64,000 bases of DNA from Bacteroidota bacterium. GTDB taxonomy: Bacteria > Bacteroidota > Bacteroidia > Bacteroidales > FEN-979. Every line of letters begins with the position of its first letter. Within the stretch, counting starts at the first letter, position 1. The position numbers were made by a program, and so were the translations under genes. The DNA is taken from assembly GCA_026391805.1 (NCBI GenBank), contig JAPLDJ010000010.1, positions 124,001 to 188,000 of the forward strand, in the 5' to 3' direction. This document shows positions 1 to 64,000 of the stretch, piece by piece. The notes below the pieces were generated by a model. That model was not told the DNA's origin and did not search any database. It saw nothing but the letters and a program-made list of their open reading frames with translations.

Positions 1-2672
1 ACGGCACGGTTGATTATTTTTATCAGAGCAAGATCTATAACAGATTGAACATGCCATTTCTGGATTCCCTTAAAGGCACTTCCTTCTTTCGCGATTATTG
101 TGAGGGTGCTGATAAAACAGTTGTTTTTTATAATAACCATTACGAAATTCTTGTCATAGACCATAACAAACATGTCACGAGGTATGATCTTAATTCTAAA
201 TTCCGTGACCAACCTAATCCGGGGCAATTATGTTATCTGTCAAATTCACCGGATGGCGGATATCTTCTCTGGGGTGGAAATGGCATATATCATATGAAAA
301 AACTATCGGAGAAGCCTACCCGGGTTTTTATTTACAATGGTGTGGAAAACATATTTCCTGCAGATAACAAGGACTATTATTTGAACATTCCTGATCGGGG
401 ACTTTTTTTATTCAACGGGACATCCATTTCAGCATCCATCCAGCTACCTTTCAAAGTCCCTTATTCAATAATTAAAGTCAAATCGGTAATGAAAGACAAC
501 GAAGGCTTTTTATGGATAGTTACATTCGATGAAGGAACCTTCTGCATGAAAAATGACCGGGTAATTCACCATTTTGACATACAGGAAGGGCAGGCAATTA
601 TACAGGATAACGAAAATAACATCTGGATCAGCTCAATGAACAGCGGTATATACAAGATCAATCCCAATATTCTTAAGCACCAACACTTATCTGTAAGTTC
701 ATTCCAAAACAGAGGAGTTACGACACTCTTTTCTGATCCTGATGATGGTATCTGGTTCACGAATGGTAAGCAACTCTACTTGATGAAGAATGGTAAAGTC
801 AGGCTGTTCAATGCTGAGATTCCATTGAATTCCCTGAACCTCATCTTCAAAATCAATGATCTTCTGATTGCTGGCGAAAAAGGATTTAAACTGTTTCTTT
901 TTGATGGGATCCGATCGGATAAGTTTTTACCGGATATTAGTTGTAAACCGACAATTATCTGCCGTTTGGAAAACGAATCCTCGAAATGTCTGAAGAAGTT
1001 TTCTACGAATTCCGCACATGATCTTCTTGCATCATACGGTGGATTCAACATTCTGCTTTTCCGACCCCAAAAGCAACTGAAGCCGATAATGGATTTAAAT
1101 ATAAGTAAGAAGATATTCAATGTGTTTTTTAATCTTCGGGATGAACTTGTCATAAACTCCTGCGAGAATTTCATATTAAGGAATGATTCTGTGGTTCCGT
1201 TTGAAGAGTTGTCATTTCTGAATAATAAAGTCATTACGAATTATCTGGTTCTGAATAAAAAGGTGGAATTGTTCAATGTCGAGAACGACAGCATCTACCT
1301 TAAACGGGATCAGGAAATTGTTAACCTTACACAGGTTATCGGGTTGCCGGTTGAACTCCAGATCAGAAATATAACGTATGACGACCCGGTTTTATATTTT
1401 ACCACATTCCGGAACATTTACAAGATCGACAATCTCTTACCAGTCTTTGAAAAGAAGCCGGTCCGGCTTCAAATATTGGATATCAATTTCAGGAATATTC
1501 AGGATATTGTGGTCCGGAACGATTCACTGTACATTGCTTCTGATGACGGTTTGACAGTTATTCCCGAAAAAATAATCGATGAAATTCCTCCTCATACGCC
1601 TATTCCGTATATTCAATCCATCCTGGTCAATGACCACGAGGCTGATATTTCAAAAAATGAAATCATAATCGGTGGTTCGGCAAAAGCCAAATTTACTTTC
1701 AGTTGCATAAATTATTCCTCTTCGCCCGTGGTTTTTTCATATATGCTTGCAGGCATTGACAAGGAATGGACAATGGGAACTGCGCGAAGCATTGTTTACC
1801 AGGACCTGCCCAAAGGGGATTATGTTTTTAAAATGCGGGTACGAAAACCGACCGGGGCATGGAGTAACCCGGTTGAATATCACATACAGGTAAAAGCCGT
1901 TTTCTGGCGACATCCGTTATTTTTCACTGCACTTCTCTTAATCCTTACTGCAATTATTGTCATTTCTGTCATCCGGAGAAAGAATGCGCAGATCAGGCGC
2001 CGGGAGATCGACCACCAGCTTGTTACGCTTGAGCAGAAGGCGCTTCAGTCGATGATGAACCCGCATTTCATCTTTAATTCCCTCGGATCCATTCAGAATT
2101 ACCTCCTGCAGAAAAGAACAGGTGAAGCCGGGCTGTACCTTTCCCAGTTTGCCCGCCTGATACGGCAAAACCTTAATGCCATTAATACAGCCATGATCAA
2201 CCTCGAGGAAGAGGTTGACCGTCTGAAAAATTACCTTGACCTGGAGAAGATGCGGCTGGGTGATAAATTTGAATACCTGATTGAGATCGATGATGATATT
2301 GAACCCGATGAGGTCTACATTCCTTCCATGATCATCCAGCCCTTTGCCGAAAATTCGATCTGGCACGGGATTACGCCATTGGAGGAAAAGGGTTTGATTA
2401 ACATAAAATTTCAAAAGGAGTCTGAAATTTCCTTGAGGATCATCGTGGAAGATAACGGCATCGGGATGAAACAGTCAGAAGGCTACTCAGCAAAGTCCGA
2501 GAGCCATCTGCACCTTGGTATGGAGATGACACGCAAACGGCTGGATCTGCTCGGAAAGAAGTTTAATGTCCCTACCCGGATCGAATATTGTGATATGTTT
2601 CCCGGCAAACCCAATCCCGGCACCCGGGTCATCCTGATCGTGCCGTTCACTTACAGCGAGAACGTTAGCTGA
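1..2672 (+). CDS. Sensor histidine kinase with propeller and Y_Y_Y domains (5' partial)
   Basis: The frame is open from the first base of the window, so the start lies upstream; the TTG at 45 and ATG at 51 are not convincing starts. The N-terminal part holds beta-propeller repeats of the two-component-regulator type (for example WISSMNSGIYKI near nt 630). A Y_Y_Y-type Ig fold covers about nt 1720-1890, one membrane segment about nt 1910-1970, and then a LytS/YehU-type His_kinase domain with the phospho-acceptor motif MNPHFIFNSLGS (His near nt 2064) and a C-terminal HATPase (NSIWHG, DNGIGM). Such proteins sense extracytoplasmic ligands and usually pass phosphate to a LytTR response regulator; none is in the window. 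A tandem repeat starts directly after the stop codon. Confidence 0.9.
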   Translation, partial: GTVDYFYQSKIYNRLNMPFLDSLKGTSFFRDYCEGADKTVVFYNNHYEILVIDHNKHVTRYDLNSKFRDQPNPGQLCYLSNSPDGGYLLWGGNGIYHMKKLSEKPTRVFIYNGVENIFPADNKDYYLNIPDRGLFLFNGTSISASIQLPFKVPYSIIKVKSVMKDNEGFLWIVTFDEGTFCMKNDRVIHHFDIQEGQAIIQDNENNIWISSMNSGIYKINPNILKHQHLSVSSFQNRGVTTLFSDPDDGIWFTNGKQLYLMKNGKVRLFNAEIPLNSLNLIFKINDLLIAGEKGFKLFLFDGIRSDKFLPDISCKPTIICRLENESSKCLKKFSTNSAHDLLASYGGFNILLFRPQKQLKPIMDLNISKKIFNVFFNLRDELVINSCENFILRNDSVVPFEELSFLNNKVITNYLVLNKKVELFNVENDSIYLKRDQEIVNLTQVIGLPVELQIRNITYDDPVLYFTTFRNIYKIDNLLPVFEKKPVRLQILDINFRNIQDIVVRNDSLYIASDDGLTVIPEKIIDEIPPHTPIPYIQSILVNDHEADISKNEIIIGGSAKAKFTFSCINYSSSPVVFSYMLAGIDKEWTMGTARSIVYQDLPKGDYVFKMRVRKPTGAWSNPVEYHIQVKAVFWRHPLFFTALLLILTAIIVISVIRRKNAQIRRREIDHQLVTLEQKALQSMMNPHFIFNSLGSIQNYLLQKRTGEAGLYLSQFARLIRQNLNAINTAMINLEEEVDRLKNYLDLEKMRLGDKFEYLIEIDDDIEPDEVYIPSMIIQPFAENSIWHGITPLEEKGLINIKFQKESEISLRIIVEDNGIGMKQSEGYSAKSESHLHLGMEMTRKRLDLLGKKFNVPTRIEYCDMFPGKPNPGTRVILIVPFTYSENVS

Positions 2673-2939
2673 TTTCAGTCCTCAGTCCTCAGTCCTCAGT
2701 CTTCAGTCTTCAGTCATCCAGTATCCAGCATCTTGCATGCTGCATTTCTGTATTATCCCCAAAACCAGCCTGCCCCACCGCGGTTGCGATAGGGCAGGAG
2801 TCCACCAGCAAATAATTCCCTCCCGTTAATTGAAAAAAGTCAATTTATCAGGAAATGCAATTTTACAGCCATTTTGCATGAAAAACACGGCGATTGAGTG
2901 AACGGTGGGTTTCCTCTAGCTATCGGATGGAATCCGGCG
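2673..2939. repeat. Intergenic tandem heptamer repeat and GC hairpin
   Basis: Right after the TGA stop at 2672, the unit CCTCAGT (variant CTTCAGT) is repeated about six times (2674-2717). An imperfect inverted repeat follows at 2769-2798, with arms CCTGCCC and GGGCAGG. No gene is seen. Related CTCAGACC-type words occur at 19088-19121, 23588-23607 (other strand) and 43725-43750. Confidence 0.75.
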
Positions 2940-3797
2940 TCAAAGTGCTCTGATGGGCCTGACATGACATTTAATATTCTTACTTAGTACAGCAGTGTCT
3001 CCATTGGCAAAATTTAACCCCCAGGCGTTGTCCTTATCCGATTGACTCGAACTCCAGTAATCGGCATTCTCGAAACCACCAACCACAATTCTTTGCTGGT
3101 ACAGCAGTTTGAGTTCAAATTTTGATGGCAGGTACCAATCGCCCGTGTCATAGACCGTTCTCATCTTCCTGCAGATCCATGCGGCGGAAGCCGTATCGGA
3201 ACATAATTGAACAATGGCAAGAGTATATGAAAAACCTGCTCCGGGACCATCCTTGGTGGTATCAGGGATCAATGTGCCAGGACAACCCCAGGTTGCACCG
3301 GAACTTTCATCCGACAGGGCGGCCACAAGGCCTCTGACGCCCGCTGAATCGACATAAAAAACAACGCCTCCCCCGATTTTCTCTCCGACCGAAAATACCG
3401 GTGCCTTTAATGTCTTGAAAGTGGTCTCATCGCCATATGCCGTACCTTTTTTCGTCGTGACATAAGGCCGTAAATAATACATTGCGACAGATGCCAGGCC
3501 GTGAATGTTACCGATAAAGGCTTGCTTCCCATAGCCATTATTTGTGGTATCATTGCTAACAGTGGGCGACGGCCTGGTGCTCCAGCAAACTCCCTTCACA
3601 TTTATCGTGTCTTCGTCATCCGCAACAATGGTTACGTGAACGAGCGCGGAATTGTATGTGATGGAATAGACCGAATCGGTATTCAGCCTGTATCCGATCG
3701 TACAGCAGACTTTTTTGCAACCGGGGATCGATAAGAGAAAAAGTCCGGTGCCAAAAGTTATCATGATCAGTGAAATAATCCAATCTTTTCTGCTCAT
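2940..3797 (-). CDS. Lipoprotein with C-terminal DUF1566/Fibrobacter-type domain
   Basis: 285 residues. The N-terminus is a lipoprotein signal: a hydrophobic stretch followed by the lipobox LSIPGC, so the mature protein should be lipid-anchored at about Cys27. Residues about 35-130 resemble an Ig/fibronectin-like fold. The C-terminal half has the DUF1566-like pattern common in Bacteroidota and Fibrobacteres (GGGVVFYVD, DWYLPSKFEL, YWSSSQSDKDNAWGLNF, HVRPIRA), a C-type-lectin-like fold. It is the last gene of the surface-protein operon, 21 bp after the beta-barrel gene. Its function is not known; a surface-exposed binding or accessory lipoprotein is the best inference. Confidence 0.75.
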   Translation of the reverse strand: MSRKDWIISLIMITFGTGLFLLSIPGCKKVCCTIGYRLNTDSVYSITYNSALVHVTIVADDEDTINVKGVCWSTRPSPTVSNDTTNNGYGKQAFIGNIHGLASVAMYYLRPYVTTKKGTAYGDETTFKTLKAPVFSVGEKIGGGVVFYVDSAGVRGLVAALSDESSGATWGCPGTLIPDTTKDGPGAGFSYTLAIVQLCSDTASAAWICRKMRTVYDTGDWYLPSKFELKLLYQQRIVVGGFENADYWSSSQSDKDNAWGLNFANGDTAVLSKNIKCHVRPIRAL

Positions 3798-3818
3798 AGA
3801 TCCTCCTTTAACACTCTT

Positions 3819-5885
3819 TTACCATCTGACCTCAAATATTATCCTGCCTATAAACTCGTTATAGCTTTTGACGCACTCGATATTATTTTTAAAGGTATTT
3901 TTCTCCAGTTGGATTTCAAGATCTCCTCCCTTCCACATCTTCACGCGTGAATTCAGAAAATAACCCAGCTTATCCTGACCGGGGTTTTGTTTCGACCACA
4001 TGATCCCAAGCGAGTTCTGCCATCTCTCTTTGAAAGCATTGTAGGTCCCTTTCAGCATCAGGTTGAATATATCTTCATTCTGTTCAGAAATTTTTGATTG
4101 GGAATAATTTACGCTGAATTCAAAACTTAAGGGTATTACCATCGAAAAATTCTGGTTTAAGGAATAGGAGTTGGTCCTGGAGAGGTTTTTAGCGGTGTCT
4201 TTTACCAGGTTCCCGTACTGCCGGCAGAACATAACGGTGGTTGTGGCATCAAGGCTACCCATCTTATATTGGTAACCGGCCATGGCATTGACCAGGTAAG
4301 CTGAATTATCCTGGTTAAAATATTCCCCCCTCGTTTTCTGAAAATTCGGCATGTACATGGCCGTAAAAAAGGGGGCCTTCCGTAACCGTAAGCTGGCGCT
4401 GATCCCATATGCCTCCATCGTCGTGGTCCCGGCTTTCCATCCGATCAGGTTGTCCCTGCTGTGCCTGAAGAAAAACGACATCATAAGCTGGCGTTTTGCA
4501 AAACTCTGATCAATTCGGCCGTTGTATATCAACCTGTCGGCGATCAGGTTCGGATTGCCAAGCGTATGGTAGCCGGAACCGATTTTTTTTATTCCCGCGG
4601 TGATCGTGGTCGTACTCAGGTTCAATCCGATGTTGCCGCTGTAGGCGAAATCATAGGAGGAACTGGCATTCACATTAAAATATTTAACAAGCCCGGCAGA
4701 GATCCCCGAAATTTTCAGATCAAAATTCTCCGACTGCGTATTGTTTGTATAGAGTGAAGCAGCTGCCTCTCCCTCGATCGTGAATTTATTCTTAAAGAGA
4801 TTTAGTTTTCCTTCAGTTGCAAGGATATGATTGGAATGGGGATAGATGTACAACGAATCGCTGACAAGGCTATCCTGCAGTGAGCTCGCTTTATCTTCAA
4901 CCCGCAGATAGGAAAAATAAAGATGGCTTTCATTTTTCCTGCCCACTCCCAGCCTTACAAACAAAAGATTGCGCTTATAGGATGGGTCGGAAGTGCTGTT
5001 GATGTCGACTGCCCGATTTACCTTTCCCATTGCAAATGCTGCATAGAACAAGCCCGGGTTTAATTCAATGTTCGCCCCCGACACGGGGATCCCCTCAACT
5101 GTCAGCTCGCTGTAATTGGGCCTGCATTTCCCGATCTCCAGGGTGGGAAAGATGGAGAGAAATCGCCCCATTTTTGAATAGGCAACACCCTTGGCAAGAT
5201 CGGTAGCTTTTCCGGTAAGTTGTTGCGGGGATTTTACAAGAGACTGTGCCTGTTTGATCGCATTGTTGGCTTCCGCAAGTTTTGCTTTCACCTGTTCAAA
5301 CTTTGCTTTCGTCTTTGCGACTTTTGCTTCCGCCTGATCCAATTTGGATTTCGCCTTCCGTAAACGACTCTTGGCTATTGCTGAAGCAGTGTCTGAAAGA
5401 TTCTTTTTCTCCTTGTCATATTCCTTCATGGCTTCATCGCGCAGTTTGGTTTCATTCAGGAGGTCCGATTTCAGCAGGTCCTGGGTTTTTGTAAGATCAT
5501 CTTTGGCTTTGACCAATTCAGGAGGCAGTTTTGAAGTAGCAAAAGCTGTAGCTTTTTTTATTCCGTTGCTTTTCAGTGCCGCTGCATCCAGGTATATCCT
5601 GAAATTATTTATGCTTTGCTTGAATTTGCTTTGTTCCGTGGTGACAAAGAAACTGGCTGATATCGGAATATCATAAACTGTCAGTGTCATCTGCAGGTCA
5701 TCGAGCAGGTAAGATGGCGGAACTATCCCTTCTCCGCCCTGCAGGCTTATATACTGGCCGTTGATCCGGTTGGTTCCGTGGAACTGCACCGGGGACCCCG
5801 AGTTGCCCTGCCCAATCAGGATATCGGAATACATAATAAGAAACAGAAGGAGAATGAACCCGGTTATACTTGTTTTCAACGTCAT
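3819..5885 (-). CDS. Predicted outer-membrane beta-barrel protein with long coiled coil
   Basis: 688 residues with a signal peptide (cleavage near IGQG, about residue 26). Residues about 125-220 form an Ala/Lys/Glu-rich stretch with heptad character (words such as KAKSKLDQAEAKVAKTKAK), a strong coiled-coil candidate. The rest, to the C-terminus, alternates aromatic and polar residues like beta-strands of an outer-membrane barrel and ends in FEVRW, an aromatic end typical of barrel proteins. It lies 18 bp after the DUF11 giant protein and 21 bp before the lipoprotein. I do not recognise a named family. By context it may anchor or export the giant proteins encoded upstream in the operon (inference). 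Confidence 0.6.
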   Translation of the reverse strand: MTLKTSITGFILLLFLIMYSDILIGQGNSGSPVQFHGTNRINGQYISLQGGEGIVPPSYLLDDLQMTLTVYDIPISASFFVTTEQSKFKQSINNFRIYLDAAALKSNGIKKATAFATSKLPPELVKAKDDLTKTQDLLKSDLLNETKLRDEAMKEYDKEKKNLSDTASAIAKSRLRKAKSKLDQAEAKVAKTKAKFEQVKAKLAEANNAIKQAQSLVKSPQQLTGKATDLAKGVAYSKMGRFLSIFPTLEIGKCRPNYSELTVEGIPVSGANIELNPGLFYAAFAMGKVNRAVDINSTSDPSYKRNLLFVRLGVGRKNESHLYFSYLRVEDKASSLQDSLVSDSLYIYPHSNHILATEGKLNLFKNKFTIEGEAAASLYTNNTQSENFDLKISGISAGLVKYFNVNASSSYDFAYSGNIGLNLSTTTITAGIKKIGSGYHTLGNPNLIADRLIYNGRIDQSFAKRQLMMSFFFRHSRDNLIGWKAGTTTMEAYGISASLRLRKAPFFTAMYMPNFQKTRGEYFNQDNSAYLVNAMAGYQYKMGSLDATTTVMFCRQYGNLVKDTAKNLSRTNSYSLNQNFSMVIPLSFEFSVNYSQSKISEQNEDIFNLMLKGTYNAFKERWQNSLGIMWSKQNPGQDKLGYFLNSRVKMWKGGDLEIQLEKNTFKNNIECVKSYNEFIGRIIFEVRW

Positions 5886-5903
5886 GACACCACCCGTTTG
5901 TCC

Positions 5904-8900
5904 TTATTTCCCTTCCGGAGGTTGCGAACTTTTAATGATTTTGATCAACGTGTCCGGAGTGTTATAGCCCGCGGCACCGGCGGAATCGCTTTGATACCTG
6001 CCTTCGGGATACATAATTCCTTTGACCGGGGATTCCGGAAGTTTTAAATTGCTCCCTGGCTTTGCCTTTTTTTCCTTTTTCCCCTTCTGCTTCGGCATGT
6101 CAATTTTCCCGTTATCCTTTTCCTTCCCTTTGACGGGCTGAACCTGACCATTACCCTGCCATGGCTCCGGATAGACGGTGTAGCAGATCAGCGTGTCGCA
6201 TGTTCTGCAGGTTGTATCGGTGAATGACCACCTGACGCAGAAATTGATGGTGTCCTTGCAGCATTGATTCGGGAACACTTTGGGGAAAACGATCCGGAAA
6301 TAGACCTCTTCACTGCTCAGGTATTTCCGCGACACATACTGACCATTGACCATCTTATGCCATACAAGCTCGCGCAAACTGCCGCTGAATGGCGATCCCG
6401 CGTATGTGTTCAAATACGGGCTGACCCATGAACCATTCGGAGGATTCCAGTCGATCTGTGAAGTCTGGTAAGGCCCGGGATTGTTGGTAGGCAACATGCT
6501 ACCGAAAAAGATGTTGGATGGTACGCACCTTTCACAACCTGCTTGTTCATTCATGTAAAAATTCACCATGGCAGCTTTGATCTCATAGAGCCGATCCGGA
6601 GCAGTCGTCAGGGTTGTTTTCACATACCAGTTTTGACCCATCTTCACAACAGAATTTGGAGATATATCAATTTTAACATCTTTACAACAATTGTCACAGG
6701 AACTTTCATGTTTGATGGCAGAAGTCAAGCATGCCACATCCGATTCCCAGGGCGTTGGTTTGACAATCTGCTGAACATTATCAATAAAGTAGTACCCTGT
6801 TGATGTTACAGCGAAACTATTGCATGCTTTTAAACCATAGGATGTGCCAGGCGAGATTTGTACTTTATAATCCAGGGTCAGTTCATCACCTGGTTGTAAT
6901 TTGGTAATGGGTAAATTAGTAATAGGAGCTATTTTATATGTATAATTCGAGCCAAATTCAAATTTTACATTCCTGAGATTACCGTTAGTATTCCAACTTC
7001 CGGGTGTACAATTTGTCGTAATTCCAAGTTCGGGAATGCAAACTTTCAGATCATTATTCACCTTGACAGTGGGGTACGGATTGTTGGATGAAGGTGCGGG
7101 TACATTATTTACTTTTATATCCGGAAGGGTACCATACGGTGAATTTAATGTTGTAGAATAGGTGAGATCAAACTGACTCCCCCTGTTATTTGGATTATTC
7201 CTGTCCAGTATCATCCTGTCATCTGCAGGGCCATATCCAAAGTTTATCGGTAGGAGGTCAAATAAAATTACATCACTGACAGGATAATTGGAGTTGTTTT
7301 TATACCAAAGCCTGTACATGACCACATCTCCGGGGGCAGCAGATGCAGATTTGCTCCAGGTGACCCCATTATCGACACTGATGAATTTTTCAGCCTTTGC
7401 TTCTGACTTGCTGGTTACAGTAACGTATACAGTGTTTGATTCCTGCTTGGGCACCACAAGATTGCCGCCGCTTACGGTAAAGAAATTTGGCACGCTGCCG
7501 GCCAGGGCCAATTGATTAACTATGACATCATACTCTATGATATAATAGGGTACGCCATTGACATCGCAGCCATAGACCCAATTGTACAATTTACAGTTTT
7601 GTGAAATCGGGGGTAAAATCCACTTCAGGTCTTGCCCGGCATGATTTGGTTGAGGTGTCACGGGGGGCCAGCTGTTTGTAACACCACTGGTCGAGATCAA
7701 ATAGTTTTCGCCATTGGCATAATCAAAATTGGAGCTTAAATGATCCGTAATTATTGCACCGGTCAGGGGCCCGCTTCCGATATTTTGTATTCTCAGGCTG
7801 AACCTTACTTTATCACCATATTTATACGATGGTTTTGGGTCGACCACAGATTTAAGTAAACAGAGTTTAGGCTCCTCTTTTGCAATCGTAAATGAGACCT
7901 CCGAAAAATCAGGCGCTAAATTGGAAGCAGGGTCATACGTTATGTCCATTCTGTTGTTTACCGGGGTACCGACAGGATTATTTTTAACGGTAAAATAAAG
8001 ATCAATGCCATACGTCCCGCCTGACTTGAGTTGATTGCTAAAAATTATGACCTTGATGGTTTTTATGATCCCGACGGTATTAGGATCGGCAAGAGTGGGC
8101 CAGGAAAATGAATTTGATGCAGGAACATTTACTATTTGAGGAACACCGCTAATACCTGTAACAAAAAGTTTACACAGCAATGGATTTGAATTATAATAGG
8201 CCGTATTAAAGCCGATACTGGTAACATCTACCTCATTCGGTATGTTATCAATAACAGTAGCTTCAGGAAGCGGGTTATTCCCGCTATTGGTAACCAGCAA
8301 CCTGTAAAAACCGTTGCATCCCGGAACAGGGTTCTCTAAATGAAGCTCTTTGCCAACCTTGCCACCCGGTGCCGCAGCCTCAAACACTACGTCAATGCAA
8401 CTCGTGTTGCTCGTAACGGTTTTACCGCATGAAGTTGCAGTGTAACTTGCGCAATTATGAGCCGTTGCCCCGGCCGGGAAAGTGAGAGCAGGATAATCGA
8501 TTTTATAACTGAATTGAACAGTTGGTGTCTCATCAGACGAAGGTAAAAAAGGGATCGTAATTTGAATATTAGGACTTGCGGCCAGGGAATTATCAGTAAT
8601 CACCGGAGCGCCTGTAGTGCAATTGACAAAGAGGACCTGGAAGCTGCCTGGTACGTAGGTAGCGCCTGCCGGGAAATAATCAGTGACAATAATGGTGCTC
8701 AGGTTTTGCTGGCCGTTTTTATTATAGTAAAACGGGGCTGGTTTTGATAAAGTCAAATAGTATTCAACAGGGTACCCGACTGCTGCATGATATTGACCGT
8801 TTTTGGGCAATGGTGAGGATTTGGTAATAATAAAAGGATTATCAACGGCAACAGCAGTAACCCTTATGATTGCGGTTTTAAGTCCGGGATCGGGTATCAC

Positions 8901-9362
8901 GTGTTTGCCTGTAGATGGTATAGTTGTCATAACACAGCTATTATCGGCGAAATCTCCATCACAGGTTGTTCCGGCCGGGAAACTCACATCTATACGGAAA
9001 TAATACATCCCCGGCTTCTTGTTTCCAACAGGCACCGTATAGGTTACTTTTGTTGATGTTGCTGTCGGGGGGCTGATTACAACGTCGGGATCAGTGCTGC
9101 TTGCTACAATTAACGGTTTAGGGATCTCATCTGTGATGATAATTACGGTCGCGGGGTCCACGCTGTCGGGGATGGTGTAGAAAATCGAATAATTGAAAGG
9201 AACACCTGAATATTCGGTAGTGACACTAACCCATTTCTTGAGGATAAATCCATTCACACGTACCTCTGATTCCTGGGGGGTGCGGTTAACCGGAGGAAAG
9301 GATGCACAATAACCTGCCCAGCAAAAGCCCAATATGAAAAGTACTGTTATTGCCTTTTTCAT
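5904..9362 (-). CDS. Giant secreted DUF11-repeat protein with C-terminal Cys-rich module
   Basis: 1152 residues with an N-terminal signal peptide (hydrophobic core, cleavage near YCAS). Several DUF11-type Ig-like repeats are visible, each with words such as VIDNIPNEV, ITDHLSSNFDY and LFDLLPINFGY, which belong to the conserved-repeat family of bacterial surface proteins. Residues about 887-1066 hold a Cys-rich module (CDNCCKD ... GCERCV ... CCKDTINFC ... SFTDTTCRTCDTLIC) also found in the two genes upstream in the operon. A basic, Lys-rich tail follows. No T9SS sorting domain is seen at the C-terminus. It is probably a cell-surface or matrix structural protein; its ligand is unknown. Confidence 0.75.
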   Translation of the reverse strand: MKKAITVLFILGFCWAGYCASFPPVNRTPQESEVRVNGFILKKWVSVTTEYSGVPFNYSIFYTIPDSVDPATVIIITDEIPKPLIVASSTDPDVVISPPTATSTKVTYTVPVGNKKPGMYYFRIDVSFPAGTTCDGDFADNSCVMTTIPSTGKHVIPDPGLKTAIIRVTAVAVDNPFIITKSSPLPKNGQYHAAVGYPVEYYLTLSKPAPFYYNKNGQQNLSTIIVTDYFPAGATYVPGSFQVLFVNCTTGAPVITDNSLAASPNIQITIPFLPSSDETPTVQFSYKIDYPALTFPAGATAHNCASYTATSCGKTVTSNTSCIDVVFEAAAPGGKVGKELHLENPVPGCNGFYRLLVTNSGNNPLPEATVIDNIPNEVDVTSIGFNTAYYNSNPLLCKLFVTGISGVPQIVNVPASNSFSWPTLADPNTVGIIKTIKVIIFSNQLKSGGTYGIDLYFTVKNNPVGTPVNNRMDITYDPASNLAPDFSEVSFTIAKEEPKLCLLKSVVDPKPSYKYGDKVRFSLRIQNIGSGPLTGAIITDHLSSNFDYANGENYLISTSGVTNSWPPVTPQPNHAGQDLKWILPPISQNCKLYNWVYGCDVNGVPYYIIEYDVIVNQLALAGSVPNFFTVSGGNLVVPKQESNTVYVTVTSKSEAKAEKFISVDNGVTWSKSASAAPGDVVMYRLWYKNNSNYPVSDVILFDLLPINFGYGPADDRMILDRNNPNNRGSQFDLTYSTTLNSPYGTLPDIKVNNVPAPSSNNPYPTVKVNNDLKVCIPELGITTNCTPGSWNTNGNLRNVKFEFGSNYTYKIAPITNLPITKLQPGDELTLDYKVQISPGTSYGLKACNSFAVTSTGYYFIDNVQQIVKPTPWESDVACLTSAIKHESSCDNCCKDVKIDISPNSVVKMGQNWYVKTTLTTAPDRLYEIKAAMVNFYMNEQAGCERCVPSNIFFGSMLPTNNPGPYQTSQIDWNPPNGSWVSPYLNTYAGSPFSGSLRELVWHKMVNGQYVSRKYLSSEEVYFRIVFPKVFPNQCCKDTINFCVRWSFTDTTCRTCDTLICYTVYPEPWQGNGQVQPVKGKEKDNGKIDMPKQKGKKEKKAKPGSNLKLPESPVKGIMYPEGRYQSDSAGAAGYNTPDTLIKIIKSSQPPEGK

Positions 9363-9372
9363 TTTTGCAGGT

Positions 9373-11283
9373 TTATTTGTTATTCAAAATCGAATGCTTC
9401 TGATCTGTTTTCAGGGTTGATTCCTGTGGAATCAGGTACGCTGCAAAGTTGTCGGGCGAACGCCATCCTTTCTGTTCATCTTTGGTCTGCTCCCTGTTGT
9501 ATCCCATTCCATCTCTCACTTGCGGGTAATACGGTCCTTTGCCTGGTGAATTTTCGTTGTACCCTATTTTTAAAGTGCTTACGGGACTTCTCTGGAACCG
9601 GAAACAGATCACCGTATCGCAGGTGATACAGGCTGAATCGGTGAAGGAAAACCGGATGCACATTTTTATCGAGTCCTGGCAACAGCCGGTGAGTGGATTC
9701 GTGTCCGGCAGGATGATGGGAAAATGAAAAGGCACATGATCGACATTGCACTTGTTCCCCTTCCAGATGATCTCCCTGCTGTAGGTATATGGAGGAGTCA
9801 ATGTCAGCGCGGGGGTTAAGCATCCGATCGATGAAACCGGGCTGGTGAAATTACCGAACCTGCTGCTTGGCCAAACGCAGAAAGGACAATAATTTACGCC
9901 ATTGGGAGGATTGTTTATGGAAAAAACGTTGTAGGAAAAAGATACGATCTCGGCCTGGATCTTACAGATCGGTTTAGGACCGGCTGTCATCACTCCGTGC
10001 AGGCAATAATTATTGGCAGAATCTTCATGGATCTTCAGGTTGTCGACCTGCCTTGTAAACCCATCGCAGCATCCGCAATCAGGCAGACTGTCAATTTGCC
10101 AGGGCACCGGGGCACTGCATGATGTCTTTATGCCATTCGTAGTGCAGGTGCAGCCATAGTCAATTTGAAAAGAAAAGGGCAGGATGATATTTGAGATATT
10201 GAAGGTAATAGGGGGGATCAATGGGCCAGAGGTTAATGGTAAGTAAGAAGCGGCAGTTACCGGATTGGGTGGACTGGCATTGCTGATCGTTGCTGATCCT
10301 GGTCCCGGGAGGACTTCCAGGTAAGGCATTCCTGGTTGAAAACCACTACCGGCACCAGCACCTGTATTGTACGTTCCCAGAGAACAGGTACAGTTATTGG
10401 CAGTAATGTTATCCCTGAAAAATACCGTCACTTTATACTTTGTTGCACCCAGTTGATCCTTCCCGTCGCAAACGACATGCACAGAGTCTATGTAAGCTTC
10501 GCACTGGTTGTTGGAATAGACGAAATTCCATACCTCGCTTTTCCTGGAATTGGTTTTTGTACTGGCCGTGACCTGCCATATGTACATTTGATTTGGAGAA
10601 AATTGCTCTTTTGCACTGGGGGACCATTGATAATAAGGAGTAGGAAGATCAGCCTTTTCAAAAAACAGCGGGTTGGATTCAGGCGGTTCACTAATGGATT
10701 GGTTATCGCGGGAGCGATAGATCCGGAGCGTGTATGTTACAATTTCCTTTGAAGGTTGCGGCTCCCACTGGAAAACCGGGTTGTCTTCCTTCAGCGTGGA
10801 TCCTTTTGTCGGGAAGGTCAGGTTTAACATCCCCAGGTTCTGAATGGGCTGCTCGATGCAATCCCTTGCCAGTTCCTTATTGGTCTTGGCATCAAAGGCA
10901 ACCACACAGATCACGTAGATGCCGTCGGGTGCTGTGCCTGTCTTCTGAATGATATCCTGGTACTTTTTTATATAGACATGGCTTGTCACCGGTTGCACTT
11001 CAGTTGTATTGACCCGGTGAGGGCCGTTTTTCACCAGGAAGGAAGAACTGGTCCCATCGGCGATAAGTCCGTCCCTTTTCTCCGTAATTGTTCCTCTGAG
11101 GTAAATGGTCGCATCGGTCCCGCTGTTGTAAATGGTAAGGTTCCAAAGCTCTTCAATATTCATTTGACCGGGAGGCGGTTGAAACAAGGTCAGGGTGAAT
11201 TGCGGATTCTGCGCATGAATGCCGGGAATCAAAAGGATGACCAGTAAACCCGACAAGATCAGAAAGAAGATTTGCCTTTTCAT
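9373..11283 (-). CDS. Secreted protein with Ig/Fn-like domains and Cys-rich module
   Basis: 636 residues from the ATG at 11283; an upstream ATG at 11340 is in frame, but the version from 11283 gives a clean signal peptide (MKRQIFFLILSG..., cleavage after IHAQ). Residues about 30-270 look like fibronectin/Ig-type beta domains (for example YTLRIYRSRDNQS, YIWQVTASTKT). The Cys-rich module lies at about 401-564 and ends with CCQDSIKMC and SFTDSACITCDTVIC, clearly related to the ends of the neighbouring giants. The stop is 10 bp before the DUF11 gene start. Function unknown; likely a structural partner of the two giant proteins. Confidence 0.7.
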   Translation of the reverse strand: MKRQIFFLILSGLLVILLIPGIHAQNPQFTLTLFQPPPGQMNIEELWNLTIYNSGTDATIYLRGTITEKRDGLIADGTSSSFLVKNGPHRVNTTEVQPVTSHVYIKKYQDIIQKTGTAPDGIYVICVVAFDAKTNKELARDCIEQPIQNLGMLNLTFPTKGSTLKEDNPVFQWEPQPSKEIVTYTLRIYRSRDNQSISEPPESNPLFFEKADLPTPYYQWSPSAKEQFSPNQMYIWQVTASTKTNSRKSEVWNFVYSNNQCEAYIDSVHVVCDGKDQLGATKYKVTVFFRDNITANNCTCSLGTYNTGAGAGSGFQPGMPYLEVLPGPGSATISNASPPNPVTAASYLPLTSGPLIPPITFNISNIILPFSFQIDYGCTCTTNGIKTSCSAPVPWQIDSLPDCGCCDGFTRQVDNLKIHEDSANNYCLHGVMTAGPKPICKIQAEIVSFSYNVFSINNPPNGVNYCPFCVWPSSRFGNFTSPVSSIGCLTPALTLTPPYTYSREIIWKGNKCNVDHVPFHFPIILPDTNPLTGCCQDSIKMCIRFSFTDSACITCDTVICFRFQRSPVSTLKIGYNENSPGKGPYYPQVRDGMGYNREQTKDEQKGWRSPDNFAAYLIPQESTLKTDQKHSILNNK

Positions 11284-11363
11284 AATCTGTCTTTTTATTA
11301 ATGATTTGATTTGAATAATTTCAAGATTCTTATTTTCCATGTTTCATTATGGGTGGTCGACAT

Positions 11364-14300
11364 TTATTTCCCACCCCCTTTTTTTATTTTGCTTTTTTTC
11401 GGGATGACCATCTGTTTATTTTGCTCCAGCTTCCGGAGATCCTTCTCCCATTGCTCCGTGCTTTCATTTTGGATCACCACGGTGTTGGCGCCCTGGTATT
11501 GCTGTATGATCGTAAAGCATTTCAGGGTATCGCAAACCCGGCAGGTGGTATCGGTAAATGAGTACCGGATGCAGAAATGGATGGTGTCGGTGCAGCACTT
11601 GTTTGGATAGACCTGTGGTACGACCACCTGGAAACCTACATTCTCGCCCCCTAATTTAGGCCTGGAAACAAACTGGCCGTCCTTCAACTTGTGCCAGACA
11701 AATTCCCTCGGGCTGGTAAAGAGATCGCCTGTCGTATAATGGGTTTGTATCGGATTTATCAGCGGTCCTGAAGGCGGGTTCCAGTTGATTTGTGATGACG
11801 GGTTCGAGCTCGTGCTGACAGGCATCAGGCTGCCGAAGTCCATCGTCGGCGTTACACATCGTTCGCAGCCGGCCTGGGTATTCATATAGAAGTTCGCGAT
11901 GGCTGCCTTGATCTCGTAAAGCTTGTCCGGCTCTGTGGCAAGGGTTGAATTGAGGATCCATTTGTTGTTGACTTTCTCAAGAACCGCCGTAACCGTGATC
12001 TTAAAGTCTTTACAGCAGTTGTCACACCCCACCGGTTCAGTACATGGCTTGACATAAAGACAGAAATCTTTTGAAGTGCTCGTACAATTGAACTGGTTCG
12101 TCACTGTCACATGGATCAAATGATTCCCGAGAGTCCCGGGTAAAAAATCAAGTTTTTCCTTGGTCCCCGTGTTACCCACCACCTGGGCGCTGTTATCGTA
12201 CCAGGTAATGACCGGGTAAGCAAATGGATAATCGTTACAGGGGGGTAAGGAATCCAGCGGCAACGGGATATAGAGCTGGAATCTGTCGGTGGGGCATATC
12301 GTATCACACCCCGTCGGGAATAGACTCAGGTCGGGGTTGGGAAAAATAAAACCTGCACTGGCTGATGCACTGCACCCGTATAGCTTGTCTGTTATGGTCA
12401 GACCGTAATAACCCGGCAGGAATGCATCAATGGTTGGGGTGGTCTCCCCGGTTGACCACAGGTAGTCAAAGGTACTCGTCGCCGGTGTAATCACGGGCGT
12501 CAGGATATGATGAAGGCCTTCACAAATACCCAGAGGGGTTAGGGTTACTGTTGGTTGCGGGTAAAACCAGATGCAAATGGTATCCCTTGCGACACAATGA
12601 GGAGGATTATTATCTGTTACAGTAACGATGTACTGATAGGCGGCGGGTAACGAGGAAGGCAACGTTATATTAACAAGCGTTGGATTAGTGTTGCTTAGAG
12701 TGAATTGAGAGGGTGTGGGGTTCGGGCCTGCCGTCCAAGAATAGGAATATGAAGGATTTGATACGGTTGACAAATAGAATTGCTGAACCGACGACACATC
12801 AGCACAATAGCGGCGTTCACCCGTAATCTTAGCGACAGGCGGGGTGTACGTGAGGATAAAGATGCTGTTGGACAGAATATGACATCCGGCTCCACTTTTG
12901 TCAGTCATTTCCAACTGGTATTTGCCTGCTCTGGTCGCCAGGTATGTACTGGAAGTCCCATTTGGTAGTGGAATGTTAATGTCATTCCTTTTCCACTGGT
13001 AAACATAGCCCGGAGTTCCTTGCATATTCATTGAAACCAGGTTGGCAGAGCCTCCCGGGCAGATCGTTGCAGGGACCCCAATGGAGCAGCTGAATTGGTC
13101 TACCAGAACCGGGTGTGTGACCGAACATACATAATCGCCGGTTAAAGTCAGTGTCACCGGGTGGCTTAGCGCATTGGTGGTGTATTCTTTTTGTGTGACT
13201 GAAAGGTAGGAGGTCGTGGAGGAGGTGGGAAAGTCGCCAAAATCCCATAGATAACTGTAATTCGGATCATTTGGGACAGCTATTAAGGTGCCGGGCTGGT
13301 TCCTGCAAAAAGTAATCGGATCGAAATCCGGCATAAAGATCGATACCGGCATAATAGCAGTGCATAAGGAAGAACGAACCTCAAGGGTAAAATTGTAGAT
13401 TCCTCCTTTGGTAACTTGTATAATTGGGTCTTTGCTGGTGTTGCTGGTAGCAGAAATATAACTGACAGTTCCGGGTCCTGATATCATTGTCCAGAGACGA
13501 TAAATTACGAGAGCGGAGGGAGTAGTATTGTCATGTAATGAAATTGTTTTAGTATTGCCATTGCAATTATTAACGTATAAATCAGGAATGATATCGCATG
13601 TTGTTGTTTGGATACCTCCTTGTCCCGTGCAGCTAAGAACATCAAGATAAATTATATTGGACGTGTCTTTACAATTATTATTTCCGGTCACAATAACATA
13701 AAAGGAATAAGAGCCAACAGGATATGATGTACAATTAATGGTTACGGGATTTGATGTTCCGAGAGTCGTGGGATACCATTGATAAGTGTACCCCGGACCT
13801 GATGTTGCGGTGAGCGTGAGGGTATGGGGAGTGGTGCCATCGTAACACCAATACAGCGGATCATTTGTCGTGACGGTAACTTTAGGGCGAACGGAGATTG
13901 TATTAACCGTAAAGATGCAAGACCCTTCACAGTTTGTTACTTTTAATTTTACATTATTTATCGTAGGAGAAACAGGATCTCCATGCCATCTTATGGTCAC
14001 ATTATTCCCTGACTGGGATATTATACTTCCGTAACTTGTATTTGGCGTTAAAATTGACCATTCAAGTCCCCCCGGGGGTACCGAGCCATTTGCTGTATAA
14101 GTGTCAATATCATCAACACAGACATCATCATCTCCGGTTATTAAAGTTGGCGGATCATAATGAAGTATGTTAATGGATTCTGTCGATGGACATATTACTC
14201 CGGGAGCGACTTCTAAATTCTGGGTTACCATTAATAACCAGGGAGAAGCGCCGTAAGTAAACTTCACAATGACGGAATCCATGTCAGGGCCAAATGTTGA

Positions 14301-15911
14301 AAGAATAGTACCGTTAATGATAGTCCAGATAAATGAAGTGCCGGTAATATTTGAGGAGACCGTATAAATAAGGTTCTCGCCGGGGCATGCCTTCACATCA
14401 CCTACTATGGGACCTAAAACCGGGGCCGCAAATACTTCAACAACTTTTATTGCAGTCGTATTGCAGACGTCGGCTGCGGAGCTTGCAGTGGCAGTAATCG
14501 TGTATTCACCTGCCTGATTCCAGGTAATAGTCGCACTGCTTCCTGATACGGTAATGGTTGAATGTCCTAATGGTGAAACACTCCAGGTGGAATTATCGCC
14601 CGGGTCCACTGTGTATGTAGGAGAATCGGTCAGGCATATATTCTCTTCTCCGTAGATCGAATAGATTGGACTGACCTTGACAATCAAGGTGCTGCTATCA
14701 TTGCAGCCTGCAAGGGGATTTTTGTAAACACACTTAACAGTATAATTTCCTTTAATATAGAATGTAATGTTGACAACCGGGGTATTCTGGTCCCTTTTAT
14801 TGTAGGCATAGGCCCCTCCTGACGGGGGATATACAGTCCACGTATAATATGTGCCCGGGAGGGTCGGTAACTGGTAACTTCCTGAAGCGCCAACGCACAG
14901 TTGAGTCGGTCCGTCAATGGGCAGGCTGGGATAAATCACCGGGACATTCAGCGTTGTCGGACCGGGACAGGTCGCTGGCGGGCAACCTTGCAACGTGACG
15001 GTCGTCGGGCCGGAATAAGCAGATTTCCATATTACCTTTATGCAGCTGGTATTCGCGGGAGGGATGATATCCCCTCCGGTGGCGGTCCAATTATATGTAG
15101 AGCAGGACATGGAGGCGCAGAAAAATGTGGATGTATCACCGGGGCATAATGTACCAAAGCAGCAGGTGGTTAGAATTTCAGGTCCGGTCTCAGGGTCTAC
15201 GACAATGACGTGTTTACAGGTGTCTGTACACCCGCAAGGCCCAATGCTATCCCTTTCACCTCCCGGGACCGGCCGGCCGGTGCCCCAGTCAGTCGCAGTG
15301 AGCGTGACCGTGTAACTGCCGGCGGCCGTGAATTTATGAACCGGGTCGGTTTCTGAAGAGCTGGTTCCATCCCCGAAATTCCATTGATAATAACATCCTG
15401 AGGTGGATTGGTTATCAAAATAGACGGAAGTATTTACACAAACCGGAGTGGGAGCAGTAAACTTTGCTTCCGGTCCGTCGATCAGGCACACCTGCTTTAT
15501 GATGGAGTCCTTGCAATTGCCCCCATCGCTTATGACTACCTTGATATAGCCTTTAACTCCCGTCCCCCAGAGGATGGTCATCGGGTTCCCGGTCGGGGTG
15601 GAGGGCGTTCCGCCCGTAACAGTCCATGTATAGGTGAAAGGTGTTGAAAGATTAGGGTAAACCGTATAAATGTGAGACGTGTTCTTGCAGGCCACGATAA
15701 ATTCCTGCAATTGGATGGGCATGTTTGAAGTATAATACGTAGTGTCTTCCTTGCAGGCATTATCTGGAGGGCAGATAGTGTCTCCGAATTTCAAAATAAA
15801 TTTGGGGCAACAGTCCGTACTGAAGCTCTGGGATTGCCCTTTCCCGGAAAAAATTAAAACAACTCCCAAAAGAAGTATAAACATCTTCAAAGAAGCGCCG
15901 AATGTTTTCAT
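11364..15911 (-). CDS. Giant secreted PKD/Ig-repeat protein with C-terminal Cys-rich module
   Basis: 1515 residues from the ATG at 15911 (the frame continues upstream to 15950, but the signal peptide MKTFGASLKMFILLLG... begins here). One canonical PKD domain lies near residues 150-235 (YQWNFGDGTSS, HKFTAAGSYTVTLTATD). At least five PKD-like/Ig-like repeats follow, each opening with a G-x(4)-C motif and a Y-x-W core (for example GPTQLCVGASG, GEENICLTD, GDVKACPGE, GDDDVCVDD, GERRYCADV). The Cys-rich module at about 1294-1470 matches those of the next two genes. The C-terminus is short, basic and Gly-rich, without a T9SS sorting domain. It is the first gene of the operon; a promoter is visible at 15948-15978. 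Confidence 0.8.
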   Translation of the reverse strand: MKTFGASLKMFILLLGVVLIFSGKGQSQSFSTDCCPKFILKFGDTICPPDNACKEDTTYYTSNMPIQLQEFIVACKNTSHIYTVYPNLSTPFTYTWTVTGGTPSTPTGNPMTILWGTGVKGYIKVVISDGGNCKDSIIKQVCLIDGPEAKFTAPTPVCVNTSVYFDNQSTSGCYYQWNFGDGTSSSETDPVHKFTAAGSYTVTLTATDWGTGRPVPGGERDSIGPCGCTDTCKHVIVVDPETGPEILTTCCFGTLCPGDTSTFFCASMSCSTYNWTATGGDIIPPANTSCIKVIWKSAYSGPTTVTLQGCPPATCPGPTTLNVPVIYPSLPIDGPTQLCVGASGSYQLPTLPGTYYTWTVYPPSGGAYAYNKRDQNTPVVNITFYIKGNYTVKCVYKNPLAGCNDSSTLIVKVSPIYSIYGEENICLTDSPTYTVDPGDNSTWSVSPLGHSTITVSGSSATITWNQAGEYTITATASSAADVCNTTAIKVVEVFAAPVLGPIVGDVKACPGENLIYTVSSNITGTSFIWTIINGTILSTFGPDMDSVIVKFTYGASPWLLMVTQNLEVAPGVICPSTESINILHYDPPTLITGDDDVCVDDIDTYTANGSVPPGGLEWSILTPNTSYGSIISQSGNNVTIRWHGDPVSPTINNVKLKVTNCEGSCIFTVNTISVRPKVTVTTNDPLYWCYDGTTPHTLTLTATSGPGYTYQWYPTTLGTSNPVTINCTSYPVGSYSFYVIVTGNNNCKDTSNIIYLDVLSCTGQGGIQTTTCDIIPDLYVNNCNGNTKTISLHDNTTPSALVIYRLWTMISGPGTVSYISATSNTSKDPIIQVTKGGIYNFTLEVRSSLCTAIMPVSIFMPDFDPITFCRNQPGTLIAVPNDPNYSYLWDFGDFPTSSTTSYLSVTQKEYTTNALSHPVTLTLTGDYVCSVTHPVLVDQFSCSIGVPATICPGGSANLVSMNMQGTPGYVYQWKRNDINIPLPNGTSSTYLATRAGKYQLEMTDKSGAGCHILSNSIFILTYTPPVAKITGERRYCADVSSVQQFYLSTVSNPSYSYSWTAGPNPTPSQFTLSNTNPTLVNITLPSSLPAAYQYIVTVTDNNPPHCVARDTICIWFYPQPTVTLTPLGICEGLHHILTPVITPATSTFDYLWSTGETTPTIDAFLPGYYGLTITDKLYGCSASASAGFIFPNPDLSLFPTGCDTICPTDRFQLYIPLPLDSLPPCNDYPFAYPVITWYDNSAQVVGNTGTKEKLDFLPGTLGNHLIHVTVTNQFNCTSTSKDFCLYVKPCTEPVGCDNCCKDFKITVTAVLEKVNNKWILNSTLATEPDKLYEIKAAIANFYMNTQAGCERCVTPTMDFGSLMPVSTSSNPSSQINWNPPSGPLINPIQTHYTTGDLFTSPREFVWHKLKDGQFVSRPKLGGENVGFQVVVPQVYPNKCCTDTIHFCIRYSFTDTTCRVCDTLKCFTIIQQYQGANTVVIQNESTEQWEKDLRKLEQNKQMVIPKKSKIKKGGGK

Positions 15912-16278
15912 ATCGTCGATTTTAATAAGATGATTGATTTCTATACACAAATGTCACCAGATAGAAATTTTTCCTCAAGAATATATCAAAAATTTCACAT
16001 AAACACCGGAATTGATTAAGCGGCAGGATTCTTTGAGTCAACGGATTAAATAAAGGGATAAACGGTTTGAAATTCTATTCCGGGCTGATCTCCGGGCAGG
16101 CACCGCTTGATCTCCTCCTTTACCGTTAATCATCCAATATTTACCAGTTACTCTAAGGTTTTTACCGTTCAATCACCCGACCGGTACCACCGAATTTTTT
16201 AACGTATAATTGTAAATGAAACGAGAATCTTCATTCATCGGTTTTTATCATAATAAATCAATTTAAAATCTCAGAGCC
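15912..16278. other. Divergent intergenic region without a gene
   Basis: 367 bp, AT-rich, between the surface-protein operon (minus) and a lipoprotein gene (plus). It holds the operon promoter near 15948-15978. I see no open frame with gene character, no RNA gene and no clear repeat in the remainder. Confidence 0.6.
15948..15978 (-). promoter_or_regulatory. Bacteroidota-type promoter of the surface-protein operon
   Basis: On the minus strand, TTG (15978-15976) is separated by 20 bp from GACATTTG (15955-15948), one base off the Bacteroidota -7 consensus TAnnTTTG. The start codon is 37 bp downstream. Confidence 0.5.
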
Positions 16279-17220
16279 ATGAAAACATTAAACCTGATCA
16301 TCCTTTCAGTAATGATTCTTGCAATCATTTCAGGCTGTAAAAAGAAAGAGACTACAGAAGAAACTCCTGCTGTGGATAATTACTCATCCATCGGGGCATT
16401 CTATGCTGCAAACGGGGCACAACTCCAGACATTCACAGTCACCGCCACAACCGGAGGCCAGTTCACAACACCCCAGGGAACCAAAGTCACCATTCCGGCT
16501 GATGCTTTCGTGACCCAGTCTGGCGGAAATGTTACCGGTTCCGTTTCAATTGGGTTTAAGGACGTTTATAAGAAAAGCGATATGCTGCTCAGCAAATTGT
16601 CGGCAACTACCTTCTGGGGCATACCGATGAAGTCGGCCGGGATGTTCTTTATCAAGGCCACGCAGAACAATGCCGGCCTTGACCTGAATCCCGGTAAGAA
16701 GATCGTGATCGAGCAGCCCCTGTTCGGACTGCCGGTTGACACTGCCATGATCGCAATGATACAGGAGGGTGGTCAGGATTCCATACAGGGGGGCTGGGTT
16801 CCGTCGCCCTGGGATTCACTGACGGGCACGCTGTCAGGCTATGTTTTCAGCCTTTACAGGTTCAGGGTTCCGGCCGATTCAGGGACGTGGTGCAACAGCG
16901 ACAATCCCAACTATTTTACCGGGCCTTTGACCCACCTTATTCTCCACCCGCTCGACAGTGTCAGCGTTTATAATACCGACGTATTTCTTATTTTTAAGAA
17001 TGTCAATTCGATGGTTCATGTGTATTATAATTCTACGGATTTTCCGTACGATTATGCACCCCTGGGATTAGAGTGCACAGTGGTCGCAGTTGGGGTGAAA
17101 GGAGGAAAACTCTATTCTTCCTTCACTCCGATAACCATTACAGCAAACCTGACAGTCAATTTCTCCCTGACACTGACAACTACGACTGCGTTTTTAGCGC
17201 AGATGGCGGCGTTGCCTTAA
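16279..17220 (+). CDS. Lipoprotein with ZU5-like domain
   Basis: 313 residues. A signal peptide and the lipobox IISGC (Cys near residue 20) are followed by an acidic/Lys-rich linker. Residues about 55-155 contain words typical of the ZU5-like N-terminal module of Bacteroidota surface proteins: GGQFTTPQGTKVTIPADAF, VSIGFKDVYKKSDMLLS. The rest is beta-rich and unassigned. It stands alone, divergent from the giant-protein operon. A tandem repeat begins straight after the stop codon. Function unknown. Confidence 0.65.
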   Translation: MKTLNLIILSVMILAIISGCKKKETTEETPAVDNYSSIGAFYAANGAQLQTFTVTATTGGQFTTPQGTKVTIPADAFVTQSGGNVTGSVSIGFKDVYKKSDMLLSKLSATTFWGIPMKSAGMFFIKATQNNAGLDLNPGKKIVIEQPLFGLPVDTAMIAMIQEGGQDSIQGGWVPSPWDSLTGTLSGYVFSLYRFRVPADSGTWCNSDNPNYFTGPLTHLILHPLDSVSVYNTDVFLIFKNVNSMVHVYYNSTDFPYDYAPLGLECTVVAVGVKGGKLYSSFTPITITANLTVNFSLTLTTTTAFLAQMAALP

Positions 17221-17501
17221 ATAAATAGCGAAAAGCGAAAAGCGAAATAGCGAAAGGTTGACGATTTGCAGATAACTTCTTCGTGGATTTTCGTGTCTTC
17301 TTCGTGTAATAAAGTTTTTCCTGCCAATCTGACAAAAATTTCACCCATGGTGTGTCCAAGGTCCGTCCATGGTGTGTTTAAGGTTCGTTTAAGCTAACCA
17401 ATCCTGACAATTTGCCATTTTATTTCACGAAGTTCCACAAAAAATCCGTGACTAATCTGTGCAATCTGTGGTGAAAAATAAATAGCGAATAGCGAATACC
17501 G
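17221..17501. repeat. Spacer made of short word repeats
   Basis: The spacer between two convergent genes is built from repeats at both edges: an ATAGCGAAAAGCGAAA-type run at 17223-17256, TTCGTGGATTTTCGTGTC words at 17279-17306, two copies of GGTGTG(T)-type words around 17345-17385, TCTGTGCAATCTGTGG words at 17455-17472, and AATAGCGAATAGCGAAT at 17479-17497, which ends at the stop codon of the aldehyde dehydrogenase gene. Confidence 0.65.
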
Positions 17502-18860
17502 CTAAGCTATCCATATTGTTTTGATATTCACAAATTCCTTAATCCCGTAATCGGACAGTTCGCGCCCATAACCGGATTTTTTGATGCCGCCGAAGGGCAG
17601 GCGGGGATCGGACTTCACAAGCCCGTTGACGAACATGGCGCCGGTTTCGATCTTTCTTGCCACAGCTTCACCGCGCTTCAGATCCTCTGTCCAGACACTC
17701 CCGCCGAGACCGAATTCGGAATCATTGGCAACGGCAATTGCTTCTTCTTCATTTTTTACGGGGATGATTGAGATGACAGGGCCAAAGGTCTCTTCATGGT
17801 AGGTGGCCATGCCCGGTCTGATGCCTGAAATGATGGTGGGCAGGTAATAGCACCCGGGCCGGTCGGCCTGTTTTCCGCCAAGAACAAGCCTGGCGCCAGA
17901 AGAAACGGACCTCTGAACCTGCCGGTCAATCTCCTCAACAAGGTCTTTCCGTGCCATCGGCCCGACGTCAATTTGCGGATCGAGCGGATCACCCATTTTA
18001 AGCGATTCCATGGTCTGCTTCACCTTTTCTTCAAATTCGGCAACCCTGCTTTCCACTACGATGAAACGTTTGGCCGCGATGCAGCTCTGTCCCTGGTTGA
18101 TCATCCGTGCCGTAATTGCAGTTTTTACGGCCTTAACCATATCGGCATCTTCCAAAATGATAAAGGCATCCGACCCGCCCAGTTCGAGTACGGTCTTCTT
18201 GATCTGTTTTCCTGCCGCCGATGCAACTTCGCTTCCGGCATATTCGCTGCCGGTGAGGGTTGCAGCAACTATAAAAGGATTTTCTATTACATTTTTAACT
18301 GCAGAGGATGGAATCATCAGTGTCCGGAACAGGTTGGCCGGGAAGCCGGCATCACGGAATACCTCTTCGATGGCAAGCGCGCATCCCGGCACATTTGATG
18401 CATGCTTCAGCACGGCTGCATTGCCTGCCATCAGCGAAGGCGCTGCAAAGCGGAACACCTGCCAGAAGGGAAAGTTCCAGGGCATGACAGCAAGGATTAC
18501 TCCTAAAGGCTGAAATACTACAAGGCTGCGGGAGGCATCGGATGCGATAATCTGGTCCTGAAGCATCGAAGCAGCATGTTCTGCATAAAAATCACAGGCA
18601 TTGGCACATTTCTCGATCTCAGCCTGCGATTCCCGGATGATCTTTCCCATCTCCGACGTCATAAGCCGGGCATAGGTATCTTTCCGTTCACGGAGCAGTT
18701 TTGCGGCATTCCTGAAAAGACCTGCACGGTAATCAAACGTGGTCTCTTTCCACTTCAGCCATTCACTATGAACTTCTTCGATGATCACTGATGTCTCTGC
18801 AGGGGTATGTTCCTTGTACTCCCTGATGATTTCGTTATTGACCGGATTGGTGCTTCTCAT
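17502..18860 (-). CDS. gabD: NAD(P)-dependent aldehyde (succinate-semialdehyde) dehydrogenase
   Basis: 452 residues, the usual length for this group. It oxidises an aldehyde, most likely succinate semialdehyde, to the acid with NAD(P)+. Visible motifs are the substrate/cofactor motif MPWNFPFWQ near 127, the general base Glu in LELGGSD (about 226), the catalytic Cys in NQGQSCIAAKRF (about 260) and the C-terminal LPFGGIKKSGYGRE. The overall pattern (short N-terminus beginning with NPVN, ending in VNIKTIWI) fits the Sad/GabD-like succinate-semialdehyde branch rather than betaine or fatty-aldehyde enzymes; the substrate is inferred. The gene is flanked on both sides by repeats, two bases from its start and at its stop. 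Confidence 0.85.
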   Translation of the reverse strand: MRSTNPVNNEIIREYKEHTPAETSVIIEEVHSEWLKWKETTFDYRAGLFRNAAKLLRERKDTYARLMTSEMGKIIRESQAEIEKCANACDFYAEHAASMLQDQIIASDASRSLVVFQPLGVILAVMPWNFPFWQVFRFAAPSLMAGNAAVLKHASNVPGCALAIEEVFRDAGFPANLFRTLMIPSSAVKNVIENPFIVAATLTGSEYAGSEVASAAGKQIKKTVLELGGSDAFIILEDADMVKAVKTAITARMINQGQSCIAAKRFIVVESRVAEFEEKVKQTMESLKMGDPLDPQIDVGPMARKDLVEEIDRQVQRSVSSGARLVLGGKQADRPGCYYLPTIISGIRPGMATYHEETFGPVISIIPVKNEEEAIAVANDSEFGLGGSVWTEDLKRGEAVARKIETGAMFVNGLVKSDPRLPFGGIKKSGYGRELSDYGIKEFVNIKTIWIA

Positions 18861-19076
18861 TTCTACAATAATTTCACCGCTACGCGGTTTATTCGGTTTG
18901 CAATGTTTTTCCCTAGAATAATTTCACCGCTGCGCGGTTCCTGTTAACAATTTCCGCACATCTAACCATGTAAGCGCTGCACCATATACATTGCGAGCGC
19001 AGCGAAACAATCTCCTTCTTTTATTACTTTCACTTGTCATTGCGAGCGAAGCGAAGCAACCCCCATCTTCCATTCT
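18861..19076. repeat. Interspersed palindromic repeats between aldehyde dehydrogenase and uvrA
   Basis: Two copies of a short element whose core ACCGCTACGCGGT is a 5-bp-stem hairpin lie at 18863-18891 and 18913-18939 (second copy with G in the loop). They are followed by two copies of a CATTGCGAGCGAAGCGAAGCAA-type element, here at 18989-19010 and 19035-19059. The same hairpin element recurs at 34313, 34365, 38756, 38773 and 38826. No gene is seen. Confidence 0.75.
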
Positions 19077-21932
19077 CTATTCTCCATCCTCAGACCTCAG
19101 ACCTCTGTCCTCGGACCTCAGTTTTTCCTTCAGAAATTGTCCCGTATACGAATCCCCGCACTTCGCCAGTTCTTCAGGCGTTCCGGCAAAGACGACATTT
19201 CCGCCTTCCTCGCCGCCTTCCTTTCCCAGGTCTATAACCCAGTCGGCGGATTTTATAACCTCCAGGTTGTGTTCTATGACCAGGACACTGTGGCCATGGC
19301 TTATCAGCGACTCAAACGCCACCAGCAGTTTGTGGATATCATGGAAATGCAACCCGGTAGTAGGTTCGTCGAAAATGAAGAGAGTGGGTTTTTCGCTGGT
19401 TCCCTTCGTCAGGAAAAAGGCCAGCTTGATGCGCTGCGCTTCCCCGCCGGAGAGGGTGCTGGAGGATTGTCCCATGCGCAGATAGCCCAGTCCTACATCC
19501 TGCAACGGTTTCAGCCGGGCCAGGATCCTTTTTTCATGGGCTGTATGTTTCCCGCTGTTGTTAAAGAACTCCATGGCATCGTCAATCGACATGTCAAGGA
19601 CATCTACAATGGTCTTCTCCCGGTATTTTATATCGAGCACCTCCTCCTTGAAACGCTTGCCCTTGCAGTTTTCGCAGGTAAGAAACAGATCTGCCATGAA
19701 CTGCATCTCGATCTTCACAACGCCCTCTCCCTCACACTCGTCGCAACGTCCGCCCTGGATGTTGAACGAGAAATATCCCGGTTTGTAGCCCCTGACCCGC
19801 GCGAGCTGCTGATCTGAGAAAAGATTCCGGATCTCGTCAAATGCTTTGATATAGGTGGCGGGATTTGACCGTGATGAGCGTCCGATGGGGTTCTGATCCA
19901 CAAGTTCAACGGACCCGATGCGGTTGAAGTCGCCCTCCAGCAGATCGAATTTTCCTGTCCGTTCTGCGTACCCGTCGAACATCTTCTTCAGCGAAGGATA
20001 AAGGATCTTCTTGACAAGCGAAGTCTTGCCCGATCCGCTGACGCCGGATATGGCTGTGAATGCATTCAGCGGGATTCTTACGTTGATGCTTTTCAGGTTG
20101 TTTTCGCGGGCGCCCTTAATATCAATGTACTCTTTCCATTTCCTGCGACGGGCCGGCAACGGGATGTTCATCCTGTTTGAAAGGTATTTTCCCGTGAGGC
20201 TCATCTTGTCCTTAATGATCTCTTTAAACGTTCCCTGGAAAATGATTTCCCCGCCGAAATGCCCTGCCAGCGGACCAATATCGATCACCTGGTCGGCGGC
20301 ACGGATGATCTCTTCGTCGTGTTCTACGACAATCACCGTATTTCCATAGTCCCTCAAACGTAACAGTACCTTGATCAGCCGCTGTGTATCGCGCGAATGC
20401 AGTCCTATGCTGGGTTCATCAAGAATGTACATCGAGCCCACCAGGTTGCTTCCGAGCGCTGTGGAAAGGTTGATCCGCTGTGATTCTCCACCGGAAAGAG
20501 AAGAGGAGAGCCGGTTGAGTGTCAAGTATCCGAGTCCGACATCTGTCAGGACTTCCAGCCGGTTGTTGATCTCCTTTAACAGCCGTTTTGAAACACCGGC
20601 CTCATATTCGGTCAATTCCAGATTCGTGAAAAAACTGTTCAGGTTTTCGATCGGCATCAGCACAAGTTCGCTGATCGACTTTCCACCGATTTTTACATAG
20701 CCGGCATCTTTGCGCAGCCGGGTTCCCCTGCAATCGGGGCATCCCGTTTTTCCGCGGTAGCGTGACATCATCACGCGGTACTGCACCTTGTAATTCTGGC
20801 TCTCGACAAATTCGAAGAATTCGTTCAGCCCGTGGAAGAACTTATTCCCGGTCCAGAGCAATTCACGCTGCGCAGGTGTCAGCTCATAGATGGGCTTGTG
20901 AATGGGGAAGTCGAATTTATAGGCATTCATCACCAGCTCGTTCTTCCATTCGCTCATTTTCTCGCCGCGCCAGCAGGCAACGGCCTCTTCGAAAACGGAA
21001 AGATTCTTGTTCGGGATCACCAGGTCTTCGTCGATCCCGATGATGGTCCCGAACCCTTCACAGGTCTTGCAGGCGCCGTAAGGGTTGTTGAACGTAAACA
21101 GGTTGACGGAAGGTTCCTCGAACTCGATCCCGTCGGCTTCAAAACGGTTGGAAAATGAAGTACGGACAGGTTTGTCCGAAGTCTCCTCCACCATGCAGTA
21201 ACCGTGGCTTTCATAATAGGCCGTCTGCACAGAATCTGCAATCCGGCCTGATAAATCGGGATCATCTTTATCGACCGAAAAACGGTCAACGAGAAGGAAG
21301 ATCTCATCATCCTTGCATTTAAGCTTCGGATCAATTTCATCAATGCGGAAGATCTCATTGTTGACCATGATCCTTGAAAAACCCTGCTGCAGCAATACCT
21401 TGCTTTTGGCCTGGAGGTCGCCGTTGTGATCGGCGCAGGGGATGGGGGAGAAGATGCTGATCTTCGTTCCGGCCGGCCGGGCGAGGATAAAATCAACCAC
21501 ATCCGTCACGGTGTCGCGTTTCACCAGGTTGCCGGAAACAGGCGACCAGGTTTTCCCGATCCTGGCAAAAAGAAGCTTCAGGTATTCGTAAACTTCCGTG
21601 GATGTTCCCACGGTGGACCTCGGGTTCAGGGTGTTTACCTTCTGCTCGATGGCGATGGCGGGGGAGATGCCCTTGATGTAATCGACATCGGGCTTGCTCA
21701 TGCGGCCGAGGAACTGGCGGGCATAAGCTGAAAGGCTTTCGACATACCTCCTCTGGCCGTCTGCATAAAGGGTGTCGAAGGCAAGTGATGATTTTCCGGA
21801 GCCCGAAAGCCCGGTGATCACGATAAATTTATCGCGCGGAATGGCAAGGTTGATGTTCTTGAGATTGTTGACCCTTGCGCCTTTGATAATGATGAAATCC
21901 CGGGGGTCGAGTGCGTCGATGCTATCCGTCAT
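19077..21932 (-). CDS. uvrA: Excinuclease ABC subunit A
   Basis: 951 residues. UvrA is the damage-recognition ATPase of nucleotide excision repair. Two ABC ATPase halves are visible: Walker [11 protein letters not shown] near 40 and [10 protein letters not shown] near 632, signatures [11 protein letters not shown] near 480 and [11 protein letters not shown] near 827. Zinc-binding Cys pairs are CKTC/CPDC (about 287 and 398) and CDEC/CENC (about 730 and 753). Family members of this type usually end soon after GQFLKEKL; here the last residues [14 protein letters not shown] are encoded by a CTCAGACC-type tandem repeat, so the tail is repeat-derived. A TAATTTTG -7 box lies on the minus strand at 21967-21960. 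The gene stands alone, divergent from the sigma factor. Confidence 0.97.
19088..19121. repeat. CTCAGACC-type tandem repeat overlapping the 3' end of uvrA
   Basis: The run of CCTCAGA/CCTCTGT/CCTCGGA heptamers lies inside the uvrA frame and encodes its last about 12 residues ([12 protein letters not shown]). The same word family occurs after the stop codon of the gene ending at 2672 and at the stop of the kinase gene ending at 43734. Confidence 0.75.
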
Positions 21933-21976
21933 TTTGAGCTGTCATGGAAAGAAAGTGTGCAAAATTAGACAGAAAA

Positions 21977-22007
21977 TTTGCTTTTCTCTTTTTTTTGTTT
22001 ACTTTTG
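21977..22007 (+). promoter_or_regulatory. Bacteroidota-type promoter of the sigma-factor gene
   Basis: TTTG at 21977-21980, 19 bp, then TACTTTTG at 22000-22007: a full match to the TTTG-N19-TAnnTTTG consensus used by the Bacteroidota primary sigma factor. The 5' leader is then about 105 nt. Confidence 0.65.
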
Positions 22008-22028
22008 CGATAATTATAAACCCAAAAG

Positions 22029-22052
22029 GTACGAAATATGGTAATTTCGTAC
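22029..22052 (+). promoter_or_regulatory. Perfect inverted repeat in the sigma-factor leader
   Basis: GTACGAAAT (22029-22037) and ATTTCGTAC (22044-22052) form a perfect 9-bp stem with a 6-nt loop, about 22 bp after the -7 box. It could be a hairpin at the 5' end of the mRNA or an operator for a dimeric regulator. Confidence 0.5.
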
Positions 22053-22118
22053 TCCCAAAAATAGGAGACCGGCTATAGAAAGAACATCTACCCTTTTTGA
22101 ATAAAAAAAGGAGGCCCA

Positions 22119-22703
22119 ATGAACGCCCAACCAGTAACCGACCAGGAACTGATTGGTAGATACTTAGCCGGAAGCCAATCCGCCCTTGAGAGTTTAATCC
22201 GCCGCCATAAGAACCGCGTGTTCGCGTATATTCTTATGATCGTTAAGGAAAAAGAGCTTGCAGAAGATCTTTTCCAGGATACTTTCATCAAAGTTATCAA
22301 TACCATCCGTACAGGATCTTATAAGGAAGAGGGGAAATTCATCCAGTGGGTGATGCGTATTGCTCATAACCTCATCATCGATCATTTCAGGAAGTCAAAA
22401 CGGATCCCGACCATCGAGAACCGCGACGACAGCGATATATTCGAAAAGGTCCGCATTCCTGTCGAATCCGTCGAGGAAAGGATCATCACCGAGCAGATCC
22501 ATGCGGATGTGAAAAAGCTGATCGACTACCTGCCGAAGGAACAGCGGGAAGTGCTGGTCATGCGTCATTACGGCGACATGAGCTTCAAGGACATTGCAGA
22601 AGTCACCAACGTCAGCATCAACACGGCACTGGGACGCATGCGCTATGCGCTTATCAACCTGCGCAAGCTTGTGGATGAGAAGAACATCATCCTCTCCGTA
22701 TAA
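22119..22703 (+). CDS. ECF-type RNA polymerase sigma factor
   Basis: 194 residues. Region 2 (residues about 10-95) carries the core-binding and -10 recognition helices (AEDLFQDTFIKV, GKFIQWVMRIAHNLIIDHFRK). Region 4 (about 125-185) holds the helix-turn-helix (LPKEQREVLVMRHYGDMSF, NVSINTALGRMRYAL). The start has a strong ribosome site (AAGGAGG, 7 nt before ATG). No anti-sigma gene follows; instead a small gene and a terminator. Single-gene ECF factors of this kind without an anti-sigma are common and highly conserved in Bacteroidota, which suggests a general role (inference from family knowledge). Confidence 0.9.
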   Translation: MNAQPVTDQELIGRYLAGSQSALESLIRRHKNRVFAYILMIVKEKELAEDLFQDTFIKVINTIRTGSYKEEGKFIQWVMRIAHNLIIDHFRKSKRIPTIENRDDSDIFEKVRIPVESVEERIITEQIHADVKKLIDYLPKEQREVLVMRHYGDMSFKDIAEVTNVSINTALGRMRYALINLRKLVDEKNIILSV

Positions 22704-22869
22704 TCCTATTTACTGATTGAGATCCGTGACCTGAAGCATTTCAGGTTCTTTCCCGGAAGGGAAAATTCCGTGGATTATTTGTTAAAAACTTTTTTTCTGC
22801 AAGGGTAAAATAAGGCGGTTTTATGTCCGTTATGGATGTATACAATAATTAATAACCAGCCGATTGCCT

Positions 22870-23082
22870 ATGAAGAAATCCTTGACTCTCTATCCTCTCG
22901 CATCGTTATCTTCCACCGACAACACCGGGGCGAGAACCCGGAAACACCAGCACAGGAAAAAAATGGAAAGAAACGGTGTTTCACCCAGCGAACAAGTGAT
23001 CAGGAACCTCCTGAGCTATTCAAGCGCGTTATCTGTTCTGACTACAAGGGATACAGGTTTCGTGCACCTGGTGATGAACTGA
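22870..23082 (+). CDS. Small conserved-looking protein downstream of the sigma factor
   Basis: 70 residues from the ATG at 22870; a TTG six bases upstream is also possible. The first 40 residues are basic and low-complexity. The C-terminal 30 residues (SPSEQVIRNLLSYSSALSVL, then a beta-like GFVHLVMN end) resemble a tiny helical motif that I recall beside sigma-factor genes in other Bacteroidota. It sits 166 bp after the sigma factor and its stop is directly followed by the terminator, which supports it as a real gene. Function unknown. Confidence 0.5.
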   Translation: MKKSLTLYPLASLSSTDNTGARTRKHQHRKKMERNGVSPSEQVIRNLLSYSSALSVLTTRDTGFVHLVMN

Positions 23083-23084
23083 CA

Positions 23085-23117
23085 TAAAAAAAACCCGCTG
23101 ACCGCGGGTTTTTTTTA
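23085..23117. terminator. Bidirectional rho-independent terminator
   Basis: The stem AAACCCGC / GCGGGTTT with loop TGACC is flanked by an A-run on the left and a T-run on the right. It sits between the small gene (plus) and rplS (minus) and can end both. Confidence 0.85.
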
Positions 23118-23474
23118 TTAAACTCTTTCTTCCCTGATACGGGCTTTCTTGCCGCGCAACCCGCGAAGGTAAAAGATCCTTGCCCTGCGGACCACGCCTT
23201 TCTTGTTTACTTCAATTTTTTCAATAAACGGGGAGGAACATGGGAAAATTCTTTCAACACCTATGTTTCCTGAGATCTTGCGGACGGTGAAGGTTTCGTT
23301 CTCGCCCTTCCCGGAACGCTGCAATACAACACCCTGGAAATTCTGGATACGTTCCTTGTTTCCTTCCTTGATCTTATACTGGACCGTGATGGTATCACCG
23401 GCCTTGAATACCGGGAATTCTTTCTTTGCGATAAAAGTATCTTCTACAAACTTAATGGTTTCCGCGCGATTCAT
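23118..23474 (-). CDS. rplS: 50S ribosomal protein L19
   Basis: 118 residues from the ATG at 23474 (an in-frame TTG three codons upstream is less likely). L19 sits at the 30S-50S interface. The family pattern is plain: [68 protein letters not shown]. It is the usual downstream neighbour of trmD, but here 305 bp of repeats lie between them. Confidence 0.96.
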
Positions 23475-23779
23475 AACATTCAACGATTAAAATATGGGCT
23501 ATTCACTAAAAAGAGTGCAAATATAGTAATTTTCTTAATTCCAACAACCGGTAGTGAAAAGTTTGTTTCATTTCACTAACCGAAGTCGGAGGACGGAGGT
23601 CAGAAACCGGAGAAGATATCTGTGACTTAATCTGTGTAATCCCTGCCTGCGGCAGGCAGGTGTGTAAATCTGTGGTGAATAAAAAGATTACACGAAAACC
23701 CACGAAAGAAACACGAAAATCCACGAAACTATTGTACCTAATAGTGGAGAAAAAAGTTAACTGAGAACAGTTGTTACGG
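23475..23779. repeat. Repeat-filled spacer between rplS and trmD
   Basis: No gene is seen in these 305 bp. From left to right: an AT-rich promoter-like stretch before rplS, a GGAGGACGGAGGTCAG word run (23588-23607), TCTGTGTAATCC and TCTGTGGTGAA words (23619-23679), a perfect 19-bp palindrome CCTGCCTGCGGCAGGCAGG (23642-23660), and a run of CACGAAA/CCACGAAA words (23690-23728). Confidence 0.7.
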
Positions 23780-24466
23780 CTAAAAGCCAGCTTCGTCAAG
23801 CAAATCCGGCCTTCGTTGCCGCGTGCGCTCAAGCGACTGTTCATGCTTCCACTTTACGATCTCCTTTTCATTCCCTGAAATCAGTACCGGAGGGACCTCC
23901 CATCCGCGGAAAATTGCAGGGCGGGTATAAACAGGAGGGGAGATGAGATTGTCCTGGAAAGAATCTGAGAGGGCGGATGTTTCATCATTCAGTACCCCGG
24001 GCATGAGCCTGACGACGGCATCGGTGAGCACAGCGGCGGCAAGTTCGCCTCCGGAAAGAACATAATCCCCGATCGAGATCTCGCGGGTGATGTAATGTTC
24101 GCGGATCCGTTCATCAATGCCTTTATAATGTCCGCAGAGGATGATGATGTTTTTTAATTGCGAAAGGCGATTGGCGACGGGCTGGGTCAGCAGTTCACCG
24201 TCGGGACTCAGGTAGATCACCTCATCGTATTCTGTTTTTTCCTTCAGTTCTTCGATGCACCGTGCAACCGGTTCGATCATCATCACCATGCCGGCACCGC
24301 CACCGAACGCGTAATCATCAACAGTCTTATGCTTGCTGGTGGACCAGTCGCGGATGTTGTGCAGGTGTATAGTGACAATCCCCTTTTCCTGTGCGCGTTT
24401 GAGGATGGACTGGCTGAAGGGGCCGTCGAACATTTCGGGGAAGAGGGTCAGGATATCGATCTGCAT
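23780..24466 (-). CDS. trmD: tRNA (guanine37-N1)-methyltransferase
   Basis: 228 residues. TrmD methylates G37 next to the anticodon with S-adenosylmethionine and prevents frameshifting. Motifs of the SPOUT trefoil-knot fold are visible: [14 protein letters not shown] at the N-terminus, [17 protein letters not shown] near 52-68, [11 protein letters not shown] near 111-121 and [14 protein letters not shown] near 131-144. Gene start 3 bp after the end of the MBL-fold gene, so the two are co-transcribed. Confidence 0.96.
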
Positions 24467-24469
24467 GGT

Positions 24470-25258
24470 TCAGACGGTTACGGTAAGACCATCGTAGGCC
24501 AGCCGGATGTTTTCCGGGAGGCGGCTGTTCACTTCCTCATGGAGTCCTACAAAATGGCTGAGATGGGTAAGATAGGCGGATTCCGGTTTCAGCTCCTGCA
24601 GCAGTTCCACGGCCTCGCCCACCGAGAAGTGGGAAACATGCTTCGAGTTCCTCAGGGCATTCAGCACGATCACCTTTGAACCGCGGATCTTGTCTTTTTC
24701 TTCTTCCGAAATGGAACTTGCATCGGTGATGTAGGTGAAGTCACCGATCCTGAAACCGAATACAGGTAATTTTTCATGCAGGACGCGGATCGGGATAAAC
24801 TCCACATCTTTTATCTGAAATGGTTGCTGGTCGATGAGGTGAACGGTCAGCTGCGGCGCGCCGAAATAGCGGGAATCGGAAAAGATGTAAGGGAATTCGA
24901 TCCGGATGGCCTCCATCACCTGCTTCGTCCCGTAGATATCGATCTTTTTGTTCAGCACATAATTAAATGCACGCACGTCGTCGAGTCCCGCGATGTGGTC
25001 CCGGTGTTCGTGGGTAAAGATCACCGCATCCAGGTTCATGACCCGCTCCCGCAGCATCTGTATCCTGAAATCGGGACCGCAATCGATCACAAAAGTCCGG
25101 TTGTTGACCTCGATCATCACCGAAGTCCGCAGCCGGTTGTCGTGCGGATCTTCCGACATGCAGACAGGACAGTCGCAGGTGATCACGGGAACGCCAATGG
25201 ACGTGCCCGTTCCGAGGAATGTCACCCGTATGCCGTCTGTCTTTTTTTTTGTCTTCAC
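24470..25258 (-). CDS. MBL-fold metallo-hydrolase (PhnP-like)
   Basis: 262 residues, GTG start at 25258. The metallo-beta-lactamase fold is shown by the metal motif FTHEHRDHIAGLDD (about 80-93), the N-terminal LGTGTSIGVPVITCDCPVC with a Cys pair typical of the PhnP/PqqB-like branch, and later His/Asp positions (YITDAS, LTHLSHFVGLHEE). PhnP acts on cyclic phosphodiesters of ribose; in Bacteroidota this gene often lies by trmD without phosphonate genes, so the substrate is uncertain. A run of nine A residues near the start codon could allow slippage. Confidence 0.8.
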   Translation of the reverse strand: MKTKKKTDGIRVTFLGTGTSIGVPVITCDCPVCMSEDPHDNRLRTSVMIEVNNRTFVIDCGPDFRIQMLRERVMNLDAVIFTHEHRDHIAGLDDVRAFNYVLNKKIDIYGTKQVMEAIRIEFPYIFSDSRYFGAPQLTVHLIDQQPFQIKDVEFIPIRVLHEKLPVFGFRIGDFTYITDASSISEEEKDKIRGSKVIVLNALRNSKHVSHFSVGEAVELLQELKPESAYLTHLSHFVGLHEEVNSRLPENIRLAYDGLTVTV

Positions 25259-25289
25259 GATGCCTGATCAGGTTGAAATGAAAATTAAT

Positions 25290-26219
25290 TTAAAATATGA
25301 GTTCATCCACTACCGCACGGTCGATCTGAAGCTGTTTCTGCAGGTCTTCCATAGTGCTGAACGGTATTTCGTCGCGGATGAATTTATGAAAATAGACCGT
25401 TGCGCTGGTGCCGGTAAGCGATGCAGGCGTATCGAACAGGTAAAAGTCGACAACCGCCTCGATGGAGGATTGCCCGCGTTTCTTGATGAAACACATGCCC
25501 CGGAACGACTGCCGGTCATCCGAAACACTTACGGCATACACCCCGTTTGGCGGCAGCAGCTTGCTCTCTTCTTCGATCTTCACGCTGAAACTCGGGAATC
25601 CGATCTCCCTCAGCTTTGGTTTTACCTCCTGGATCAGTCCCATGATGATGTAGTGATGATCAAGGTATGCGTTGGCTTTCTGGATGTTCCCGTCCAGCAA
25701 GGCTTTTCGGATCTTGGTGGAGCTTACCGTCTCATTCTGGATGTCCTGCTCGGGGATCTCCTCGACATCAAAACCGTATTCCTTCCCGAGCTTCCGCAGG
25801 GCTTCATAATCCCCTTCGCGGTTGTGCCCGAAATGATGGTTGAACCCGATGACGATCTTGCGGGCATGGACTTTATTCAAAAGGATGTTCTTTACAAAAT
25901 CAACCGAGCTGATCCGGGAAAACTCAAGGGTGAAATCAACAATAATCAGGTGGCCGAGCCCGGCCTTGCGCAGCAGTTCGATTTTTTCCCGCTGGGAATT
26001 GATCAGGTAGAGGTCTTTGCCCGCTGTTTCGGGATACAGTACCTTTCGCGGATGGGGATGAAATGTGATGAGTACGGTTTCTCCTCCGATTTCGGTGGCC
26101 AGGTTCTTCAGTCGCTGGAGGATCACCTTGTGCCCGACGTGGACCCCGTCGAAAGATCCTGTGGTGACGACTGCATTCCGGATAAAGCCTGCCTCGTCGA
26201 AGTTCCTGTATATTTTCAA
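25290..26219 (-). CDS. ribF: Bifunctional riboflavin kinase / FAD synthetase
   Basis: 309 residues from TTG at 26219, chosen because GAAGG lies 6 nt upstream and the start is 10 bp after the rex stop; longer in-frame starts would lie inside rex. RibF makes FMN and FAD. The N-terminal adenylyltransferase domain shows TTGSFDGVHVGHKVILQRL and later SSTKIRKALLDGNI; the C-terminal riboflavin-kinase domain shows GFPSFSVKIEE, LPPNGVYAVSV and the end stretch with FYLFDTP and LQIDRAVVDE. Flavin supply fits the flavin-rich hydrogenase genes that follow upstream on the same strand. Confidence 0.93.
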   Translation of the reverse strand: MKIYRNFDEAGFIRNAVVTTGSFDGVHVGHKVILQRLKNLATEIGGETVLITFHPHPRKVLYPETAGKDLYLINSQREKIELLRKAGLGHLIIVDFTLEFSRISSVDFVKNILLNKVHARKIVIGFNHHFGHNREGDYEALRKLGKEYGFDVEEIPEQDIQNETVSSTKIRKALLDGNIQKANAYLDHHYIIMGLIQEVKPKLREIGFPSFSVKIEEESKLLPPNGVYAVSVSDDRQSFRGMCFIKKRGQSSIEAVVDFYLFDTPASLTGTSATVYFHKFIRDEIPFSTMEDLQKQLQIDRAVVDELIF

Positions 26220-26229
26220 TGGTAGCCTT

Positions 26230-26871
26230 CTATTTAAATCGTTCGTCGTTCTTCTTGGCAAAAAATGCCACTTTCTCCAGCGAGGTGATCATGTCGTATT
26301 CTTCGAGATAGACGTACGGGGAAACATTCAGCGGTTTTGGTGAATAATTCAGGATCCCTTTGGCGCCAGCCAGCACTAGCGTTTCGGCAATTGCAGGGGC
26401 TTGGTCGGCCGGAACCGTAATGATCCCGATGGTGATGTTCTCTTTCTTCATGATCTCTGCTATCCGGTCGACATGGTAGCAGGGCACACCGTCGTAGATC
26501 CGGTCGATCTTATCGGGATTCACGTCGAAGGCGGCAACGATGGTCAGCTTGGTACGTTTTCCCTTGAAATAGCTGATCATCGCCTTCCCGAGGTTGCCCA
26601 GCCCGACCACCACAACCTTCTGTCCTTTTTCCGTATCGATGATATGGCCGATCATGTCGATCAGTTCCTTGATGTCATATCCTTTCCGCAGGTTTCCGGA
26701 ATAGCCGATCAGCATCAGGTCGCGCCTTACCTGCACCGGTGTGATGTGCAGCATTTGCGCAATTTCGTGTGAAAATACATGGGTCTTCTCCTTCGACAGG
26801 ATCAACAGGAGTGCCCTTCTGTACTGGCTGAGCCGCTCAACGGTCTTATGTGGAAGATGCTTTACTATCAT
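26230..26871 (-). CDS. rex: Redox-sensing transcriptional repressor Rex
   Basis: 213 residues. Rex dimers bind operators when NADH is low and leave DNA when NADH/NAD+ rises. The N-terminal winged helix (about 1-75) has SHEIAQMLHITPVQVRRDLMLIGYSG; the Rossmann fold begins at VVVGLGNLGKAM (about 88-99), and the C-terminal swapped-dimer helix ends YDMITSLEKVAFFAKKND. Its ATG overlaps the stop codon of the receiver/kinase gene (ATGA), so translation is coupled to a signalling gene. Rex-type palindromes precede the hydrogenase operons of this window, its likely targets. Confidence 0.95.
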   Translation of the reverse strand: MIVKHLPHKTVERLSQYRRALLLILSKEKTHVFSHEIAQMLHITPVQVRRDLMLIGYSGNLRKGYDIKELIDMIGHIIDTEKGQKVVVVGLGNLGKAMISYFKGKRTKLTIVAAFDVNPDKIDRIYDGVPCYHVDRIAEIMKKENITIGIITVPADQAPAIAETLVLAGAKGILNYSPKPLNVSPYVYLEEYDMITSLEKVAFFAKKNDERFK

Positions 26872-27998
26872 AGTTTTTCTGATTGTGGAAGTGAAACAAT
26901 AAACGTACTGCCCTGGTCGGGAATGCTGGTTACATCAATGGTTCCTTCGTAGTTACCCGTTAGTTTCTTTACGATCGACAAGCCAAGCCCGCTACCCGTT
27001 ATATTTTTTGTTTTTTCATTCTTTATCCTGACAAAATCATGGAAAAGTTTTCCTTTTTCCACCTCCGTCATCCCGATCCCGGTATCGGTTACCCGGATCT
27101 CAATATGCCCGTTCTCCCGCGCAATTATTACGTCGACGGCCCCTCCCTCTTTGTTGTATTTGATCGCGTTTGAAAGAAGGTTGTTAAAAATAATATCAAT
27201 TTCGTTATGATCGGCATCCAGGATGACATTTTCGGGGCCGTGCAGGCTGATCCGGATATCCCGCTGGATGGCGTAAGGCTGGATGGCGTCGATGGCGGTC
27301 TGCATCGATTTGATCAGGTCAATGGGCAGGATGTTGCGCTGCGCCTTTCCGCTTTCAACCTTTGTAAGGTCAAGAAGATCGAGGATCAGGGTACGCATGC
27401 CATGAATACGTTCAAGGGAGCGGTTGAAAACCGTGTCATAATCTTCCATCTTATCTCCGAGCTGACGGTCCTTGGCCATTTTCAGGTATCCTTCGATGGC
27501 GTTCAGCGGTGCTTTCAGTTCATGCGACAGGACAGAAAGGAACTGGAAGCGGATCTGCCTTCCGGTATCTTTCAGCGTCTGCGTCATCTTCTTTAAGAAG
27601 ATCTTTTTCGTGATGTTCTCGATGGATGACCGCAGTTCCTGGGGGGTGAACGGCTTCGGGATAAAATCGGATGCGCCGTCGCTGGTGGCTTTTACGGCCA
27701 GCTCGAGTGATGCATACGAAGTGATCATGACGACGATGATCGGATATTGTTTTTTGCGGATGTACTCCAGCACCTCCACGCCCTGGATCCCGGGCAGTTT
27801 GTTGTCGAGGAGAAGGATATCCGGAATGTTTTTCTCGATGATCTCGATGCCGGCTTCCCCTGTCGGCGCTTCAAATACTTCAAAATCATAGGCCTCTTCC
27901 ATGAAGGGATAATCCACCCGGAAGTTCCGGAGAATACGGCTTACGCCGCTTCGTATCCCGGGTTCATCATCCACTACCAGTATTTTTAATGTCGCCAT
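26868..27998 (-). CDS. Receiver-histidine kinase hybrid protein
   Basis: 376 residues. An N-terminal receiver domain (about 5-130) has DDEP, the phospho-acceptor Asp in LLLDNKLPG (about 63), the Thr/Ser position MITSY and the Lys in IPKPFTP. A HisKA domain follows with SVLSHELKAPLNAIEGY (His near 160) and a HATPase with NNLLSNAIKYN, DTGIGM and GSGLGLSIV. There is no membrane segment, so it is cytosolic. It lies between a single receiver and rex and overlaps rex by 4 bp. It probably relays phosphate from the sensory hydrogenase kinase upstream (inference). Confidence 0.9.
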   Translation of the reverse strand: MATLKILVVDDEPGIRSGVSRILRNFRVDYPFMEEAYDFEVFEAPTGEAGIEIIEKNIPDILLLDNKLPGIQGVEVLEYIRKKQYPIIVVMITSYASLELAVKATSDGASDFIPKPFTPQELRSSIENITKKIFLKKMTQTLKDTGRQIRFQFLSVLSHELKAPLNAIEGYLKMAKDRQLGDKMEDYDTVFNRSLERIHGMRTLILDLLDLTKVESGKAQRNILPIDLIKSMQTAIDAIQPYAIQRDIRISLHGPENVILDADHNEIDIIFNNLLSNAIKYNKEGGAVDVIIARENGHIEIRVTDTGIGMTEVEKGKLFHDFVRIKNEKTKNITGSGLGLSIVKKLTGNYEGTIDVTSIPDQGSTFIVSLPQSEKL

Positions 27999-28037
27999 AG
28001 TGCTATTCCGGGTTCAAAAATACGGAAAATCGGTCAA

Positions 28038-28448
28038 TTACGATTTGTCCGCCTTTTCTGTAAGTAAACGTTCAATTTCCGATTTCAGGATGTCCGAACG
28101 GATGCCCTTGTCAAGGAAGAGGTCAGCCTTTATCCATTTGCGGTTGTTCTCATCCTGGATGTCGAAGGTAATGCCTGTTTCCATGGCAACAGCCGTGAAA
28201 ATGATCACCGGGACATCTGGGTATCTCTTTTTGATCTTGTAGCTGAGGATGAATCCGCTGTCCTCGTTTTCCATCATCAGGTCAAGGATGGCCAGGTCGG
28301 GTTTCGTTTTTTCAAGGATCAGCTCGGCTTCCCGCTGGCTTTCTGCCGTCACTGTCAGATATCCCATCTGCTCCAGCCTGATCCTCGACTGCAATAAAAA
28401 ATCAACATCATCATCCACGATCAGAAGTGTCTTTTTACCCGTTTGCAT
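28038..28448 (-). CDS. Stand-alone response-regulator receiver
   Basis: 136 residues from the ATG at 28448 (upstream in-frame codons to 28475 add only hydrophobic residues). Only a receiver domain is present: acidic triad in LLIVDDDVDF, acceptor Asp in LAILDLMMEN (about 56), Thr in IIFTAVA and Lys in FLDKGI. No output domain. It lies between the sensory-hydrogenase kinase gene and the receiver/kinase gene, so it is likely a relay protein in that pathway. Confidence 0.88.
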   Translation of the reverse strand: MQTGKKTLLIVDDDVDFLLQSRIRLEQMGYLTVTAESQREAELILEKTKPDLAILDLMMENEDSGFILSYKIKKRYPDVPVIIFTAVAMETGITFDIQDENNRKWIKADLFLDKGIRSDILKSEIERLLTEKADKS

Positions 28449-28488
28449 TTTAAATGAATTAAAAATTAGATACACTTAGAAAATTCAC

Positions 28489-28585
28489 TTTTGGACTAAA
28501 GTCCGGTAGCTGTTCGGTTTTCAATTACCCCGGCCTTAAGGCCGGGGTAACGCAGATGATTTGATTAATGGGCTTTAGCCCAAAA
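28489..28585. repeat. Three nested palindromes between sensor and receiver genes
   Basis: Three separate palindromes fill the 190-bp spacer: GGACTAAAGTCC (about 28493-28504), a perfect 26-bp palindrome at 28525-28550 (arms TTACCCCGGCCTT, no loop), and GGGCTTTAGCCC (about 28568-28579). All share the theme of C-rich/G-rich arms round a TTAA or CTTTAG centre. They could form strong mRNA hairpins that separate the sensor gene from the downstream relay genes. Confidence 0.7.
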
Positions 28586-28638
28586 CATCTTGCAATCCAT
28601 ATCATTTATTTCATTATTCATATCGCATAATTGTACCT

Positions 28639-30624
28639 TTATTCCATATTTCTCGGAATCGTAATCCTGAAGCTCGTTCCCGTCGGCTTTTTTGCCGGAT
28701 CGTCATTGGTCGTAATCGCGATCTTTCCCTTATGCATCTTGACGATCCCGTAGATCAGCGGCAATCCGAGCCCGGTTCCTTTTCCCATCTCTTTTGTTGT
28801 GAAGAACGGGGTGAAGATCTTTTCCATGTTTTCCTTTGGGATCCCCGTTCCCGTATCGGAAATAATAAAGACGATATCTTCTTTGTTCCCTTCAAGTCCG
28901 ATGTTTAAGGTGCCACCGCCGGGCATGGCTTCGATGGCATTCTTCTCCAGGTTTACCAGCACCTGCATCATCTGGTCGATATCAAGCCTGGCGATCGGAT
29001 CATCGATCCGGGGCTCGAAAACGATATTGATATTGTCGGGTTTAATAATGGAATTGAGGCTGTGCTGGGTGAACTGAACAACATCCGTTTCGGTGAGGTT
29101 GACCTGGTTCTTGCGTGCGAAGTTGAGCAGGCCGCTTACTATTTTCTTGCACCGTTCAGCCTGTTCCACGATCAGCTTCAGATCTTCCTTATTGGGATCA
29201 CCTTCGGCGGTTTCATCCATAAGTATATTTGAATACATGGTGATCACCCCAAGGGGATTGTTCAGCTCATGTGCAATGCCTGCTGACAGCTGACCCATAT
29301 GGGCCAACTTTTCCGATTGTTTCAGGGCAGCCTTGGCACTGGCCAGTTTGTCGTTGGAAATATTCAGGTTCCGTATGGAATCATGCAGTTGCTCAATGGA
29401 ATAGGGAAGGCACATCTCAGTTTCGGCCAGCCCCTTGACGATCGCGATCGCATGTTCAGTGCAGGTATCATACCCGCAGGCCCCGCAGTTCAGGTGGTCC
29501 TTGGCGGAGAATTTACCCATCGACTCGAGCGCATCCTTGATTTCGTCGCCGGTCGGCATTTCAAACCTTCTGTCATCGGGTTCAAAATGCTGAACAAAGG
29601 AGAGCCCGGAGAATTCTTCCACATCTTTCTCCCATTGGCCATAATCGAGTGTGTCGAGCTTTTCCCGCACATAGGAGCCCACGGCTGCGCTCCTGGCGTA
29701 TTTTTTCCCGCCGGGCGATGTGCCAGGACCCATGATGCAACCTTCGCAGCAGAGCAGTTCCAGGTGCTTGTTGCGGATCAGACCTTCTTCAAATTCTCTT
29801 ACGGCTTCCTTGAAATTGACACGTCCGTCAGCGATCACGGTCTTCTCTTCCGGAATGTCTTCCCTGCTGTTGGTTGTAAGGAAAAGCCCGCGTGTGATCG
29901 GGAAGATGGCGCCCTTACCCCCGACCGGGGGATCAAAATCGGATGGCCCGGCCGCTTCGGGATGAATATCCGATCGCTGAAACATCTCACGCAGTTCGAG
30001 GAAGGTCATCACTTCGTCAGTTTCGTTCGACTCAGCTTTCTTTGCAAAGCAGGGCCCGATGAAAACGATTTTCAGCTCCTCTCCATATTTCTTCCGCAAA
30101 ATGCGGGTCATGGCCACCATGGGTGAAACGATGGGTGCAAGCGAGCCGACAATGTCGGGATGATAGTGCCGGATAAAGTAGGTTACGGCAGGACAATCTG
30201 AGGAGATATCCCCGGTATAATCCTCCGACTTGATCCTCTTTTCATATTCTTTTGCAACCACATCGGCACCGAAAGCAACCTCTGTAACGTAATCAAACCC
30301 CAGTTTCCGGATCATCCCGACCAGGATCCGGTAGTTCTTTATTTCGCTGAACTCTGCAGGAAAACTCGGGGCGATGCAGGCAGCAACCTTGTGTCCTGAT
30401 TTCAGCAGCGAACAGACTTCATCCACCGAACGGAGGGAAACTTTTGCTCCCTGGCTGCAGACCTTAACGCAATTCCCGCAACCGATGCAGCGGTCGTTGA
30501 TCACTTCCGCCTGTCCGTTGATGATCTTGATGGCCTTGACAGGGCACTCACGCAGGCAGGTATAGCATACGCGGCAACGGTCCTTAAGGGTAAATACGAG
30601 TTGTGTCCTGAACGATTGACTCAT
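28639..30624 (-). CDS. hydS: Sensory [FeFe]-hydrogenase homologue fused to histidine kinase
   Basis: 661 residues, cytosolic. Order: two 4Fe-4S motifs (CRVCYTCLRECP, CIGCGNCVKVC), a [FeFe]-hydrogenase large-subunit domain with degenerate H-cluster motifs (SSDCPA near 143, GPCFAKKAE near 190, CCEGCIMGPG near 292), a small FeS domain (CGACGYDTC ... MC near 381-403), then HisKA (GIAHELNNPLGV, His near 452) and HATPase (EKNAIEAM, DTGTGIP, GTGLGLPL). All four Cys equivalents of the H-cluster ligands remain, but Asp replaces the proton-shuttling Cys. This matches the putatively sensory group C [FeFe] hydrogenases linked to kinases. It probably senses H2 or redox state and phosphorylates the receivers downstream. 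Confidence 0.88.
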   Translation of the reverse strand: MSQSFRTQLVFTLKDRCRVCYTCLRECPVKAIKIINGQAEVINDRCIGCGNCVKVCSQGAKVSLRSVDEVCSLLKSGHKVAACIAPSFPAEFSEIKNYRILVGMIRKLGFDYVTEVAFGADVVAKEYEKRIKSEDYTGDISSDCPAVTYFIRHYHPDIVGSLAPIVSPMVAMTRILRKKYGEELKIVFIGPCFAKKAESNETDEVMTFLELREMFQRSDIHPEAAGPSDFDPPVGGKGAIFPITRGLFLTTNSREDIPEEKTVIADGRVNFKEAVREFEEGLIRNKHLELLCCEGCIMGPGTSPGGKKYARSAAVGSYVREKLDTLDYGQWEKDVEEFSGLSFVQHFEPDDRRFEMPTGDEIKDALESMGKFSAKDHLNCGACGYDTCTEHAIAIVKGLAETEMCLPYSIEQLHDSIRNLNISNDKLASAKAALKQSEKLAHMGQLSAGIAHELNNPLGVITMYSNILMDETAEGDPNKEDLKLIVEQAERCKKIVSGLLNFARKNQVNLTETDVVQFTQHSLNSIIKPDNINIVFEPRIDDPIARLDIDQMMQVLVNLEKNAIEAMPGGGTLNIGLEGNKEDIVFIISDTGTGIPKENMEKIFTPFFTTKEMGKGTGLGLPLIYGIVKMHKGKIAITTNDDPAKKPTGTSFRITIPRNME

Positions 30625-30668
30625 GGGAATGTTCTCTCTCTTATTTGTATCTGATGTCGGGTATTTTA

Positions 30669-32324
30669 CTAAACTTTCCCGTTGGTTTGGATGAATTCTG
30701 TTATCGAAGGGTTTTTATGAGCGACCTTAATCATCTCTTCCTCATCGGCATCGTAAAGTGCTTTCATCCTTGATTTCAGCGCCTTCTCATCGGTGCCAAG
30801 CCGTTGACCGCCGCCGTTGATGCACCCGAACGGGCAGGCCATCACCTCGACCATCACAAGGTCGCTGCGGCCGTTTTCAATTTCTTCCACCAGGAGCCGG
30901 GCGTTGTTCAGACCGCTGACGGCGGCAAATCCATAGGTGTTTCTTCCGAATTTGATCCGCGTCTCCTTCCGGTGCTTCAATCCCCTCAGATCATTGATCT
31001 TGACAGGACTTATCTCCTGACCGGTCAACTGGAAATGCAGGGTTCTTGCAACGGCTTCGGTCTCTCCGCCTGCGATTCCCGACAGTTTCCCGGCAGAGCC
31101 TCTCACGCCGAAGCCGAATTCCGTATTTTCAGGTTCAAGCGTGGAAAAATCAATACCGTAATGACGGATCAGGCGGATCAGCTCCCGGGTTGTCAGAACG
31201 GCATCGATCAACGGATCACCGTTCTCTGAACCGGATATGGCTTCATGCTTTTTTGATGTGCAGGGCATCACGGCAACGGAGAAGATATTCTCTTTCGGAA
31301 TGTTCATTCTCTCTGCAAACTGGTTTTTTATCCAGGATCCCATGATCTTCATCGGACTCTGGCTGGTGACGAGGTGCTCCTTCAGCCCGGGTTTGAATTC
31401 TTCAATGTATTTTACCCAGGAGGGGCAGCAGCTTGTGAAGAGCGGCATCTTTTCCTTGTCACGGATCCGCTGTGCCAGCTGTTTTGAGATCTCCATGATC
31501 ATCACGTCGGCGCTGGCGGAAGTATCAAATACCTGCCGGAATCCCATTCTCCGCAAAGCTGTGCCGAGTAATACCTGCAGGTCTTTTCCCCCTTTGATGC
31601 CAATGTCTTCCGCAATCGATCCCTGGACGCCCGGCGAGATCTGGATAACGGGAAACAGCCCTCTATTATTTAGAGCGTCGATAACGGCATTGTAACTGTT
31701 TTTTTCTCTCAGCGCGGCGGTCGGGCATACCATGATGCACTGTCCGCATTTTACACAGGCCTGGGTGTTAAGTCCCTTGTTCTGGCTGGTGCCGATCATG
31801 CTCCGGCTGCCCCTGCCTATGATCTCGATGGCGCTTACGCCGATGATCTCGTTGCAGACCCGGATGCAGCGGCCGCAGAGTATGCATTTGGCCGGATCGC
31901 GCTCTATGGAAGGACAGTTCCTGTCGACACGGACGGATGCTTTCCGGGTGCGGTAGTGGCGTTCTTTTATGTTTAATTCGAAGGCCAGGTCCTGGAGCTC
32001 GCAGTTACCCGATCGTTCACAGTAAAGACAATCGTCAGGATGATTGGCAAGCAGCAGTTCGATTACGGTCCTCCGGGCTTTCACGACCCTCGGTGAATGG
32101 GTGGTGATCTTCATCCATTCCTCAACCGGGTGCGAGCAGGAGGTGACCAGTCCGGGCATGCCTTCCACCTCCACGACGCACATGCGGCAGGCGCCCGTTG
32201 GCGTAAAGCCTGCAAGATGGCAAAGGGTCGGAATCCTGATCCCGGTACGGTTAAGCACGGCAAGGATGGTTTCGCCCCTCTTTGCAGTAACGGGTTGCCC
32301 GTTTATTTCTATCGTAAAGATCAT
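30669..32324 (-). CDS. hydA: [FeFe]-hydrogenase catalytic subunit HydA (HydABC type)
   Basis: 551 residues. It reduces protons with electrons from NADH and ferredoxin in the cytosol. Order: N-terminal 2Fe-2S domain (CHLAGFTPTGACRMC), the His/Cys 4Fe-4S motif HPDDCLYCERSGNC, two 4Fe-4S clusters (CILCGRCIRVC, CVKCGQCIMVC) and the H-cluster domain with all canonical motifs: TSCCPSW near 296, MPCTSKKHE near 354, MACPFGCINGGGQ near 495. It begins 8 bp after HydB and shares its operon with the sensory kinase 44 bp downstream. Assigned to group A. Confidence 0.95.
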   Translation of the reverse strand: MIFTIEINGQPVTAKRGETILAVLNRTGIRIPTLCHLAGFTPTGACRMCVVEVEGMPGLVTSCSHPVEEWMKITTHSPRVVKARRTVIELLLANHPDDCLYCERSGNCELQDLAFELNIKERHYRTRKASVRVDRNCPSIERDPAKCILCGRCIRVCNEIIGVSAIEIIGRGSRSMIGTSQNKGLNTQACVKCGQCIMVCPTAALREKNSYNAVIDALNNRGLFPVIQISPGVQGSIAEDIGIKGGKDLQVLLGTALRRMGFRQVFDTSASADVMIMEISKQLAQRIRDKEKMPLFTSCCPSWVKYIEEFKPGLKEHLVTSQSPMKIMGSWIKNQFAERMNIPKENIFSVAVMPCTSKKHEAISGSENGDPLIDAVLTTRELIRLIRHYGIDFSTLEPENTEFGFGVRGSAGKLSGIAGGETEAVARTLHFQLTGQEISPVKINDLRGLKHRKETRIKFGRNTYGFAAVSGLNNARLLVEEIENGRSDLVMVEVMACPFGCINGGGQRLGTDEKALKSRMKALYDADEEEMIKVAHKNPSITEFIQTNGKV

Positions 32325-32332
32325 GTTCCGGG

Positions 32333-34276
32333 TTATTTTAGGATGATTGCATTGAACTTACAGACGTCGAAACAGATGCCGCAGCCGGTGCATTTGTTCT
32401 CTACGATGAAATGCGGCACCTTGGGCACGCCGATGATGGCATCTTCAGGGCATTTTTTCTGGCAGACATTGCAGCCGTTGCATGCATCGACATCGATGTA
32501 GAAGGACCGCATGTCGCTGCAGACGGAAGCAGCACACCGGCGGTCGAAGATGTGTTCCTCGAACTCTTCCCGGAACCAGCGCAGGGCGCTGAGGAGCGGG
32601 TTTGCTGAATTCTGTCCGAGTCCGCAAAGGGATGTATCGTGAAGGACCTCTGCAAGGCTTTCCAGCTGTACAACGCCTTTGAAACGTTCAAGGGTATCAT
32701 GTGTGGTTTCTTCTCTAGGCCTCCTCGTGATCCCTTCCAGGATCTCGAGCATCCTTTTGGTCCCTTCACGGCAGGGAATGCATTTCCCGCAGCTTTCTTT
32801 TTGGAGGAATTCCATGAAATACCGTGAAAGGTCTACCATGCATACCGATTCATCCATTACAAGCAAACCGCCCGAACCGATCATGGCGCCGATCTCCCTG
32901 AGCGACTCGTAGCCGATCTCCACATCAAGGTTTGATGCAGGTATGCAGACTCCGGAAGGTCCCCCGATCTGGACGGCCTTGATTTTTTTATCTCCCAGGA
33001 TTCCTCCGCCGATCGTTTGAATGATGTCGGAAAGCTTCGTTCCCATGGGAACTTCAATGCATCCCTCATTCCGGATGTTTCCCGTGATGGAGAAGATCTT
33101 GGTTCCTTTGCTGGTCCTGCTGCCGATCCCTTTGAACCAGTGAGGGCCATGTTCAAGGATGGCAGGGATGTTGGCCAGCGTCTCCACATTGTTTACGATG
33201 GTCGGCTGGTTGAGAAGGCCGGCTTCGGCAGGGTAGGGGGGCTTTGCCCAGGGCGTTCCCCGCCTGCCTTCGAGGCTGCGGATGAGTGCTGTCTCCTCGC
33301 CGCTGACAAAGGCGCCTGCGCTCTGGCGGATGGAGATGTTCAGGTTGTAGCCGCTTCCGAAAATATTGTGTCCGAGGATCTCGTATTCTTTTGCCTGTCG
33401 TATGGCCTCTTCCAGGATGGCCAGCGCCTGGGGATAATCCGAGCGGATGTAGATGTATGCATAGCTGGCCCCGATCGCATACGATGCAATGGCTATCCCT
33501 TCAAGTAACCGGTGCGGATCGCCTTCGATGATCGCACGGTCCATGAAGGCTCCAGGATCACTCTCTTCGGCATTGCATATCAGGTATTTCTGGTCTCCGG
33601 CTGTGGTCAGTGCAACTTTCCATTTCTTTCCCGTGGAATACCCTCCGCCGCCGCGCCCCCTCAGCTCGCTGAGTTCAACAAGGTCGCAAACCTTTTCCGG
33701 CGTGTAATTGAGAATGGTCTTGTAATAGGAACGGTATCCTCCGCGTGTGATGTAGTCGGCTATCGATAACGGAGAGATGTACCCGGCATTCTTCAGGACC
33801 ACCTTCTGCTGCAAGGCAAAGAACGGCAACTGGTCGATAAACGGAACATTGGCCCATGTTTCCTGGGGCGTGGATTTATATTGCCCGAGCACATGATCGG
33901 TATTGACATTCCTGTTGAAGATCGCAGCGAGAATGTCTTCTGCCTTATCACTTGTAACCTTTCTGAATGAGATCCGTGCCTTTCCGGGAAGATGGACATC
34001 CATGATGGGCTCTTCTGAGCATAGCCCGATGCATCCGCATTCGATGATCTCCGCATTCACGGAGTTGTCGGCAAGGTACTTCCGGATCGCATCCCGGGTT
34101 TCAGCCGCGCCTGCAACCAATCCGCAGGAACCGGTTCCGATATAGATAACGGCCGAGTTGACCTTGTCCCTTCGCAATATGCTGATCCGCTCCTGCTCTT
34201 CTTTCAGAAGTTCACCGGTAAGGTTCTTCAGGACCTTTTCCAAAAGAAACGATTTATCTTCTGTCGTGATGTCCAT
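32333..34276 (-). CDS. hydB: NADH-binding flavin subunit HydB (NuoF-like, four-domain)
   Basis: 647 residues, like the long HydB of bifurcating HydABC enzymes. The N-terminal thioredoxin-like 2Fe-2S domain shows GSCGLVAGA and CGCIGLC. The NuoF core has the FMN/NADH loop LRGRGGGGYSTGKKWK near 207, ICNAEESDPG, and a 4Fe-4S site ESCGKCIPCREG near 487. Two ferredoxin clusters end the protein (CNGCNVCQKKCP, CTGCGICFDVC). It oxidises or reduces NAD(H) and passes electrons to HydA. It ends 8 bp before HydA and starts directly next to a GTTCGTT tandem repeat. Confidence 0.94.
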   Translation of the reverse strand: MDITTEDKSFLLEKVLKNLTGELLKEEQERISILRRDKVNSAVIYIGTGSCGLVAGAAETRDAIRKYLADNSVNAEIIECGCIGLCSEEPIMDVHLPGKARISFRKVTSDKAEDILAAIFNRNVNTDHVLGQYKSTPQETWANVPFIDQLPFFALQQKVVLKNAGYISPLSIADYITRGGYRSYYKTILNYTPEKVCDLVELSELRGRGGGGYSTGKKWKVALTTAGDQKYLICNAEESDPGAFMDRAIIEGDPHRLLEGIAIASYAIGASYAYIYIRSDYPQALAILEEAIRQAKEYEILGHNIFGSGYNLNISIRQSAGAFVSGEETALIRSLEGRRGTPWAKPPYPAEAGLLNQPTIVNNVETLANIPAILEHGPHWFKGIGSRTSKGTKIFSITGNIRNEGCIEVPMGTKLSDIIQTIGGGILGDKKIKAVQIGGPSGVCIPASNLDVEIGYESLREIGAMIGSGGLLVMDESVCMVDLSRYFMEFLQKESCGKCIPCREGTKRMLEILEGITRRPREETTHDTLERFKGVVQLESLAEVLHDTSLCGLGQNSANPLLSALRWFREEFEEHIFDRRCAASVCSDMRSFYIDVDACNGCNVCQKKCPEDAIIGVPKVPHFIVENKCTGCGICFDVCKFNAIILK

Positions 34277-34467
34277 TATGTTCGTTGTTCGTTGTTCGTT
34301 GTTCTGTATTCGCTACAATAATGTCACCGCTACGCGGTTTACTTGGTGCAATCCCAATTCTTTTCTAGAATAATATCACCGCTACGCGGTTTGTTTGTAA
34401 TTCCAATGTTCTCACCACGTCACCACTGCACCATATCGCTTCTTCGCCTTTCGCTATTTCGCTATTT
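34277..34467. repeat. Repeat block inserted between hydC and hydB
   Basis: The spacer inside the operon is made of repeats: TGTTCGT words (34279-34306), two copies of the ACCGCTACGCGGT hairpin element (34313-34341 and 34365-34392), and a CGCTATTT run (34452-34467). The last run lies inside hydC and supplies its final codons and stop. A CACTGCACCATAT word here resembles one at 18978-18987. Confidence 0.75.
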
Positions 34468-34918
34468 CAATAACCTTCATGAGCACCTTCCCCATCTTCT
34501 CCCTGGTCATATCCCCATATGCTTTCCCGTTTACCATCATTACCGGAGCATTCGCACAGGCCCCCAGGCAATTTACGATCTCAAGGCTGAATTTGCCGTC
34601 GCGTGTCGTTTGCCCGGCTTTGACCTGGAGGATCCTCTCTGCATCCTTCAGCAGAACGGATGAACGGTATACATGACAGGTGGTTCCCCTGCAGAGCTGA
34701 ATATGATAGCGACCCTTCGTGCCGAACCTGAACTGGTCATAAAAGGTTGCAACACCATAGATCTTGTTCAGGGGGATGTTCATGTGACGGCTCACTTCCG
34801 CGATCGAACCATCCGAAAGATGACCTGTCTCGCGCTGGATCTCCTGAAGCAGGGGGATTAATGCATCCTTCTTCCCGGGTGAATATTTCCGCAGGATTTT
34901 ATCTAAGGTTTCTTCCAT
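34454..34918 (-). CDS. hydC: 2Fe-2S subunit HydC (NuoE-like)
   Basis: 154 residues. Thioredoxin-like 2Fe-2S protein with ligands in LCRGTTCHVYRS (about 86-91) and CLGACANAPVMMV (about 124-128), plus the NuoE-type N-terminal helix bundle (LIPLLQEIQRETGHLSD). It passes electrons between HydB and HydA. It is the first gene of the operon, behind a TAATTTTG -7 box at 34957-34950. The last codons (EIAK and stop) are formed by a GAAATAGC tandem repeat. Confidence 0.93.
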   Translation of the reverse strand: MEETLDKILRKYSPGKKDALIPLLQEIQRETGHLSDGSIAEVSRHMNIPLNKIYGVATFYDQFRFGTKGRYHIQLCRGTTCHVYRSSVLLKDAERILQVKAGQTTRDGKFSLEIVNCLGACANAPVMMVNGKAYGDMTREKMGKVLMKVIEIAK

Positions 34919-34949
34919 GGAGATGGAGGTATAAATCTGTTTATCACTA

Positions 34950-34957
34950 CAAAATTA
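34950..34957 (-). promoter_or_regulatory. -7 box of the hydCBA operon
   Basis: TAATTTTG on the minus strand, matching TAnnTTTG, 32 bp before the hydC start. No good -33 box is seen at the expected distance, which fits an activator- or Rex-controlled promoter. Confidence 0.5.
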
Positions 34958-34988
34958 ATATAATTATCTTTAAAATAAAGATTTTGTC

Positions 34989-35021
34989 TGTGAATTAATT
35001 AGCAATGTTAATAAATAAACA
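34989..35021. promoter_or_regulatory. Tandem Rex or CRP/FNR-type operators in a divergent promoter
   Basis: TGTGAATTAATTAGCA (34989-35004, two mismatches in the arms) and TGTTAATAAATAAACA (35006-35021, one mismatch) follow each other. Their centres are about 52 and 70 bp upstream of the likely hydC start site, the same spacing as at the Hnd operon. The second site also covers the expected -33 region of a plus-strand box TAACTTTG (35036-35043) that could serve the divergent sensor gene. A second plus-strand box TAAATTTG lies at 35077-35084. Confidence 0.55.
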
Positions 35022-35140
35022 GATGGAAAATATTTTAACTTTGTACTTTAATCTTTACAATTCATAGGAAAAAAGCTAAATTTGTCTGTGAAAGTACGAA
35101 GCGCGAAGCGTAGAGCGCTTGGCGCAAAACGAATAAAACA

Positions 35141-37006
35141 ATGATCGAACCTCTGTTCTTCATTCACCACGAAACCTGCATCCAGTGCTACGCCTGTGTC
35201 AGGATCTGTCCTGTCAAGGCCATTAAGGTGGATGCGGGAACAGAGTTTCCTTCGATCATCCCGGAGCGTTGCATCGGCTGCGGCAGCTGTTTCAGGGCCT
35301 GCGCTCCAGCAGCCATTACCTATCGCAGTTCAGTCGAAGAAACAAAAGCCCTTCTTGCATCCGGACAGCGGGTGGCTGCGATCTGCGATCCTACGATCTC
35401 CGGGGAATTCAATGATATCACCGATTACCGGAAGTTCGTGGAAATGATTCGTCAACTTGGATTTGCCTTCGTGAGCGAAGTCTCCTTCGGCGTCGATCTG
35501 GTGGCCTGGAAATACAAGGAACTGCTTGAGGATTTTCACGGAAAATATTACATCACGGCAAATTGCCCGGCCGTTGTTTCATTCATCGAAAAATATTATC
35601 CCGACCTGATCAATAACCTCGCACCGGTCGTCAGCCCGATGATCGCAACCACGCTGGCTGTCAGGAAGAATTACGGCAAGGATGTTAAGGTAGTCTTTAT
35701 CGGTCCCTGCATTGCAGCCAAGGATGAGGCGCAACGGTACAGCGGCGAAGCGGCCGTCGACTCGGTTCTGACCTTTGTCGAATTGCGGCAGCTTTTTAAC
35801 GAATTCAACATCCGTGAAAGCCAGCTTGAATTTTCGGAATTTGATCCTCCTTTCGGGAATAAAGGTTCTCTTTATCCCCTCAGCGAGGGGATCATCCAGG
35901 CAGCAGAGCTGAGCCAGGACCTGCTCAGTGGGAGGATCATCACGACGGAAGGCAGGAATAACATGCTCGACGCTGTCAAGGAATTTGATTCAAGGATCGA
36001 CATGATCCGGCACCATTTTAATATTTTTTATAACGAAGGCTGCCTGATGGGACCGGGAACATCGGCCGGCGGCGAAAAATTCCTGCGCCGGACCCTCGTT
36101 ACCGATTATGCCAATAAACGCCTCCAGGACTTTGATCCGGAAACCTGGGAAAAAAATATGAAAACCTATGGAAGCCTGGATCTTGTAAGATCATTTACGG
36201 AAGATGACCAGCGGTTGCCGCAGCCATCCGAAGATATGGTCAGGGAAATCTTACACAGCATCGGAAAAGAGGGCGAGATGGAGAATAACATCGGATGTGA
36301 ATCCTGCGGATACGCGAACTGCCGTGAATTTGCAGTTGCGATCGCCCAGGGCCTGGCCACCACCGATATGTGCCATATCTACAGTTCAAAAAACCGCCAG
36401 GAATACATCAAGTCGCTGCGTTCGGCCAATGAAAAGCTGGCCAGCACCCAGGCGGCCCTTAAGGAGTCTGAAGAAAAGGCCAAACATGAACAGGAAGCTG
36501 AAAAAGAGGCCACGGAATCAATGTCAGCTATGTTGCAGAAGCTGGTCTCAGGAGTGGTGATCGTCGACGAAAACCTGAAGATCCTTCATTCAAACAGGGC
36601 TTTTGTCAGGATCCTGGGGGATGATGCCGCCATGGTCGACGAGGTCATTCCCGGGCTTGTCGGCGCCGATCTTAAAACATTGCTTCCGGTTCATTTTTAT
36701 AAATTGTTTTCCTATGTCATCGGTTCGGATGAGGATCTTGAAAACAAGGATATTCAGTACGGCGACAATACGCTGAGCGTTTCCGTTTTCCCGATCCGTA
36801 AAAACAAGATTGCCGGAGGTATCCTGCGCGACATGTACACCCCTGAAGTGCGCAAGGAACAGATCATCCGGCGGCTGACGGAAGCCATCGACGAGAATTT
36901 CGGGATGGTTCAGAAAATCGCATACCTGCTCGGCGAAGGCTCTGCAAAAACAGAAAAGATCCTGAAAACGGTGATCGAATCGCATCAGTCTCCTCCGAAT
37001 AAATAA
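35141..37006 (+). CDS. Sensory [FeFe]-hydrogenase homologue with PAS domain
   Basis: 621 residues, cytosolic. Two N-terminal 4Fe-4S motifs (CIQCYACVRICP, CIGCGSCFRAC), a [FeFe]-hydrogenase large-subunit domain, a small FeS domain (CESCGYANC ... MC, about 384-412), a coiled-coil linker and a PAS-like domain (about 465-565). Its H-cluster motifs are degenerate: TANCPA near 141 (Asn for the proton-shuttling Cys), GPCIAAKDE near 188, and FYNEGCLMGPG near 300, where Tyr stands for the first Cys of the usual CxxGC. It belongs with the phosphatase-linked sensory hydrogenases: the SpoIIE gene follows 9 bp later. The hairpin AAGCGC/GCGCTT lies 20 bp before the start. Confidence 0.85.
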   Translation: MIEPLFFIHHETCIQCYACVRICPVKAIKVDAGTEFPSIIPERCIGCGSCFRACAPAAITYRSSVEETKALLASGQRVAAICDPTISGEFNDITDYRKFVEMIRQLGFAFVSEVSFGVDLVAWKYKELLEDFHGKYYITANCPAVVSFIEKYYPDLINNLAPVVSPMIATTLAVRKNYGKDVKVVFIGPCIAAKDEAQRYSGEAAVDSVLTFVELRQLFNEFNIRESQLEFSEFDPPFGNKGSLYPLSEGIIQAAELSQDLLSGRIITTEGRNNMLDAVKEFDSRIDMIRHHFNIFYNEGCLMGPGTSAGGEKFLRRTLVTDYANKRLQDFDPETWEKNMKTYGSLDLVRSFTEDDQRLPQPSEDMVREILHSIGKEGEMENNIGCESCGYANCREFAVAIAQGLATTDMCHIYSSKNRQEYIKSLRSANEKLASTQAALKESEEKAKHEQEAEKEATESMSAMLQKLVSGVVIVDENLKILHSNRAFVRILGDDAAMVDEVIPGLVGADLKTLLPVHFYKLFSYVIGSDEDLENKDIQYGDNTLSVSVFPIRKNKIAGGILRDMYTPEVRKEQIIRRLTEAIDENFGMVQKIAYLLGEGSAKTEKILKTVIESHQSPPNK

Positions 37007-37015
37007 CAATCCTCC

Positions 37016-38200
37016 TTGGACGGAAAATTTTACATCGAGATCAACTGCCAGCAGAAAAACCACAGCGATGAAAGGGTTTGCGGCGATGTTTTTCTTTCAA
37101 AGAAGATCCGGGAGGAGGGGAGGATCATCGTGGTGCTTTCCGACGGGCTTGGCCACGGGATAAAAGCGAACCTGCTGGCCATCCTGACCTCCACGCTTGC
37201 CGCGAACTTCATGGAGGAACGCAGTGAGATCAGCCGGATCGCAGGCATCATCATGGAAACACTTCCGTATGATCAGGTCAAAAAACTGAACTATTCCACT
37301 TTTACCATCGTTGAGATCGATGCCGAAGGCGAGGTTAAGATCATAGAGTACGAGAACCCGAAGAGTGCGATTTTCCGTGGCGGAAGATTGTTTGAACCGG
37401 AATGGAACGGGATCATCCTTGATCCTGAAAAATTTCCCGGGAAAGAGATCCTCACCACCAGCTTTAAGGCCGTGAAAGAGGATCGTCTGGTATTCTGCAC
37501 GGATGGCGTGGTTCAATCCGGATTGGGGGGAGAGACCTTTGCAACTGGATGGGGCCAGGAAAATTTTGAAAAATACGTGCTCGAATCCATCCGCGAAGAG
37601 CCGGATATTTCGGCGGTGAAGCTTGCCGGAAGGGTGATCAACAGGGCGAATTTAAACGATGAGTTTTTCCCGAAGGACGATATGAGCTGTGCCGTCATCT
37701 ATTTCCGTGATCCCCGCAAACTGATGATCTGTACCGGACCTCCCGAGGAGGAAGAACGGGATGGCGAATATGCCGGGATTCTTGAAGCGTTCGAAGGTAA
37801 AAGGATCATCTGTGGCGCCACTACCTCCGACATCATTGCAAGGGAGTGGAAAAAAGAGATCACCGATTCCAATGTGATCTCTGATCCTGAACTGCCGCCG
37901 GTTTCGACGATGGAAGGTGTTGAACTGATCACTGAAGGCATCCTGACCCTGAGCAAGGTCAATGAACTGCTTAAATCATGGACTCAGTCCACGAAACTGG
38001 GCAAAGGTCCCGCTGATGAGATAGTAAAACTGATCCTTGATTCCGATGAGATCCATTTCCTGGCCGGGACCAGGATCAATGTTGCTCACCAGGACCCGAC
38101 CCTGCCGGTCGACCTTGAACTCCGCCGCACCGTTGTTCACCGCATCACCCGCGTCCTCGAGGAGAAATTTCTGAAAGAGGTTTCCATGCGCTTCTTCTGA
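37016..38200 (+). CDS. SpoIIE-family (PP2C-like) serine phosphatase
   Basis: 394 residues, TTG start at 37016 (the only start between the upstream stop and the conserved N-terminus). The SpoIIE/PP2C core shows VCGDVFLSKK, IIVVLSDGLGHGIKAN (metal-binding Asp), RLVFCTDGVVQ and KDDMSCAVIYF, the usual four acidic motifs. A C-terminal region of about 130 residues has no clear assignment. Such phosphatases act on phosphoserine in anti-sigma antagonists of partner-switch systems; no STAS protein or RsbW-like kinase is in the window. It directly follows the PAS sensory hydrogenase, its presumed input. Confidence 0.85.
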   Translation: MDGKFYIEINCQQKNHSDERVCGDVFLSKKIREEGRIIVVLSDGLGHGIKANLLAILTSTLAANFMEERSEISRIAGIIMETLPYDQVKKLNYSTFTIVEIDAEGEVKIIEYENPKSAIFRGGRLFEPEWNGIILDPEKFPGKEILTTSFKAVKEDRLVFCTDGVVQSGLGGETFATGWGQENFEKYVLESIREEPDISAVKLAGRVINRANLNDEFFPKDDMSCAVIYFRDPRKLMICTGPPEEEERDGEYAGILEAFEGKRIICGATTSDIIAREWKKEITDSNVISDPELPPVSTMEGVELITEGILTLSKVNELLKSWTQSTKLGKGPADEIVKLILDSDEIHFLAGTRINVAHQDPTLPVDLELRRTVVHRITRVLEEKFLKEVSMRFF

Positions 38201-38211
38201 TAAAAAAGGCG

Positions 38212-38242
38212 AAACCCGCAGAAATTTGAATTTCCGCGGGTC
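38212..38242 (-). terminator. Hairpin between convergent genes
   Basis: Stem ACCCGC-GAAATT / AATTTC-GCGGGT (38214-38241, one internal mismatch). On the minus strand it is followed by TTTCGCCTTTTTT, so it most likely ends the Hnd operon. Confidence 0.6.
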
Positions 38243-38273
38243 CACCCATCAAGTATTAACCAAAAAACACAAC

Positions 38274-38753
38274 CTAGCTGCGGTACTCGGCAACTATATC
38301 TTTGACTCCGTCAGGAGATACGCGTCCATAAACTTTTTCACCAACCATCACAACGGGTGCAAGTCCGCAGGCGCCAACACAACGCAGGCAACTCAGGGAG
38401 AATTTACCGTCGGAAGTTGTTTCCCCTACCTGGACATTCAGTATCCGTTTGAATTCTTCGAGCACCTTTTCAGCGCCCCTCACATAACAGGCTGTTCCCA
38501 GGCAGATGGAGATGGGGTGTTCGCCCTTGGGCACCATCGTGAAGAAGGAGTAGAATGTTACAACCCCGTAAACATGGGCCACCGAAACATTCAGTTCCTT
38601 TGCGATCACCTCCTGGACTTCGGCCGGCAGGTATCCGAACAATCCCTGGGCCTTGTGCAGTACGTTGATCAGTTCTCCCTTTTCGTTGTTAAAGGATTTG
38701 CAAACCTCCTTCAGCTCCTGGATTTTTCTTTCCGATAATTTAATCTTTGCCAT
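38274..38753 (-). CDS. hndA: 2Fe-2S subunit of Hnd-type hydrogenase (NuoE-like)
   Basis: 159 residues. NuoE-like 2Fe-2S protein: LGTACYVRGAEKV (first Cys pair near 87-92) and CVGACGLAPVVMV (second pair near 128-132), with the helical N-terminus GELINVLHKAQGLFGYLP. In Desulfovibrio HndABCD this subunit passes electrons between the flavin and catalytic subunits. Here it is the last gene of the operon, split from hndD by 171 bp of repeats, whereas hndA comes first in Desulfovibrio. Confidence 0.9.
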   Translation of the reverse strand: MAKIKLSERKIQELKEVCKSFNNEKGELINVLHKAQGLFGYLPAEVQEVIAKELNVSVAHVYGVVTFYSFFTMVPKGEHPISICLGTACYVRGAEKVLEEFKRILNVQVGETTSDGKFSLSCLRCVGACGLAPVVMVGEKVYGRVSPDGVKDIVAEYRS

Positions 38754-38924
38754 ATCTACAATAATGTCACCGCTAGAATAATGTCACCGCTACGCGGTTT
38801 AGTTGAATATATCGATTTATTTTATCTACAAAAATGTCACCGCTACGAGGTTAATTGGAATAATCTTTATTTATTTCGCTTTTCGTGTTCCGCCCATCGC
38901 CTATCGCCTATCGCTTATCGCTCC
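38754..38924. repeat. Repeat block inserted between hndD and hndA
   Basis: Three copies or part-copies of the ACCGCTACGCGGT element (38756-38774 truncated, 38773-38801, 38826-38854 with GAGG for GCGG), then CGCTTTTCG and CGCCTATCG/CGCTTATCG word repeats (38877-38921) that end at the hndD stop codon. No gene is seen. Confidence 0.75.
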
Positions 38925-40697
38925 TTATTCCTCAACGAACACGCTCGCACTCTTGTCAAAATACTTCGTATGCAGCAGGTGATGCGATTTTTCGCCAAGG
39001 GGTTTTCCTAAAAATTCTTTATACAACTGAATGATGAATGGATTTTCATGGGATTTCCGGATCGTTTTACCTGCATCTTCTTGATAGACGGCGGCTGCAC
39101 GTTTCTTCAGGATCTCTGAATCTCCGAAATGATATGGCTGACCGCCGCCTCCGATGCATCCTCCCGGGCAGGCCATGATCTCGATGGCGTGAAACTCGCT
39201 CTTGCCATCTTTGATGTCTTCCAGGAGCTTCCGTGCATTGCCCAAACCGTGTGCAATTCCAATGTTGATGGGCAACCCGTCAAAGTCGATCGTGGCATGA
39301 CGGATGTTTTCAAATCCCCTCAGTTCCATGAAATCGACCTTCTCCAGTTTTTTTCCTGTGTAAAGTTCATAAGCGGTCCTGCAGGCTGCTTCGATTACGC
39401 CGCCAGTGGTTCCGAAGATCACGCTGGCGCCGGTGGACTCACCCAGCGGGTTGTCGAACTCTTCTTCCGGAAGGGAATTGAAATCGATGTTGGACGCTTT
39501 AATAAGATGGGCCAGTTCACGTGTCGAGAGTGAAAAGTTGACATCCGGGTCGCCGTTCACCTTGAATTCATCGCGCTGGCACTCGTATTTTTTTGCAAGG
39601 CAGGGCATGATGGAGACCACGATCATGTTCTTCCGGTCGATGCCAAGCTTCTTTCCGAAATATTCCTTCGCAATCGGGCCAAACATCTGTTGTGGCGACT
39701 TTGCAGTAGATGGAATATCCCTCATTTCAGGGAAATTATGTTCAAAGAAATTGACCCAACCCGGGCAGCAGGAGGTGAGGATCGGCAGTTTAACGCTCTT
39801 GTCACCCTTGAGGTAACGGGAAAGACGGTCGAGTAATTCGCTTCCTTCTTCCATGATAGTCAGGTCGGCAGCAAAATCGGTGTCGAACACGTAGTCAAAA
39901 CCTAGTCGTCTGAGTGCTGCGACCATCTTTCCCGTTACGAGGGTGCCTGGCTCGAGGCCAAATTCTTCTCCCAATGCAGCCCTGACTGCAGGTGCGGTTT
40001 GAACCACAACAGTTTTAGCAGGATCAGCAAGGGCATTGATGACATTGCGTGAGTGGTCAACTTCGGTCAGGGCACCTGTGGGGCAAACAGAAACACATTG
40101 TCCACAATAAGTACATGAAGATTTCTCGAGATTCATTTCGAATGCCGGGGCCACAACTGCCATAAAACCTCTGTTGATGGCAGATAATGCACCTACCGTC
40201 TGAACTTCATTGCACATCATTTCACACCTGCGGCACATGATGCATTTATCAATGTCGCGGATGATCGCAGGAGATGTGTCCTTGCGATAGGTGGATTGTT
40301 CCCCCTGGTAAGGAAGCTCACGAACGCCGAGTTGCTGTGCCATGCTCTGAAGCTCACAGTTTCCGTTCTTGGCACAGGTCAGACATTCGGCAGGGTGATC
40401 CGAAAGGATCAGCTCCAGAACCGTTCTTCTTGCGTTCAGAACCCTTATATTGTGGGTATTCACTTCTATTCCGTTTTCCACTTTTGTTGAACATGCAGGG
40501 GCAAGGTTCCTTCTTCCTTTGATCTCCACCACACAGATGCGGCATCCGCCGGGCCTGTTCTCGATGTTCATGTCCCTGAGTTCGAAATAACACAAAGTGG
40601 GTATGTCGATACCCACAGTCTTTGCTGCTTTCAGTATCGTAATATCTTTTTCAACTTCAACCTGTTTTCCGTCGATGGTCAGCTTGATCATTTCCAT
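38925..40697 (-). CDS. hndD: [FeFe]-hydrogenase catalytic subunit HndD
   Basis: 590 residues from the ATG at 40697, preceded at 8 nt by AAGGAGGAGGG. Domain order: 2Fe-2S (CYF ... GGCRIC), His/Cys 4Fe-4S (HPAECLTCAKNGNC), two 4Fe-4S (CIMCRRCEMMC, CTYCGQCVSVC), then a canonical H-cluster domain: TSCCPGW near 309, MPCLAKKYE near 363, MACPGGCIGGGGQP near 508. By my recollection it is strikingly like HndD of Desulfovibrio fructosovorans, including the end SHENPFIIQLYKEFLGKPL. It makes or consumes H2 with NAD(P)(H), probably with ferredoxin. Confidence 0.94.
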   Translation of the reverse strand: MEMIKLTIDGKQVEVEKDITILKAAKTVGIDIPTLCYFELRDMNIENRPGGCRICVVEIKGRRNLAPACSTKVENGIEVNTHNIRVLNARRTVLELILSDHPAECLTCAKNGNCELQSMAQQLGVRELPYQGEQSTYRKDTSPAIIRDIDKCIMCRRCEMMCNEVQTVGALSAINRGFMAVVAPAFEMNLEKSSCTYCGQCVSVCPTGALTEVDHSRNVINALADPAKTVVVQTAPAVRAALGEEFGLEPGTLVTGKMVAALRRLGFDYVFDTDFAADLTIMEEGSELLDRLSRYLKGDKSVKLPILTSCCPGWVNFFEHNFPEMRDIPSTAKSPQQMFGPIAKEYFGKKLGIDRKNMIVVSIMPCLAKKYECQRDEFKVNGDPDVNFSLSTRELAHLIKASNIDFNSLPEEEFDNPLGESTGASVIFGTTGGVIEAACRTAYELYTGKKLEKVDFMELRGFENIRHATIDFDGLPINIGIAHGLGNARKLLEDIKDGKSEFHAIEIMACPGGCIGGGGQPYHFGDSEILKKRAAAVYQEDAGKTIRKSHENPFIIQLYKEFLGKPLGEKSHHLLHTKYFDKSASVFVEE

Positions 40698-40710
40698 TTC
40701 GCCCTCCTCC

Positions 40711-42174
40711 TTAATTGATGAAAATTGCACTGAATTTGCATTTCTCCATGCAGGCGCCGCATTTGATGCACTTTTCAGGATCGATGTAATGGGCCTGCTT
40801 GCGTTCGCCGGTGATGGCGTTCACCGGGCAATTACGGGCGCAGAGGGTGCAGCCGATGCATTTTTCGGCATCGATAATATACATCATCAGCGACTTGCAG
40901 ACGTTCGAACGGCATTTCTTTGCCGTCACATGCTCATAATATTCGTCGTAAAAATTCTCAAGGGTCGAAAGAACCGGGTTTGGCGACGACTGGCCCAGTC
41001 CGCAGAGCGATGTTTCTTTTATAACCGTGCTGAGGTTCCGCAGCTTGTCAAGGTCTTCCATCGTTCCGTTTCCCTTGGTGATCTTGTCAAGTAGCTCATT
41101 CAGCCGCTTGTTGCCGATCCGGCACGGGGAACATTTTCCGCACGATTCTTCTACGGTAAAATCAAGATAGAATTTTGCGATGGAGACCATACAGTTGCTG
41201 TCATCCATCACGATCATACCGCCGGAACCCATCATGGAACCGGCAGCGATCAGGTTGTCGTAGTCGATCGGTACATCCAGGTGTTTTTCCATAAGGCATC
41301 CGCCTGAAGGTCCGCCTGTCTGGACGGCTTTAAAAGCAGCGCCGTCCTGGAGTCCGCCGCCGATGTCGTAAATGACCTCGCGAAGCGTCGTTCCCATCGG
41401 GACCTCGATAAGTCCAACATTGTTGATCTTGCCGGCAAGGGCAAAAACTTTTGTTCCTTTTGATTTTTCAGTGCCGATCCCTGCAAACCATTCCCAGCCT
41501 TTGTTGATGATGACAGGAATGTTGGCATAGGTTTCAACATTATTTACGTTCGTCGGTTTTCCGAGGTATCCTGATTCGGAAGGGAAGGGGGGCTTTACCG
41601 TTGGTTCGCCGCGCAGCCCTTCCATTGAATGGATCAGTGCGGTTTCTTCGCCGCAAACAAATGCGCCGGCTCCATACCGTATTTCAACATCAAAACTGAA
41701 TCCTGTTCCAAGAATGTCCTCTCCGAGGAATCCCCATTCCCTGGCCTGTTTCATAGCGATTTTCAGCCGTTCGATGGCCAGCGGGTATTCTGCGCGGATG
41801 TATACAAGTCCTTTGCTGGCCCCGGTACAGTAACCGTTAATAGCCATTGCTTCCAGCACAGAATGCGGGTCGCCTTCTAGGACCGAACGGTCCATGAAGG
41901 CGCCGGGATCGCCTTCATCGGCGTTGCACACCACATATTTCTGGTCGGCCTGTACCTTACGCGTGATCTCCCATTTGAGGCCGGTGGAAAAACCGCCGCC
42001 GCCGCGTCCGCGCAAGCCTGATTTCTTGATGATCTCTATGGTTGCTTCCGGGCTGAGTTCGGTCAGAACCTTTCCCAGCGCCTGGTAACCATCGCGTTCT
42101 ATGTATTCCTCGATCCGCTCGGGGTCGATGACACCGCAGTTTCTGAGGGCTATTCTTAATTGTTTCTTTGCCAT
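40711..42174 (-). CDS. hndC: NAD(P)-binding flavin subunit HndC (NuoF-like)
   Basis: 487 residues. NuoF core with LRGRGGGGFSTGLKWE near 52, VCNADEGDPGAFMDR, a 4Fe-4S motif ESCGKCSPCRIG near 342, and two C-terminal ferredoxin clusters (CIGCTLCARNCP, CIKCGACMEKC). It binds FMN and NAD(P)(H). Unlike HydB at 32333 it lacks the N-terminal thioredoxin-like 2Fe-2S domain, which is a separate gene 15 bp upstream, as in Hnd systems. Confidence 0.93.
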   Translation of the reverse strand: MAKKQLRIALRNCGVIDPERIEEYIERDGYQALGKVLTELSPEATIEIIKKSGLRGRGGGGFSTGLKWEITRKVQADQKYVVCNADEGDPGAFMDRSVLEGDPHSVLEAMAINGYCTGASKGLVYIRAEYPLAIERLKIAMKQAREWGFLGEDILGTGFSFDVEIRYGAGAFVCGEETALIHSMEGLRGEPTVKPPFPSESGYLGKPTNVNNVETYANIPVIINKGWEWFAGIGTEKSKGTKVFALAGKINNVGLIEVPMGTTLREVIYDIGGGLQDGAAFKAVQTGGPSGGCLMEKHLDVPIDYDNLIAAGSMMGSGGMIVMDDSNCMVSIAKFYLDFTVEESCGKCSPCRIGNKRLNELLDKITKGNGTMEDLDKLRNLSTVIKETSLCGLGQSSPNPVLSTLENFYDEYYEHVTAKKCRSNVCKSLMMYIIDAEKCIGCTLCARNCPVNAITGERKQAHYIDPEKCIKCGACMEKCKFSAIFIN

Positions 42175-42189
42175 CTGGTTCGTCCTCCG

Positions 42190-42588
42190 CTATTTGCTGT
42201 CGATGGTATCATAATCGGCAGGAATGATCCCTTCCACAAGTTCTCCTTTGCGGATATAACGTTCAATGATCTCATCTGCCTTTTTCATTGTGACAAATCC
42301 GAAAACAACCGGTTTTTTCCCCGGAACAGTCACTTCAACCGTAGGTTCTGCATAGCAGTAACACATGCAGCCGGTTTGTGTAACGAGGGCAGGGATGTTA
42401 CGTTTTTCCAGCTCTTCTGTCATGTATTCCATAACAGGCCTGGCTCCCGATGCAATACCGCATGTAGCCATGGCGACTTTCACCTGTATGATGCTCTCCG
42501 GGCTTGACTTGTCAGACTTAGCCGACCTCTTGACCCTGAGATCATCGCGTAATCTGGTAAGTTCAGGTAAGGATTTGATTCTGGTCAT
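42190..42588 (-). CDS. hndB: 2Fe-2S ferredoxin subunit HndB
   Basis: 132 residues from the ATG at 42588; the frame stays open further upstream, but that part crosses the promoter. Thioredoxin-like 2Fe-2S ferredoxin: first Cys in VAMATCGIASGA, further ligands in TGCMCYCYAEP. HndB is a small electron carrier of the tetrameric hydrogenase. It is the first gene of the operon, followed 15 bp later by hndC. Confidence 0.9.
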   Translation of the reverse strand: MTRIKSLPELTRLRDDLRVKRSAKSDKSSPESIIQVKVAMATCGIASGARPVMEYMTEELEKRNIPALVTQTGCMCYCYAEPTVEVTVPGKKPVVFGFVTMKKADEIIERYIRKGELVEGIIPADYDTIDSK

Positions 42589-42636
42589 GATCTGTTTTTT
42601 TTCTCTTTTATTCAACTTTTCCTCTCTTTGGAAAAG

Positions 42637-42689
42637 ATTCAGGGTTGAAACCGGGTGCAAAATTAGAGTAGTAAAAATTAATAAACAAG
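42637..42689 (-). promoter_or_regulatory. Promoter and leader motif of the Hnd operon
   Basis: On the minus strand TTG (42688-42686), 20 bp, TAATTTTG (42665-42658): a full Bacteroidota promoter. The bases after it (CACCCGGTTTCAACCCTGAAT) are nearly the same as those after the promoter of the third hydrogenase operon (52064-52041). Confidence 0.65.
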
Positions 42690-42695
42690 AAAAAC

Positions 42696-42730
42696 TTGTG
42701 AAATAATTCACATTGTTAATAAAATAACAT
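42696..42730. promoter_or_regulatory. Tandem Rex or CRP/FNR-type operators upstream of the Hnd operon
   Basis: TGTGAAATAATTCACA (42697-42712) is a perfect palindrome. It fits both Rex (TTGTGA-N6-TCACAA) and CRP/FNR (TGTGA-N6-TCACA). It is followed at once by TGTTAATAAAATAACA (42714-42729, one mismatch pair), which fits the TTGTTAA-N4-TTAACAA Rex form. Centres lie about 53 and 70 bp upstream of the likely start site, positions more usual for activation than for blocking. Confidence 0.65.
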
Positions 42731-42771
42731 GAATGTTTATTGTTTCGAGGTATGAAAGCAGGATAAGTTGT

Positions 42772-43473
42772 TTAATCTGAATGGATCACCAGCCTGAATC
42801 CATTCCCGTGGATGTTGATTATTTCAATGGAAGGATCAGGTTTAAGGCATTTTCGCAGACGTGCCAGGAAGACATCCATGCTGCGCGTTGTGAAATAATC
42901 CTCTTTTCCCCAGATCTGCCGCAGGGCATCACTCCTGGTCAGGATGCCTTCTTTTGCTGTACAGAGCATTTTAAGCAGTTCGGACTCCTTGGGTGACAGC
43001 GACTGAACAAGGTTTCCGAGTTTAAGTGTCCGGAGCCGGGTGTCGAACTGAAACTTACCCACTTCGTAATGCTGCGGTTGTTCTGCAGATTCGGCGGCCA
43101 TTGCATTCCGTTTGAGGATGGCGGCGATCTTGTAAAGAAGAACCTCGGAATCGAAAGGTTTGGTCAGGTAATCATCGGCGCCAATCCTGAATCCTTCAAG
43201 AACATCTTCTTTCAGCGTCTTGGCCGTGAGGAAGATCATGGGGATTTTACTGTTCAGCTTCCTGATCTCGCGGGCAAGCGTAAAGCCGTCCATCTCCGGC
43301 ATCATGATATCGAGGATGCAGAGTTCGAATGCATAGGTCCTGAAGGCGGATAATCCCTGCTTCCCGTCCATCTTCAGCATGACTTCGTAATCGGCCAGTT
43401 CAAGGTACGATTTCAGGATCGAACCGAAGTTCGTGTCGTCCTCAACCAGAAGTATCCTTGATTTTTTTACCAT
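42772..43473 (-). CDS. OmpR-family response regulator
   Basis: 233 residues. Receiver domain about 1-120 (VEDDTNF, acceptor Asp in LCILDIMMPEMDGF, Thr in IFLTAKT, Lys in LTKPFDS) and a winged-helix DNA-binding domain about 130-230 (LSPKESELLKMLCTAKEGILTR is split here into LSPKESELLKML and EGILTR; then TRSMDVFLARLRKCL). It pairs with the kinase at 43734, from which it is separated by 260 bp of repeats. The sensed signal is unknown. Its 3' end faces no gene on its strand until hndB, 183 bp on. Confidence 0.92.
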   Translation of the reverse strand: MVKKSRILLVEDDTNFGSILKSYLELADYEVMLKMDGKQGLSAFRTYAFELCILDIMMPEMDGFTLAREIRKLNSKIPMIFLTAKTLKEDVLEGFRIGADDYLTKPFDSEVLLYKIAAILKRNAMAAESAEQPQHYEVGKFQFDTRLRTLKLGNLVQSLSPKESELLKMLCTAKEGILTRSDALRQIWGKEDYFTTRSMDVFLARLRKCLKPDPSIEIINIHGNGFRLVIHSD

Positions 43474-43733
43474 CGGTTATTTTGTTTTACGGTTCATGGT
43501 AGACGGTTCACGGTAGACGGTACACGGTAAACGTTATAAGTTATACGACATAAGTCATATGTAATTTGTCATTGCGGGCAAGAGAAGCAACATTAACCAT
43601 TAATAATTTTTCACCACAGATTTACACTGATTATCACAGATCAGTCACAGATTATTTTTACCACAGATTACACAGATTACACAGAATTTATTCCATCCTT
43701 AATTCTCTTTCTTCCATCTTTCGATCTCAGACC
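43474..43733. repeat. Spacer of word repeats between kinase and regulator genes
   Basis: From left to right: GGTAGACGGTTCACGGTAGACGG-type words (43493-43535; unit about GGTWNACGGT), a TTATA/CATAAGT stretch, a CATTGCGGGCAAGAGAAGC copy of the CATTGCGAGC element (43567-43591), ACCACAGATT/ACACAGATTA words (43612-43683), and CTCAGACC words (43725-43740) that run into the stop of the kinase gene. No gene is seen. Confidence 0.7.
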
Positions 43734-45581
43734 TCAGACCTCCGTCCTCGCCGTAAATAACGGCAGAACAATAACAAACCTGCTTCCCTGTCCTGGTTCG
43801 CTGCTGACCCGGATCTCCCCTTTATGAGCAAAAACGATGGCGCGGACATAGCTTAGTCCCAGTCCGAAGCCCTTTACATTATGGATATTTCCCGAGGTGA
43901 CACGGAAGAACTTGTCAAAGATCTTGCGCTTCGTCTCCGAATCCATCCCGATCCCCTTGTCGGCAAATGTAACAACAACCGAAGAACCTTTATTTTCGGT
44001 GGTCACTGAAATTTCAGGTGTAGCTGAGGAATATTTATTGGCGTTGTCGAGCAGGTTCATGAAAACATTGGCCAGATGCATCTCGTCGGCTTCAACAATG
44101 GCATTCATTGCTCCGGGCTGAACATCGAGGCGCCCCTCCCGGTTCTCCACCTGGAGCCGGATGTTTTCTGCCACTTTCTCGATCAGTAAATTTACATTTA
44201 CCGGTTTAAGGTCAAGCCGGAACTCGCTGCTGTCGAGCAATGCCATCTGCAGCACCTGCTCAACACGTGCATTCATCCTGTTGTTTTCCTGTTTAATGAT
44301 GCGGGTGTAGGATTTTATCCTTTCCGGCTCATCGATCACTTTCGGGTTGTTAATCGAATCAACGGCAATCGAAATGGTGGCGATCGGAGTCTTGAATTCG
44401 TGCGTCATGTTGTTGATGAAATCGGTCTTGATGTCGGAGATCTTCTTCTGGCGGAGCATCGTTACAATTCCGATAATGGAAGAAAGGATCACGATGAGGG
44501 TGAAAAAGATCGAAGCCAGCATCAGCCACGAAAGCGACTTCAGGATCATGCTTTTCTGGTCAGGAAAATAGAGCAGCAGTGACCCGGGTTTCTGGAAGAT
44601 ATCATTCGGAAACAGCGAAACCCTGTGGATCATGTTCTTTTTGTCGATCCGGAAACCGTTGGACCGGATCGGCACTTTGCTTTTTCCCTGGTTATTGGAA
44701 ATGACGGCATATTCAAACGGCAGCCTGATGTCTCTTTCTGCTAAAGACTTTGACAATGATTTGACAAGGTTCTCTTTTTCAATTCGTTTTTCAATCGGCA
44801 ACGGCCTGGTTTCCATCTCCCTTGCCATTTTCTGGATCACATCCTTTATCTTCCGGGCCTTCTTTGTAATGATCCTCATATCTTCATGGAACTGGCCCGG
44901 ATCAGGCCGGTTCTGATCAATGACGATCCTAGGCATATCTTCATTCTCCCTTGGGAACCCCGGTGGATAATCATAACCTGACTGTCCCGGCCTCTGCCTT
45001 TGCCTTTGTCGGCCTTTCTTAGGATCATTGAATCCCTGCTTGTCCTGCTTCCTAATCACCTCGATCCGTTTCTGGTTCATCAGGATGATGGAATCGATCT
45101 GCCTGCTGTCAATCTCTCCCCGCCATTCAAATGAAAAACCATCGGGGATTTCCTGGGTGATAATGTCAAAATGCTGAAACTGCCTGAAGACGGAGTCCAT
45201 GTCAGTAAGTCCGCTATAGGGATCGATATTATAAAATGAACCGGGGATCGGCATTCCTCTCATGGGCGGCGGCGGAGGCGCTTTTTCATCACTCTTCAGC
45301 AGGGAATCGAGCTTTACGTTAAGGGAGAGGATCGGGTCTTTAGAAAAGGATTGTACCAGTGCATGAATGCTGTCTCCCACCAGGTTATTCTTCATGAATG
45401 CAATGTCTTCACGGGTTTCCAGCTTGTTTACAACCGCACTCAGGGCATCATTCACACTCCGGTTGAACTGCGACTCCCTGACCTGGAAAGCATTCCTGAT
45501 CCAGAAATACTGAACGGCTACAATCCCTGTTAAAGAGATGCAGATAAACGCGATGATGATATTCAGAACCTTTCTTTTCAT
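43734..45581 (-). CDS. Membrane sensor histidine kinase
   Basis: 615 residues. Membrane helix about 7-27, periplasmic domain about 28-345 rich in Pro/Met/Arg (for example PPPPPMRGMP, RQRQRPGQSGYDYPP), second helix about 346-375, then HisKA (NMTHEFKTPIATISI, His near 398) and HATPase (NLLDNANKYS, DKGIGM, GFGLGLSYV). No HAMP domain is obvious. The last residues (ARTEV) come from the repeat that overlaps the stop. It pairs with the OmpR-type regulator downstream and is divergent from a secreted Met/acid-rich protein. Confidence 0.92.
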   Translation of the reverse strand: MKRKVLNIIIAFICISLTGIVAVQYFWIRNAFQVRESQFNRSVNDALSAVVNKLETREDIAFMKNNLVGDSIHALVQSFSKDPILSLNVKLDSLLKSDEKAPPPPPMRGMPIPGSFYNIDPYSGLTDMDSVFRQFQHFDIITQEIPDGFSFEWRGEIDSRQIDSIILMNQKRIEVIRKQDKQGFNDPKKGRQRQRQRPGQSGYDYPPGFPRENEDMPRIVIDQNRPDPGQFHEDMRIITKKARKIKDVIQKMAREMETRPLPIEKRIEKENLVKSLSKSLAERDIRLPFEYAVISNNQGKSKVPIRSNGFRIDKKNMIHRVSLFPNDIFQKPGSLLLYFPDQKSMILKSLSWLMLASIFFTLIVILSSIIGIVTMLRQKKISDIKTDFINNMTHEFKTPIATISIAVDSINNPKVIDEPERIKSYTRIIKQENNRMNARVEQVLQMALLDSSEFRLDLKPVNVNLLIEKVAENIRLQVENREGRLDVQPGAMNAIVEADEMHLANVFMNLLDNANKYSSATPEISVTTENKGSSVVVTFADKGIGMDSETKRKIFDKFFRVTSGNIHNVKGFGLGLSYVRAIVFAHKGEIRVSSEPGQGSRFVIVLPLFTARTEV

Positions 45582-45768
45582 TCGGCTGATTCCAGGAAAA
45601 GCACAACAAAATTTGAATTTATTGATGATCTCCCTTTTCCGGCATCAAAAATATGAAAATGATCAGGGCACTTCATAAAGATTAACCCTTCATTAACCAT
45701 TTTTAACTGAACATTAACGAAATCCGGCTTTTAATCGATATAGTTTTGCGGAAACAAAAACAAAACCC

Positions 45769-46527
45769 ATGAACCCAAAATCGAAAATCAGCAGAATTTT
45801 CATTCTCGGAGGTCTTGGTCTTGCGCTGACAATTTTTATCACACGGCCCGTATTTTCCCAGGACGCGACAAAGACAAATGGTGAGAAGAAGGTAACTATT
45901 GTCGCAAAGATCATTGAGGATAAAGATGGTAAGAAGAAGGTGTTCGACACGACCATAACCCTGAACCGGGGACTGAAGCCGGGTGAAGAGGAAGAAATGT
46001 TGAAAAATTTAAAGTTACGGTATAAGGATCTTGGAGATGAGATGAAGGAAATGGAAATGCAGCTGAGCGAAATGGATCTTCCCGATAGCGGGATGATGGA
46101 TTCGATCCACCGGTTTACAGTAAGATGTCTCCGGGATTGTAATAAAATGGGGTTCGGTCATTGCAACAAGCAGATGCTTCCATATGGCTTCAATTATGAT
46201 TTCGATTTTGATATGCCTGATTTTTCAGATTTTCAGCCACCCATGATCAGGGAATTCAATGATGAAAGGGGAGGAGGTCAGACCCTCAATGATGTCCTGG
46301 GAGATATCTCAATGGACAATGTAAAAAGCTATTCGGTCAAGGAAACAAAGGATGGTAAAAAGATCATCATTGAATTAAAGAAAGATCCGATCGTGGAACA
46401 TCACCAGGAAGTGATCATCATGCGGGCACCCGGGTACCAGCGGGGACACGGTCATGATGCGCAGCCGCAGATAAGGAAGAAGATCATCATCAAATCCGGC
46501 GATGATGATGATGGAGAGAAGCTTTAA
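45769..46527 (+). CDS. Secreted protein divergent from the kinase/regulator pair
   Basis: 252 residues, not recognised. Signal peptide (MNPKSKISRIFILGG..., cleavage near FSQD). Residues 30-75 look like a small beta domain; about 80-120 are a charged, Met-rich helix (LGDEMKEMEMQLSEMDLPDSGMM). Three Cys follow (CLRDCNKMGFGHC), then an Asp/Phe-rich stretch (YDFDFDMPDFSDF) and a His/Lys-rich end with GDDDDGE. A TAGTTTTG -7 box lies at 45741-45748 and a terminator follows. By position it may be a target or feedback partner of the membrane kinase, like CpxP for CpxA (analogy only). Confidence 0.65.
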   Translation: MNPKSKISRIFILGGLGLALTIFITRPVFSQDATKTNGEKKVTIVAKIIEDKDGKKKVFDTTITLNRGLKPGEEEEMLKNLKLRYKDLGDEMKEMEMQLSEMDLPDSGMMDSIHRFTVRCLRDCNKMGFGHCNKQMLPYGFNYDFDFDMPDFSDFQPPMIREFNDERGGGQTLNDVLGDISMDNVKSYSVKETKDGKKIIIELKKDPIVEHHQEVIIMRAPGYQRGHGHDAQPQIRKKIIIKSGDDDDGEKL

Positions 46528-46566
46528 TTGAAGACTTGGTTTGGTTAGGGGGTTAATAATTCCCTT

Positions 46567-46593
46567 GGGGCAGTCGGGAGGCTGCCCTTTTTT
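46567..46593 (+). terminator. Rho-independent terminator
   Basis: GGGCAG (46567-46572), loop TCGGGAGG, CTGCCC (46581-46586), then seven T. It ends the secreted-protein gene at 45769. Confidence 0.85.
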
Positions 46594-46646
46594 TATGCCA
46601 AAAAAAAGGCTGCTTATGGGTATTACAGTGAATTAACCTGGTATTA

Positions 46647-48401
46647 TCACTCCCTTATTATCATACGATAATAAATGCTCTTCACCGTTGCAATCCGGAT
46701 GATATACACTCCTGCAATTAATTTGGTAAGATCAAGGGTTGCATGATTGTTTTCAATTTGGTTTTCAGGAAAGCACTCCTGGCCGAGATAATTGAACAAC
46801 CTAATGCCCATGATTTTTTCCGATGCTTTTAACTTCAGATCATTTTTTACAGGGTTTGGATAAAGAACTACTTCCTCCCGCTGATGAACTTCATTCACGC
46901 CAAGAATGATATGCAGCAGACCTTCGCTGGAATAGACCGTATATGAATGATTGCTGATCCTGCATCTGAACCGGTAATCTCCCGGAGCAAGATACCGGCA
47001 ATGCACGACCATGGCATCAGTGTTTCCTTCGAAAACGGCCGTATCCGAAGCAGTTTCCCAGCCGGACCCTGACCATAACTGCCATGAATAGTGCAATGAA
47101 TCTCCGGTTGCCAGGACTGACATGTATGCCGTTTCGAATGAATGCAAAGAATCATATCCTGGCTGTCGTAAAATATAGATTCCGTATGGATCGCAACCGG
47201 GTTGAAGGCAACCGTACCGGTCGGTTTTAAGCAACCAGCCGGTAGGGGTCAATGTGCTCCCGATAAGAGAATCAAATTCGCCACCGAACAGGATGCCTCC
47301 GTCAGGACACAGTGTTCCATCCATGATAGTACTGGAAATTACTTTGGTCGGGTCTGTTGTCGGATAGAAATATTTCCTGTAGAACAGGATGTCACAATTG
47401 CGGTTGAAATTGAGAAGGAACGTTGAGTCGTAATTGTGATAACCGCACAGGAGGAACGTAGTGTCAGGCAGAACCAGAAGGTTAAAGGAAAGATGAAAGG
47501 TGACAGGTTCTTCGACCCACCCTTCCTTATCCTGTATCCCTTCTGCATTAAAGTGCGTCACATGGATCCTGTTGCTCTGGTTGAACATGGATACAGGCCT
47601 GTTCCCTACACCCGTAAATCCTGATTTTCCGTCCCATGCAACGAAAAAGTCAAGATCGGCGTGAGCCGTATCCGACCATATCGTACTGCCTGTGCTGTCG
47701 AGAAGAAGGATCATTCCGTTTTGCCTTCCTTCCCAGACATGTGGATAAATCCAGGTTCCTCCAACTAGATATTGTTTTCCAGGCAGTTCCTGCATGCAAC
47801 TTATCTGAGAGTAGTCAACAGCAGTATCGTCAAGGATCGAGCGGCTCCATTGGATTGTCCCGTCAGGATCTGTTTTGTAGATGATCCCACCATAAGGCCC
47901 GTCACCATAAACAGCAAATCCATGATCCGATGTTTGCATTATACCGTTACCACGGCTATATGAACCAAGGGGGGAATCAGGAATTAACAGTTTTGTCCAG
48001 AGGGTATCCCCATCCGGTGTGAACTTTACTAAAAGGGTAAAAAAAGTATATGGAGTCAGGGATTGGCGATACTCCCCTGTCATCATAATATTCCCGTCGG
48101 AGGTTGGAACAGCAGTGTGGAAAAAACCTGTCATAAAATATTTTGTCGAATCACCAAAAGATTTCACCCAGAGACGGTTTCCCGCAGAATCAACCTCGGC
48201 GATTCCAATGTTTGGGTTGTTGCTCTTTTCCAGGTATCCAAAAACATAGTAACGGTTGTTGAGCACAAGAGTACCGGAAACCGATTCGCTCAGGGTATCA
48301 TTAACAAAGACCAGTTTCCTGTTGAACGTATTGACCTGTGTATGCCCCGGATGATGAGAAAGAAGCAGTACCGGGAAAAGAAGGATTAAGAAGCGCCTCA
48401 T
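46647..48401 (-). CDS. T9SS-exported protein with type A sorting domain
   Basis: 584 residues from the ATG at 48401. A signal peptide (MRRFLILLFPVLLLSHHPG) opens it. Residues about 30-400 show blade-like repeats with GG/GD turns (for example FTPDGDTLWTKL, KTDPDGTIQWSRS), a propeller-like pattern of Bacteroidota secreted proteins. An Ig-like region follows, and the C-terminus is a T9SS type A domain (LYPNPVKNDLKLK, IRLFNYLGQE, LDLTKLIAGVYIIRI). It should be exported across the outer membrane and anchored or released. Substrate unknown. Confidence 0.85.
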   Translation of the reverse strand: MRRFLILLFPVLLLSHHPGHTQVNTFNRKLVFVNDTLSESVSGTLVLNNRYYVFGYLEKSNNPNIGIAEVDSAGNRLWVKSFGDSTKYFMTGFFHTAVPTSDGNIMMTGEYRQSLTPYTFFTLLVKFTPDGDTLWTKLLIPDSPLGSYSRGNGIMQTSDHGFAVYGDGPYGGIIYKTDPDGTIQWSRSILDDTAVDYSQISCMQELPGKQYLVGGTWIYPHVWEGRQNGMILLLDSTGSTIWSDTAHADLDFFVAWDGKSGFTGVGNRPVSMFNQSNRIHVTHFNAEGIQDKEGWVEEPVTFHLSFNLLVLPDTTFLLCGYHNYDSTFLLNFNRNCDILFYRKYFYPTTDPTKVISSTIMDGTLCPDGGILFGGEFDSLIGSTLTPTGWLLKTDRYGCLQPGCDPYGIYILRQPGYDSLHSFETAYMSVLATGDSLHYSWQLWSGSGWETASDTAVFEGNTDAMVVHCRYLAPGDYRFRCRISNHSYTVYSSEGLLHIILGVNEVHQREEVVLYPNPVKNDLKLKASEKIMGIRLFNYLGQECFPENQIENNHATLDLTKLIAGVYIIRIATVKSIYYRMIIRE

Positions 48402-48474
48402 GCATTCAAAAATAATCAATTTTGAGATACTAACGGTGTTATTTTTGAAGGGCTCAATTCTGCATTCTGAATTA

Positions 48475-48508
48475 ATGAAAAAAGGCTGCTTATGGGGGAG
48501 CAGCCTTT
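48475..48508 (-). terminator. Terminator of the third hydrogenase operon
   Basis: AAAGGCTGCT / AGCAGCCTTT, a 10-bp stem with an 8-nt loop. On the minus strand it is followed by a T-run. It lies 20 bp after the hydA stop at 48528. Confidence 0.85.
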
Positions 48509-48527
48509 CGATTTGTGCGAGTAAAAA

Positions 48528-50321
48528 CTAGTACCTCTTTCTGGGAGTGTAGTGTGTGTGTAGTAATTCATGAGACTTGTGCCCAAGGGGTTTTCCGAGG
48601 AATTCTTGATAGATTTCAGCAATTTCCGGGTTTTCGTGAGATTTACGGATGGGCATTCCCATATCTTCGGAATAAATAGCTTCTTTACGCTTTGTACGGA
48701 TCTCGAGGTTGGTCGGGATCGGCTGGCCGCCTCCACCAAGGCATCCGCCCGGACAGGCCATGATCTCGATGAAGTGGTAGTTTGCCTTGCCACTCTTCAC
48801 ATCCTGCATCACCTTCTTGGCATAGGCCAGTCCGTTGGCGACCGCGCATTTCAGTTCCACACCTTCCAGGAAACTCCATTCAGGCAGTGTTTTCTTGATC
48901 AGGATAGAGGCTTCCCTCACTTCTCCTTCTGTGCCGCGGACCGGTGTGATGTTAAGTCCTTCAAACGGGACTTCCCTTCCGGTGACGATTTCATAAGCTG
49001 TTCTGAGGGCTGCCTCCATGACACCACCAGTAGTTCCAAAGATCACAGCGGCGCCTGTTGAGGCTCCCATGAAGCTGTCGGTATGTTCCTCGGGCAGTGA
49101 TTCAAAGTCAAGCCCCGCCTGGCGGATCATGATCCCGAGTTCCCTCGTGGTAAGCACATAGTCAACATCCGTATAGCCGCTGGAACGCATCTCCTGGCGG
49201 TTGGCTTCGAATTTCTTCGCCGTACACGGCATGATGGAGATCGATACAATATTCTTTGGATCCAGTCCGCGTTTCTGCGCATAATAGGTTTTTGCCAGTG
49301 CGCCGAACATCTGCTGCGGTGATTTGCAGGTTGAAAGGTTTGGCAGCATTTCCGGGAACGTATGCTCGATGAATTTTATCCATCCCGGAGAACAGGAGGT
49401 TGCCATCGGCAATGCAACGGTAGTATCTTTATCGACGAGAACCCTCTTGAGCCTCGACAGCAGTTCATGTCCTTCTTCTATAATTGTAAGGTCGGCCGTG
49501 AAATCGGTATCGAGCACCGAATCAAAACCAAGGCGCTTCAGGGCTGCAACCATCTTACCGGTGACAATTTTTCCCGGAGGCATTCCCAGTGCTTCGCCTA
49601 GCGCAATGCGGACGGCAGGCGCTGTCTGAACGACAACATGCTTGTTGGGATCATAGATGGCATCCCATACCTTGTCGATATAATTCTTTTCAATAAGTGC
49701 TCCGGTCGGACAGCGGTTTACACACTGTCCGCAATTGGTGCAGACGACTTCAAACAGCGGATGTTCAAAGAAGGTCGAGATCTTCATAGTGTGGCCGCGG
49801 TAGGCAACGTCGAGTGCGCTCACACTTTGCAGCTCTTCGCAGGTCCTTACACAGCGCTGGCAGCGGATGCAACGGCTGTCGTCCTTCACGATGGCCGTAT
49901 TGAACATGTCGATGGTGTATTTCTTGTCAGGAACAAGGTCGAGGAACATCGGTTCACCGGTCAGCATTTCAGAAGCCAGTTGCTGCAGTTCACAGTTTCC
50001 GTTCTTGTAACATTTGGTGCAATCGGCATTATGTTCCGAAAGGAGCAGTTCGACGATGTGCTTACGTGCAAGACGGACCTTTCCGGTGTTGGTCAGGATG
50101 TCCATTCCTTCGGAAACGGGCATTGCACAGGAGGGGACAAGGTTTTTTGTGCCTTTTTGTTCAACAACACACACCCTGCAATTTCCTGCAACACATAAAT
50201 CTTCATGATAACATAACGTGGGGACCTGGATGTTGGCTTTTCGGGCGGCACTCAGAATGGTCGTGCCCTCATCCACGGTGAGATCTATTCCATCAATCTT
50301 CAGGTTGATCTGGTTTGTCAT
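48528..50321 (-). CDS. hydA: [FeFe]-hydrogenase catalytic subunit HydA (third copy)
   Basis: 597 residues. 2Fe-2S domain (CYHEDLCVAGNCRVC), His/Cys 4Fe-4S (HNADCTKCYKNGNC), two 4Fe-4S (CIRCQRCVRTC, CTNCGQCVNRC) and the H-cluster domain. Motif L1 near 308 reads TSCSPGW: Ser takes the place of the second Cys of TSCCPGW. L2 (MPCTAKKFE, near 363) and L3 (MACPGGCLGGGGQP, near 520) are canonical. It is the closest relative in the window of the HydA part of the fusion at 54483. It forms an operon with NuoE- and NuoF-like genes upstream. Confidence 0.94.
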   Translation of the reverse strand: MTNQINLKIDGIDLTVDEGTTILSAARKANIQVPTLCYHEDLCVAGNCRVCVVEQKGTKNLVPSCAMPVSEGMDILTNTGKVRLARKHIVELLLSEHNADCTKCYKNGNCELQQLASEMLTGEPMFLDLVPDKKYTIDMFNTAIVKDDSRCIRCQRCVRTCEELQSVSALDVAYRGHTMKISTFFEHPLFEVVCTNCGQCVNRCPTGALIEKNYIDKVWDAIYDPNKHVVVQTAPAVRIALGEALGMPPGKIVTGKMVAALKRLGFDSVLDTDFTADLTIIEEGHELLSRLKRVLVDKDTTVALPMATSCSPGWIKFIEHTFPEMLPNLSTCKSPQQMFGALAKTYYAQKRGLDPKNIVSISIMPCTAKKFEANRQEMRSSGYTDVDYVLTTRELGIMIRQAGLDFESLPEEHTDSFMGASTGAAVIFGTTGGVMEAALRTAYEIVTGREVPFEGLNITPVRGTEGEVREASILIKKTLPEWSFLEGVELKCAVANGLAYAKKVMQDVKSGKANYHFIEIMACPGGCLGGGGQPIPTNLEIRTKRKEAIYSEDMGMPIRKSHENPEIAEIYQEFLGKPLGHKSHELLHTHYTPRKRY

Positions 50322-50339
50322 ATAACGAGTCTTGTTTTA

Positions 50340-51503
50340 TTAATAAATCATTTCTTCTTTAAAATTTGTCACGATCGATGAGAATGAATTGGCAACCGAC
50401 TGGCCGAGGCCGCATTTGGCTGTGATCTTCATCGTCTCGCTGAGCTTCATCAGCTGCTCAAGATAGGTGATCGGCTTGTCGCCGCGCTTTACCGCTTCAA
50501 TGCCTTTTCTCAGCTGCTGGCATCCGACCCTGCAGGGAGTACACTGTCCGCAGGATTCTTCCTCGAAAAATTCCAGGTAGTTATGCAGCACATTGTACAT
50601 GGACCTTGAACTGTTGAAGATCATCATGGAGCCCCCGGTCGGGACGCCTTCAAAACCGATGATCGTATCCTTGAATTTTTTCCTGGGAACGCAGAATCCC
50701 GATGCACCTCCGACCTGTACGGCCTTGGTGTCGCCGTCGCCGAATTCATCCACGAATTTTTCAAGGGGCATGCCGAGTTCAAGTTCATAGATCCCGGCGA
50801 TGGGCGTATCTCCTGAAACAGAGAACACCTTTGATCCCCTCGAGTCGCGGGTTCCCAGCTTCTTGTACTGGACTGGCCCGATCCTGCAGATCATGAGGAC
50901 ATTCACGAAGGTTTCAACGTTGTTGATGACGGTGGGTTTGTTCAGGTATCCCGAAACGGTAGGGTAGGGTGGCTTGTTCCTGGGCTCACCGCGTTTTCCT
51001 TCCATCGATTCGAACAATGCGCTTTCTTCACCGCAGATGTAGGCGCCACTTCCCATCCTGACTTCGATGGTGAAATCGATATCCATCTCTTTTGCCATTT
51101 CAGCATAAGCATCCAGCTCAACCTGGAGCGAAGGCAGGAGGAAACGGTACTCGCCACGCAGGTACATATATCCTTTCTTTGCGCCGATCACTTTACCGCA
51201 GATCGCCATTCCCGCAAAAACCTTACGGGGCACCTTGGTGAGGATCTCACGGTCCTTAAACGTTCCGGGTTCGCCTTCGTCGGCATTGCAGATGACATAT
51301 TTCTCATCACCCGGCTGTTCCATGGTGAATTTCCATTTCAGTGCCGTCGGGAATCCTGCCCCTCCTCTTCCTTTTAAGCCGGAATCGAGGATATCCTTGA
51401 TGATATCATCGTTTGAACGCTTGAGGGTCTTCTCCAGGGTCTTGTATTTTTGATCCGAATATTCGCCGAATATTAAATCAACACGTTTTACCAGTTCTGA
51501 CAT
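50340..51503 (-). CDS. hydB: Short NuoF-like flavin subunit of third hydrogenase
   Basis: 387 residues. NuoF core with LKGRGGAGFPTALKWKF near 44, ICNADEGEPGTFKDRE and a 4Fe-4S site ESCGQCTPCRVGCQQ near 331. It lacks both the N-terminal 2Fe-2S domain and the two C-terminal ferredoxin clusters seen in HydB at 32333. It binds FMN and NAD(H). It ends 18 bp before HydA and follows NuoE by 27 bp. Confidence 0.92.
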   Translation of the reverse strand: MSELVKRVDLIFGEYSDQKYKTLEKTLKRSNDDIIKDILDSGLKGRGGAGFPTALKWKFTMEQPGDEKYVICNADEGEPGTFKDREILTKVPRKVFAGMAICGKVIGAKKGYMYLRGEYRFLLPSLQVELDAYAEMAKEMDIDFTIEVRMGSGAYICGEESALFESMEGKRGEPRNKPPYPTVSGYLNKPTVINNVETFVNVLMICRIGPVQYKKLGTRDSRGSKVFSVSGDTPIAGIYELELGMPLEKFVDEFGDGDTKAVQVGGASGFCVPRKKFKDTIIGFEGVPTGGSMMIFNSSRSMYNVLHNYLEFFEEESCGQCTPCRVGCQQLRKGIEAVKRGDKPITYLEQLMKLSETMKITAKCGLGQSVANSFSSIVTNFKEEMIY

Positions 51504-51530
51504 AGTATCTTGATTTTTTTGTTTACACCT

Positions 51531-51995
51531 TTATTTATGCATGTAATCTGCGATGATATCATGAACTTTATCAACGGTAAGGTCAGAGTACACTTCATTG
51601 TTGATAAGCATTGAAGGCCCCTGGTGGCACCAGCCGAGGCAGTTGGTCTCAAGCAGGGTAAACCGTTTATCCTGGGTAGTCTCGCCGACCTTGATCTTGA
51701 GCATGTTCTCAAGCGCCTGGATGATCAGTTTTTTCCCGTGCATGTCGCAGGTGATGGTCTTGCAAATCCGGATCACGAATCTCCCGCGGGGTATCGTATC
51801 CAAAAAGGAATAAAAAGTAGCCGTGCCGAAAACCTGTGCTGCAGAGAGGTCAAGTTCCTTTGCGATTTCCGTCATGTCGCTGTCTGAAATGTAATTATTT
51901 TGCAGAACCACACCCTGCAGAATGGGCATCAGGCTCGTGCGGTCGGTTCCGTACTTTTCTACCAACTCCTTAATCAGATTGTTATTAGCTACCAT
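51531..51995 (-). CDS. hydC: 2Fe-2S subunit HydC (NuoE-like, third operon)
   Basis: 154 residues. NuoE-like with ligands in CKTITCDMHGKK (about 86-91) and CLGWCHQGPSMLI (about 124-128); the Trp between the second pair is unusual against the CxxAC form of the other two copies. First gene of the operon. Confidence 0.92.
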   Translation of the reverse strand: MVANNNLIKELVEKYGTDRTSLMPILQGVVLQNNYISDSDMTEIAKELDLSAAQVFGTATFYSFLDTIPRGRFVIRICKTITCDMHGKKLIIQALENMLKIKVGETTQDKRFTLLETNCLGWCHQGPSMLINNEVYSDLTVDKVHDIIADYMHK

Positions 51996-52040
51996 ATTAT
52001 ATGAGTTTAATTGTGTTTTTTAAGGTCAGAATCGAAATAA

Positions 52041-52071
52041 ATTCAAGGGTTGAAAACCGGGCACAAAATTA
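52041..52071 (-). promoter_or_regulatory. -7 box and leader motif of the third hydrogenase operon
   Basis: TAATTTTG (52071-52064 on the minus strand) followed by TGCCCGGTTTTCAACCCTTG, nearly the same as the leader of the Hnd operon at 42658-42637. Confidence 0.6.
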
Positions 52072-52080
52072 TTATTTCTT

Positions 52081-52098
52081 TTGTTAACAAACTAACAA
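52081..52098. promoter_or_regulatory. rex operator: Rex-type operator over the -33 region
   Basis: TTGTTAACAAACTAACAA matches TTGTTAA-N4-TTAACAA with one mismatch. It lies 9 bp upstream of the -7 box at 52071 and so covers the -33 region, a position fit for repression. Confidence 0.65.
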
Positions 52099-52409
52099 CA
52101 GGAATTTAATTTTTTCACAATCTGTAAATTTATAAACAATCTAAACAAAATTCTGATGAACTCGCCCTTCTTCTTTAAAGATTACCCACCTAAAAAGGAA
52201 TTCTAAAAAACCTCAAAATGTTTCACACAAAGGACGCAATGGGTTGTCGCTAAGACCGTAAAGAAAACTTATAAAAAAAATGCATTCTGCGTCCTTTGCG
52301 TATTTCTTTGCGTCCTTTGCGTGAAATTATCTTTTGAGAAAGCATCACTGGAGGTGTATTTGGGGATAATCTACCAGTGAGTTATTACGATTTCATTCCT
52401 CTCTTTTCT

Positions 52410-52417
52410 TACATTTG
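52410..52417 (+). promoter_or_regulatory. -7 box of truA
   Basis: TACATTTG, matching TAnnTTTG, only 17 bp before the GTG start; the transcript would have a very short leader. Confidence 0.5.
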
Positions 52418-52434
52418 CCAAAATAATCATCAGC

Positions 52435-53271
52435 GTGAGCTTTCGCTATTTCATACGACTATCTTTCAACGGCGAATCCTTTCATGGTTGGCAACGACAA
52501 AACAATGCCCACAGCATCCAGTCGGCCCTGAAAGATGCACTCACGGTTGTTCTACGAGAGCCAACGGATGTCACCGGCGCAGGGAGGACCGATGCAGGCG
52601 TGCATGCACGGGAATTTTTTGCCCATTTTGATTCCGGGAAAGAACTTTCATTATCTGAAAGAAAAGAGCTGATCAACCACCTGAACGGATATCTTCCTGC
52701 CTCCATTTCCATACATGCAATTTTGCCGGTGACGCAGGACGCGCACGCAAGGTTCAGCGCCCGTTCGCGCACCTACCAGTATTTTATCACAAAGAAAAAG
52801 GATCCTTTCCTCCAGGCATTTTCCTGGTATTATCCGGGGGACCTCGATGTACCGGCCATGAACCTTGGGGCGGCGATCCTGAAGGAGAACCTTGATTTTA
52901 CCTCTTTTGCCAAACTTCCGGCTGAAACGAAAACCAACATCTGTCATGTTGAGAATGCAATCTGGGAAAAGAGAGAGGATCTGCTGGTATTTACCATCAC
53001 CGCCGATCGTTTTCTGCGGAACATGGTCAGGGCTGTTGTCGGTACGCTCATCGATCTTGGACGAGGAAAGATCACCCCGGAAGATCTTCAGCGGATCATT
53101 CTCTCCAAAGACCGCTGTGCGGCGGGTTTTTCGGTGCCGGCCAGCGGACTTTTCCTGGTCTCGGTAAAATATCCTCCTGGAATTTTCCTAGAAACCGCTG
53201 ATGATCCAGAAAATCCCGACGGTAATAGCCAGGATTCCCCCGGTAAGGCTGAATCCGAAAAGAAATCCTGA
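52435..53271 (+). CDS. truA: tRNA pseudouridine(38-40) synthase
   Basis: 278 residues, GTG start. TruA isomerises U38-U40 in the anticodon arm. The N-terminal GESFHGWQRQ, the catalytic motif GAGRTDAGVHA (Asp near 47), the middle FHSFSARSRTYQY-like stretch (here HARFSARSRTYQY) and FLRNMVRAVVGTLIDLGRGK are all present. After the usual end SVKYPPG, about 30 polar residues (DDPENPDGNSQDSPGKAESEKKS) follow that overlap the convergent permease gene by 84 bp; they are likely read-through tail. Confidence 0.95.
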   Translation: MSFRYFIRLSFNGESFHGWQRQNNAHSIQSALKDALTVVLREPTDVTGAGRTDAGVHAREFFAHFDSGKELSLSERKELINHLNGYLPASISIHAILPVTQDAHARFSARSRTYQYFITKKKDPFLQAFSWYYPGDLDVPAMNLGAAILKENLDFTSFAKLPAETKTNICHVENAIWEKREDLLVFTITADRFLRNMVRAVVGTLIDLGRGKITPEDLQRIILSKDRCAAGFSVPASGLFLVSVKYPPGIFLETADDPENPDGNSQDSPGKAESEKKS

Positions 53272-53892
53272 TTTTTTCTGAAGGGACGACCGGTATGCGA
53301 CTGTTCCCAGGATGAGGGCAAACAGGACCATGGTCAGGATGGTGCCGATGGCAAAACCAGTGAGGTAAAAAACGGCGGATGCCATGGAAGGCAATGCCAG
53401 TGCAGGCAGAACGGCCAGCAGGTGGCTGAATCCCGATATCCCGTGAACGATTCCCACGATCAAAGCTGTTCCTGCATTCTGCCGGTAATCTTTCTTATGT
53501 GCATGAACATGATCGGGATGTTCATGATGCGAATGCCTGTGGATATGAATGAAAAATGACGGCTGTGTATGAACATGCGGGTGAGCATGCGCATACGGAT
53601 TTTTTTTTCGGAGGATCTTAAATATTGCCCAACTCCCTATCATGATCAGCAGGATGCCAACAATGATCTCGCTGTGTGCTGAAATCTTTTCAACCGGCAG
53701 TATGCCCTTGAGGAGAATGAACAGTGTTCCGATCAGCAACATGCCCAGCGTATGACCGATCCCCCAGGAAAGACCAATGATCCATGATTTCTTGCGGCTG
53801 TCGATCGCCAGCGGGGTCACGGCTGCAAGATGATCCGGACCGGTGATCACATGAGCCGTGCTGGCAATAAATCCTGTAAGCAATCCGATCAT
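53188..53892 (-). CDS. His-rich nickel/cobalt-type permease (UreH/RcnA-like)
   Basis: 234 residues with about six membrane helices. The first helix carries HVITGPDHLAAVTPLA, like the HxxxxDH metal motif of nickel/cobalt permeases. A cytosolic or periplasmic loop (about 100-135) is very rich in His (HAHPHVHT, HIHRHSHHEHPDHVHAHK). Helix 4 repeats a similar motif (GIVHGISGFSHLLAVLP). It may bring in nickel for the [NiFe] hydrogenase encoded 5 kb away, or export excess metal; direction is not shown by sequence. It converges on and overlaps truA. Confidence 0.75.
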   Translation of the reverse strand: MIGLLTGFIASTAHVITGPDHLAAVTPLAIDSRKKSWIIGLSWGIGHTLGMLLIGTLFILLKGILPVEKISAHSEIIVGILLIMIGSWAIFKILRKKNPYAHAHPHVHTQPSFFIHIHRHSHHEHPDHVHAHKKDYRQNAGTALIVGIVHGISGFSHLLAVLPALALPSMASAVFYLTGFAIGTILTMVLFALILGTVAYRSSLQKKSGFLFGFSLTGGILAITVGIFWIISGF

Positions 53893-54006
53893 AAATCCTC
53901 AGAATAAATATTTATAGGATGAAAGTAGAAAAAATATTCTTCCGCAGGTTCAATTTTTTATCTGATATATTAGTTTCTCATGAATATTTATTACTTTTAC
54001 ATATTC

Positions 54007-54022
54007 TGTTAATTTATTCACA
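54007..54022. promoter_or_regulatory. Rex or CRP/FNR-type operator before the fusion-hydrogenase operon
   Basis: TGTTAATTTATTCACA, a palindrome with one mismatch pair (arms CTGTTAA / TTCACAG). It lies 26 bp before the start of the small membrane gene and just after a weak -7 box TACTTTTA (53992-53999), so it may cover the start site. Confidence 0.55.
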
Positions 54023-54048
54023 GGTAACGGAAATAAAATCATTCCACT

Positions 54049-54462
54049 ATGAAAAACATCCGCTATGATCTTCTGTTAAAATGGATCCTATGGCTGATCG
54101 CCATCCATTCGATCTGTTTCGGGATTGCACTGGTGGTTTTGCCCATCTCATTCATCGAACTCTTCGGTTTCAGCCTGACGGAGAAATTCTTTGCCGACCA
54201 GGGCGGGGTATTCCACCTTGTGGTTGCCGTGGCCTATATCTGGGCGGCCCTGGATCTTGAAAATGCACTCAAGATGATAGTTATATCCTGCACGGCAAAG
54301 TTCGTGGCCACCATCTTCCTGATCTCCTACTTTATTTTTGGCAATCATATCTTCATGGTGATATTTTCAGGGATCGCAGATTTCCTGATGGGACTTGCAA
54401 TTCTTGTTTTATACATTCTTTACAGAAAACAGGCTGAAGCTAAGAGAACTGCACAAATCTAA
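54049..54462 (+). CDS. Small four-helix membrane protein
   Basis: 137 residues, not recognised. Four hydrophobic helices are visible at about 10-32 (WILWLIAIHSICFGIALVVL), 50-68, 76-98 and 101-125, with a short basic C-terminal tail (YRKQAEAKRTAQI). The loop after helix 1 has GFSLTEKFFADQGG. It lies 20 bp before the SDR-HydA fusion gene and behind a Rex-type operator, so the two are probably one transcript. It could be a membrane anchor or partner for the fusion protein (inference). Confidence 0.65.
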   Translation: MKNIRYDLLLKWILWLIAIHSICFGIALVVLPISFIELFGFSLTEKFFADQGGVFHLVVAVAYIWAALDLENALKMIVISCTAKFVATIFLISYFIFGNHIFMVIFSGIADFLMGLAILVLYILYRKQAEAKRTAQI

Positions 54463-54482
54463 CCGAATAAAGAATTTCTGTT

Positions 54483-57400
54483 ATGAAAAATGATCCGCCA
54501 ACCATCATCATTACCGGTGCTTCCGGTTTTATCGGTCGCTATTTCATGGACATGGTCAAAGAACACTACCAGGTCATTGCAATTGCCCGGAGAACCTCAA
54601 AGGAAGCAGGAATTCCGTTTCACCCGAACATTTTCTGGATCCAGTGGGACATCGGAAGCAAGGTCCAGCTGAAGGAAGTTCTCCAGACGATCCAGAACCG
54701 TGGCGGCGCTGATTACCTGCTGCACCTGGCAGCATTTTATGATTTCGATTATTCGGATAACACGGCCTACCAGAGAACCAACGTTGAAGGAACGGTCCAT
54801 ATCGTTGAGCTTGCCCGCCAGCTGAACATCAAGCGGTTCATCTTTGCCAGTTCACTGGCTGCATGCAATTTTCCACTACCGGGAGAGGTGGTGAATGAAA
54901 AATCTTCCCCGGATGCCGATTTTGCCTATGCCAAGACAAAAAAATTCGGAGAGGAACTTTTGCGAAAGACCGCCAAGGATTTTCCATGTACAGTCGTCAG
55001 GTTTGCTGCAGTATTCAGTGACCTCTGTGAATATCCTCCATTGTATAAATTTCTTGAGACCTGGCTTTCCCGGAAATATGATTCCCGTATCCTCGGCGGA
55101 AAAGGTGAATCTGCCGTCTCTTACATCCACATCCATGAACTCGCCAAGCTGCTGCTGTCCATTATCCAGCAGAGTCATAAGCTGCCTTCATTTGATATCT
55201 ATGCTGCCAGTCCCGACGGATGCACCTCGCATAAGCAATTGTTCGAAATCGCTACCAAGGACTATTTCGGGGAGCCGGTCAAGCCGATCCATGTTCCGAA
55301 GCTGATCGCTTATCCCGGCATCTTTTTCCGGATCATGATGGGAAAAATAGGGCTTACACCGATGCCCTTTGAACGTTTCTGGATGCTGAAATACGTGGAT
55401 CTGAAACTGTTCGTTGATTCGTCATATTCCCGGAAAATGCTGAGCTGGGAGCCTTCACCGCGCCACCAGATCGAACGCCGGCTGCTTTTCCTGCTGGCAC
55501 GCATGAAGAGTAACCCTGGTGAATGGAATGCCAGGAACGAAGCAGCGTTGAAACACATTTCCATCAGGGTCAACCTGGTGATCTATGAAATGATGGTGAC
55601 CGATAAGGAGAAGATCCTTGCAAAGATCAATGCACGCATCCTTTCGCTTGAAAATTCCGAGAAATTCAAGGATTATCAGAACAAGCCACCGGATGAATTC
55701 TGGCTGCTGACAAGCACCACCTATAACCTGCTGGCATCAACGGTCTACAATGCCGACCGGAGCCTGATGATCAACTACATGGAGGACATCGCCATCGCCA
55801 GGTTTAACGAGGGTTTCCATGCAACGGAGATCTGCGACCTGCTGGATATTTTCAACGAAGTCATCACACAATACCTGGTTGATTCACAAGATTACAAGTT
55901 TACCCGGCAGGAGATCTACGATTACATCGGGATCACCTTACAGCTTGCAAAAGATGAGATCGAGGAAAAATTCGAGGTATTCGAGCTAAAAACATCGCCG
56001 GAAGCCTTAACCAATCAGATAAAACTGAAACTCGACGGGATTGAAGTCAAGGTGGATGAAGGGATCTCGATCCTGGACGCAGCCCGTCAGAACAACATCA
56101 ACATCCCCACACTTTGTTATCACAAGGACCTTCAGATTGCCGGAAACTGCCGCGTCTGTCTTGTTGAAGAGAAACATGCAAAACAATTGATCGCTTCCTG
56201 CGCAACACCGGTGGAAGAGGGCATGGACATCCTTACGAACAGCATCAAGGTGAGGACGGCACGAAGGACCATCATCGACCTGCTGTTGTCGGAGCACAAT
56301 GCCGATTGCACAAAATGTTACAAGAACGGAAAGTGCGAGTTGCAGGCCCTGGCCTCCGAATTCAAGATCATCAACCCACTTTTCATTGATCTCGTTCCAT
56401 TCAAGAAATACAGCATCGACGATCTTTCACCTTCAATTGTGAAGGACGACAGCAAGTGTATTCGTTGCCAGCGTTGCATCCGCACCTGCTCCCAGATCCA
56501 GGAAGTAAGCGCTGTTGCAGCAGTGAACAAAGGCCCTCAGATGAAGATCTCCACCTATTTCGGCCGGCCGCTGTTCGAAGTGATCTGCACCAACTGCGGT
56601 CAGTGCATCGATCGCTGTCCCACCGGTGCATTAGTCGAAAAAAATTATATCGAAGAAGTCTGGAAAGCCATTTTCGACCCGAACAAGCATGTTGTTGTCC
56701 AGACTGCACCAGCCGTAAGGATCGCCATCGGCGAGGACCTGGGTATCGAACCGGGCAAGCGTGTTACGGGGAAACTGGTTTCTGCCTTACGGAAACTGGG
56801 TTTTGATTCGGTCCTGGATACTGCTTTCACTGCCGATCTTACAATCATTGAAGAGGGAAACGAGTTCCTCGACCGCCTGAAGCGAACGATGCTGTTTGAA
56901 GACCCCGAGGCTGTGCTGCCGATGACCACGTCCTGTTCGCCGGGCTGGATCAAGTATCTGGAGCAGACCTTCCCCGAATACATCCCGAACGTTTCGACCT
57001 GCAAATCGCCGCAGCAGATGTTCGGTGTCCTGGCAAAGACCTATTATGCGGAAAAGATGGACCTGAAACCGGAGAACATCGTAACGGTTTCGATCATGCC
57101 ATGTACGGCGAAGAAATTTGAGGCAGACCGTCCCGAGATGCGCGACAGCGGCTTCAAGGACGTGGATTTTGTCCTGACCACACGCGAGCTGGCCATCATG
57201 ATCAACCAGGCGGGGATCGATTTCAAATCGCTTCCGAACGATCACTACGATTCCATCATGGGCAAAGCGACCGGTGCCGGCGTTATTTTCGGCGCCACCG
57301 GCGGTGTGATGGAAGCAACTCTGCGGACGGTCTATGAAAAGATCACGGGCCGTGAGATCCCGTTTGAAAACCTTGTCGTTACCCCGGTAAGGGGGATGCA

Positions 57401-57797
57401 GGGCATCCGCGAGGCCTCGCTGCTGATCGAGAATCCTCTGCCGGAATGGAATTTCCTGCACGGTGTCGAAGTGAAAGTTGCGATCGCGCATGGACTTGCC
57501 AATGCACGGCACATCATGCAATCGATCAAAAACGGAACAGCCGATTACCACCTGATCGAGATCATGGCCTGCCCCGGGGGCTGCCTTGGTGGCGGCGGAC
57601 AACCCATACCGACGAATCCTGAAATACGGGAGAAACGTGTACAGGCACTTTATGCAGAGGAAATGGGACTGGAATTACGGAAGTCGCATGAGAACCCAGA
57701 GGTGATAACGCTTTACGAGGATTTCCTTGACGAGCCGCTCAGCGAGAAGGCTCACGAGCTTTTGCATACACACTACCTGAAGAGAAGGGTCTATTAA
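54483..57797 (+). CDS. Fusion: SDR/epimerase, RsbRD-like helical domain and [FeFe]-hydrogenase HydA
   Basis: 1104 residues in one open frame. Residues 1-330 are an extended SDR of the NAD-dependent epimerase/dehydratase type: ITGASGFIGRY (nucleotide loop), LHLAAFYDF, FASSLAA (Ser) and YAKTKKF (Tyr-x3-Lys). Residues about 350-505 are helical and resemble the RsbRD N-terminal domain (MEDIAIARFNEGFHATEICDLL). From residue 509 follows a complete HydA: 2Fe-2S (CYHKDLQIAGNCRVC), His/Cys cluster (HNADCTKCYKNGKC), two 4Fe-4S (CIRCQRCIRTC, CTNCGQCIDRC), TSCSPGW near 816, MPCTAKKFE near 873, MACPGGCLGGGGQP near 1029. Where HydA at 50321 starts with ATG, the fusion has TTA (56007), so no internal start remains. 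All catalytic motifs of both end domains look intact. Confidence 0.9.
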   Translation: MKNDPPTIIITGASGFIGRYFMDMVKEHYQVIAIARRTSKEAGIPFHPNIFWIQWDIGSKVQLKEVLQTIQNRGGADYLLHLAAFYDFDYSDNTAYQRTNVEGTVHIVELARQLNIKRFIFASSLAACNFPLPGEVVNEKSSPDADFAYAKTKKFGEELLRKTAKDFPCTVVRFAAVFSDLCEYPPLYKFLETWLSRKYDSRILGGKGESAVSYIHIHELAKLLLSIIQQSHKLPSFDIYAASPDGCTSHKQLFEIATKDYFGEPVKPIHVPKLIAYPGIFFRIMMGKIGLTPMPFERFWMLKYVDLKLFVDSSYSRKMLSWEPSPRHQIERRLLFLLARMKSNPGEWNARNEAALKHISIRVNLVIYEMMVTDKEKILAKINARILSLENSEKFKDYQNKPPDEFWLLTSTTYNLLASTVYNADRSLMINYMEDIAIARFNEGFHATEICDLLDIFNEVITQYLVDSQDYKFTRQEIYDYIGITLQLAKDEIEEKFEVFELKTSPEALTNQIKLKLDGIEVKVDEGISILDAARQNNINIPTLCYHKDLQIAGNCRVCLVEEKHAKQLIASCATPVEEGMDILTNSIKVRTARRTIIDLLLSEHNADCTKCYKNGKCELQALASEFKIINPLFIDLVPFKKYSIDDLSPSIVKDDSKCIRCQRCIRTCSQIQEVSAVAAVNKGPQMKISTYFGRPLFEVICTNCGQCIDRCPTGALVEKNYIEEVWKAIFDPNKHVVVQTAPAVRIAIGEDLGIEPGKRVTGKLVSALRKLGFDSVLDTAFTADLTIIEEGNEFLDRLKRTMLFEDPEAVLPMTTSCSPGWIKYLEQTFPEYIPNVSTCKSPQQMFGVLAKTYYAEKMDLKPENIVTVSIMPCTAKKFEADRPEMRDSGFKDVDFVLTTRELAIMINQAGIDFKSLPNDHYDSIMGKATGAGVIFGATGGVMEATLRTVYEKITGREIPFENLVVTPVRGMQGIREASLLIENPLPEWNFLHGVEVKVAIAHGLANARHIMQSIKNGTADYHLIEIMACPGGCLGGGGQPIPTNPEIREKRVQALYAEEMGLELRKSHENPEVITLYEDFLDEPLSEKAHELLHTHYLKRRVY

Positions 57798-57812
57798 GAA
57801 AGTATTTAATCC

Positions 57813-58289
57813 TTAATCAGGAAATAATTTCGACTGGAGATGCTCTTGAACCCGGCTCAGGATCTCCGGATACTTCTCTTCCAGTTCAGGGCTCAGCGAA
57901 CGTCCGAATTCCATGTCTTCAAGGATCTCCACGGCAATGATGTGGATGGTTTCGGGGATCGAGAGCTTGATCTTCTTGGCAAGTTCAAGCGCCGTGATGA
58001 AATTGACGTCATGCAGGTTGGAAAGGTGCATGGTTTCATGGAAATCGGAAGGATTAAAATAATAAACATCACCGGGATTCCCGTCTTTCGTTTTAATGGC
58101 ATCCAGGATCATAACCGTATGGTAATCGCGGATCAGTTCCAGGATCTCCAGCCCCCCCATGGAACTTGTCTTGAAGCTGATCCCCTCCGGGAAAGAGCTT
58201 TTCTGCAGGTCTTTTACAAGCCTTGGACCGATCCCGTCGTCTTTCAGGATATCATTGCCGATGCCGAGGATCAGGATTTTCTCGTCCAT
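57813..58289 (-). CDS. [NiFe]-hydrogenase maturation protease
   Basis: 158 residues of the HyaD/HycI/FrcD family, which cuts the C-terminal peptide of the large subunit after nickel insertion. Visible: ILGIGNDILKDDGIGPRLV (first metal-binding acidic residue), SSMGGLEILELI, ILDAIKT (second Asp) and HLSNLHDVNFITALELA with the His. Last gene of the operon, 15 bp after the large subunit. Confidence 0.93.
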   Translation of the reverse strand: MDEKILILGIGNDILKDDGIGPRLVKDLQKSSFPEGISFKTSSMGGLEILELIRDYHTVMILDAIKTKDGNPGDVYYFNPSDFHETMHLSNLHDVNFITALELAKKIKLSIPETIHIIAVEILEDMEFGRSLSPELEEKYPEILSRVQEHLQSKLFPD

Positions 58290-58304
58290 AATTTCATGAT
58301 TCTA

Positions 58305-59765
58305 TTACCTTCCGATGCTCCTGATAAGTTTTCCGTCCAAGTCCAGGAAATTGACAACCATCTTCATCTGGCCGGGAAGCGAATGGGTGGCGCAGGAGAA
58401 ACAGGGATCGTACGCCCTGAACGCCATTTCGATCATATTGAGCGTGCCTTCCGTAGCCGGGTTGCCTTTATTGATCAGTCCCTGCGCAGCCTTCTTCAGC
58501 GACATACAGATCGCGGCATGGTTGTTTGTTGTTCCTACGATCAGGTTGACTTTTCGTACCATTCCCTTATCATCGGTCCAGTAATGATGAGTTAAGGTTC
58601 CGCGCTGGGCTTCTACGATCCCGACGCCTTCTCCGACGATCTTGTCGATGGGAGCCCGCAGTTCCTTGCCGGTAATGTCAGGGTCTTTTGCCAGTTCCAG
58701 GCAATGCTCGGCCGAATAGATCAGTTCGACCAGCCGTGCCCAGTGCATGGCAAGGGTTGCATGAACCGGTTTTCCCCCAAGGGTTTCATACATGAAATCG
58801 TACTCTTTCTGGGCGATCGGAGTCGCCATGCCTTCCGAGGCATTCAGCCGCGAAAGGGGAGTGGCCTGGTAAACGCCTGAATCCTGCCCTTCAACAAACC
58901 CTTTCCATCCGATCTTCTTCAGGTACGGAAACTTGAGGTAGCTCCACTGCTCGACGCGCTCTTCCACAAAGTCCATGTAATCTTTCGGGGCATAATTATA
59001 AAGTTCCTTTCCATCCGTATCAACCACACGCACCGTCCCGTCATAGAAATTCACCTTCTTGTTTTTATCCACAAGTCCCATGGAATGAATTTTCAGTGAA
59101 TAGGGACCGTTCAGGATGATGTTCACATAATCTTTATTTCCAATGACGACATCCTTGAAAAGCTGCATCGAGAATTTGGAAAATTCGACGAACCCTTCAG
59201 CCTTCTTCACAATATCATCGCGTTCCTCTTCCGTCAGCCCTTTCTTTACACCGCCCGGGATATTCATGACCACATGTGTCTGGTGACCTCCTAATAATGC
59301 CTGGATTTCCTGGGCAATACGCCGTTGCTTTATTACCTCTGTTCCGATCTCAAGACCGACTTTATTGATAACGCCGAGGATGTTCCGTTCGGCTGCCGGT
59401 GCGTTCGGACCGACAACAAAATCGGGTGCAGCAAGGGCATAGAAGTGGGCGATGTGGCTGTGGACAAAATGGGCCATGTAAAAAAGTTCCCTCAGTTTTT
59501 TGGCAGTCGGAGGAGGCTCAAGGCCGAAAACAGCATCCACAGCTTTCCCGGAAGCCATGTGGTGGCAGCCCGGGCACACGCCGCAGATCTTGGTCACGAT
59601 GGAGGGAAGCTCTTCGACGGGCCGGCCTTCACAGAATTTCTCGAAGCCGCGCAGCTCCGGAACCTGGAAGTAAACGTTTTCAACATCGCCTTCATCGTTC
59701 AGGAAAATATCAATTTTTCCATGGCCTTCCAGCCGGGTGATAGGGTCGATCGTGAGGGTTTTCAT
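58305..59765 (-). CDS. mvhA: [NiFe]-hydrogenase large subunit (MvhA-like)
   Basis: 486 residues. It holds the Ni-Fe active site. Ligand motif L1 is KICGVCPGCHH (near 61) and L2 DPCFSCATH (near 456); the remaining stretch SLPGQMKMVVNFLDLDGKL follows the last His and should be cut by the protease downstream. The length and the Hdr/MvhD partners fit group 3 cytosolic enzymes (3c). It lies 27 bp after the small subunit. Confidence 0.94.
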   Translation of the reverse strand: MKTLTIDPITRLEGHGKIDIFLNDEGDVENVYFQVPELRGFEKFCEGRPVEELPSIVTKICGVCPGCHHMASGKAVDAVFGLEPPPTAKKLRELFYMAHFVHSHIAHFYALAAPDFVVGPNAPAAERNILGVINKVGLEIGTEVIKQRRIAQEIQALLGGHQTHVVMNIPGGVKKGLTEEERDDIVKKAEGFVEFSKFSMQLFKDVVIGNKDYVNIILNGPYSLKIHSMGLVDKNKKVNFYDGTVRVVDTDGKELYNYAPKDYMDFVEERVEQWSYLKFPYLKKIGWKGFVEGQDSGVYQATPLSRLNASEGMATPIAQKEYDFMYETLGGKPVHATLAMHWARLVELIYSAEHCLELAKDPDITGKELRAPIDKIVGEGVGIVEAQRGTLTHHYWTDDKGMVRKVNLIVGTTNNHAAICMSLKKAAQGLINKGNPATEGTLNMIEMAFRAYDPCFSCATHSLPGQMKMVVNFLDLDGKLIRSIGR

Positions 59766-59792
59766 CGATTGTACTGATTTGGGTTTAGTGTA

Positions 59793-60779
59793 TTATATGA
59801 TCTTTCTTCCAAGGATTGACGAGGGTAAGCTGAACCGGTAGAAAAGACCGGCCGGATCCACGATGGTATCGATGATCTTGTCGATTTCTTCGGGCGTATC
59901 TGCATCGATCATCGTCCCGATGGCTGACATCATCTTGGCGCCGGGATCGGAAGCCGTTGCCGGTGGTCCGTAACATCCGCGGCAGGGGGAATTTCCGGAA
60001 ACGCAGCGTACTCCGCATCCCCCTCGTGTGGCAGGTCCCATACAGATTACACCCTGCTCGAGGAAACAGGTCTCTTTGTCATCCTGGATCTCCCACGGGC
60101 GGTAGAATTTTTTAATGACCTTGTTGTCGGATTTCTTCCGCTTGCATTCATCGCAGTTGGTTTTTTCATTCGCGCCAACTACTGAGCCCTTTGGAGGCAG
60201 CTCAGCACCTGTGGCAATGGCGGTGAAGACTTCGATGAGGCGTTCGCTCTGGGGCGGACATCCGGGAATGAAATAATCCACATCCACCACCTGGTTAAGC
60301 GTGTAGACATCGTTGAACATTTCAGGGATCTCAAGTTTTCCCTCTTTTACCATGGTTTCTGTCTGCGGCCTGACCTTATCAGGGTTCAATGTCGATTCAC
60401 TCTCCTCGTACACCCTTCGGAAGATCCCTTCCCGGTCGGTGAAATTGGCCAGTCCGGGTATTCCTCCCATGTAGGCACAGGAACCATAAGCAACAAGGAT
60501 CTTGGTTTTGCTGCGCAGGAGCTGTGCGATATGCTTGTTTTCGCTGTTCCTGATCGCTCCGTTGAAGAGGGTCACATCGATGGACTTGTCGGGCATTGCT
60601 TCGACATCCTTGTATTTGATGTCCATGGCGATCGGCCAGAATACAAGATCGGCCGCGGCCACGATGTCCAGCAGTTTCTCATGGGTGTCGAGCACCGAAA
60701 CGCAGCATCCGCCGCATGCAGCACCCCAGTAAACAGCGAGTTTCAGCTTGGGTTTTGGGTTGGATGAATCGGGAGGCAT
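59793..60779 (-). CDS. mvhG: [NiFe]-hydrogenase small subunit (MvhG-like)
   Basis: 328 residues, no Tat signal, so cytosolic. Fe-S cluster Cys are seen in WGAACGGCCVSVLD (about 14-27), VAYGSCAYMGGIPG, PGCPPQSE, and a C-terminal run with CDECKRKK, CFLEQGVICMGPATRGGCGVRC and CRGCYGPP. It passes electrons from the Ni-Fe site to MvhD/HdrA. It begins 3 bp after mvhD. Confidence 0.93.
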   Translation of the reverse strand: MPPDSSNPKPKLKLAVYWGAACGGCCVSVLDTHEKLLDIVAAADLVFWPIAMDIKYKDVEAMPDKSIDVTLFNGAIRNSENKHIAQLLRSKTKILVAYGSCAYMGGIPGLANFTDREGIFRRVYEESESTLNPDKVRPQTETMVKEGKLEIPEMFNDVYTLNQVVDVDYFIPGCPPQSERLIEVFTAIATGAELPPKGSVVGANEKTNCDECKRKKSDNKVIKKFYRPWEIQDDKETCFLEQGVICMGPATRGGCGVRCVSGNSPCRGCYGPPATASDPGAKMMSAIGTMIDADTPEEIDKIIDTIVDPAGLFYRFSLPSSILGRKII

Positions 60780-60782
60780 CGC

Positions 60783-61217
60783 TTATGATTTTAAATGTTT
60801 GACTTCAAGTGAACTTTTGATCTTGCTCGGACCGACATTCAGGATGTCCTTGGTCATCTCGTTGACCAGCTCGGCAAACTGCTTTCCTTCGCTCGCGCTG
60901 ATCCACTCCAGTTTCAGCCGTTCGGGCTCGATGCCCATCTGGGCGATGTACTTTTCGATCAGTTTGAACCTCCGGAGACATTTGTAGTTCCCGGTCTGGT
61001 AATGACAATCGCCCGGATGGCAGCCGCAGACAAGCACACCGTCGGCGCCCTGCTGGAATGCAGACAGGATGAAGGTTGGTTCGATCCTGCCCGAACACAT
61101 GACCCGGATGATCCGGATGTTGGGTGCATAACGCATACGTGAGGTTCCTGCGAGATCGGCACCGGTGTACGCGCACCAGTTGCAAAGGAATGCGACGATT
61201 TTTGGCCTGAAATTCAT
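60783..61217 (-). CDS. mvhD: Hydrogenase iron-sulfur subunit (MvhD-like)
   Basis: 144 residues. 2Fe-2S protein with Cys in [25 protein letters not shown] and [15 protein letters not shown], the standard MvhD set. It bridges the hydrogenase to HdrA. It starts 2 bp after hdrA and ends 3 bp before mvhG. Confidence 0.94.
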
Positions 61218-61219
61218 AG

Positions 61220-62953
61220 TCAGATTTCTTTATAAGACATGGACATGATACCTTCAATTTCCGCCAGGATCTGGCGATCCGTAAAATGCTTGGTACTGAT
61301 AGCCCCCGAGGGACATGCTGAACCGCACGTTCCGCATCCCTTGCAGAGCACCTCGTTGACCTCCGAGGATTTTTTTTCCTCATTGTAGGAGACCGCAGAG
61401 TAGGGGCAGACCCGGATGCAGGTCTGGCAGCCGCAGCACATGGCTTCGTTGACAGAGGCTGTCGTTACTTCAACCGCTACCGATCCCTGCGCAATGGTTG
61501 CAAGGATCCGCGCTGCAGCGGCACGTGCCTGTGCTACAGAATCAGGAATATCTTTCGGACCCTGGCAGGTGCCGACGATATAAACGCCGCCGGTTGTTGT
61601 GGCCACAGGATCAAGTTTCGGGTGTTTTTCGATGAAGAACTGGTTCCCGCACAGGCTAACACCAATCGCATGAACAACTTCTTTAACGTCTTCATGGGCT
61701 TCCATGTTGACCATCAGCACAACCATATCTGCAGGGATCTCTACAGTTTCTCCCGACAGTTTTTCATCCAGTTCGATGAGCATGTTGCATTCATCATTCC
61801 GTTCTGCTTCCTTGATCAGGGGCAGTTTCTCCTGCTGGTCGAACATCAGGAAGATGATCTGGCGGTGAGTGGACTCGGCATAGAACTCCTCACAACCTTT
61901 CCCGTAGGCGCGCATATCGGCATAGATCTCGAAAATGTTGCAGTCGGGGAGCCCGGCGCGGATCTGGTTGACAAATTTCAGCGCCACCATGCAACAGGTG
62001 CGCGAACAGTATTCATGATATTTTTTACTCCGGCTTCCGACACAGTGGATGATCGCAATGTTCCGCGGTTCTTTCCCATAGCGGGTCATTACTTTTCCTG
62101 CAGAAAGCATCTCCTCGAATTCCATAGAAGTTACCACATCCGGGAATTTCCCGTAGCCGTATTCCTCGATCTTTGACGGATCAAAGGGTTTCAGACCTGT
62201 AGCCGCGATGATGTTGCCGAAGGTCAGCTCAAGCGGATCAGGAACCCCGTTTTCAACAACTGCTTTAAAATTCCCGATATAACCGGTTACATTTTTGATC
62301 ACTGATTTTTTGAATACATCGATGTTTGGATGATTTTCAACCCGTTGCAGGATGGGACGGATCATCTGTTTGGCGCTTGAAAGGTGCGGGAAGGTCAGGT
62401 CGAAACGGGCGACATGTCCACCAAGATGATCGCTTTTTTCAATCAGGTAAACCTTTTTGCCGGCATTGGCGATTTCCAGCGCTGCCACCATCCCGGAAAT
62501 ACCTCCGCCGATGATCAGCGTGGCAGGGTCTACATTAACGGAACGTTTGGCCAGGGGCTCATGATACCGCACACGGTGAATGGCGGCAATCACAAGATCG
62601 ATGGCCTTCGCGGTAGCTTCCACCCGGTCGGTGTGGACCCATGAATCCTGTTCACGGATGTTGGCCATCTCAAAGAGGTAGGGATTGATCCCTGCTTTTT
62701 CAACCGCAGTCCGGAAAGTCAGCTCGTGGATCCTCGGCGAGCAGGCCGCCACGATGACCCTGTTCAGCCGGTGGCCGCGGATGTCTTTGATGATCAGTTC
62801 CTGCCCGGGATCGGAACACATGTACTTGTAGGTTTTGGCGAGGACGACGTTGGGCAGTTTCCCGACTTCCGCCGCAACCGCTTCAACATCCACCATTTTA
62901 GCGATGTTCGTACCGCAGTGGCAAATATAAACGCCTATTCTTGGTTCTTCCAT
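61220..62953 (-). CDS. hdrA: HdrA-like flavin iron-sulfur subunit
   Basis: 577 residues. FAD-binding core with [20 protein letters not shown] (about 148-167) and [14 protein letters not shown]-terminal [21 protein letters not shown] and the YCSRTCCM Cys group, and two C-terminal 4Fe-4S clusters ([24 protein letters not shown]). HdrA can carry out flavin-based electron bifurcation; with MvhAGD it could link H2 to ferredoxin and a second acceptor. No HdrB with its CCG domains is seen in the window; the next gene is a membrane HdrC/E-type protein. Confidence 0.92.
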
Positions 62954-62981
62954 AAGAACGATTTTTCAAAAGATATTTACT

Positions 62982-64000
62982 TTATTTGGGAACCGCATAT
63001 TTTTTCAGTTGTGTGAAGTAGACCGCAAAGGGACGGTAGGCGAGGTGTGACCATTTTGAGAAGGGAACCTCGATCAGGATCATCGGAACCAGTACTGACA
63101 TGTGGGCAATGTAGCTGATGTAAGTGGCCATGGGCATTCCGGTAATCCTGAAAATATGGACCAGGATGCCGGTGGTTGCGGTCAGTGTCAGCATCATGAT
63201 GAAAAGCCAGTCGCTGACGTGCGAGAATTGGAATTTTATATCCTTCCGTTGGATACGCCCGACAATGGCCACTCCCAATCCGAAAAGCAATCCTATGGTT
63301 GCATAATACCCGAGGATTCGCTGGGGGTGCCAGATGGGATGGATCTTCTCGGTCTGGAACCAGGGAAGGAAAACCATAATAAGGATGAACATGATGGTAT
63401 AACCCGACATCAGCAGCCAGTGGGAAAGCCAGTAACGCTTGTCATCGCATTTTGAAAATTTGGGCTGAACGGCGAAGTGAAAGATCAGGTTCCAGAATTC
63501 ACGGACGTGAACCCATAGCGAAACTTTTGTCTTACTGTTCTTCCATATGATCTTGTAATACATCCTCAGGATGTTCGAGATCAGCAGGGAGGCTACCACG
63601 AAGGCCATCATCAGGTCGAAGGGCTCAACGATTTTGATCGGGGCAAATGCATTCACCTGAACCCCGCCTTCTGCCGTAAGTTCCCTTGTAAAATGATATC
63701 CCATGGAGGGCAGGATAACCAGGAATGAAATGACGACAAGTGCTGCGAAGACAAGGATGAATCCCAGCTCCCACAATTCGGAGGTGTAAAACTTCTTTGA
63801 AAGGCCCGTCCAGTCATATTTTGACGTCAGGTACCTCCGCAGCGACATCATCAGCTCCCCGGGGTTGGCATCCCGCGGGCAGGTCTTGCTGCAGTCTCCG
63901 CAATAGTAGCACAACCAGGGTTCCACACTGGACTCAAGCTGGTCCTTGAGTCCCATCTGCATCAGGCGGATCTTTTTCCGCGGAAAAAGGAAGCCCTCTT
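62982..64000 (-). CDS. QmoC/HdrCE-like membrane iron-sulfur subunit (5' partial)
   Basis: The frame stays open to the window edge (residues RKKIRL precede the Met at 63962), so the start lies outside. A 4Fe-4S motif (CYYCGDCSKTCPRDANPGE) is followed by about five to six membrane helices with cytochrome-b-like His (for example RYWLSHWLLMSGYTIMF, HVSDWLFIMM, GILVHIFRITG), the plan of QmoC: an HdrC-type cluster fused to an HdrE/NarI-type b-haem domain. It should give the HdrA-hydrogenase complex a contact with menaquinone. Confidence 0.88.
   Translation of the reverse strand, partial: EGFLFPRKKIRLMQMGLKDQLESSVEPWLCYYCGDCSKTCPRDANPGELMMSLRRYLTSKYDWTGLSKKFYTSELWELGFILVFAALVVISFLVILPSMGYHFTRELTAEGGVQVNAFAPIKIVEPFDLMMAFVVASLLISNILRMYYKIIWKNSKTKVSLWVHVREFWNLIFHFAVQPKFSKCDDKRYWLSHWLLMSGYTIMFILIMVFLPWFQTEKIHPIWHPQRILGYYATIGLLFGLGVAIVGRIQRKDIKFQFSHVSDWLFIMMLTLTATTGILVHIFRITGMPMATYISYIAHMSVLVPMILIEVPFSKWSHLAYRPFAVYFTQLKKYAVPK

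What the first reader, a model, noticed from the sequence alone, without database searches (positions are those of the whole stretch)
2940..15911. Surface-protein operon with a shared, apparently new Cys-rich module
Three neighbouring secreted proteins of 636, 1152 and 1515 residues have different repeat domains (Fn-like, DUF11, PKD/Ig) but share a module of about 165-180 residues near the C-terminus with CCxDxI, FC[IV]R and SFTDTTCRxCDTLxC signatures. It is followed by short basic tails and no T9SS domain. They are co-transcribed with a coiled-coil barrel protein and a lipoprotein. The module could be an assembly or anchoring domain, with disulfides, of an unknown surface structure or secretion route.
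Basis: partly seen in the sequence, partly recalled or inferred. Interest (0 to 1): 0.75.

Follow-up and report, generated by a model that had tools for sequence, protein, structure and literature searches.

The report
TANFOR-barrel surface operon sharing new Cys domain
A Bacteroidales gene cluster encodes an outer-membrane barrel together with three large secreted proteins that share a previously unnamed cysteine-rich domain; the barrel proves to be an unrecognised, nearly constant partner of the 'TANFOR' giant proteins and toxins of this phylum, which suggests how those proteins reach the cell surface.

Summary
Five tightly packed minus-strand genes (gaps 10-23 bp) encode a PKD protein (1515 aa), a TANFOR-like protein (636), a DUF11 protein (1152), a barrel with a helical insertion (688) and an Lcl_C lipoprotein (285). 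The first three share a Cys-rich module that no Pfam or NCBIfam model covers. I found 24 copies (leave-one-locus-out E 2e-8 to 1e-49).

The larger finding lies beside the module. The barrel belongs to an unnamed outer-membrane family (56/247 genomes of the order, 152/345 of the phylum). It is an almost constant partner of TANFOR polymorphic-toxin genes: 22 of 23 TIGR02542 hits in the order lie under 1 kb downstream of a barrel on the same strand, and TANFOR is sometimes fused to the barrel. Other relatives flank RHS giants.

Module proteins next to barrels carry no recognised T9SS tail (0/11). Stand-alone module proteins, including full-length homologues of the 1152-aa protein, nearly always do (9/10). 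All 80 barrel genomes tested have SprA.

Best reading: the barrel is a dedicated carrier/anchor that works like PorP/SprF but is unrelated in sequence. TANFOR docks on it, and the module joins cargo to the TANFOR adaptor. The partnership is well supported; the export and docking steps are inference. The 'unknown secretion route' idea is weakened.

The parts
11364..15911 (-). PKD/Ig-repeat secreted protein, 1515 aa, first gene of the operon; signal peptide, no TANFOR, no T9SS tail
11490..12029 (-). Cys-rich module in the 1515-aa protein, followed by a short basic tail
9373..11283 (-). 636-aa secreted protein: TANFOR-like N-terminal half plus module (proposed adaptor)
10504..11133 (-). TANFOR-like region of the 636-aa protein
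   Evidence: E 4.9e-13 with a profile built only from other genomes' barrel-adjacent TANFOR proteins; TIGR02542 itself only 15.3 bits, cut-off 67
9580..10083 (-). Cys-rich module in the 636-aa protein
5904..9362 (-). DUF11-repeat secreted protein, 1152 aa; full-length homologue of T9SS type A cargo elsewhere, but without the T9SS tail
6153..6704 (-). Cys-rich module in the 1152-aa protein
3819..5885 (-). outer-membrane beta-barrel, 688 aa, member of an unnamed family that partners TANFOR genes
5157..5585 (-). helical (coiled-coil) insertion of the barrel, residues about 101-243; absent from the 567-aa paralogue on contig C13
2940..3797 (-). Lcl_C (DUF1566-type) lipoprotein, 285 aa; a 46% identical homologue follows the barrel in G006

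Best explanation
This is a surface-display locus of the TANFOR-barrel kind. Shown from sequence: an unnamed outer-membrane barrel family is the genomic partner of TANFOR-type giants, and here it is encoded with one TANFOR-like protein and two giants that share a new Cys-rich domain. Inferred: all the proteins cross the inner membrane by Sec. The barrel acts as a dedicated carrier/anchor (the job PorP/SprF does for type B cargo) that takes CTD-less cargo from, or together with, the T9SS translocon SprA and holds it on the surface. The TANFOR domain is the part that docks on the barrel. The 636-aa TANFOR+module protein is an adaptor. The Cys-rich module, probably a disulfide-braced beta-sandwich, joins the two module-only giants to the adaptor or to each other, replacing the T9SS tail that their relatives use. 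The lipoprotein is a surface accessory. Steps that rest on inference only: export through or with the barrel, T9SS coupling, and module-module docking.
For: (1) TANFOR genes lie next to barrels: 22/23 TIGR02542 hits (21 genes) in 247 genomes of the order are under 1 kb downstream on the same strand; all 19 TANFOR genomes have a barrel (co-occurrence P 4e-14); 9/13 hits in the phylum sample are within 11 kb, same strand. (2) The TANFOR domain is fused to the N-terminus of barrels in L130, L131, L146 and L148 and, from the broader profile, L032, L099, L144 and L145. (3) In window, G006, G584 and G406 the locus has one TANFOR+module protein plus module-only protein(s) near a barrel. (4) Module proteins in barrel loci: 0/11 with a recognised T9SS tail; stand-alone ones: 9/10. 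The 1152-aa protein aligns along its whole DUF11 part (27-30% identity) with tail-bearing proteins, so the tail was exchanged for barrel partnership. (5) 80/80 barrel genomes carry SprA, and so does this one. (6) The predicted barrel has about 22-24 strands, and the listed Foldseek hits are overwhelmingly outer-membrane barrels. (7) A neighbouring unrelated barrel being the specific shuttle/anchor is established for type B cargo (PMC9143113, PMC12618676).
Against: No experiment. SprA is common in the phylum and its base rate in barrel-free genomes was not measured, so T9SS coupling is suggestive only. Most barrel loci have no module, and one locus (G420) has the module twice in each TANFOR giant with no module-only partner, so the adaptor scheme is not universal. 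21 of 82 barrel genes have no detected TANFOR neighbour or fusion. Both structure models are low-confidence (pLDDT 51 and 58). Co-localisation counts ignore phylogenetic relatedness.
Confidence: 0.5

Rival explanations
1. Self-contained two-partner-like secretion: the barrel is itself the pore that exports TANFOR proteins, with TANFOR as an N-terminal secretion domain (like the TPS domain of two-partner secretion), independent of T9SS.
For: Adjacent barrel-cargo gene pairs, N-terminal position of TANFOR, TANFOR-barrel fusions, and cargo without recognised T9SS tails.
Against: All 80 barrel genomes tested have SprA. No POTRA or other Omp85 feature was matched. Related module proteins are T9SS type A cargo.
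Confidence: 0.2
2. The barrel is a receptor, porin or assembly factor not needed for export. The three proteins are ordinary adhesins and the module is a stalk or ligand-binding Ig-like domain spread by domain shuffling.
For: The module occurs in varied contexts, including T9SS cargo far from barrels. Foldseek hits include TonB-dependent receptors and porins.
Against: The TANFOR-barrel pairing is far too regular and includes fusions. No TonB plug/receptor Pfam model matched.
Confidence: 0.2
3. A decayed polymorphic-toxin locus: an RHS/TANFOR toxin locus like that of G006 whose toxin giants were replaced by adhesins.
For: The closest barrel homologue (48% identical, G006) sits with an SpvB-like protein and an RHS-core giant of 2722 aa plus the same Lcl_C lipoprotein.
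Against: All five window genes are intact and no toxin remnant or immunity gene was seen. Module giants with a barrel also occur in unrelated genomes (L130, L131).
Confidence: 0.1

Closest known systems
TANFOR-containing polymorphic toxins (TIGR02542; Jana, Salomon and Bosis 2020, PMC7073777)
   Same: N-terminal TANFOR-like region after a signal peptide, PKD/Fn3-type surface proteins nearby, T9SS-positive Bacteroidota
   Different: The window protein is short (636 aa), far below the TIGR02542 cut-off, and carries the Cys module instead of a recognised toxin. The enriched-domain table that I read in that paper lists no barrel.
PorP/SprF-type shuttles with type B CTD cargo (PMC9143113, PMC12618676)
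   Same: A dedicated outer-membrane barrel encoded next to its large surface protein
   Different: Barrel of 550-1000 aa, about 22-24 predicted strands, no match to TIGR03519. Cargo has no type A or B CTD, and in the order the barrel usually precedes the TANFOR gene.
DUF11-repeat T9SS type A proteins (PF01345 + PF18962)
   Same: The 1152-aa protein aligns along its whole DUF11 part, and the module has the same place after it
   Different: The window protein lost the roughly 370 residues after the module, including the sorting tail, and sits in a barrel operon
Bacteroidota SpvB-like/RHS-core giants (TIGR03696, DUF6443)
   Same: The nearest barrel relatives flank them (G006, L041, L099)
   Different: No RHS or SpvB-like protein in the window operon

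Membership tests
TANFOR polymorphic toxin | TIGR02542 match over the curated cut-off (67 bits) | tested here: not met
   15.3 bits, E 0.015; but E 4.9e-13 with an independent TANFOR profile: a divergent relative, not a member by the curated rule
TANFOR polymorphic toxin | C-terminal toxin domain, or toxin plus immunity gene just downstream | tested here: not met
   No toxin family in any of the five proteins
TANFOR-barrel locus (defined here) | TANFOR-like gene and A3-type barrel on the same strand within 3 genes | tested here: met
T9SS cargo | Type A or type B C-terminal sorting domain | tested here: not met
   No PF18962, TIGR04183 or type B match in the three window proteins; met by homologues elsewhere
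T9SS cargo | Export depends on SprA/PorV or another shuttle | not testable with these tools
   SprA gene present in this genome; dependence needs mutants
PorP/SprF shuttle | TIGR03519 match | tested here: not met
   No match for the window barrel or for its relative in L035
PorP/SprF shuttle | Encoded directly beside its large secreted cargo | tested here: met
   generally
PorP/SprF shuttle | Physical binding to its cargo | not testable with these tools
   needs co-purification
Two-partner secretion (Omp85/TpsB) | POTRA domains and Omp85 barrel | tested here: not met
   No such Pfam or NCBIfam match

The most novel reading that the evidence does not exclude
The barrel family is a new class of carrier or translocator for giant proteins without a T9SS signal, used widely by TANFOR and RHS polymorphic proteins. 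TANFOR is the signal it recognises, and the Cys-rich module is a new C-terminal sorting or docking domain that can replace the T9SS tail.
Probability: 0.3. Interest if true: 0.82.

Novelty: new variant of a known kind. Interest (0 to 1): 0.62.

Why it matters
TANFOR proteins are a published class of Bacteroidota polymorphic toxins whose way out of the cell is only a hypothesis (PMC7073777). A barrel gene that sits just upstream of nearly every TANFOR gene in this order, and is sometimes fused to the TANFOR domain, gives that question a single testable target. The module adds an unnamed domain family, and the 1152-aa protein with its relatives is a natural case of a T9SS tail being exchanged for membership in a barrel operon.

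Tried and rejected
A genome-contig scan with the three-row module alignment found no relative; its patterns were too specific, and the profile search over the phylum later found many. The pattern CCxDxI alone hits 24 places in the own genome and is uninformative. A direct hhalign of the four-row module profile against the 327-aa protein of G006 gave only P 0.05; after the profile grew, the same protein scored E 2e-8 with its own locus left out, so I accept it. The L106 hit (G179) failed that test (E 2.2) and was dropped. The module structure (pLDDT 51) and its Foldseek hits (p53-like and MSCRAMM Ig folds, TM below 0.4) are too weak to name a fold. PDB sequence searches with module and barrel profiles found nothing. 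A constant link to a LytS-type sensor kinase was rejected: 5 of 85 loci. The barrel was not found on plasmids. A SprF-style CxC tail in the barrel was looked for by eye and is not there.

Full report
OBSERVATION. The finding's five minus-strand genes exist as described: a 1515-aa PKD protein, a 636-aa protein, a 1152-aa DUF11 protein, a 688-aa barrel and a 285-aa lipoprotein, separated by 23, 10, 18 and 21 bp. Four begin with a signal-peptide-like stretch and the last with a lipobox (read from the sequence). The module is 178-181 aa in the two giants and 165 aa in the 636-aa protein, and occurs nowhere else in the genome. Pfam and NCBIfam give DUF11, PKD and Lcl_C, and nothing on the module or the barrel.

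THE MODULE IS A REAL, UNNAMED DOMAIN FAMILY. Among close relatives it is rare: 2 of 61 genomes and, beyond the own genome, one spurious hit in 247 genomes of the order. A four-row profile over 345 genomes of the phylum found it in 16. The iterated family has 24 copies, each recovered with its own locus left out (E 2e-8 to 1e-49). Aligned copies share a CC start, an SRExxW stretch and a DT(I/L)xFxIRYxFTDxxCxTCDT end. Copies in barrel loci also keep a CxxC at reference positions 56/59 (13/13, against 5-6/11 in stand-alone copies) and extra cysteines at 146, 154 and 172. Prediction gives seven strands and no helix, at low confidence.

TWO KINDS OF MODULE PROTEIN. Stand-alone proteins of about 750-1600 aa (L133-L143), mostly DUF11 + module, carry a T9SS type A sorting tail in 9 of 10 complete cases. 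Some of these tail matches are below the curated cut-off, for example L134; L139, at E 0.004, is the one counted as lacking it. The window's 1152-aa protein aligns over its whole DUF11 region with six of them at 27-30% identity, so it is a relative that lost the roughly 370 residues behind the module, tail included. The 11 module proteins in barrel loci (window 3, G006 2, G584 2, G420 2, G406 2) have no recognised tail. The contrast 0/11 versus 9/10 gives P 3e-5 by Fisher's test, ignoring relatedness.

THE BARREL. The 688-aa protein has relatives of 550-1016 aa across the phylum: 56/247 genomes of the order and 152/345 of the phylum sample (some of the weaker phylum hits may belong to a sister family of about 800 aa). 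The predicted model has about 22-24 strands and a helical hairpin at residues 101-243, with mean pLDDT 58. The listed Foldseek hits are overwhelmingly outer-membrane barrels, best E 2e-6 with low TM-scores. The helical insertion is missing in the 567-aa paralogue encoded on contig C13 of the same genome. In L109 a long helical stretch lies instead in the neighbouring TANFOR protein.

THE PARTNERSHIP. The same 247 genomes were searched with TIGR02542, a model that owes nothing to this work. All 19 TANFOR genomes have a barrel (P 4e-14), and 22 of 23 hits lie directly downstream of one on the same strand, under 1 kb and mostly about 100 bp. In the phylum sample 9 of 13 hits are within 11 kb on the same strand. 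A broader TANFOR profile, partly seeded from these loci, finds a TANFOR-like neighbour or fusion for 61 of 82 barrel genes; loci of the phylum sample were chosen in part because they had modules. An independent profile recognises the window's 636-aa protein (E 5e-13) and N-terminal TANFOR domains fused to barrels in L130, L131, L146 and L148. Jana et al. (PMC7073777) described TANFOR toxins, found SprB, Fn3, PKD and T9SS tails enriched nearby, and proposed T9SS export; the parts I read do not mention a barrel. The library holds no other paper on the TANFOR domain.

THE WINDOW'S CLASS. The closest barrel (48% identical, G006 = Bacteroidales MAG JAUXWT01) is followed by the same Lcl_C lipoprotein (46%). 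It shares its contig with a 469-aa TANFOR+module protein, a 327-aa module-only protein, an SpvB-like 2307-aa protein and an RHS-core protein of 2722 aa. L130 repeats the window's scheme almost exactly: TANFOR+module (610 aa), module-only (589 aa), then TANFOR-barrel fusion (863 aa), with no room between genes. L132 is similar over a longer stretch. L131 has two giants, each with TANFOR and two modules, next to a TANFOR-barrel fusion.

MECHANISM. Shown: gene order, domain make-up, statistical pairing, loss of the T9SS tail. Inferred: a barrel that is always paired with one class of giant, and sometimes carries that class's N-terminal domain, most simply serves to export or hold it. Neighbouring unrelated barrels do exactly this for type B T9SS cargo: SprF binds SprB, and cognate PorP/SprF proteins are needed for secretion (PMC9143113, PMC12618676). 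All 80 barrel genomes tested have SprA, which favours a carrier working with T9SS over an independent pore; the base rate of SprA was not measured here. In four of five module loci one protein carries TANFOR and module while another carries the module only. The simplest reading is an adaptor, with the module as the joint between adaptor and cargo. That last step has the weakest support (I would give it about 0.35).

VERDICT. The module is new and does travel with the barrel, but the central, more general finding is the TANFOR-barrel pair. It resembles PorP/SprF in how it probably works, without being a member: TIGR03519 is not met.

Noticed in passing
G000:C13:152196-153896; L031 7193-8896 and 9057-10553: The same genome has a second pair: a 567-aa barrel without helical insertion, downstream of a 498-aa TANFOR-like protein.
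   Followed up: partly
L029/L107, L041, L099, L103: Barrel loci with a small TANFOR protein or fusion, often a short lipoprotein, an SpvB-like protein of about 2000-2300 aa and an RHS-type giant: a second, RHS-bearing class of these loci.
   Followed up: partly
L058 3-2351, L065 11426-14203, L098 16380-18311: C-termini of giants in barrel loci with metalloprotease-like signatures: HELGHG...HTF in L058 and L098, and the related HTFSSTYG...MDYP stretch in L065.
   Followed up: no
L073, L074, L083, L084, L086, L089: A family of giants of about 1440-1500 aa with an 'LP(I/L/V)G(I/L)(Q/V/H)K(S/N)IGG'-like stretch near the start sits next to the barrel where no TANFOR was detected; possibly a TANFOR-less cargo class.
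   Followed up: no
L048-L098 (15 of 82 barrel genes): A third recurrent neighbour: a 500-770 aa Fn3-type secreted protein with an 'LRWAP' motif near its start.
   Followed up: partly
window 45-2672 (+) and the gene before it (L042 2886-3707): Two-component propeller sensor kinase and LytTR regulator converge on the operon; similar pairs lie near barrels in L033, L034 and L110, but only 5 of 85 loci have such a kinase.
   Followed up: yes
L137 6639-13313: A module protein with a T9SS tail is followed 55 bp downstream by a TANFOR-like 602-aa protein, away from any barrel: module and TANFOR are also neighbours outside barrel loci.
   Followed up: no
L097 1452-6107: A Cas9-like 1551-aa ORF lies close to a barrel gene; probably coincidence.
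   Followed up: no

What the first reader, a model, noticed from the sequence alone, without database searches (positions are those of the whole stretch)
26230..30624. Sensory hydrogenase kinase, receiver, receiver-kinase and rex form one relay
Seen: a [FeFe]-hydrogenase-like sensor fused to a histidine kinase, then a single receiver, then a receiver-kinase, whose stop overlaps the rex start (ATGA). None of the three signalling proteins has a DNA-binding output; the only DNA-binding protein in the row is Rex. Inference: H2 or redox sensing by the hydrogenase domain may be joined with NADH sensing by Rex to control the hydrogenase operons.
Basis: partly seen in the sequence, partly recalled or inferred. 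Interest (0 to 1): 0.7.

Follow-up and report, generated by a model that had tools for sequence, protein, structure and literature searches.

The report
Hydrogen-sensing kinase cassette, Rex-controlled operon
Next to its hydrogen-handling enzyme this bacterium carries a hydrogen-sensing kinase, a lone receiver and a receiver-kinase that stay together across distant relatives, while the neighbouring gene regulator Rex probably switches the whole operon but is not the last step of the kinase chain.

Summary
In detail: 28639-30624 is an [FeFe]-hydrogenase-like sensor fused to a histidine kinase (HydS), 28038-28475 a lone receiver, 26868-27998 a receiver-kinase, and 26230-26871 rex, whose start overlaps the previous stop (ATGA). 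The phosphorylation and metal-ligand residues tested are conserved.

The idea of one relay ending in Rex is not supported. HydS-receiver-receiver-kinase is the conserved unit: RECHK present in 70 of 70 near loci with enough sequence, and all three in order in 25 of 25 loci from another class at about 41% identity. rex adjoins it in 36 of 66 loci, is absent from the rows shown for the distant class, and survives, usually with ribF, where the trio is lost or decayed.

Rex nevertheless probably controls this operon: Rex-type operators, usually a pair exactly 17 bp apart, lie upstream of hydC in 42 of 44 rex/hsfB-type loci, and upstream of the operon in 16 of 26 loci of the other type, where rex is unlinked. 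In the window such sites precede four hydrogenase transcription units.

Best reading: Rex sets transcription of hydrogenase and sensor; the relay ends elsewhere.

The parts
28639..30624 (-). HydS-HK: [FeFe]-hydrogenase-like sensor fused directly to a histidine kinase, 661 aa; two N-terminal [4Fe-4S], H-domain, 4-Cys Fe-S, HisKA, HATPase
   Evidence: ligand cysteines and phospho-His invariant in 81 of 81 rows
28038..28475 (-). REC: single-domain receiver, 145 aa (GTG start), with a changed alpha-4 region
   Evidence: phospho-Asp 75 of 75; model mean pLDDT 87.7
26868..27998 (-). RECHK: receiver fused to histidine kinase, 376 aa
   Evidence: phospho-Asp and phospho-His 71 of 71
26230..26871 (-). 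rex, 213 aa, start overlaps RECHK stop by ATGA
25290..26261 (-). ribF (FAD synthetase / riboflavin kinase), the steadier partner of rex
30669..32324 (-). hydA, [FeFe]-hydrogenase catalytic subunit (below NCBIfam A6 cut-off)
32333..34276 (-). hydB, NuoF-like subunit
34454..34918 (-). hydC, NuoE-like subunit, first gene of the operon
34988..35005 (.). Rex-type operator 1 (CTGTGAATTAATTAGCAA), 21.7 bits
   Evidence: matrix built without the window
35005..35022 (.). Rex-type operator 2 (ATGTTAATAAATAAACAG), 19.1 bits, exactly 17 bp from operator 1
35141..37006 (+). second sensory hydrogenase with PAS (hsfB-like), divergent from hydC across the operator pair
37016..38200 (+). SpoIIE-type phosphatase next to the second sensory hydrogenase
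42696..42730 (.). Rex-type operator pair (22.1 and 20.8 bits, 17 bp apart) before the hydB2-hydA2 operon
52081..52139 (.). two Rex-type sites (16.9 and 16.3 bits) before the hydrogenase operon 51995-48528
54006..54023 (.). Rex-type site (21.0 bits) before the epimerase-hydrogenase ORF at 54483

Best explanation
Two layers of control meet on one operon. (1) Rex, sensing NADH/NAD+, binds a pair of operators between hydC and the divergent second sensor and represses hydC-hydB-hydA-HydS-REC-RECHK-rex (and probably the other hydrogenase operons) until NADH is high; so the sensor is made together with the enzyme, and Rex is autoregulated. (2) HydS reads H2 or redox state through its H-domain and Fe-S chain, changes the activity of its own kinase, and passes phosphate to REC and/or the receiver of RECHK; RECHK then drives a target that is not encoded in the row. 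Rex is the transcriptional gate of the relay, not its terminus. Shown here: the genes, conserved catalytic residues, conserved trio order, separability of rex and trio, recurrent Rex-type operators. Inferred: H2 as ligand, phosphotransfer routes, repression by Rex. Unknown: the final target, for which I think an unlinked DNA-binding response regulator is most likely.
For: Trio order: REC 75 of 76, RECHK 70 of 70 near loci with enough sequence; 25 of 25 distant loci. rex separable: 36 linked, 30 not, of 66; rex kept elsewhere in 25 of the 30 genomes without linked rex; rex kept in family genomes without intact trio, including a RECHK remnant at the rex start in G006 and a gutted HydS with RECHK deleted in G010. 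Operators: recalled consensus reached in 36 of 44 type A upstream regions against 3.9% in shuffles; cross-validation 26 of 26 and 12 of 18; 33 pairs exactly 17 bp apart against 2 other spacings; type B 16 of 26 against 0.4 expected; operator before the type B operon of G014 and G026, where rex lies on another contig. Residues intact.
Against: No binding, phosphotransfer or expression data. Type B loci without a site (10 of 26) and the distant class (18 of 19 without) show that Rex control is not general. On the HydS tree rex linkage changes only twice, so the many genomes are few independent events. Nearly all genomes are metagenome assemblies. The covariation test gave no support for any particular kinase-receiver pair.
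Confidence: 0.65

Rival explanations
1. One reading: the phosphorelay acts on Rex itself (RECHK or a phosphorylated receiver binds or modifies Rex), so hydrogen and NADH signals merge in one protein.
For: ATGA overlap and tight linkage in most close relatives of the same type; rex linked in 36 of 66 loci.
Against: Trio without linked rex in 30 of 66 near and 25 of 25 distant loci; rex without intact trio in 8 genomes of the same family; Rex has no receiver domain; ribF, not the trio, is the steadier neighbour of rex.
Confidence: 0.08
2. The relay works after transcription: phosphorylated REC (and REC2 or REC3 in other lineages), whose alpha-4 face is changed, binds the hydrogenase or another enzyme directly, so no DNA-binding protein is needed.
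For: No DNA-binding gene labelled in the row in 25 of 25 distant loci, nor among the signalling genes of the window row apart from Rex; lone receivers recur beside hydC in three arrangements; changed alpha-4 region in the REC model and alignment; hydC, hydB and hydA upstream in 67 of 70 loci with 6 kb of upstream sequence.
Against: No direct evidence for a contact; lone receivers can also be phosphate sinks or relay intermediates; 15 of 29 type B loci do have a NarL-type regulator nearby.
Confidence: 0.2
3. The output is the OmpR-type regulator at 42772-43473, beside the second hydrogenase operon, reached by RECHK, whose kinase is of the class that commonly serves OmpR-type partners (recalled).
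For: DNA-binding regulator with receiver in the same island; RECHK kinase resembles PnpS/PhoR.
Against: It has its own adjacent kinase, and a kinase plus regulator of similar lengths is present near rex in genomes without the trio (G006, G007, G012, G020), so it does not follow the trio.
Confidence: 0.12

Closest known systems
Group C (sensory, histidine-kinase-linked) [FeFe]-hydrogenases, HydDB class C1 or C3
   Same: H-domain with N-terminal Fe-S and C-terminal 4-Cys cluster, kinase link, gene next to a bifurcating-type hydrogenase (PMC5037454 passages; PMC11406978 passages)
   Different: No PAS; fused straight to the kinase; almost always followed by a lone receiver and a receiver-kinase
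HydS and Rex in Ruminococcus albus and Hnd of Solidesulfovibrio fructosivorans
   Same: A sensory hydrogenase and Rex both proposed to regulate the bifurcating hydrogenase; a predicted Rex site in the hnd promoter (PMC10084766 passages; PMC5707799 passages)
   Different: In R. albus the signal is proposed to pass via PAS to a Ser/Thr kinase; here a histidine kinase relay with two receivers, and a conserved operator pair
hfsB / phosphatase-linked sensory hydrogenase (C3)
   Same: The window also has this type at 35141-38200, with PAS and a SpoIIE phosphatase
   Different: It is a separate, divergently transcribed unit without kinase or receiver
TamHydS (group D, Thermoanaerobacter mathranii)
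   Same: Sensor-like hydrogenase beside a bifurcating hydrogenase, with a kinase-like ATPase nearby (PMC8163306 passages)
   Different: Not fused to a kinase; flanked by an AraC regulator

Membership tests
Rex redox-sensing repressor | N-terminal winged helix plus Rossmann NAD(H) domain over curated cut-off | tested here: met
   Pfam PF06971 and PF02629; NF003995, NF003996, NF003994 over cut-off; GxGxxG glycines 37 of 37
Rex redox-sensing repressor | Inverted-repeat operator near TTGTGAA-N4-TTCACAA (recalled consensus) at target promoters | tested here: met
Rex redox-sensing repressor | NADH-dependent release from DNA | not testable with these tools
   needs a binding assay
Group C sensory [FeFe]-hydrogenase | Four H-cluster cysteines in L1, L2, L3 | tested here: met
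   ORF residues C144, C192, C292, C296, invariant in 81 of 81 (whose numbers are 3 higher)
Group C sensory [FeFe]-hydrogenase | Two N-terminal [4Fe-4S] motifs and the extra C-terminal 4-Cys cluster | tested here: met
Group C sensory [FeFe]-hydrogenase | PAS domain passing the signal on | tested here: not met
   no PAS hit in HydS; the second sensor at 35141 has one. The passages read differ on whether PAS is required, so I do not treat it as defining
Group C sensory [FeFe]-hydrogenase | HydDB class assignment C1 or C3 | not testable with these tools
   HydDB is not on hand
Histidine-kinase phosphorelay | Phospho-His, N/G boxes, receiver Asp/Thr(Ser)/Lys | tested here: met
   HydS phospho-His 81 of 81, RECHK His and Asp 71 of 71, REC Asp and Lys 75 of 75
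Histidine-kinase phosphorelay | Phosphotransfer HydS to REC and RECHK | not testable with these tools
   covariation inconclusive
HydABC group A6 NADH-dependent hydrogenase (hydA at 30669) | NCBIfam NF040763 cut-off 765 bits | tested here: not met
   602.7 bits; hydA2 at 38925 meets it with 901.3

The most novel reading that the evidence does not exclude
A kinase-and-receiver-only hydrogen relay, conserved across classes of Bacteroidota, controls the bifurcating hydrogenase directly at the protein level: phosphorylated lone receivers with a remodelled alpha-4 face dock on the hydrogenase, while Rex or another regulator only sets transcription.
Probability: 0.2. Interest if true: 0.75.

Novelty: new variant of a known kind. 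Interest (0 to 1): 0.5.

Why it matters
How sensory [FeFe]-hydrogenases hand on their signal is open: HydDB lists the role of group C as undetermined. Here the downstream parts are fixed by conservation: a lone receiver and a receiver-kinase, kept for so long that only about 41% identity of the sensor remains, with no DNA-binding output among them. That gives a defined set of proteins for phosphotransfer tests, and the operator pair gives a defined DNA target for Rex. It also separates two signals, NADH and H2, that are often discussed together in fermenting anaerobes.

Tried and rejected
First counts from a greedy ORF picker missed REC in several loci and rex in L091 (an antisense ORF was chosen); the tblastn counts replace them. 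Promoter and terminator consensus scans of the operon were near chance level. Kinase-receiver covariation on 95 loci holding all three proteins was uninformative (interface-block rank 0.33-0.57). Independence of the rex/hsfB association could not be tested: only 1-2 independent pairs on the tree. Own-genome search for the type B receiver REC2 found only weak partial receivers, at most about 37% identity. NtrC-type candidates for the output were read: one at C17 has no adjacent kinase, one at C16 sits in its own cluster, one at C18 has no receiver; none could be tied to the trio. The HydS model is only moderate (mean pLDDT 76.7, linker 401-455 below 50), so I draw no mechanism from it; its hydrogenase half matches [FeFe]-hydrogenases and its kinase half ZraS. 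REC matches ordinary receivers.

Rows dropped before counts: loci whose contig ends too near were left out of each denominator; 2 RECHK and 1 rex row shorter than 80% of the median; 3 type B loci with under 1.2 kb upstream; 8 of 81 loci not classed or without hydC in the operator counts. Of the 27 genomes other than the window's own with hits, 25 were fetched; the two left out (G377, G152) had about 600-aa open frames; G377's (L203) is of the PAS and phosphatase type, G152's was not read.
Full report
What is there. They close a minus-strand row hydC-hydB-hydA-HydS-REC-RECHK-rex-ribF. RECHK and rex overlap by ATGA. HydS and REC are 163 bp apart, a gap that holds short inverted repeats. On the other side of the hydC promoter, divergently, lies a second sensory hydrogenase with PAS and a SpoIIE phosphatase. 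The window belongs to a 3.89-Mb genome in 28 contigs; most of its named relatives are titled Bacteroidales or Bacteroidetes metagenome genomes.

The parts look functional. Across the window and 80 named loci, the eight N-terminal cluster cysteines, the four H-cluster cysteines, the four cysteines of the extra cluster, the phospho-histidine and the tested ATP-box residues of HydS are invariant in 81 of 81 rows, apart from Glu/Asp exchange in 4 rows at one N-box position; the receiver Asp and Lys are invariant in 75 of 75 REC and 71 of 71 RECHK rows, as is the RECHK histidine. Before the first H-cluster cysteine HydS has Asp in 81 of 81, where catalytic enzymes have the proton-relay cysteine (recalled; CpI C299); in the distant class this position is not conserved.

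The trio is the conserved unit. In the 81 loci REC follows HydS in 75 of 76 and RECHK in 70 of 70 with enough downstream sequence; the exception, L138, has RECHK directly after HydS. hydC, hydB and hydA all lie upstream in 67 of 70 loci with 6 kb of upstream sequence. In a phylum sample of 395 genomes, 28 including the window's own have a strong HydS hit, and the others are listed as same phylum only. I fetched 25 of the 27 others: all 25 keep HydS-REC-RECHK in this order at about 41% identity, with a PAS inside RECHK in the one scanned by Pfam; 19 of 25 have hydC-hydB-hydA before them, and 19 of 25 a further lone receiver after them, usually followed by a second hydrogenase set and often a membrane kinase. 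No rex is labelled in the rows shown; several genes there stayed unlabelled.

rex is a separable neighbour. Of 66 loci with at least 3.3 kb downstream, 36 have rex and 30 do not. Those without mostly run on into the maturases (hydG in 25 of 30) and carry another lone receiver, REC2, before hydC; REC2 was found in 25 of the rex-less loci and none of the rex loci, while hsfB accompanied rex in 30 loci and occurred without it in 3. 15 of 29 REC2 loci also have a NarL-type regulator, in L095 beside a Cache-PAS kinase. On the HydS tree these states change only twice, so they are few events. 25 of 30 genomes without linked rex have a rex elsewhere, 24 of them strongly similar. Conversely, among 37 genomes of the window's family 34 have rex, and 8 of these lack an intact trio (G001, G003, G006, G007, G010, G012, G020, G023). 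ribF still follows rex in 7 of the 8, the eighth being cut by a contig end. G006 keeps a RECHK remnant overlapping the rex start, and G010 a gutted HydS with REC and rex intact and RECHK gone. Three of these genomes are only 83-87% complete, but the local order shows the loss. ribF follows rex in 34 of 36 rex-linked loci.

Rex probably controls the operon. A consensus recalled from the literature is reached at 12 or more of 14 positions in 36 of 44 upstream regions of the rex/hsfB type, against 3.9% of shuffled regions, and in 0 of 29 of the REC2 type, where the stretch is partly REC2 coding sequence. A matrix trained on one clade finds sites in the other: 26 of 26 and 12 of 18, against 1.7% and 4.8% in shuffles. 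With a matrix from 35 relatives, window left out, 42 of 44 have a site near hydC, though these loci trained it; 33 neighbouring sites are exactly 17 bp apart and 2 at other distances. In the REC2 type the sites lie further up, before the operon, in 16 of 26 loci against 0.4 expected; in one clade two sites are 63 bp apart before REC2. G014 and G026, members of the window's family with the REC2-type operon and rex on another contig, have a strong site before that operon. In the distant class only 1 of 19 has a site, and a poor one. In the window the seven best sites (16.3-22.1 bits) lie before four hydrogenase transcription units; 8 sites reach 13 bits where 0.55 are expected, though one of 60 shuffles reached 19.4.

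What follows. Rex and the trio meet on one operon but are lost and gained separately, so Rex is best read as the transcriptional gate and not as the end of the phosphorelay. The relay's own target is unknown; an unlinked DNA-binding regulator is the conventional choice, a direct protein target the bolder one. In favour of the latter, the lone receivers share a changed region after the conserved Thr, which in ordinary receivers is part of the output face (recalled).

Literature. HydDB calls C1 histidine-kinase-linked and C3 phosphatase-linked, role undetermined (PMC5037454, passages). A study of Hydrogenedentota reports C1 and C3 genes beside bifurcating A3 hydrogenases, some with a kinase domain (PMC11406978, passages). 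Joint control by HydS and Rex has been proposed for R. albus and S. fructosivorans (PMC10084766 and PMC5707799, passages; Zheng 2014 itself was not held). I found no description of the HydS-receiver-receiver-kinase trio or of the operator pair in the listings of searches or the passages read, which cover only the held library.

Noticed in passing
54483-57797 (+): One 1104-aa ORF joins an NAD-dependent epimerase domain, a helical-looking stretch and a full [FeFe]-hydrogenase catalytic subunit; a real fusion or an assembly effect was not tested.
   Followed up: no
26230-63962: A hydrogenase island: four [FeFe]-type catalytic genes, two sensory hydrogenases and a [NiFe] hydrogenase with an HdrA-like protein, with Rex-type sites before four transcription units.
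   Followed up: partly
28476-28638: The gap between HydS and REC holds short GC-rich inverted repeats resembling a REP-type element.
   Followed up: no
30669-32324: The hydA next to the trio scores below the NCBIfam cut-offs for group A and A6, whereas hydA2 at 38925 passes both.
   Followed up: no
L093, L096, L099: In these three related loci hydA is not directly before HydS; in L093 phosphate-transport genes (pst-like) lie between hydCBA and HydS, and genes of the same lengths precede HydS in the other two.
   Followed up: partly
L095:1500-5593: Type B operons: a Cache-PAS-HisKA_3 kinase, a NarL-type regulator and the receiver REC2 stand before hydC.
   Followed up: partly
L207-L231: In another class of the phylum the same trio is usually followed by a third lone receiver, a second hydrogenase set and a membrane kinase.
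   Followed up: partly
L138: A contig titled Spirochaetia carries HydS followed directly by RECHK without REC and without hydCBA.
   Followed up: no
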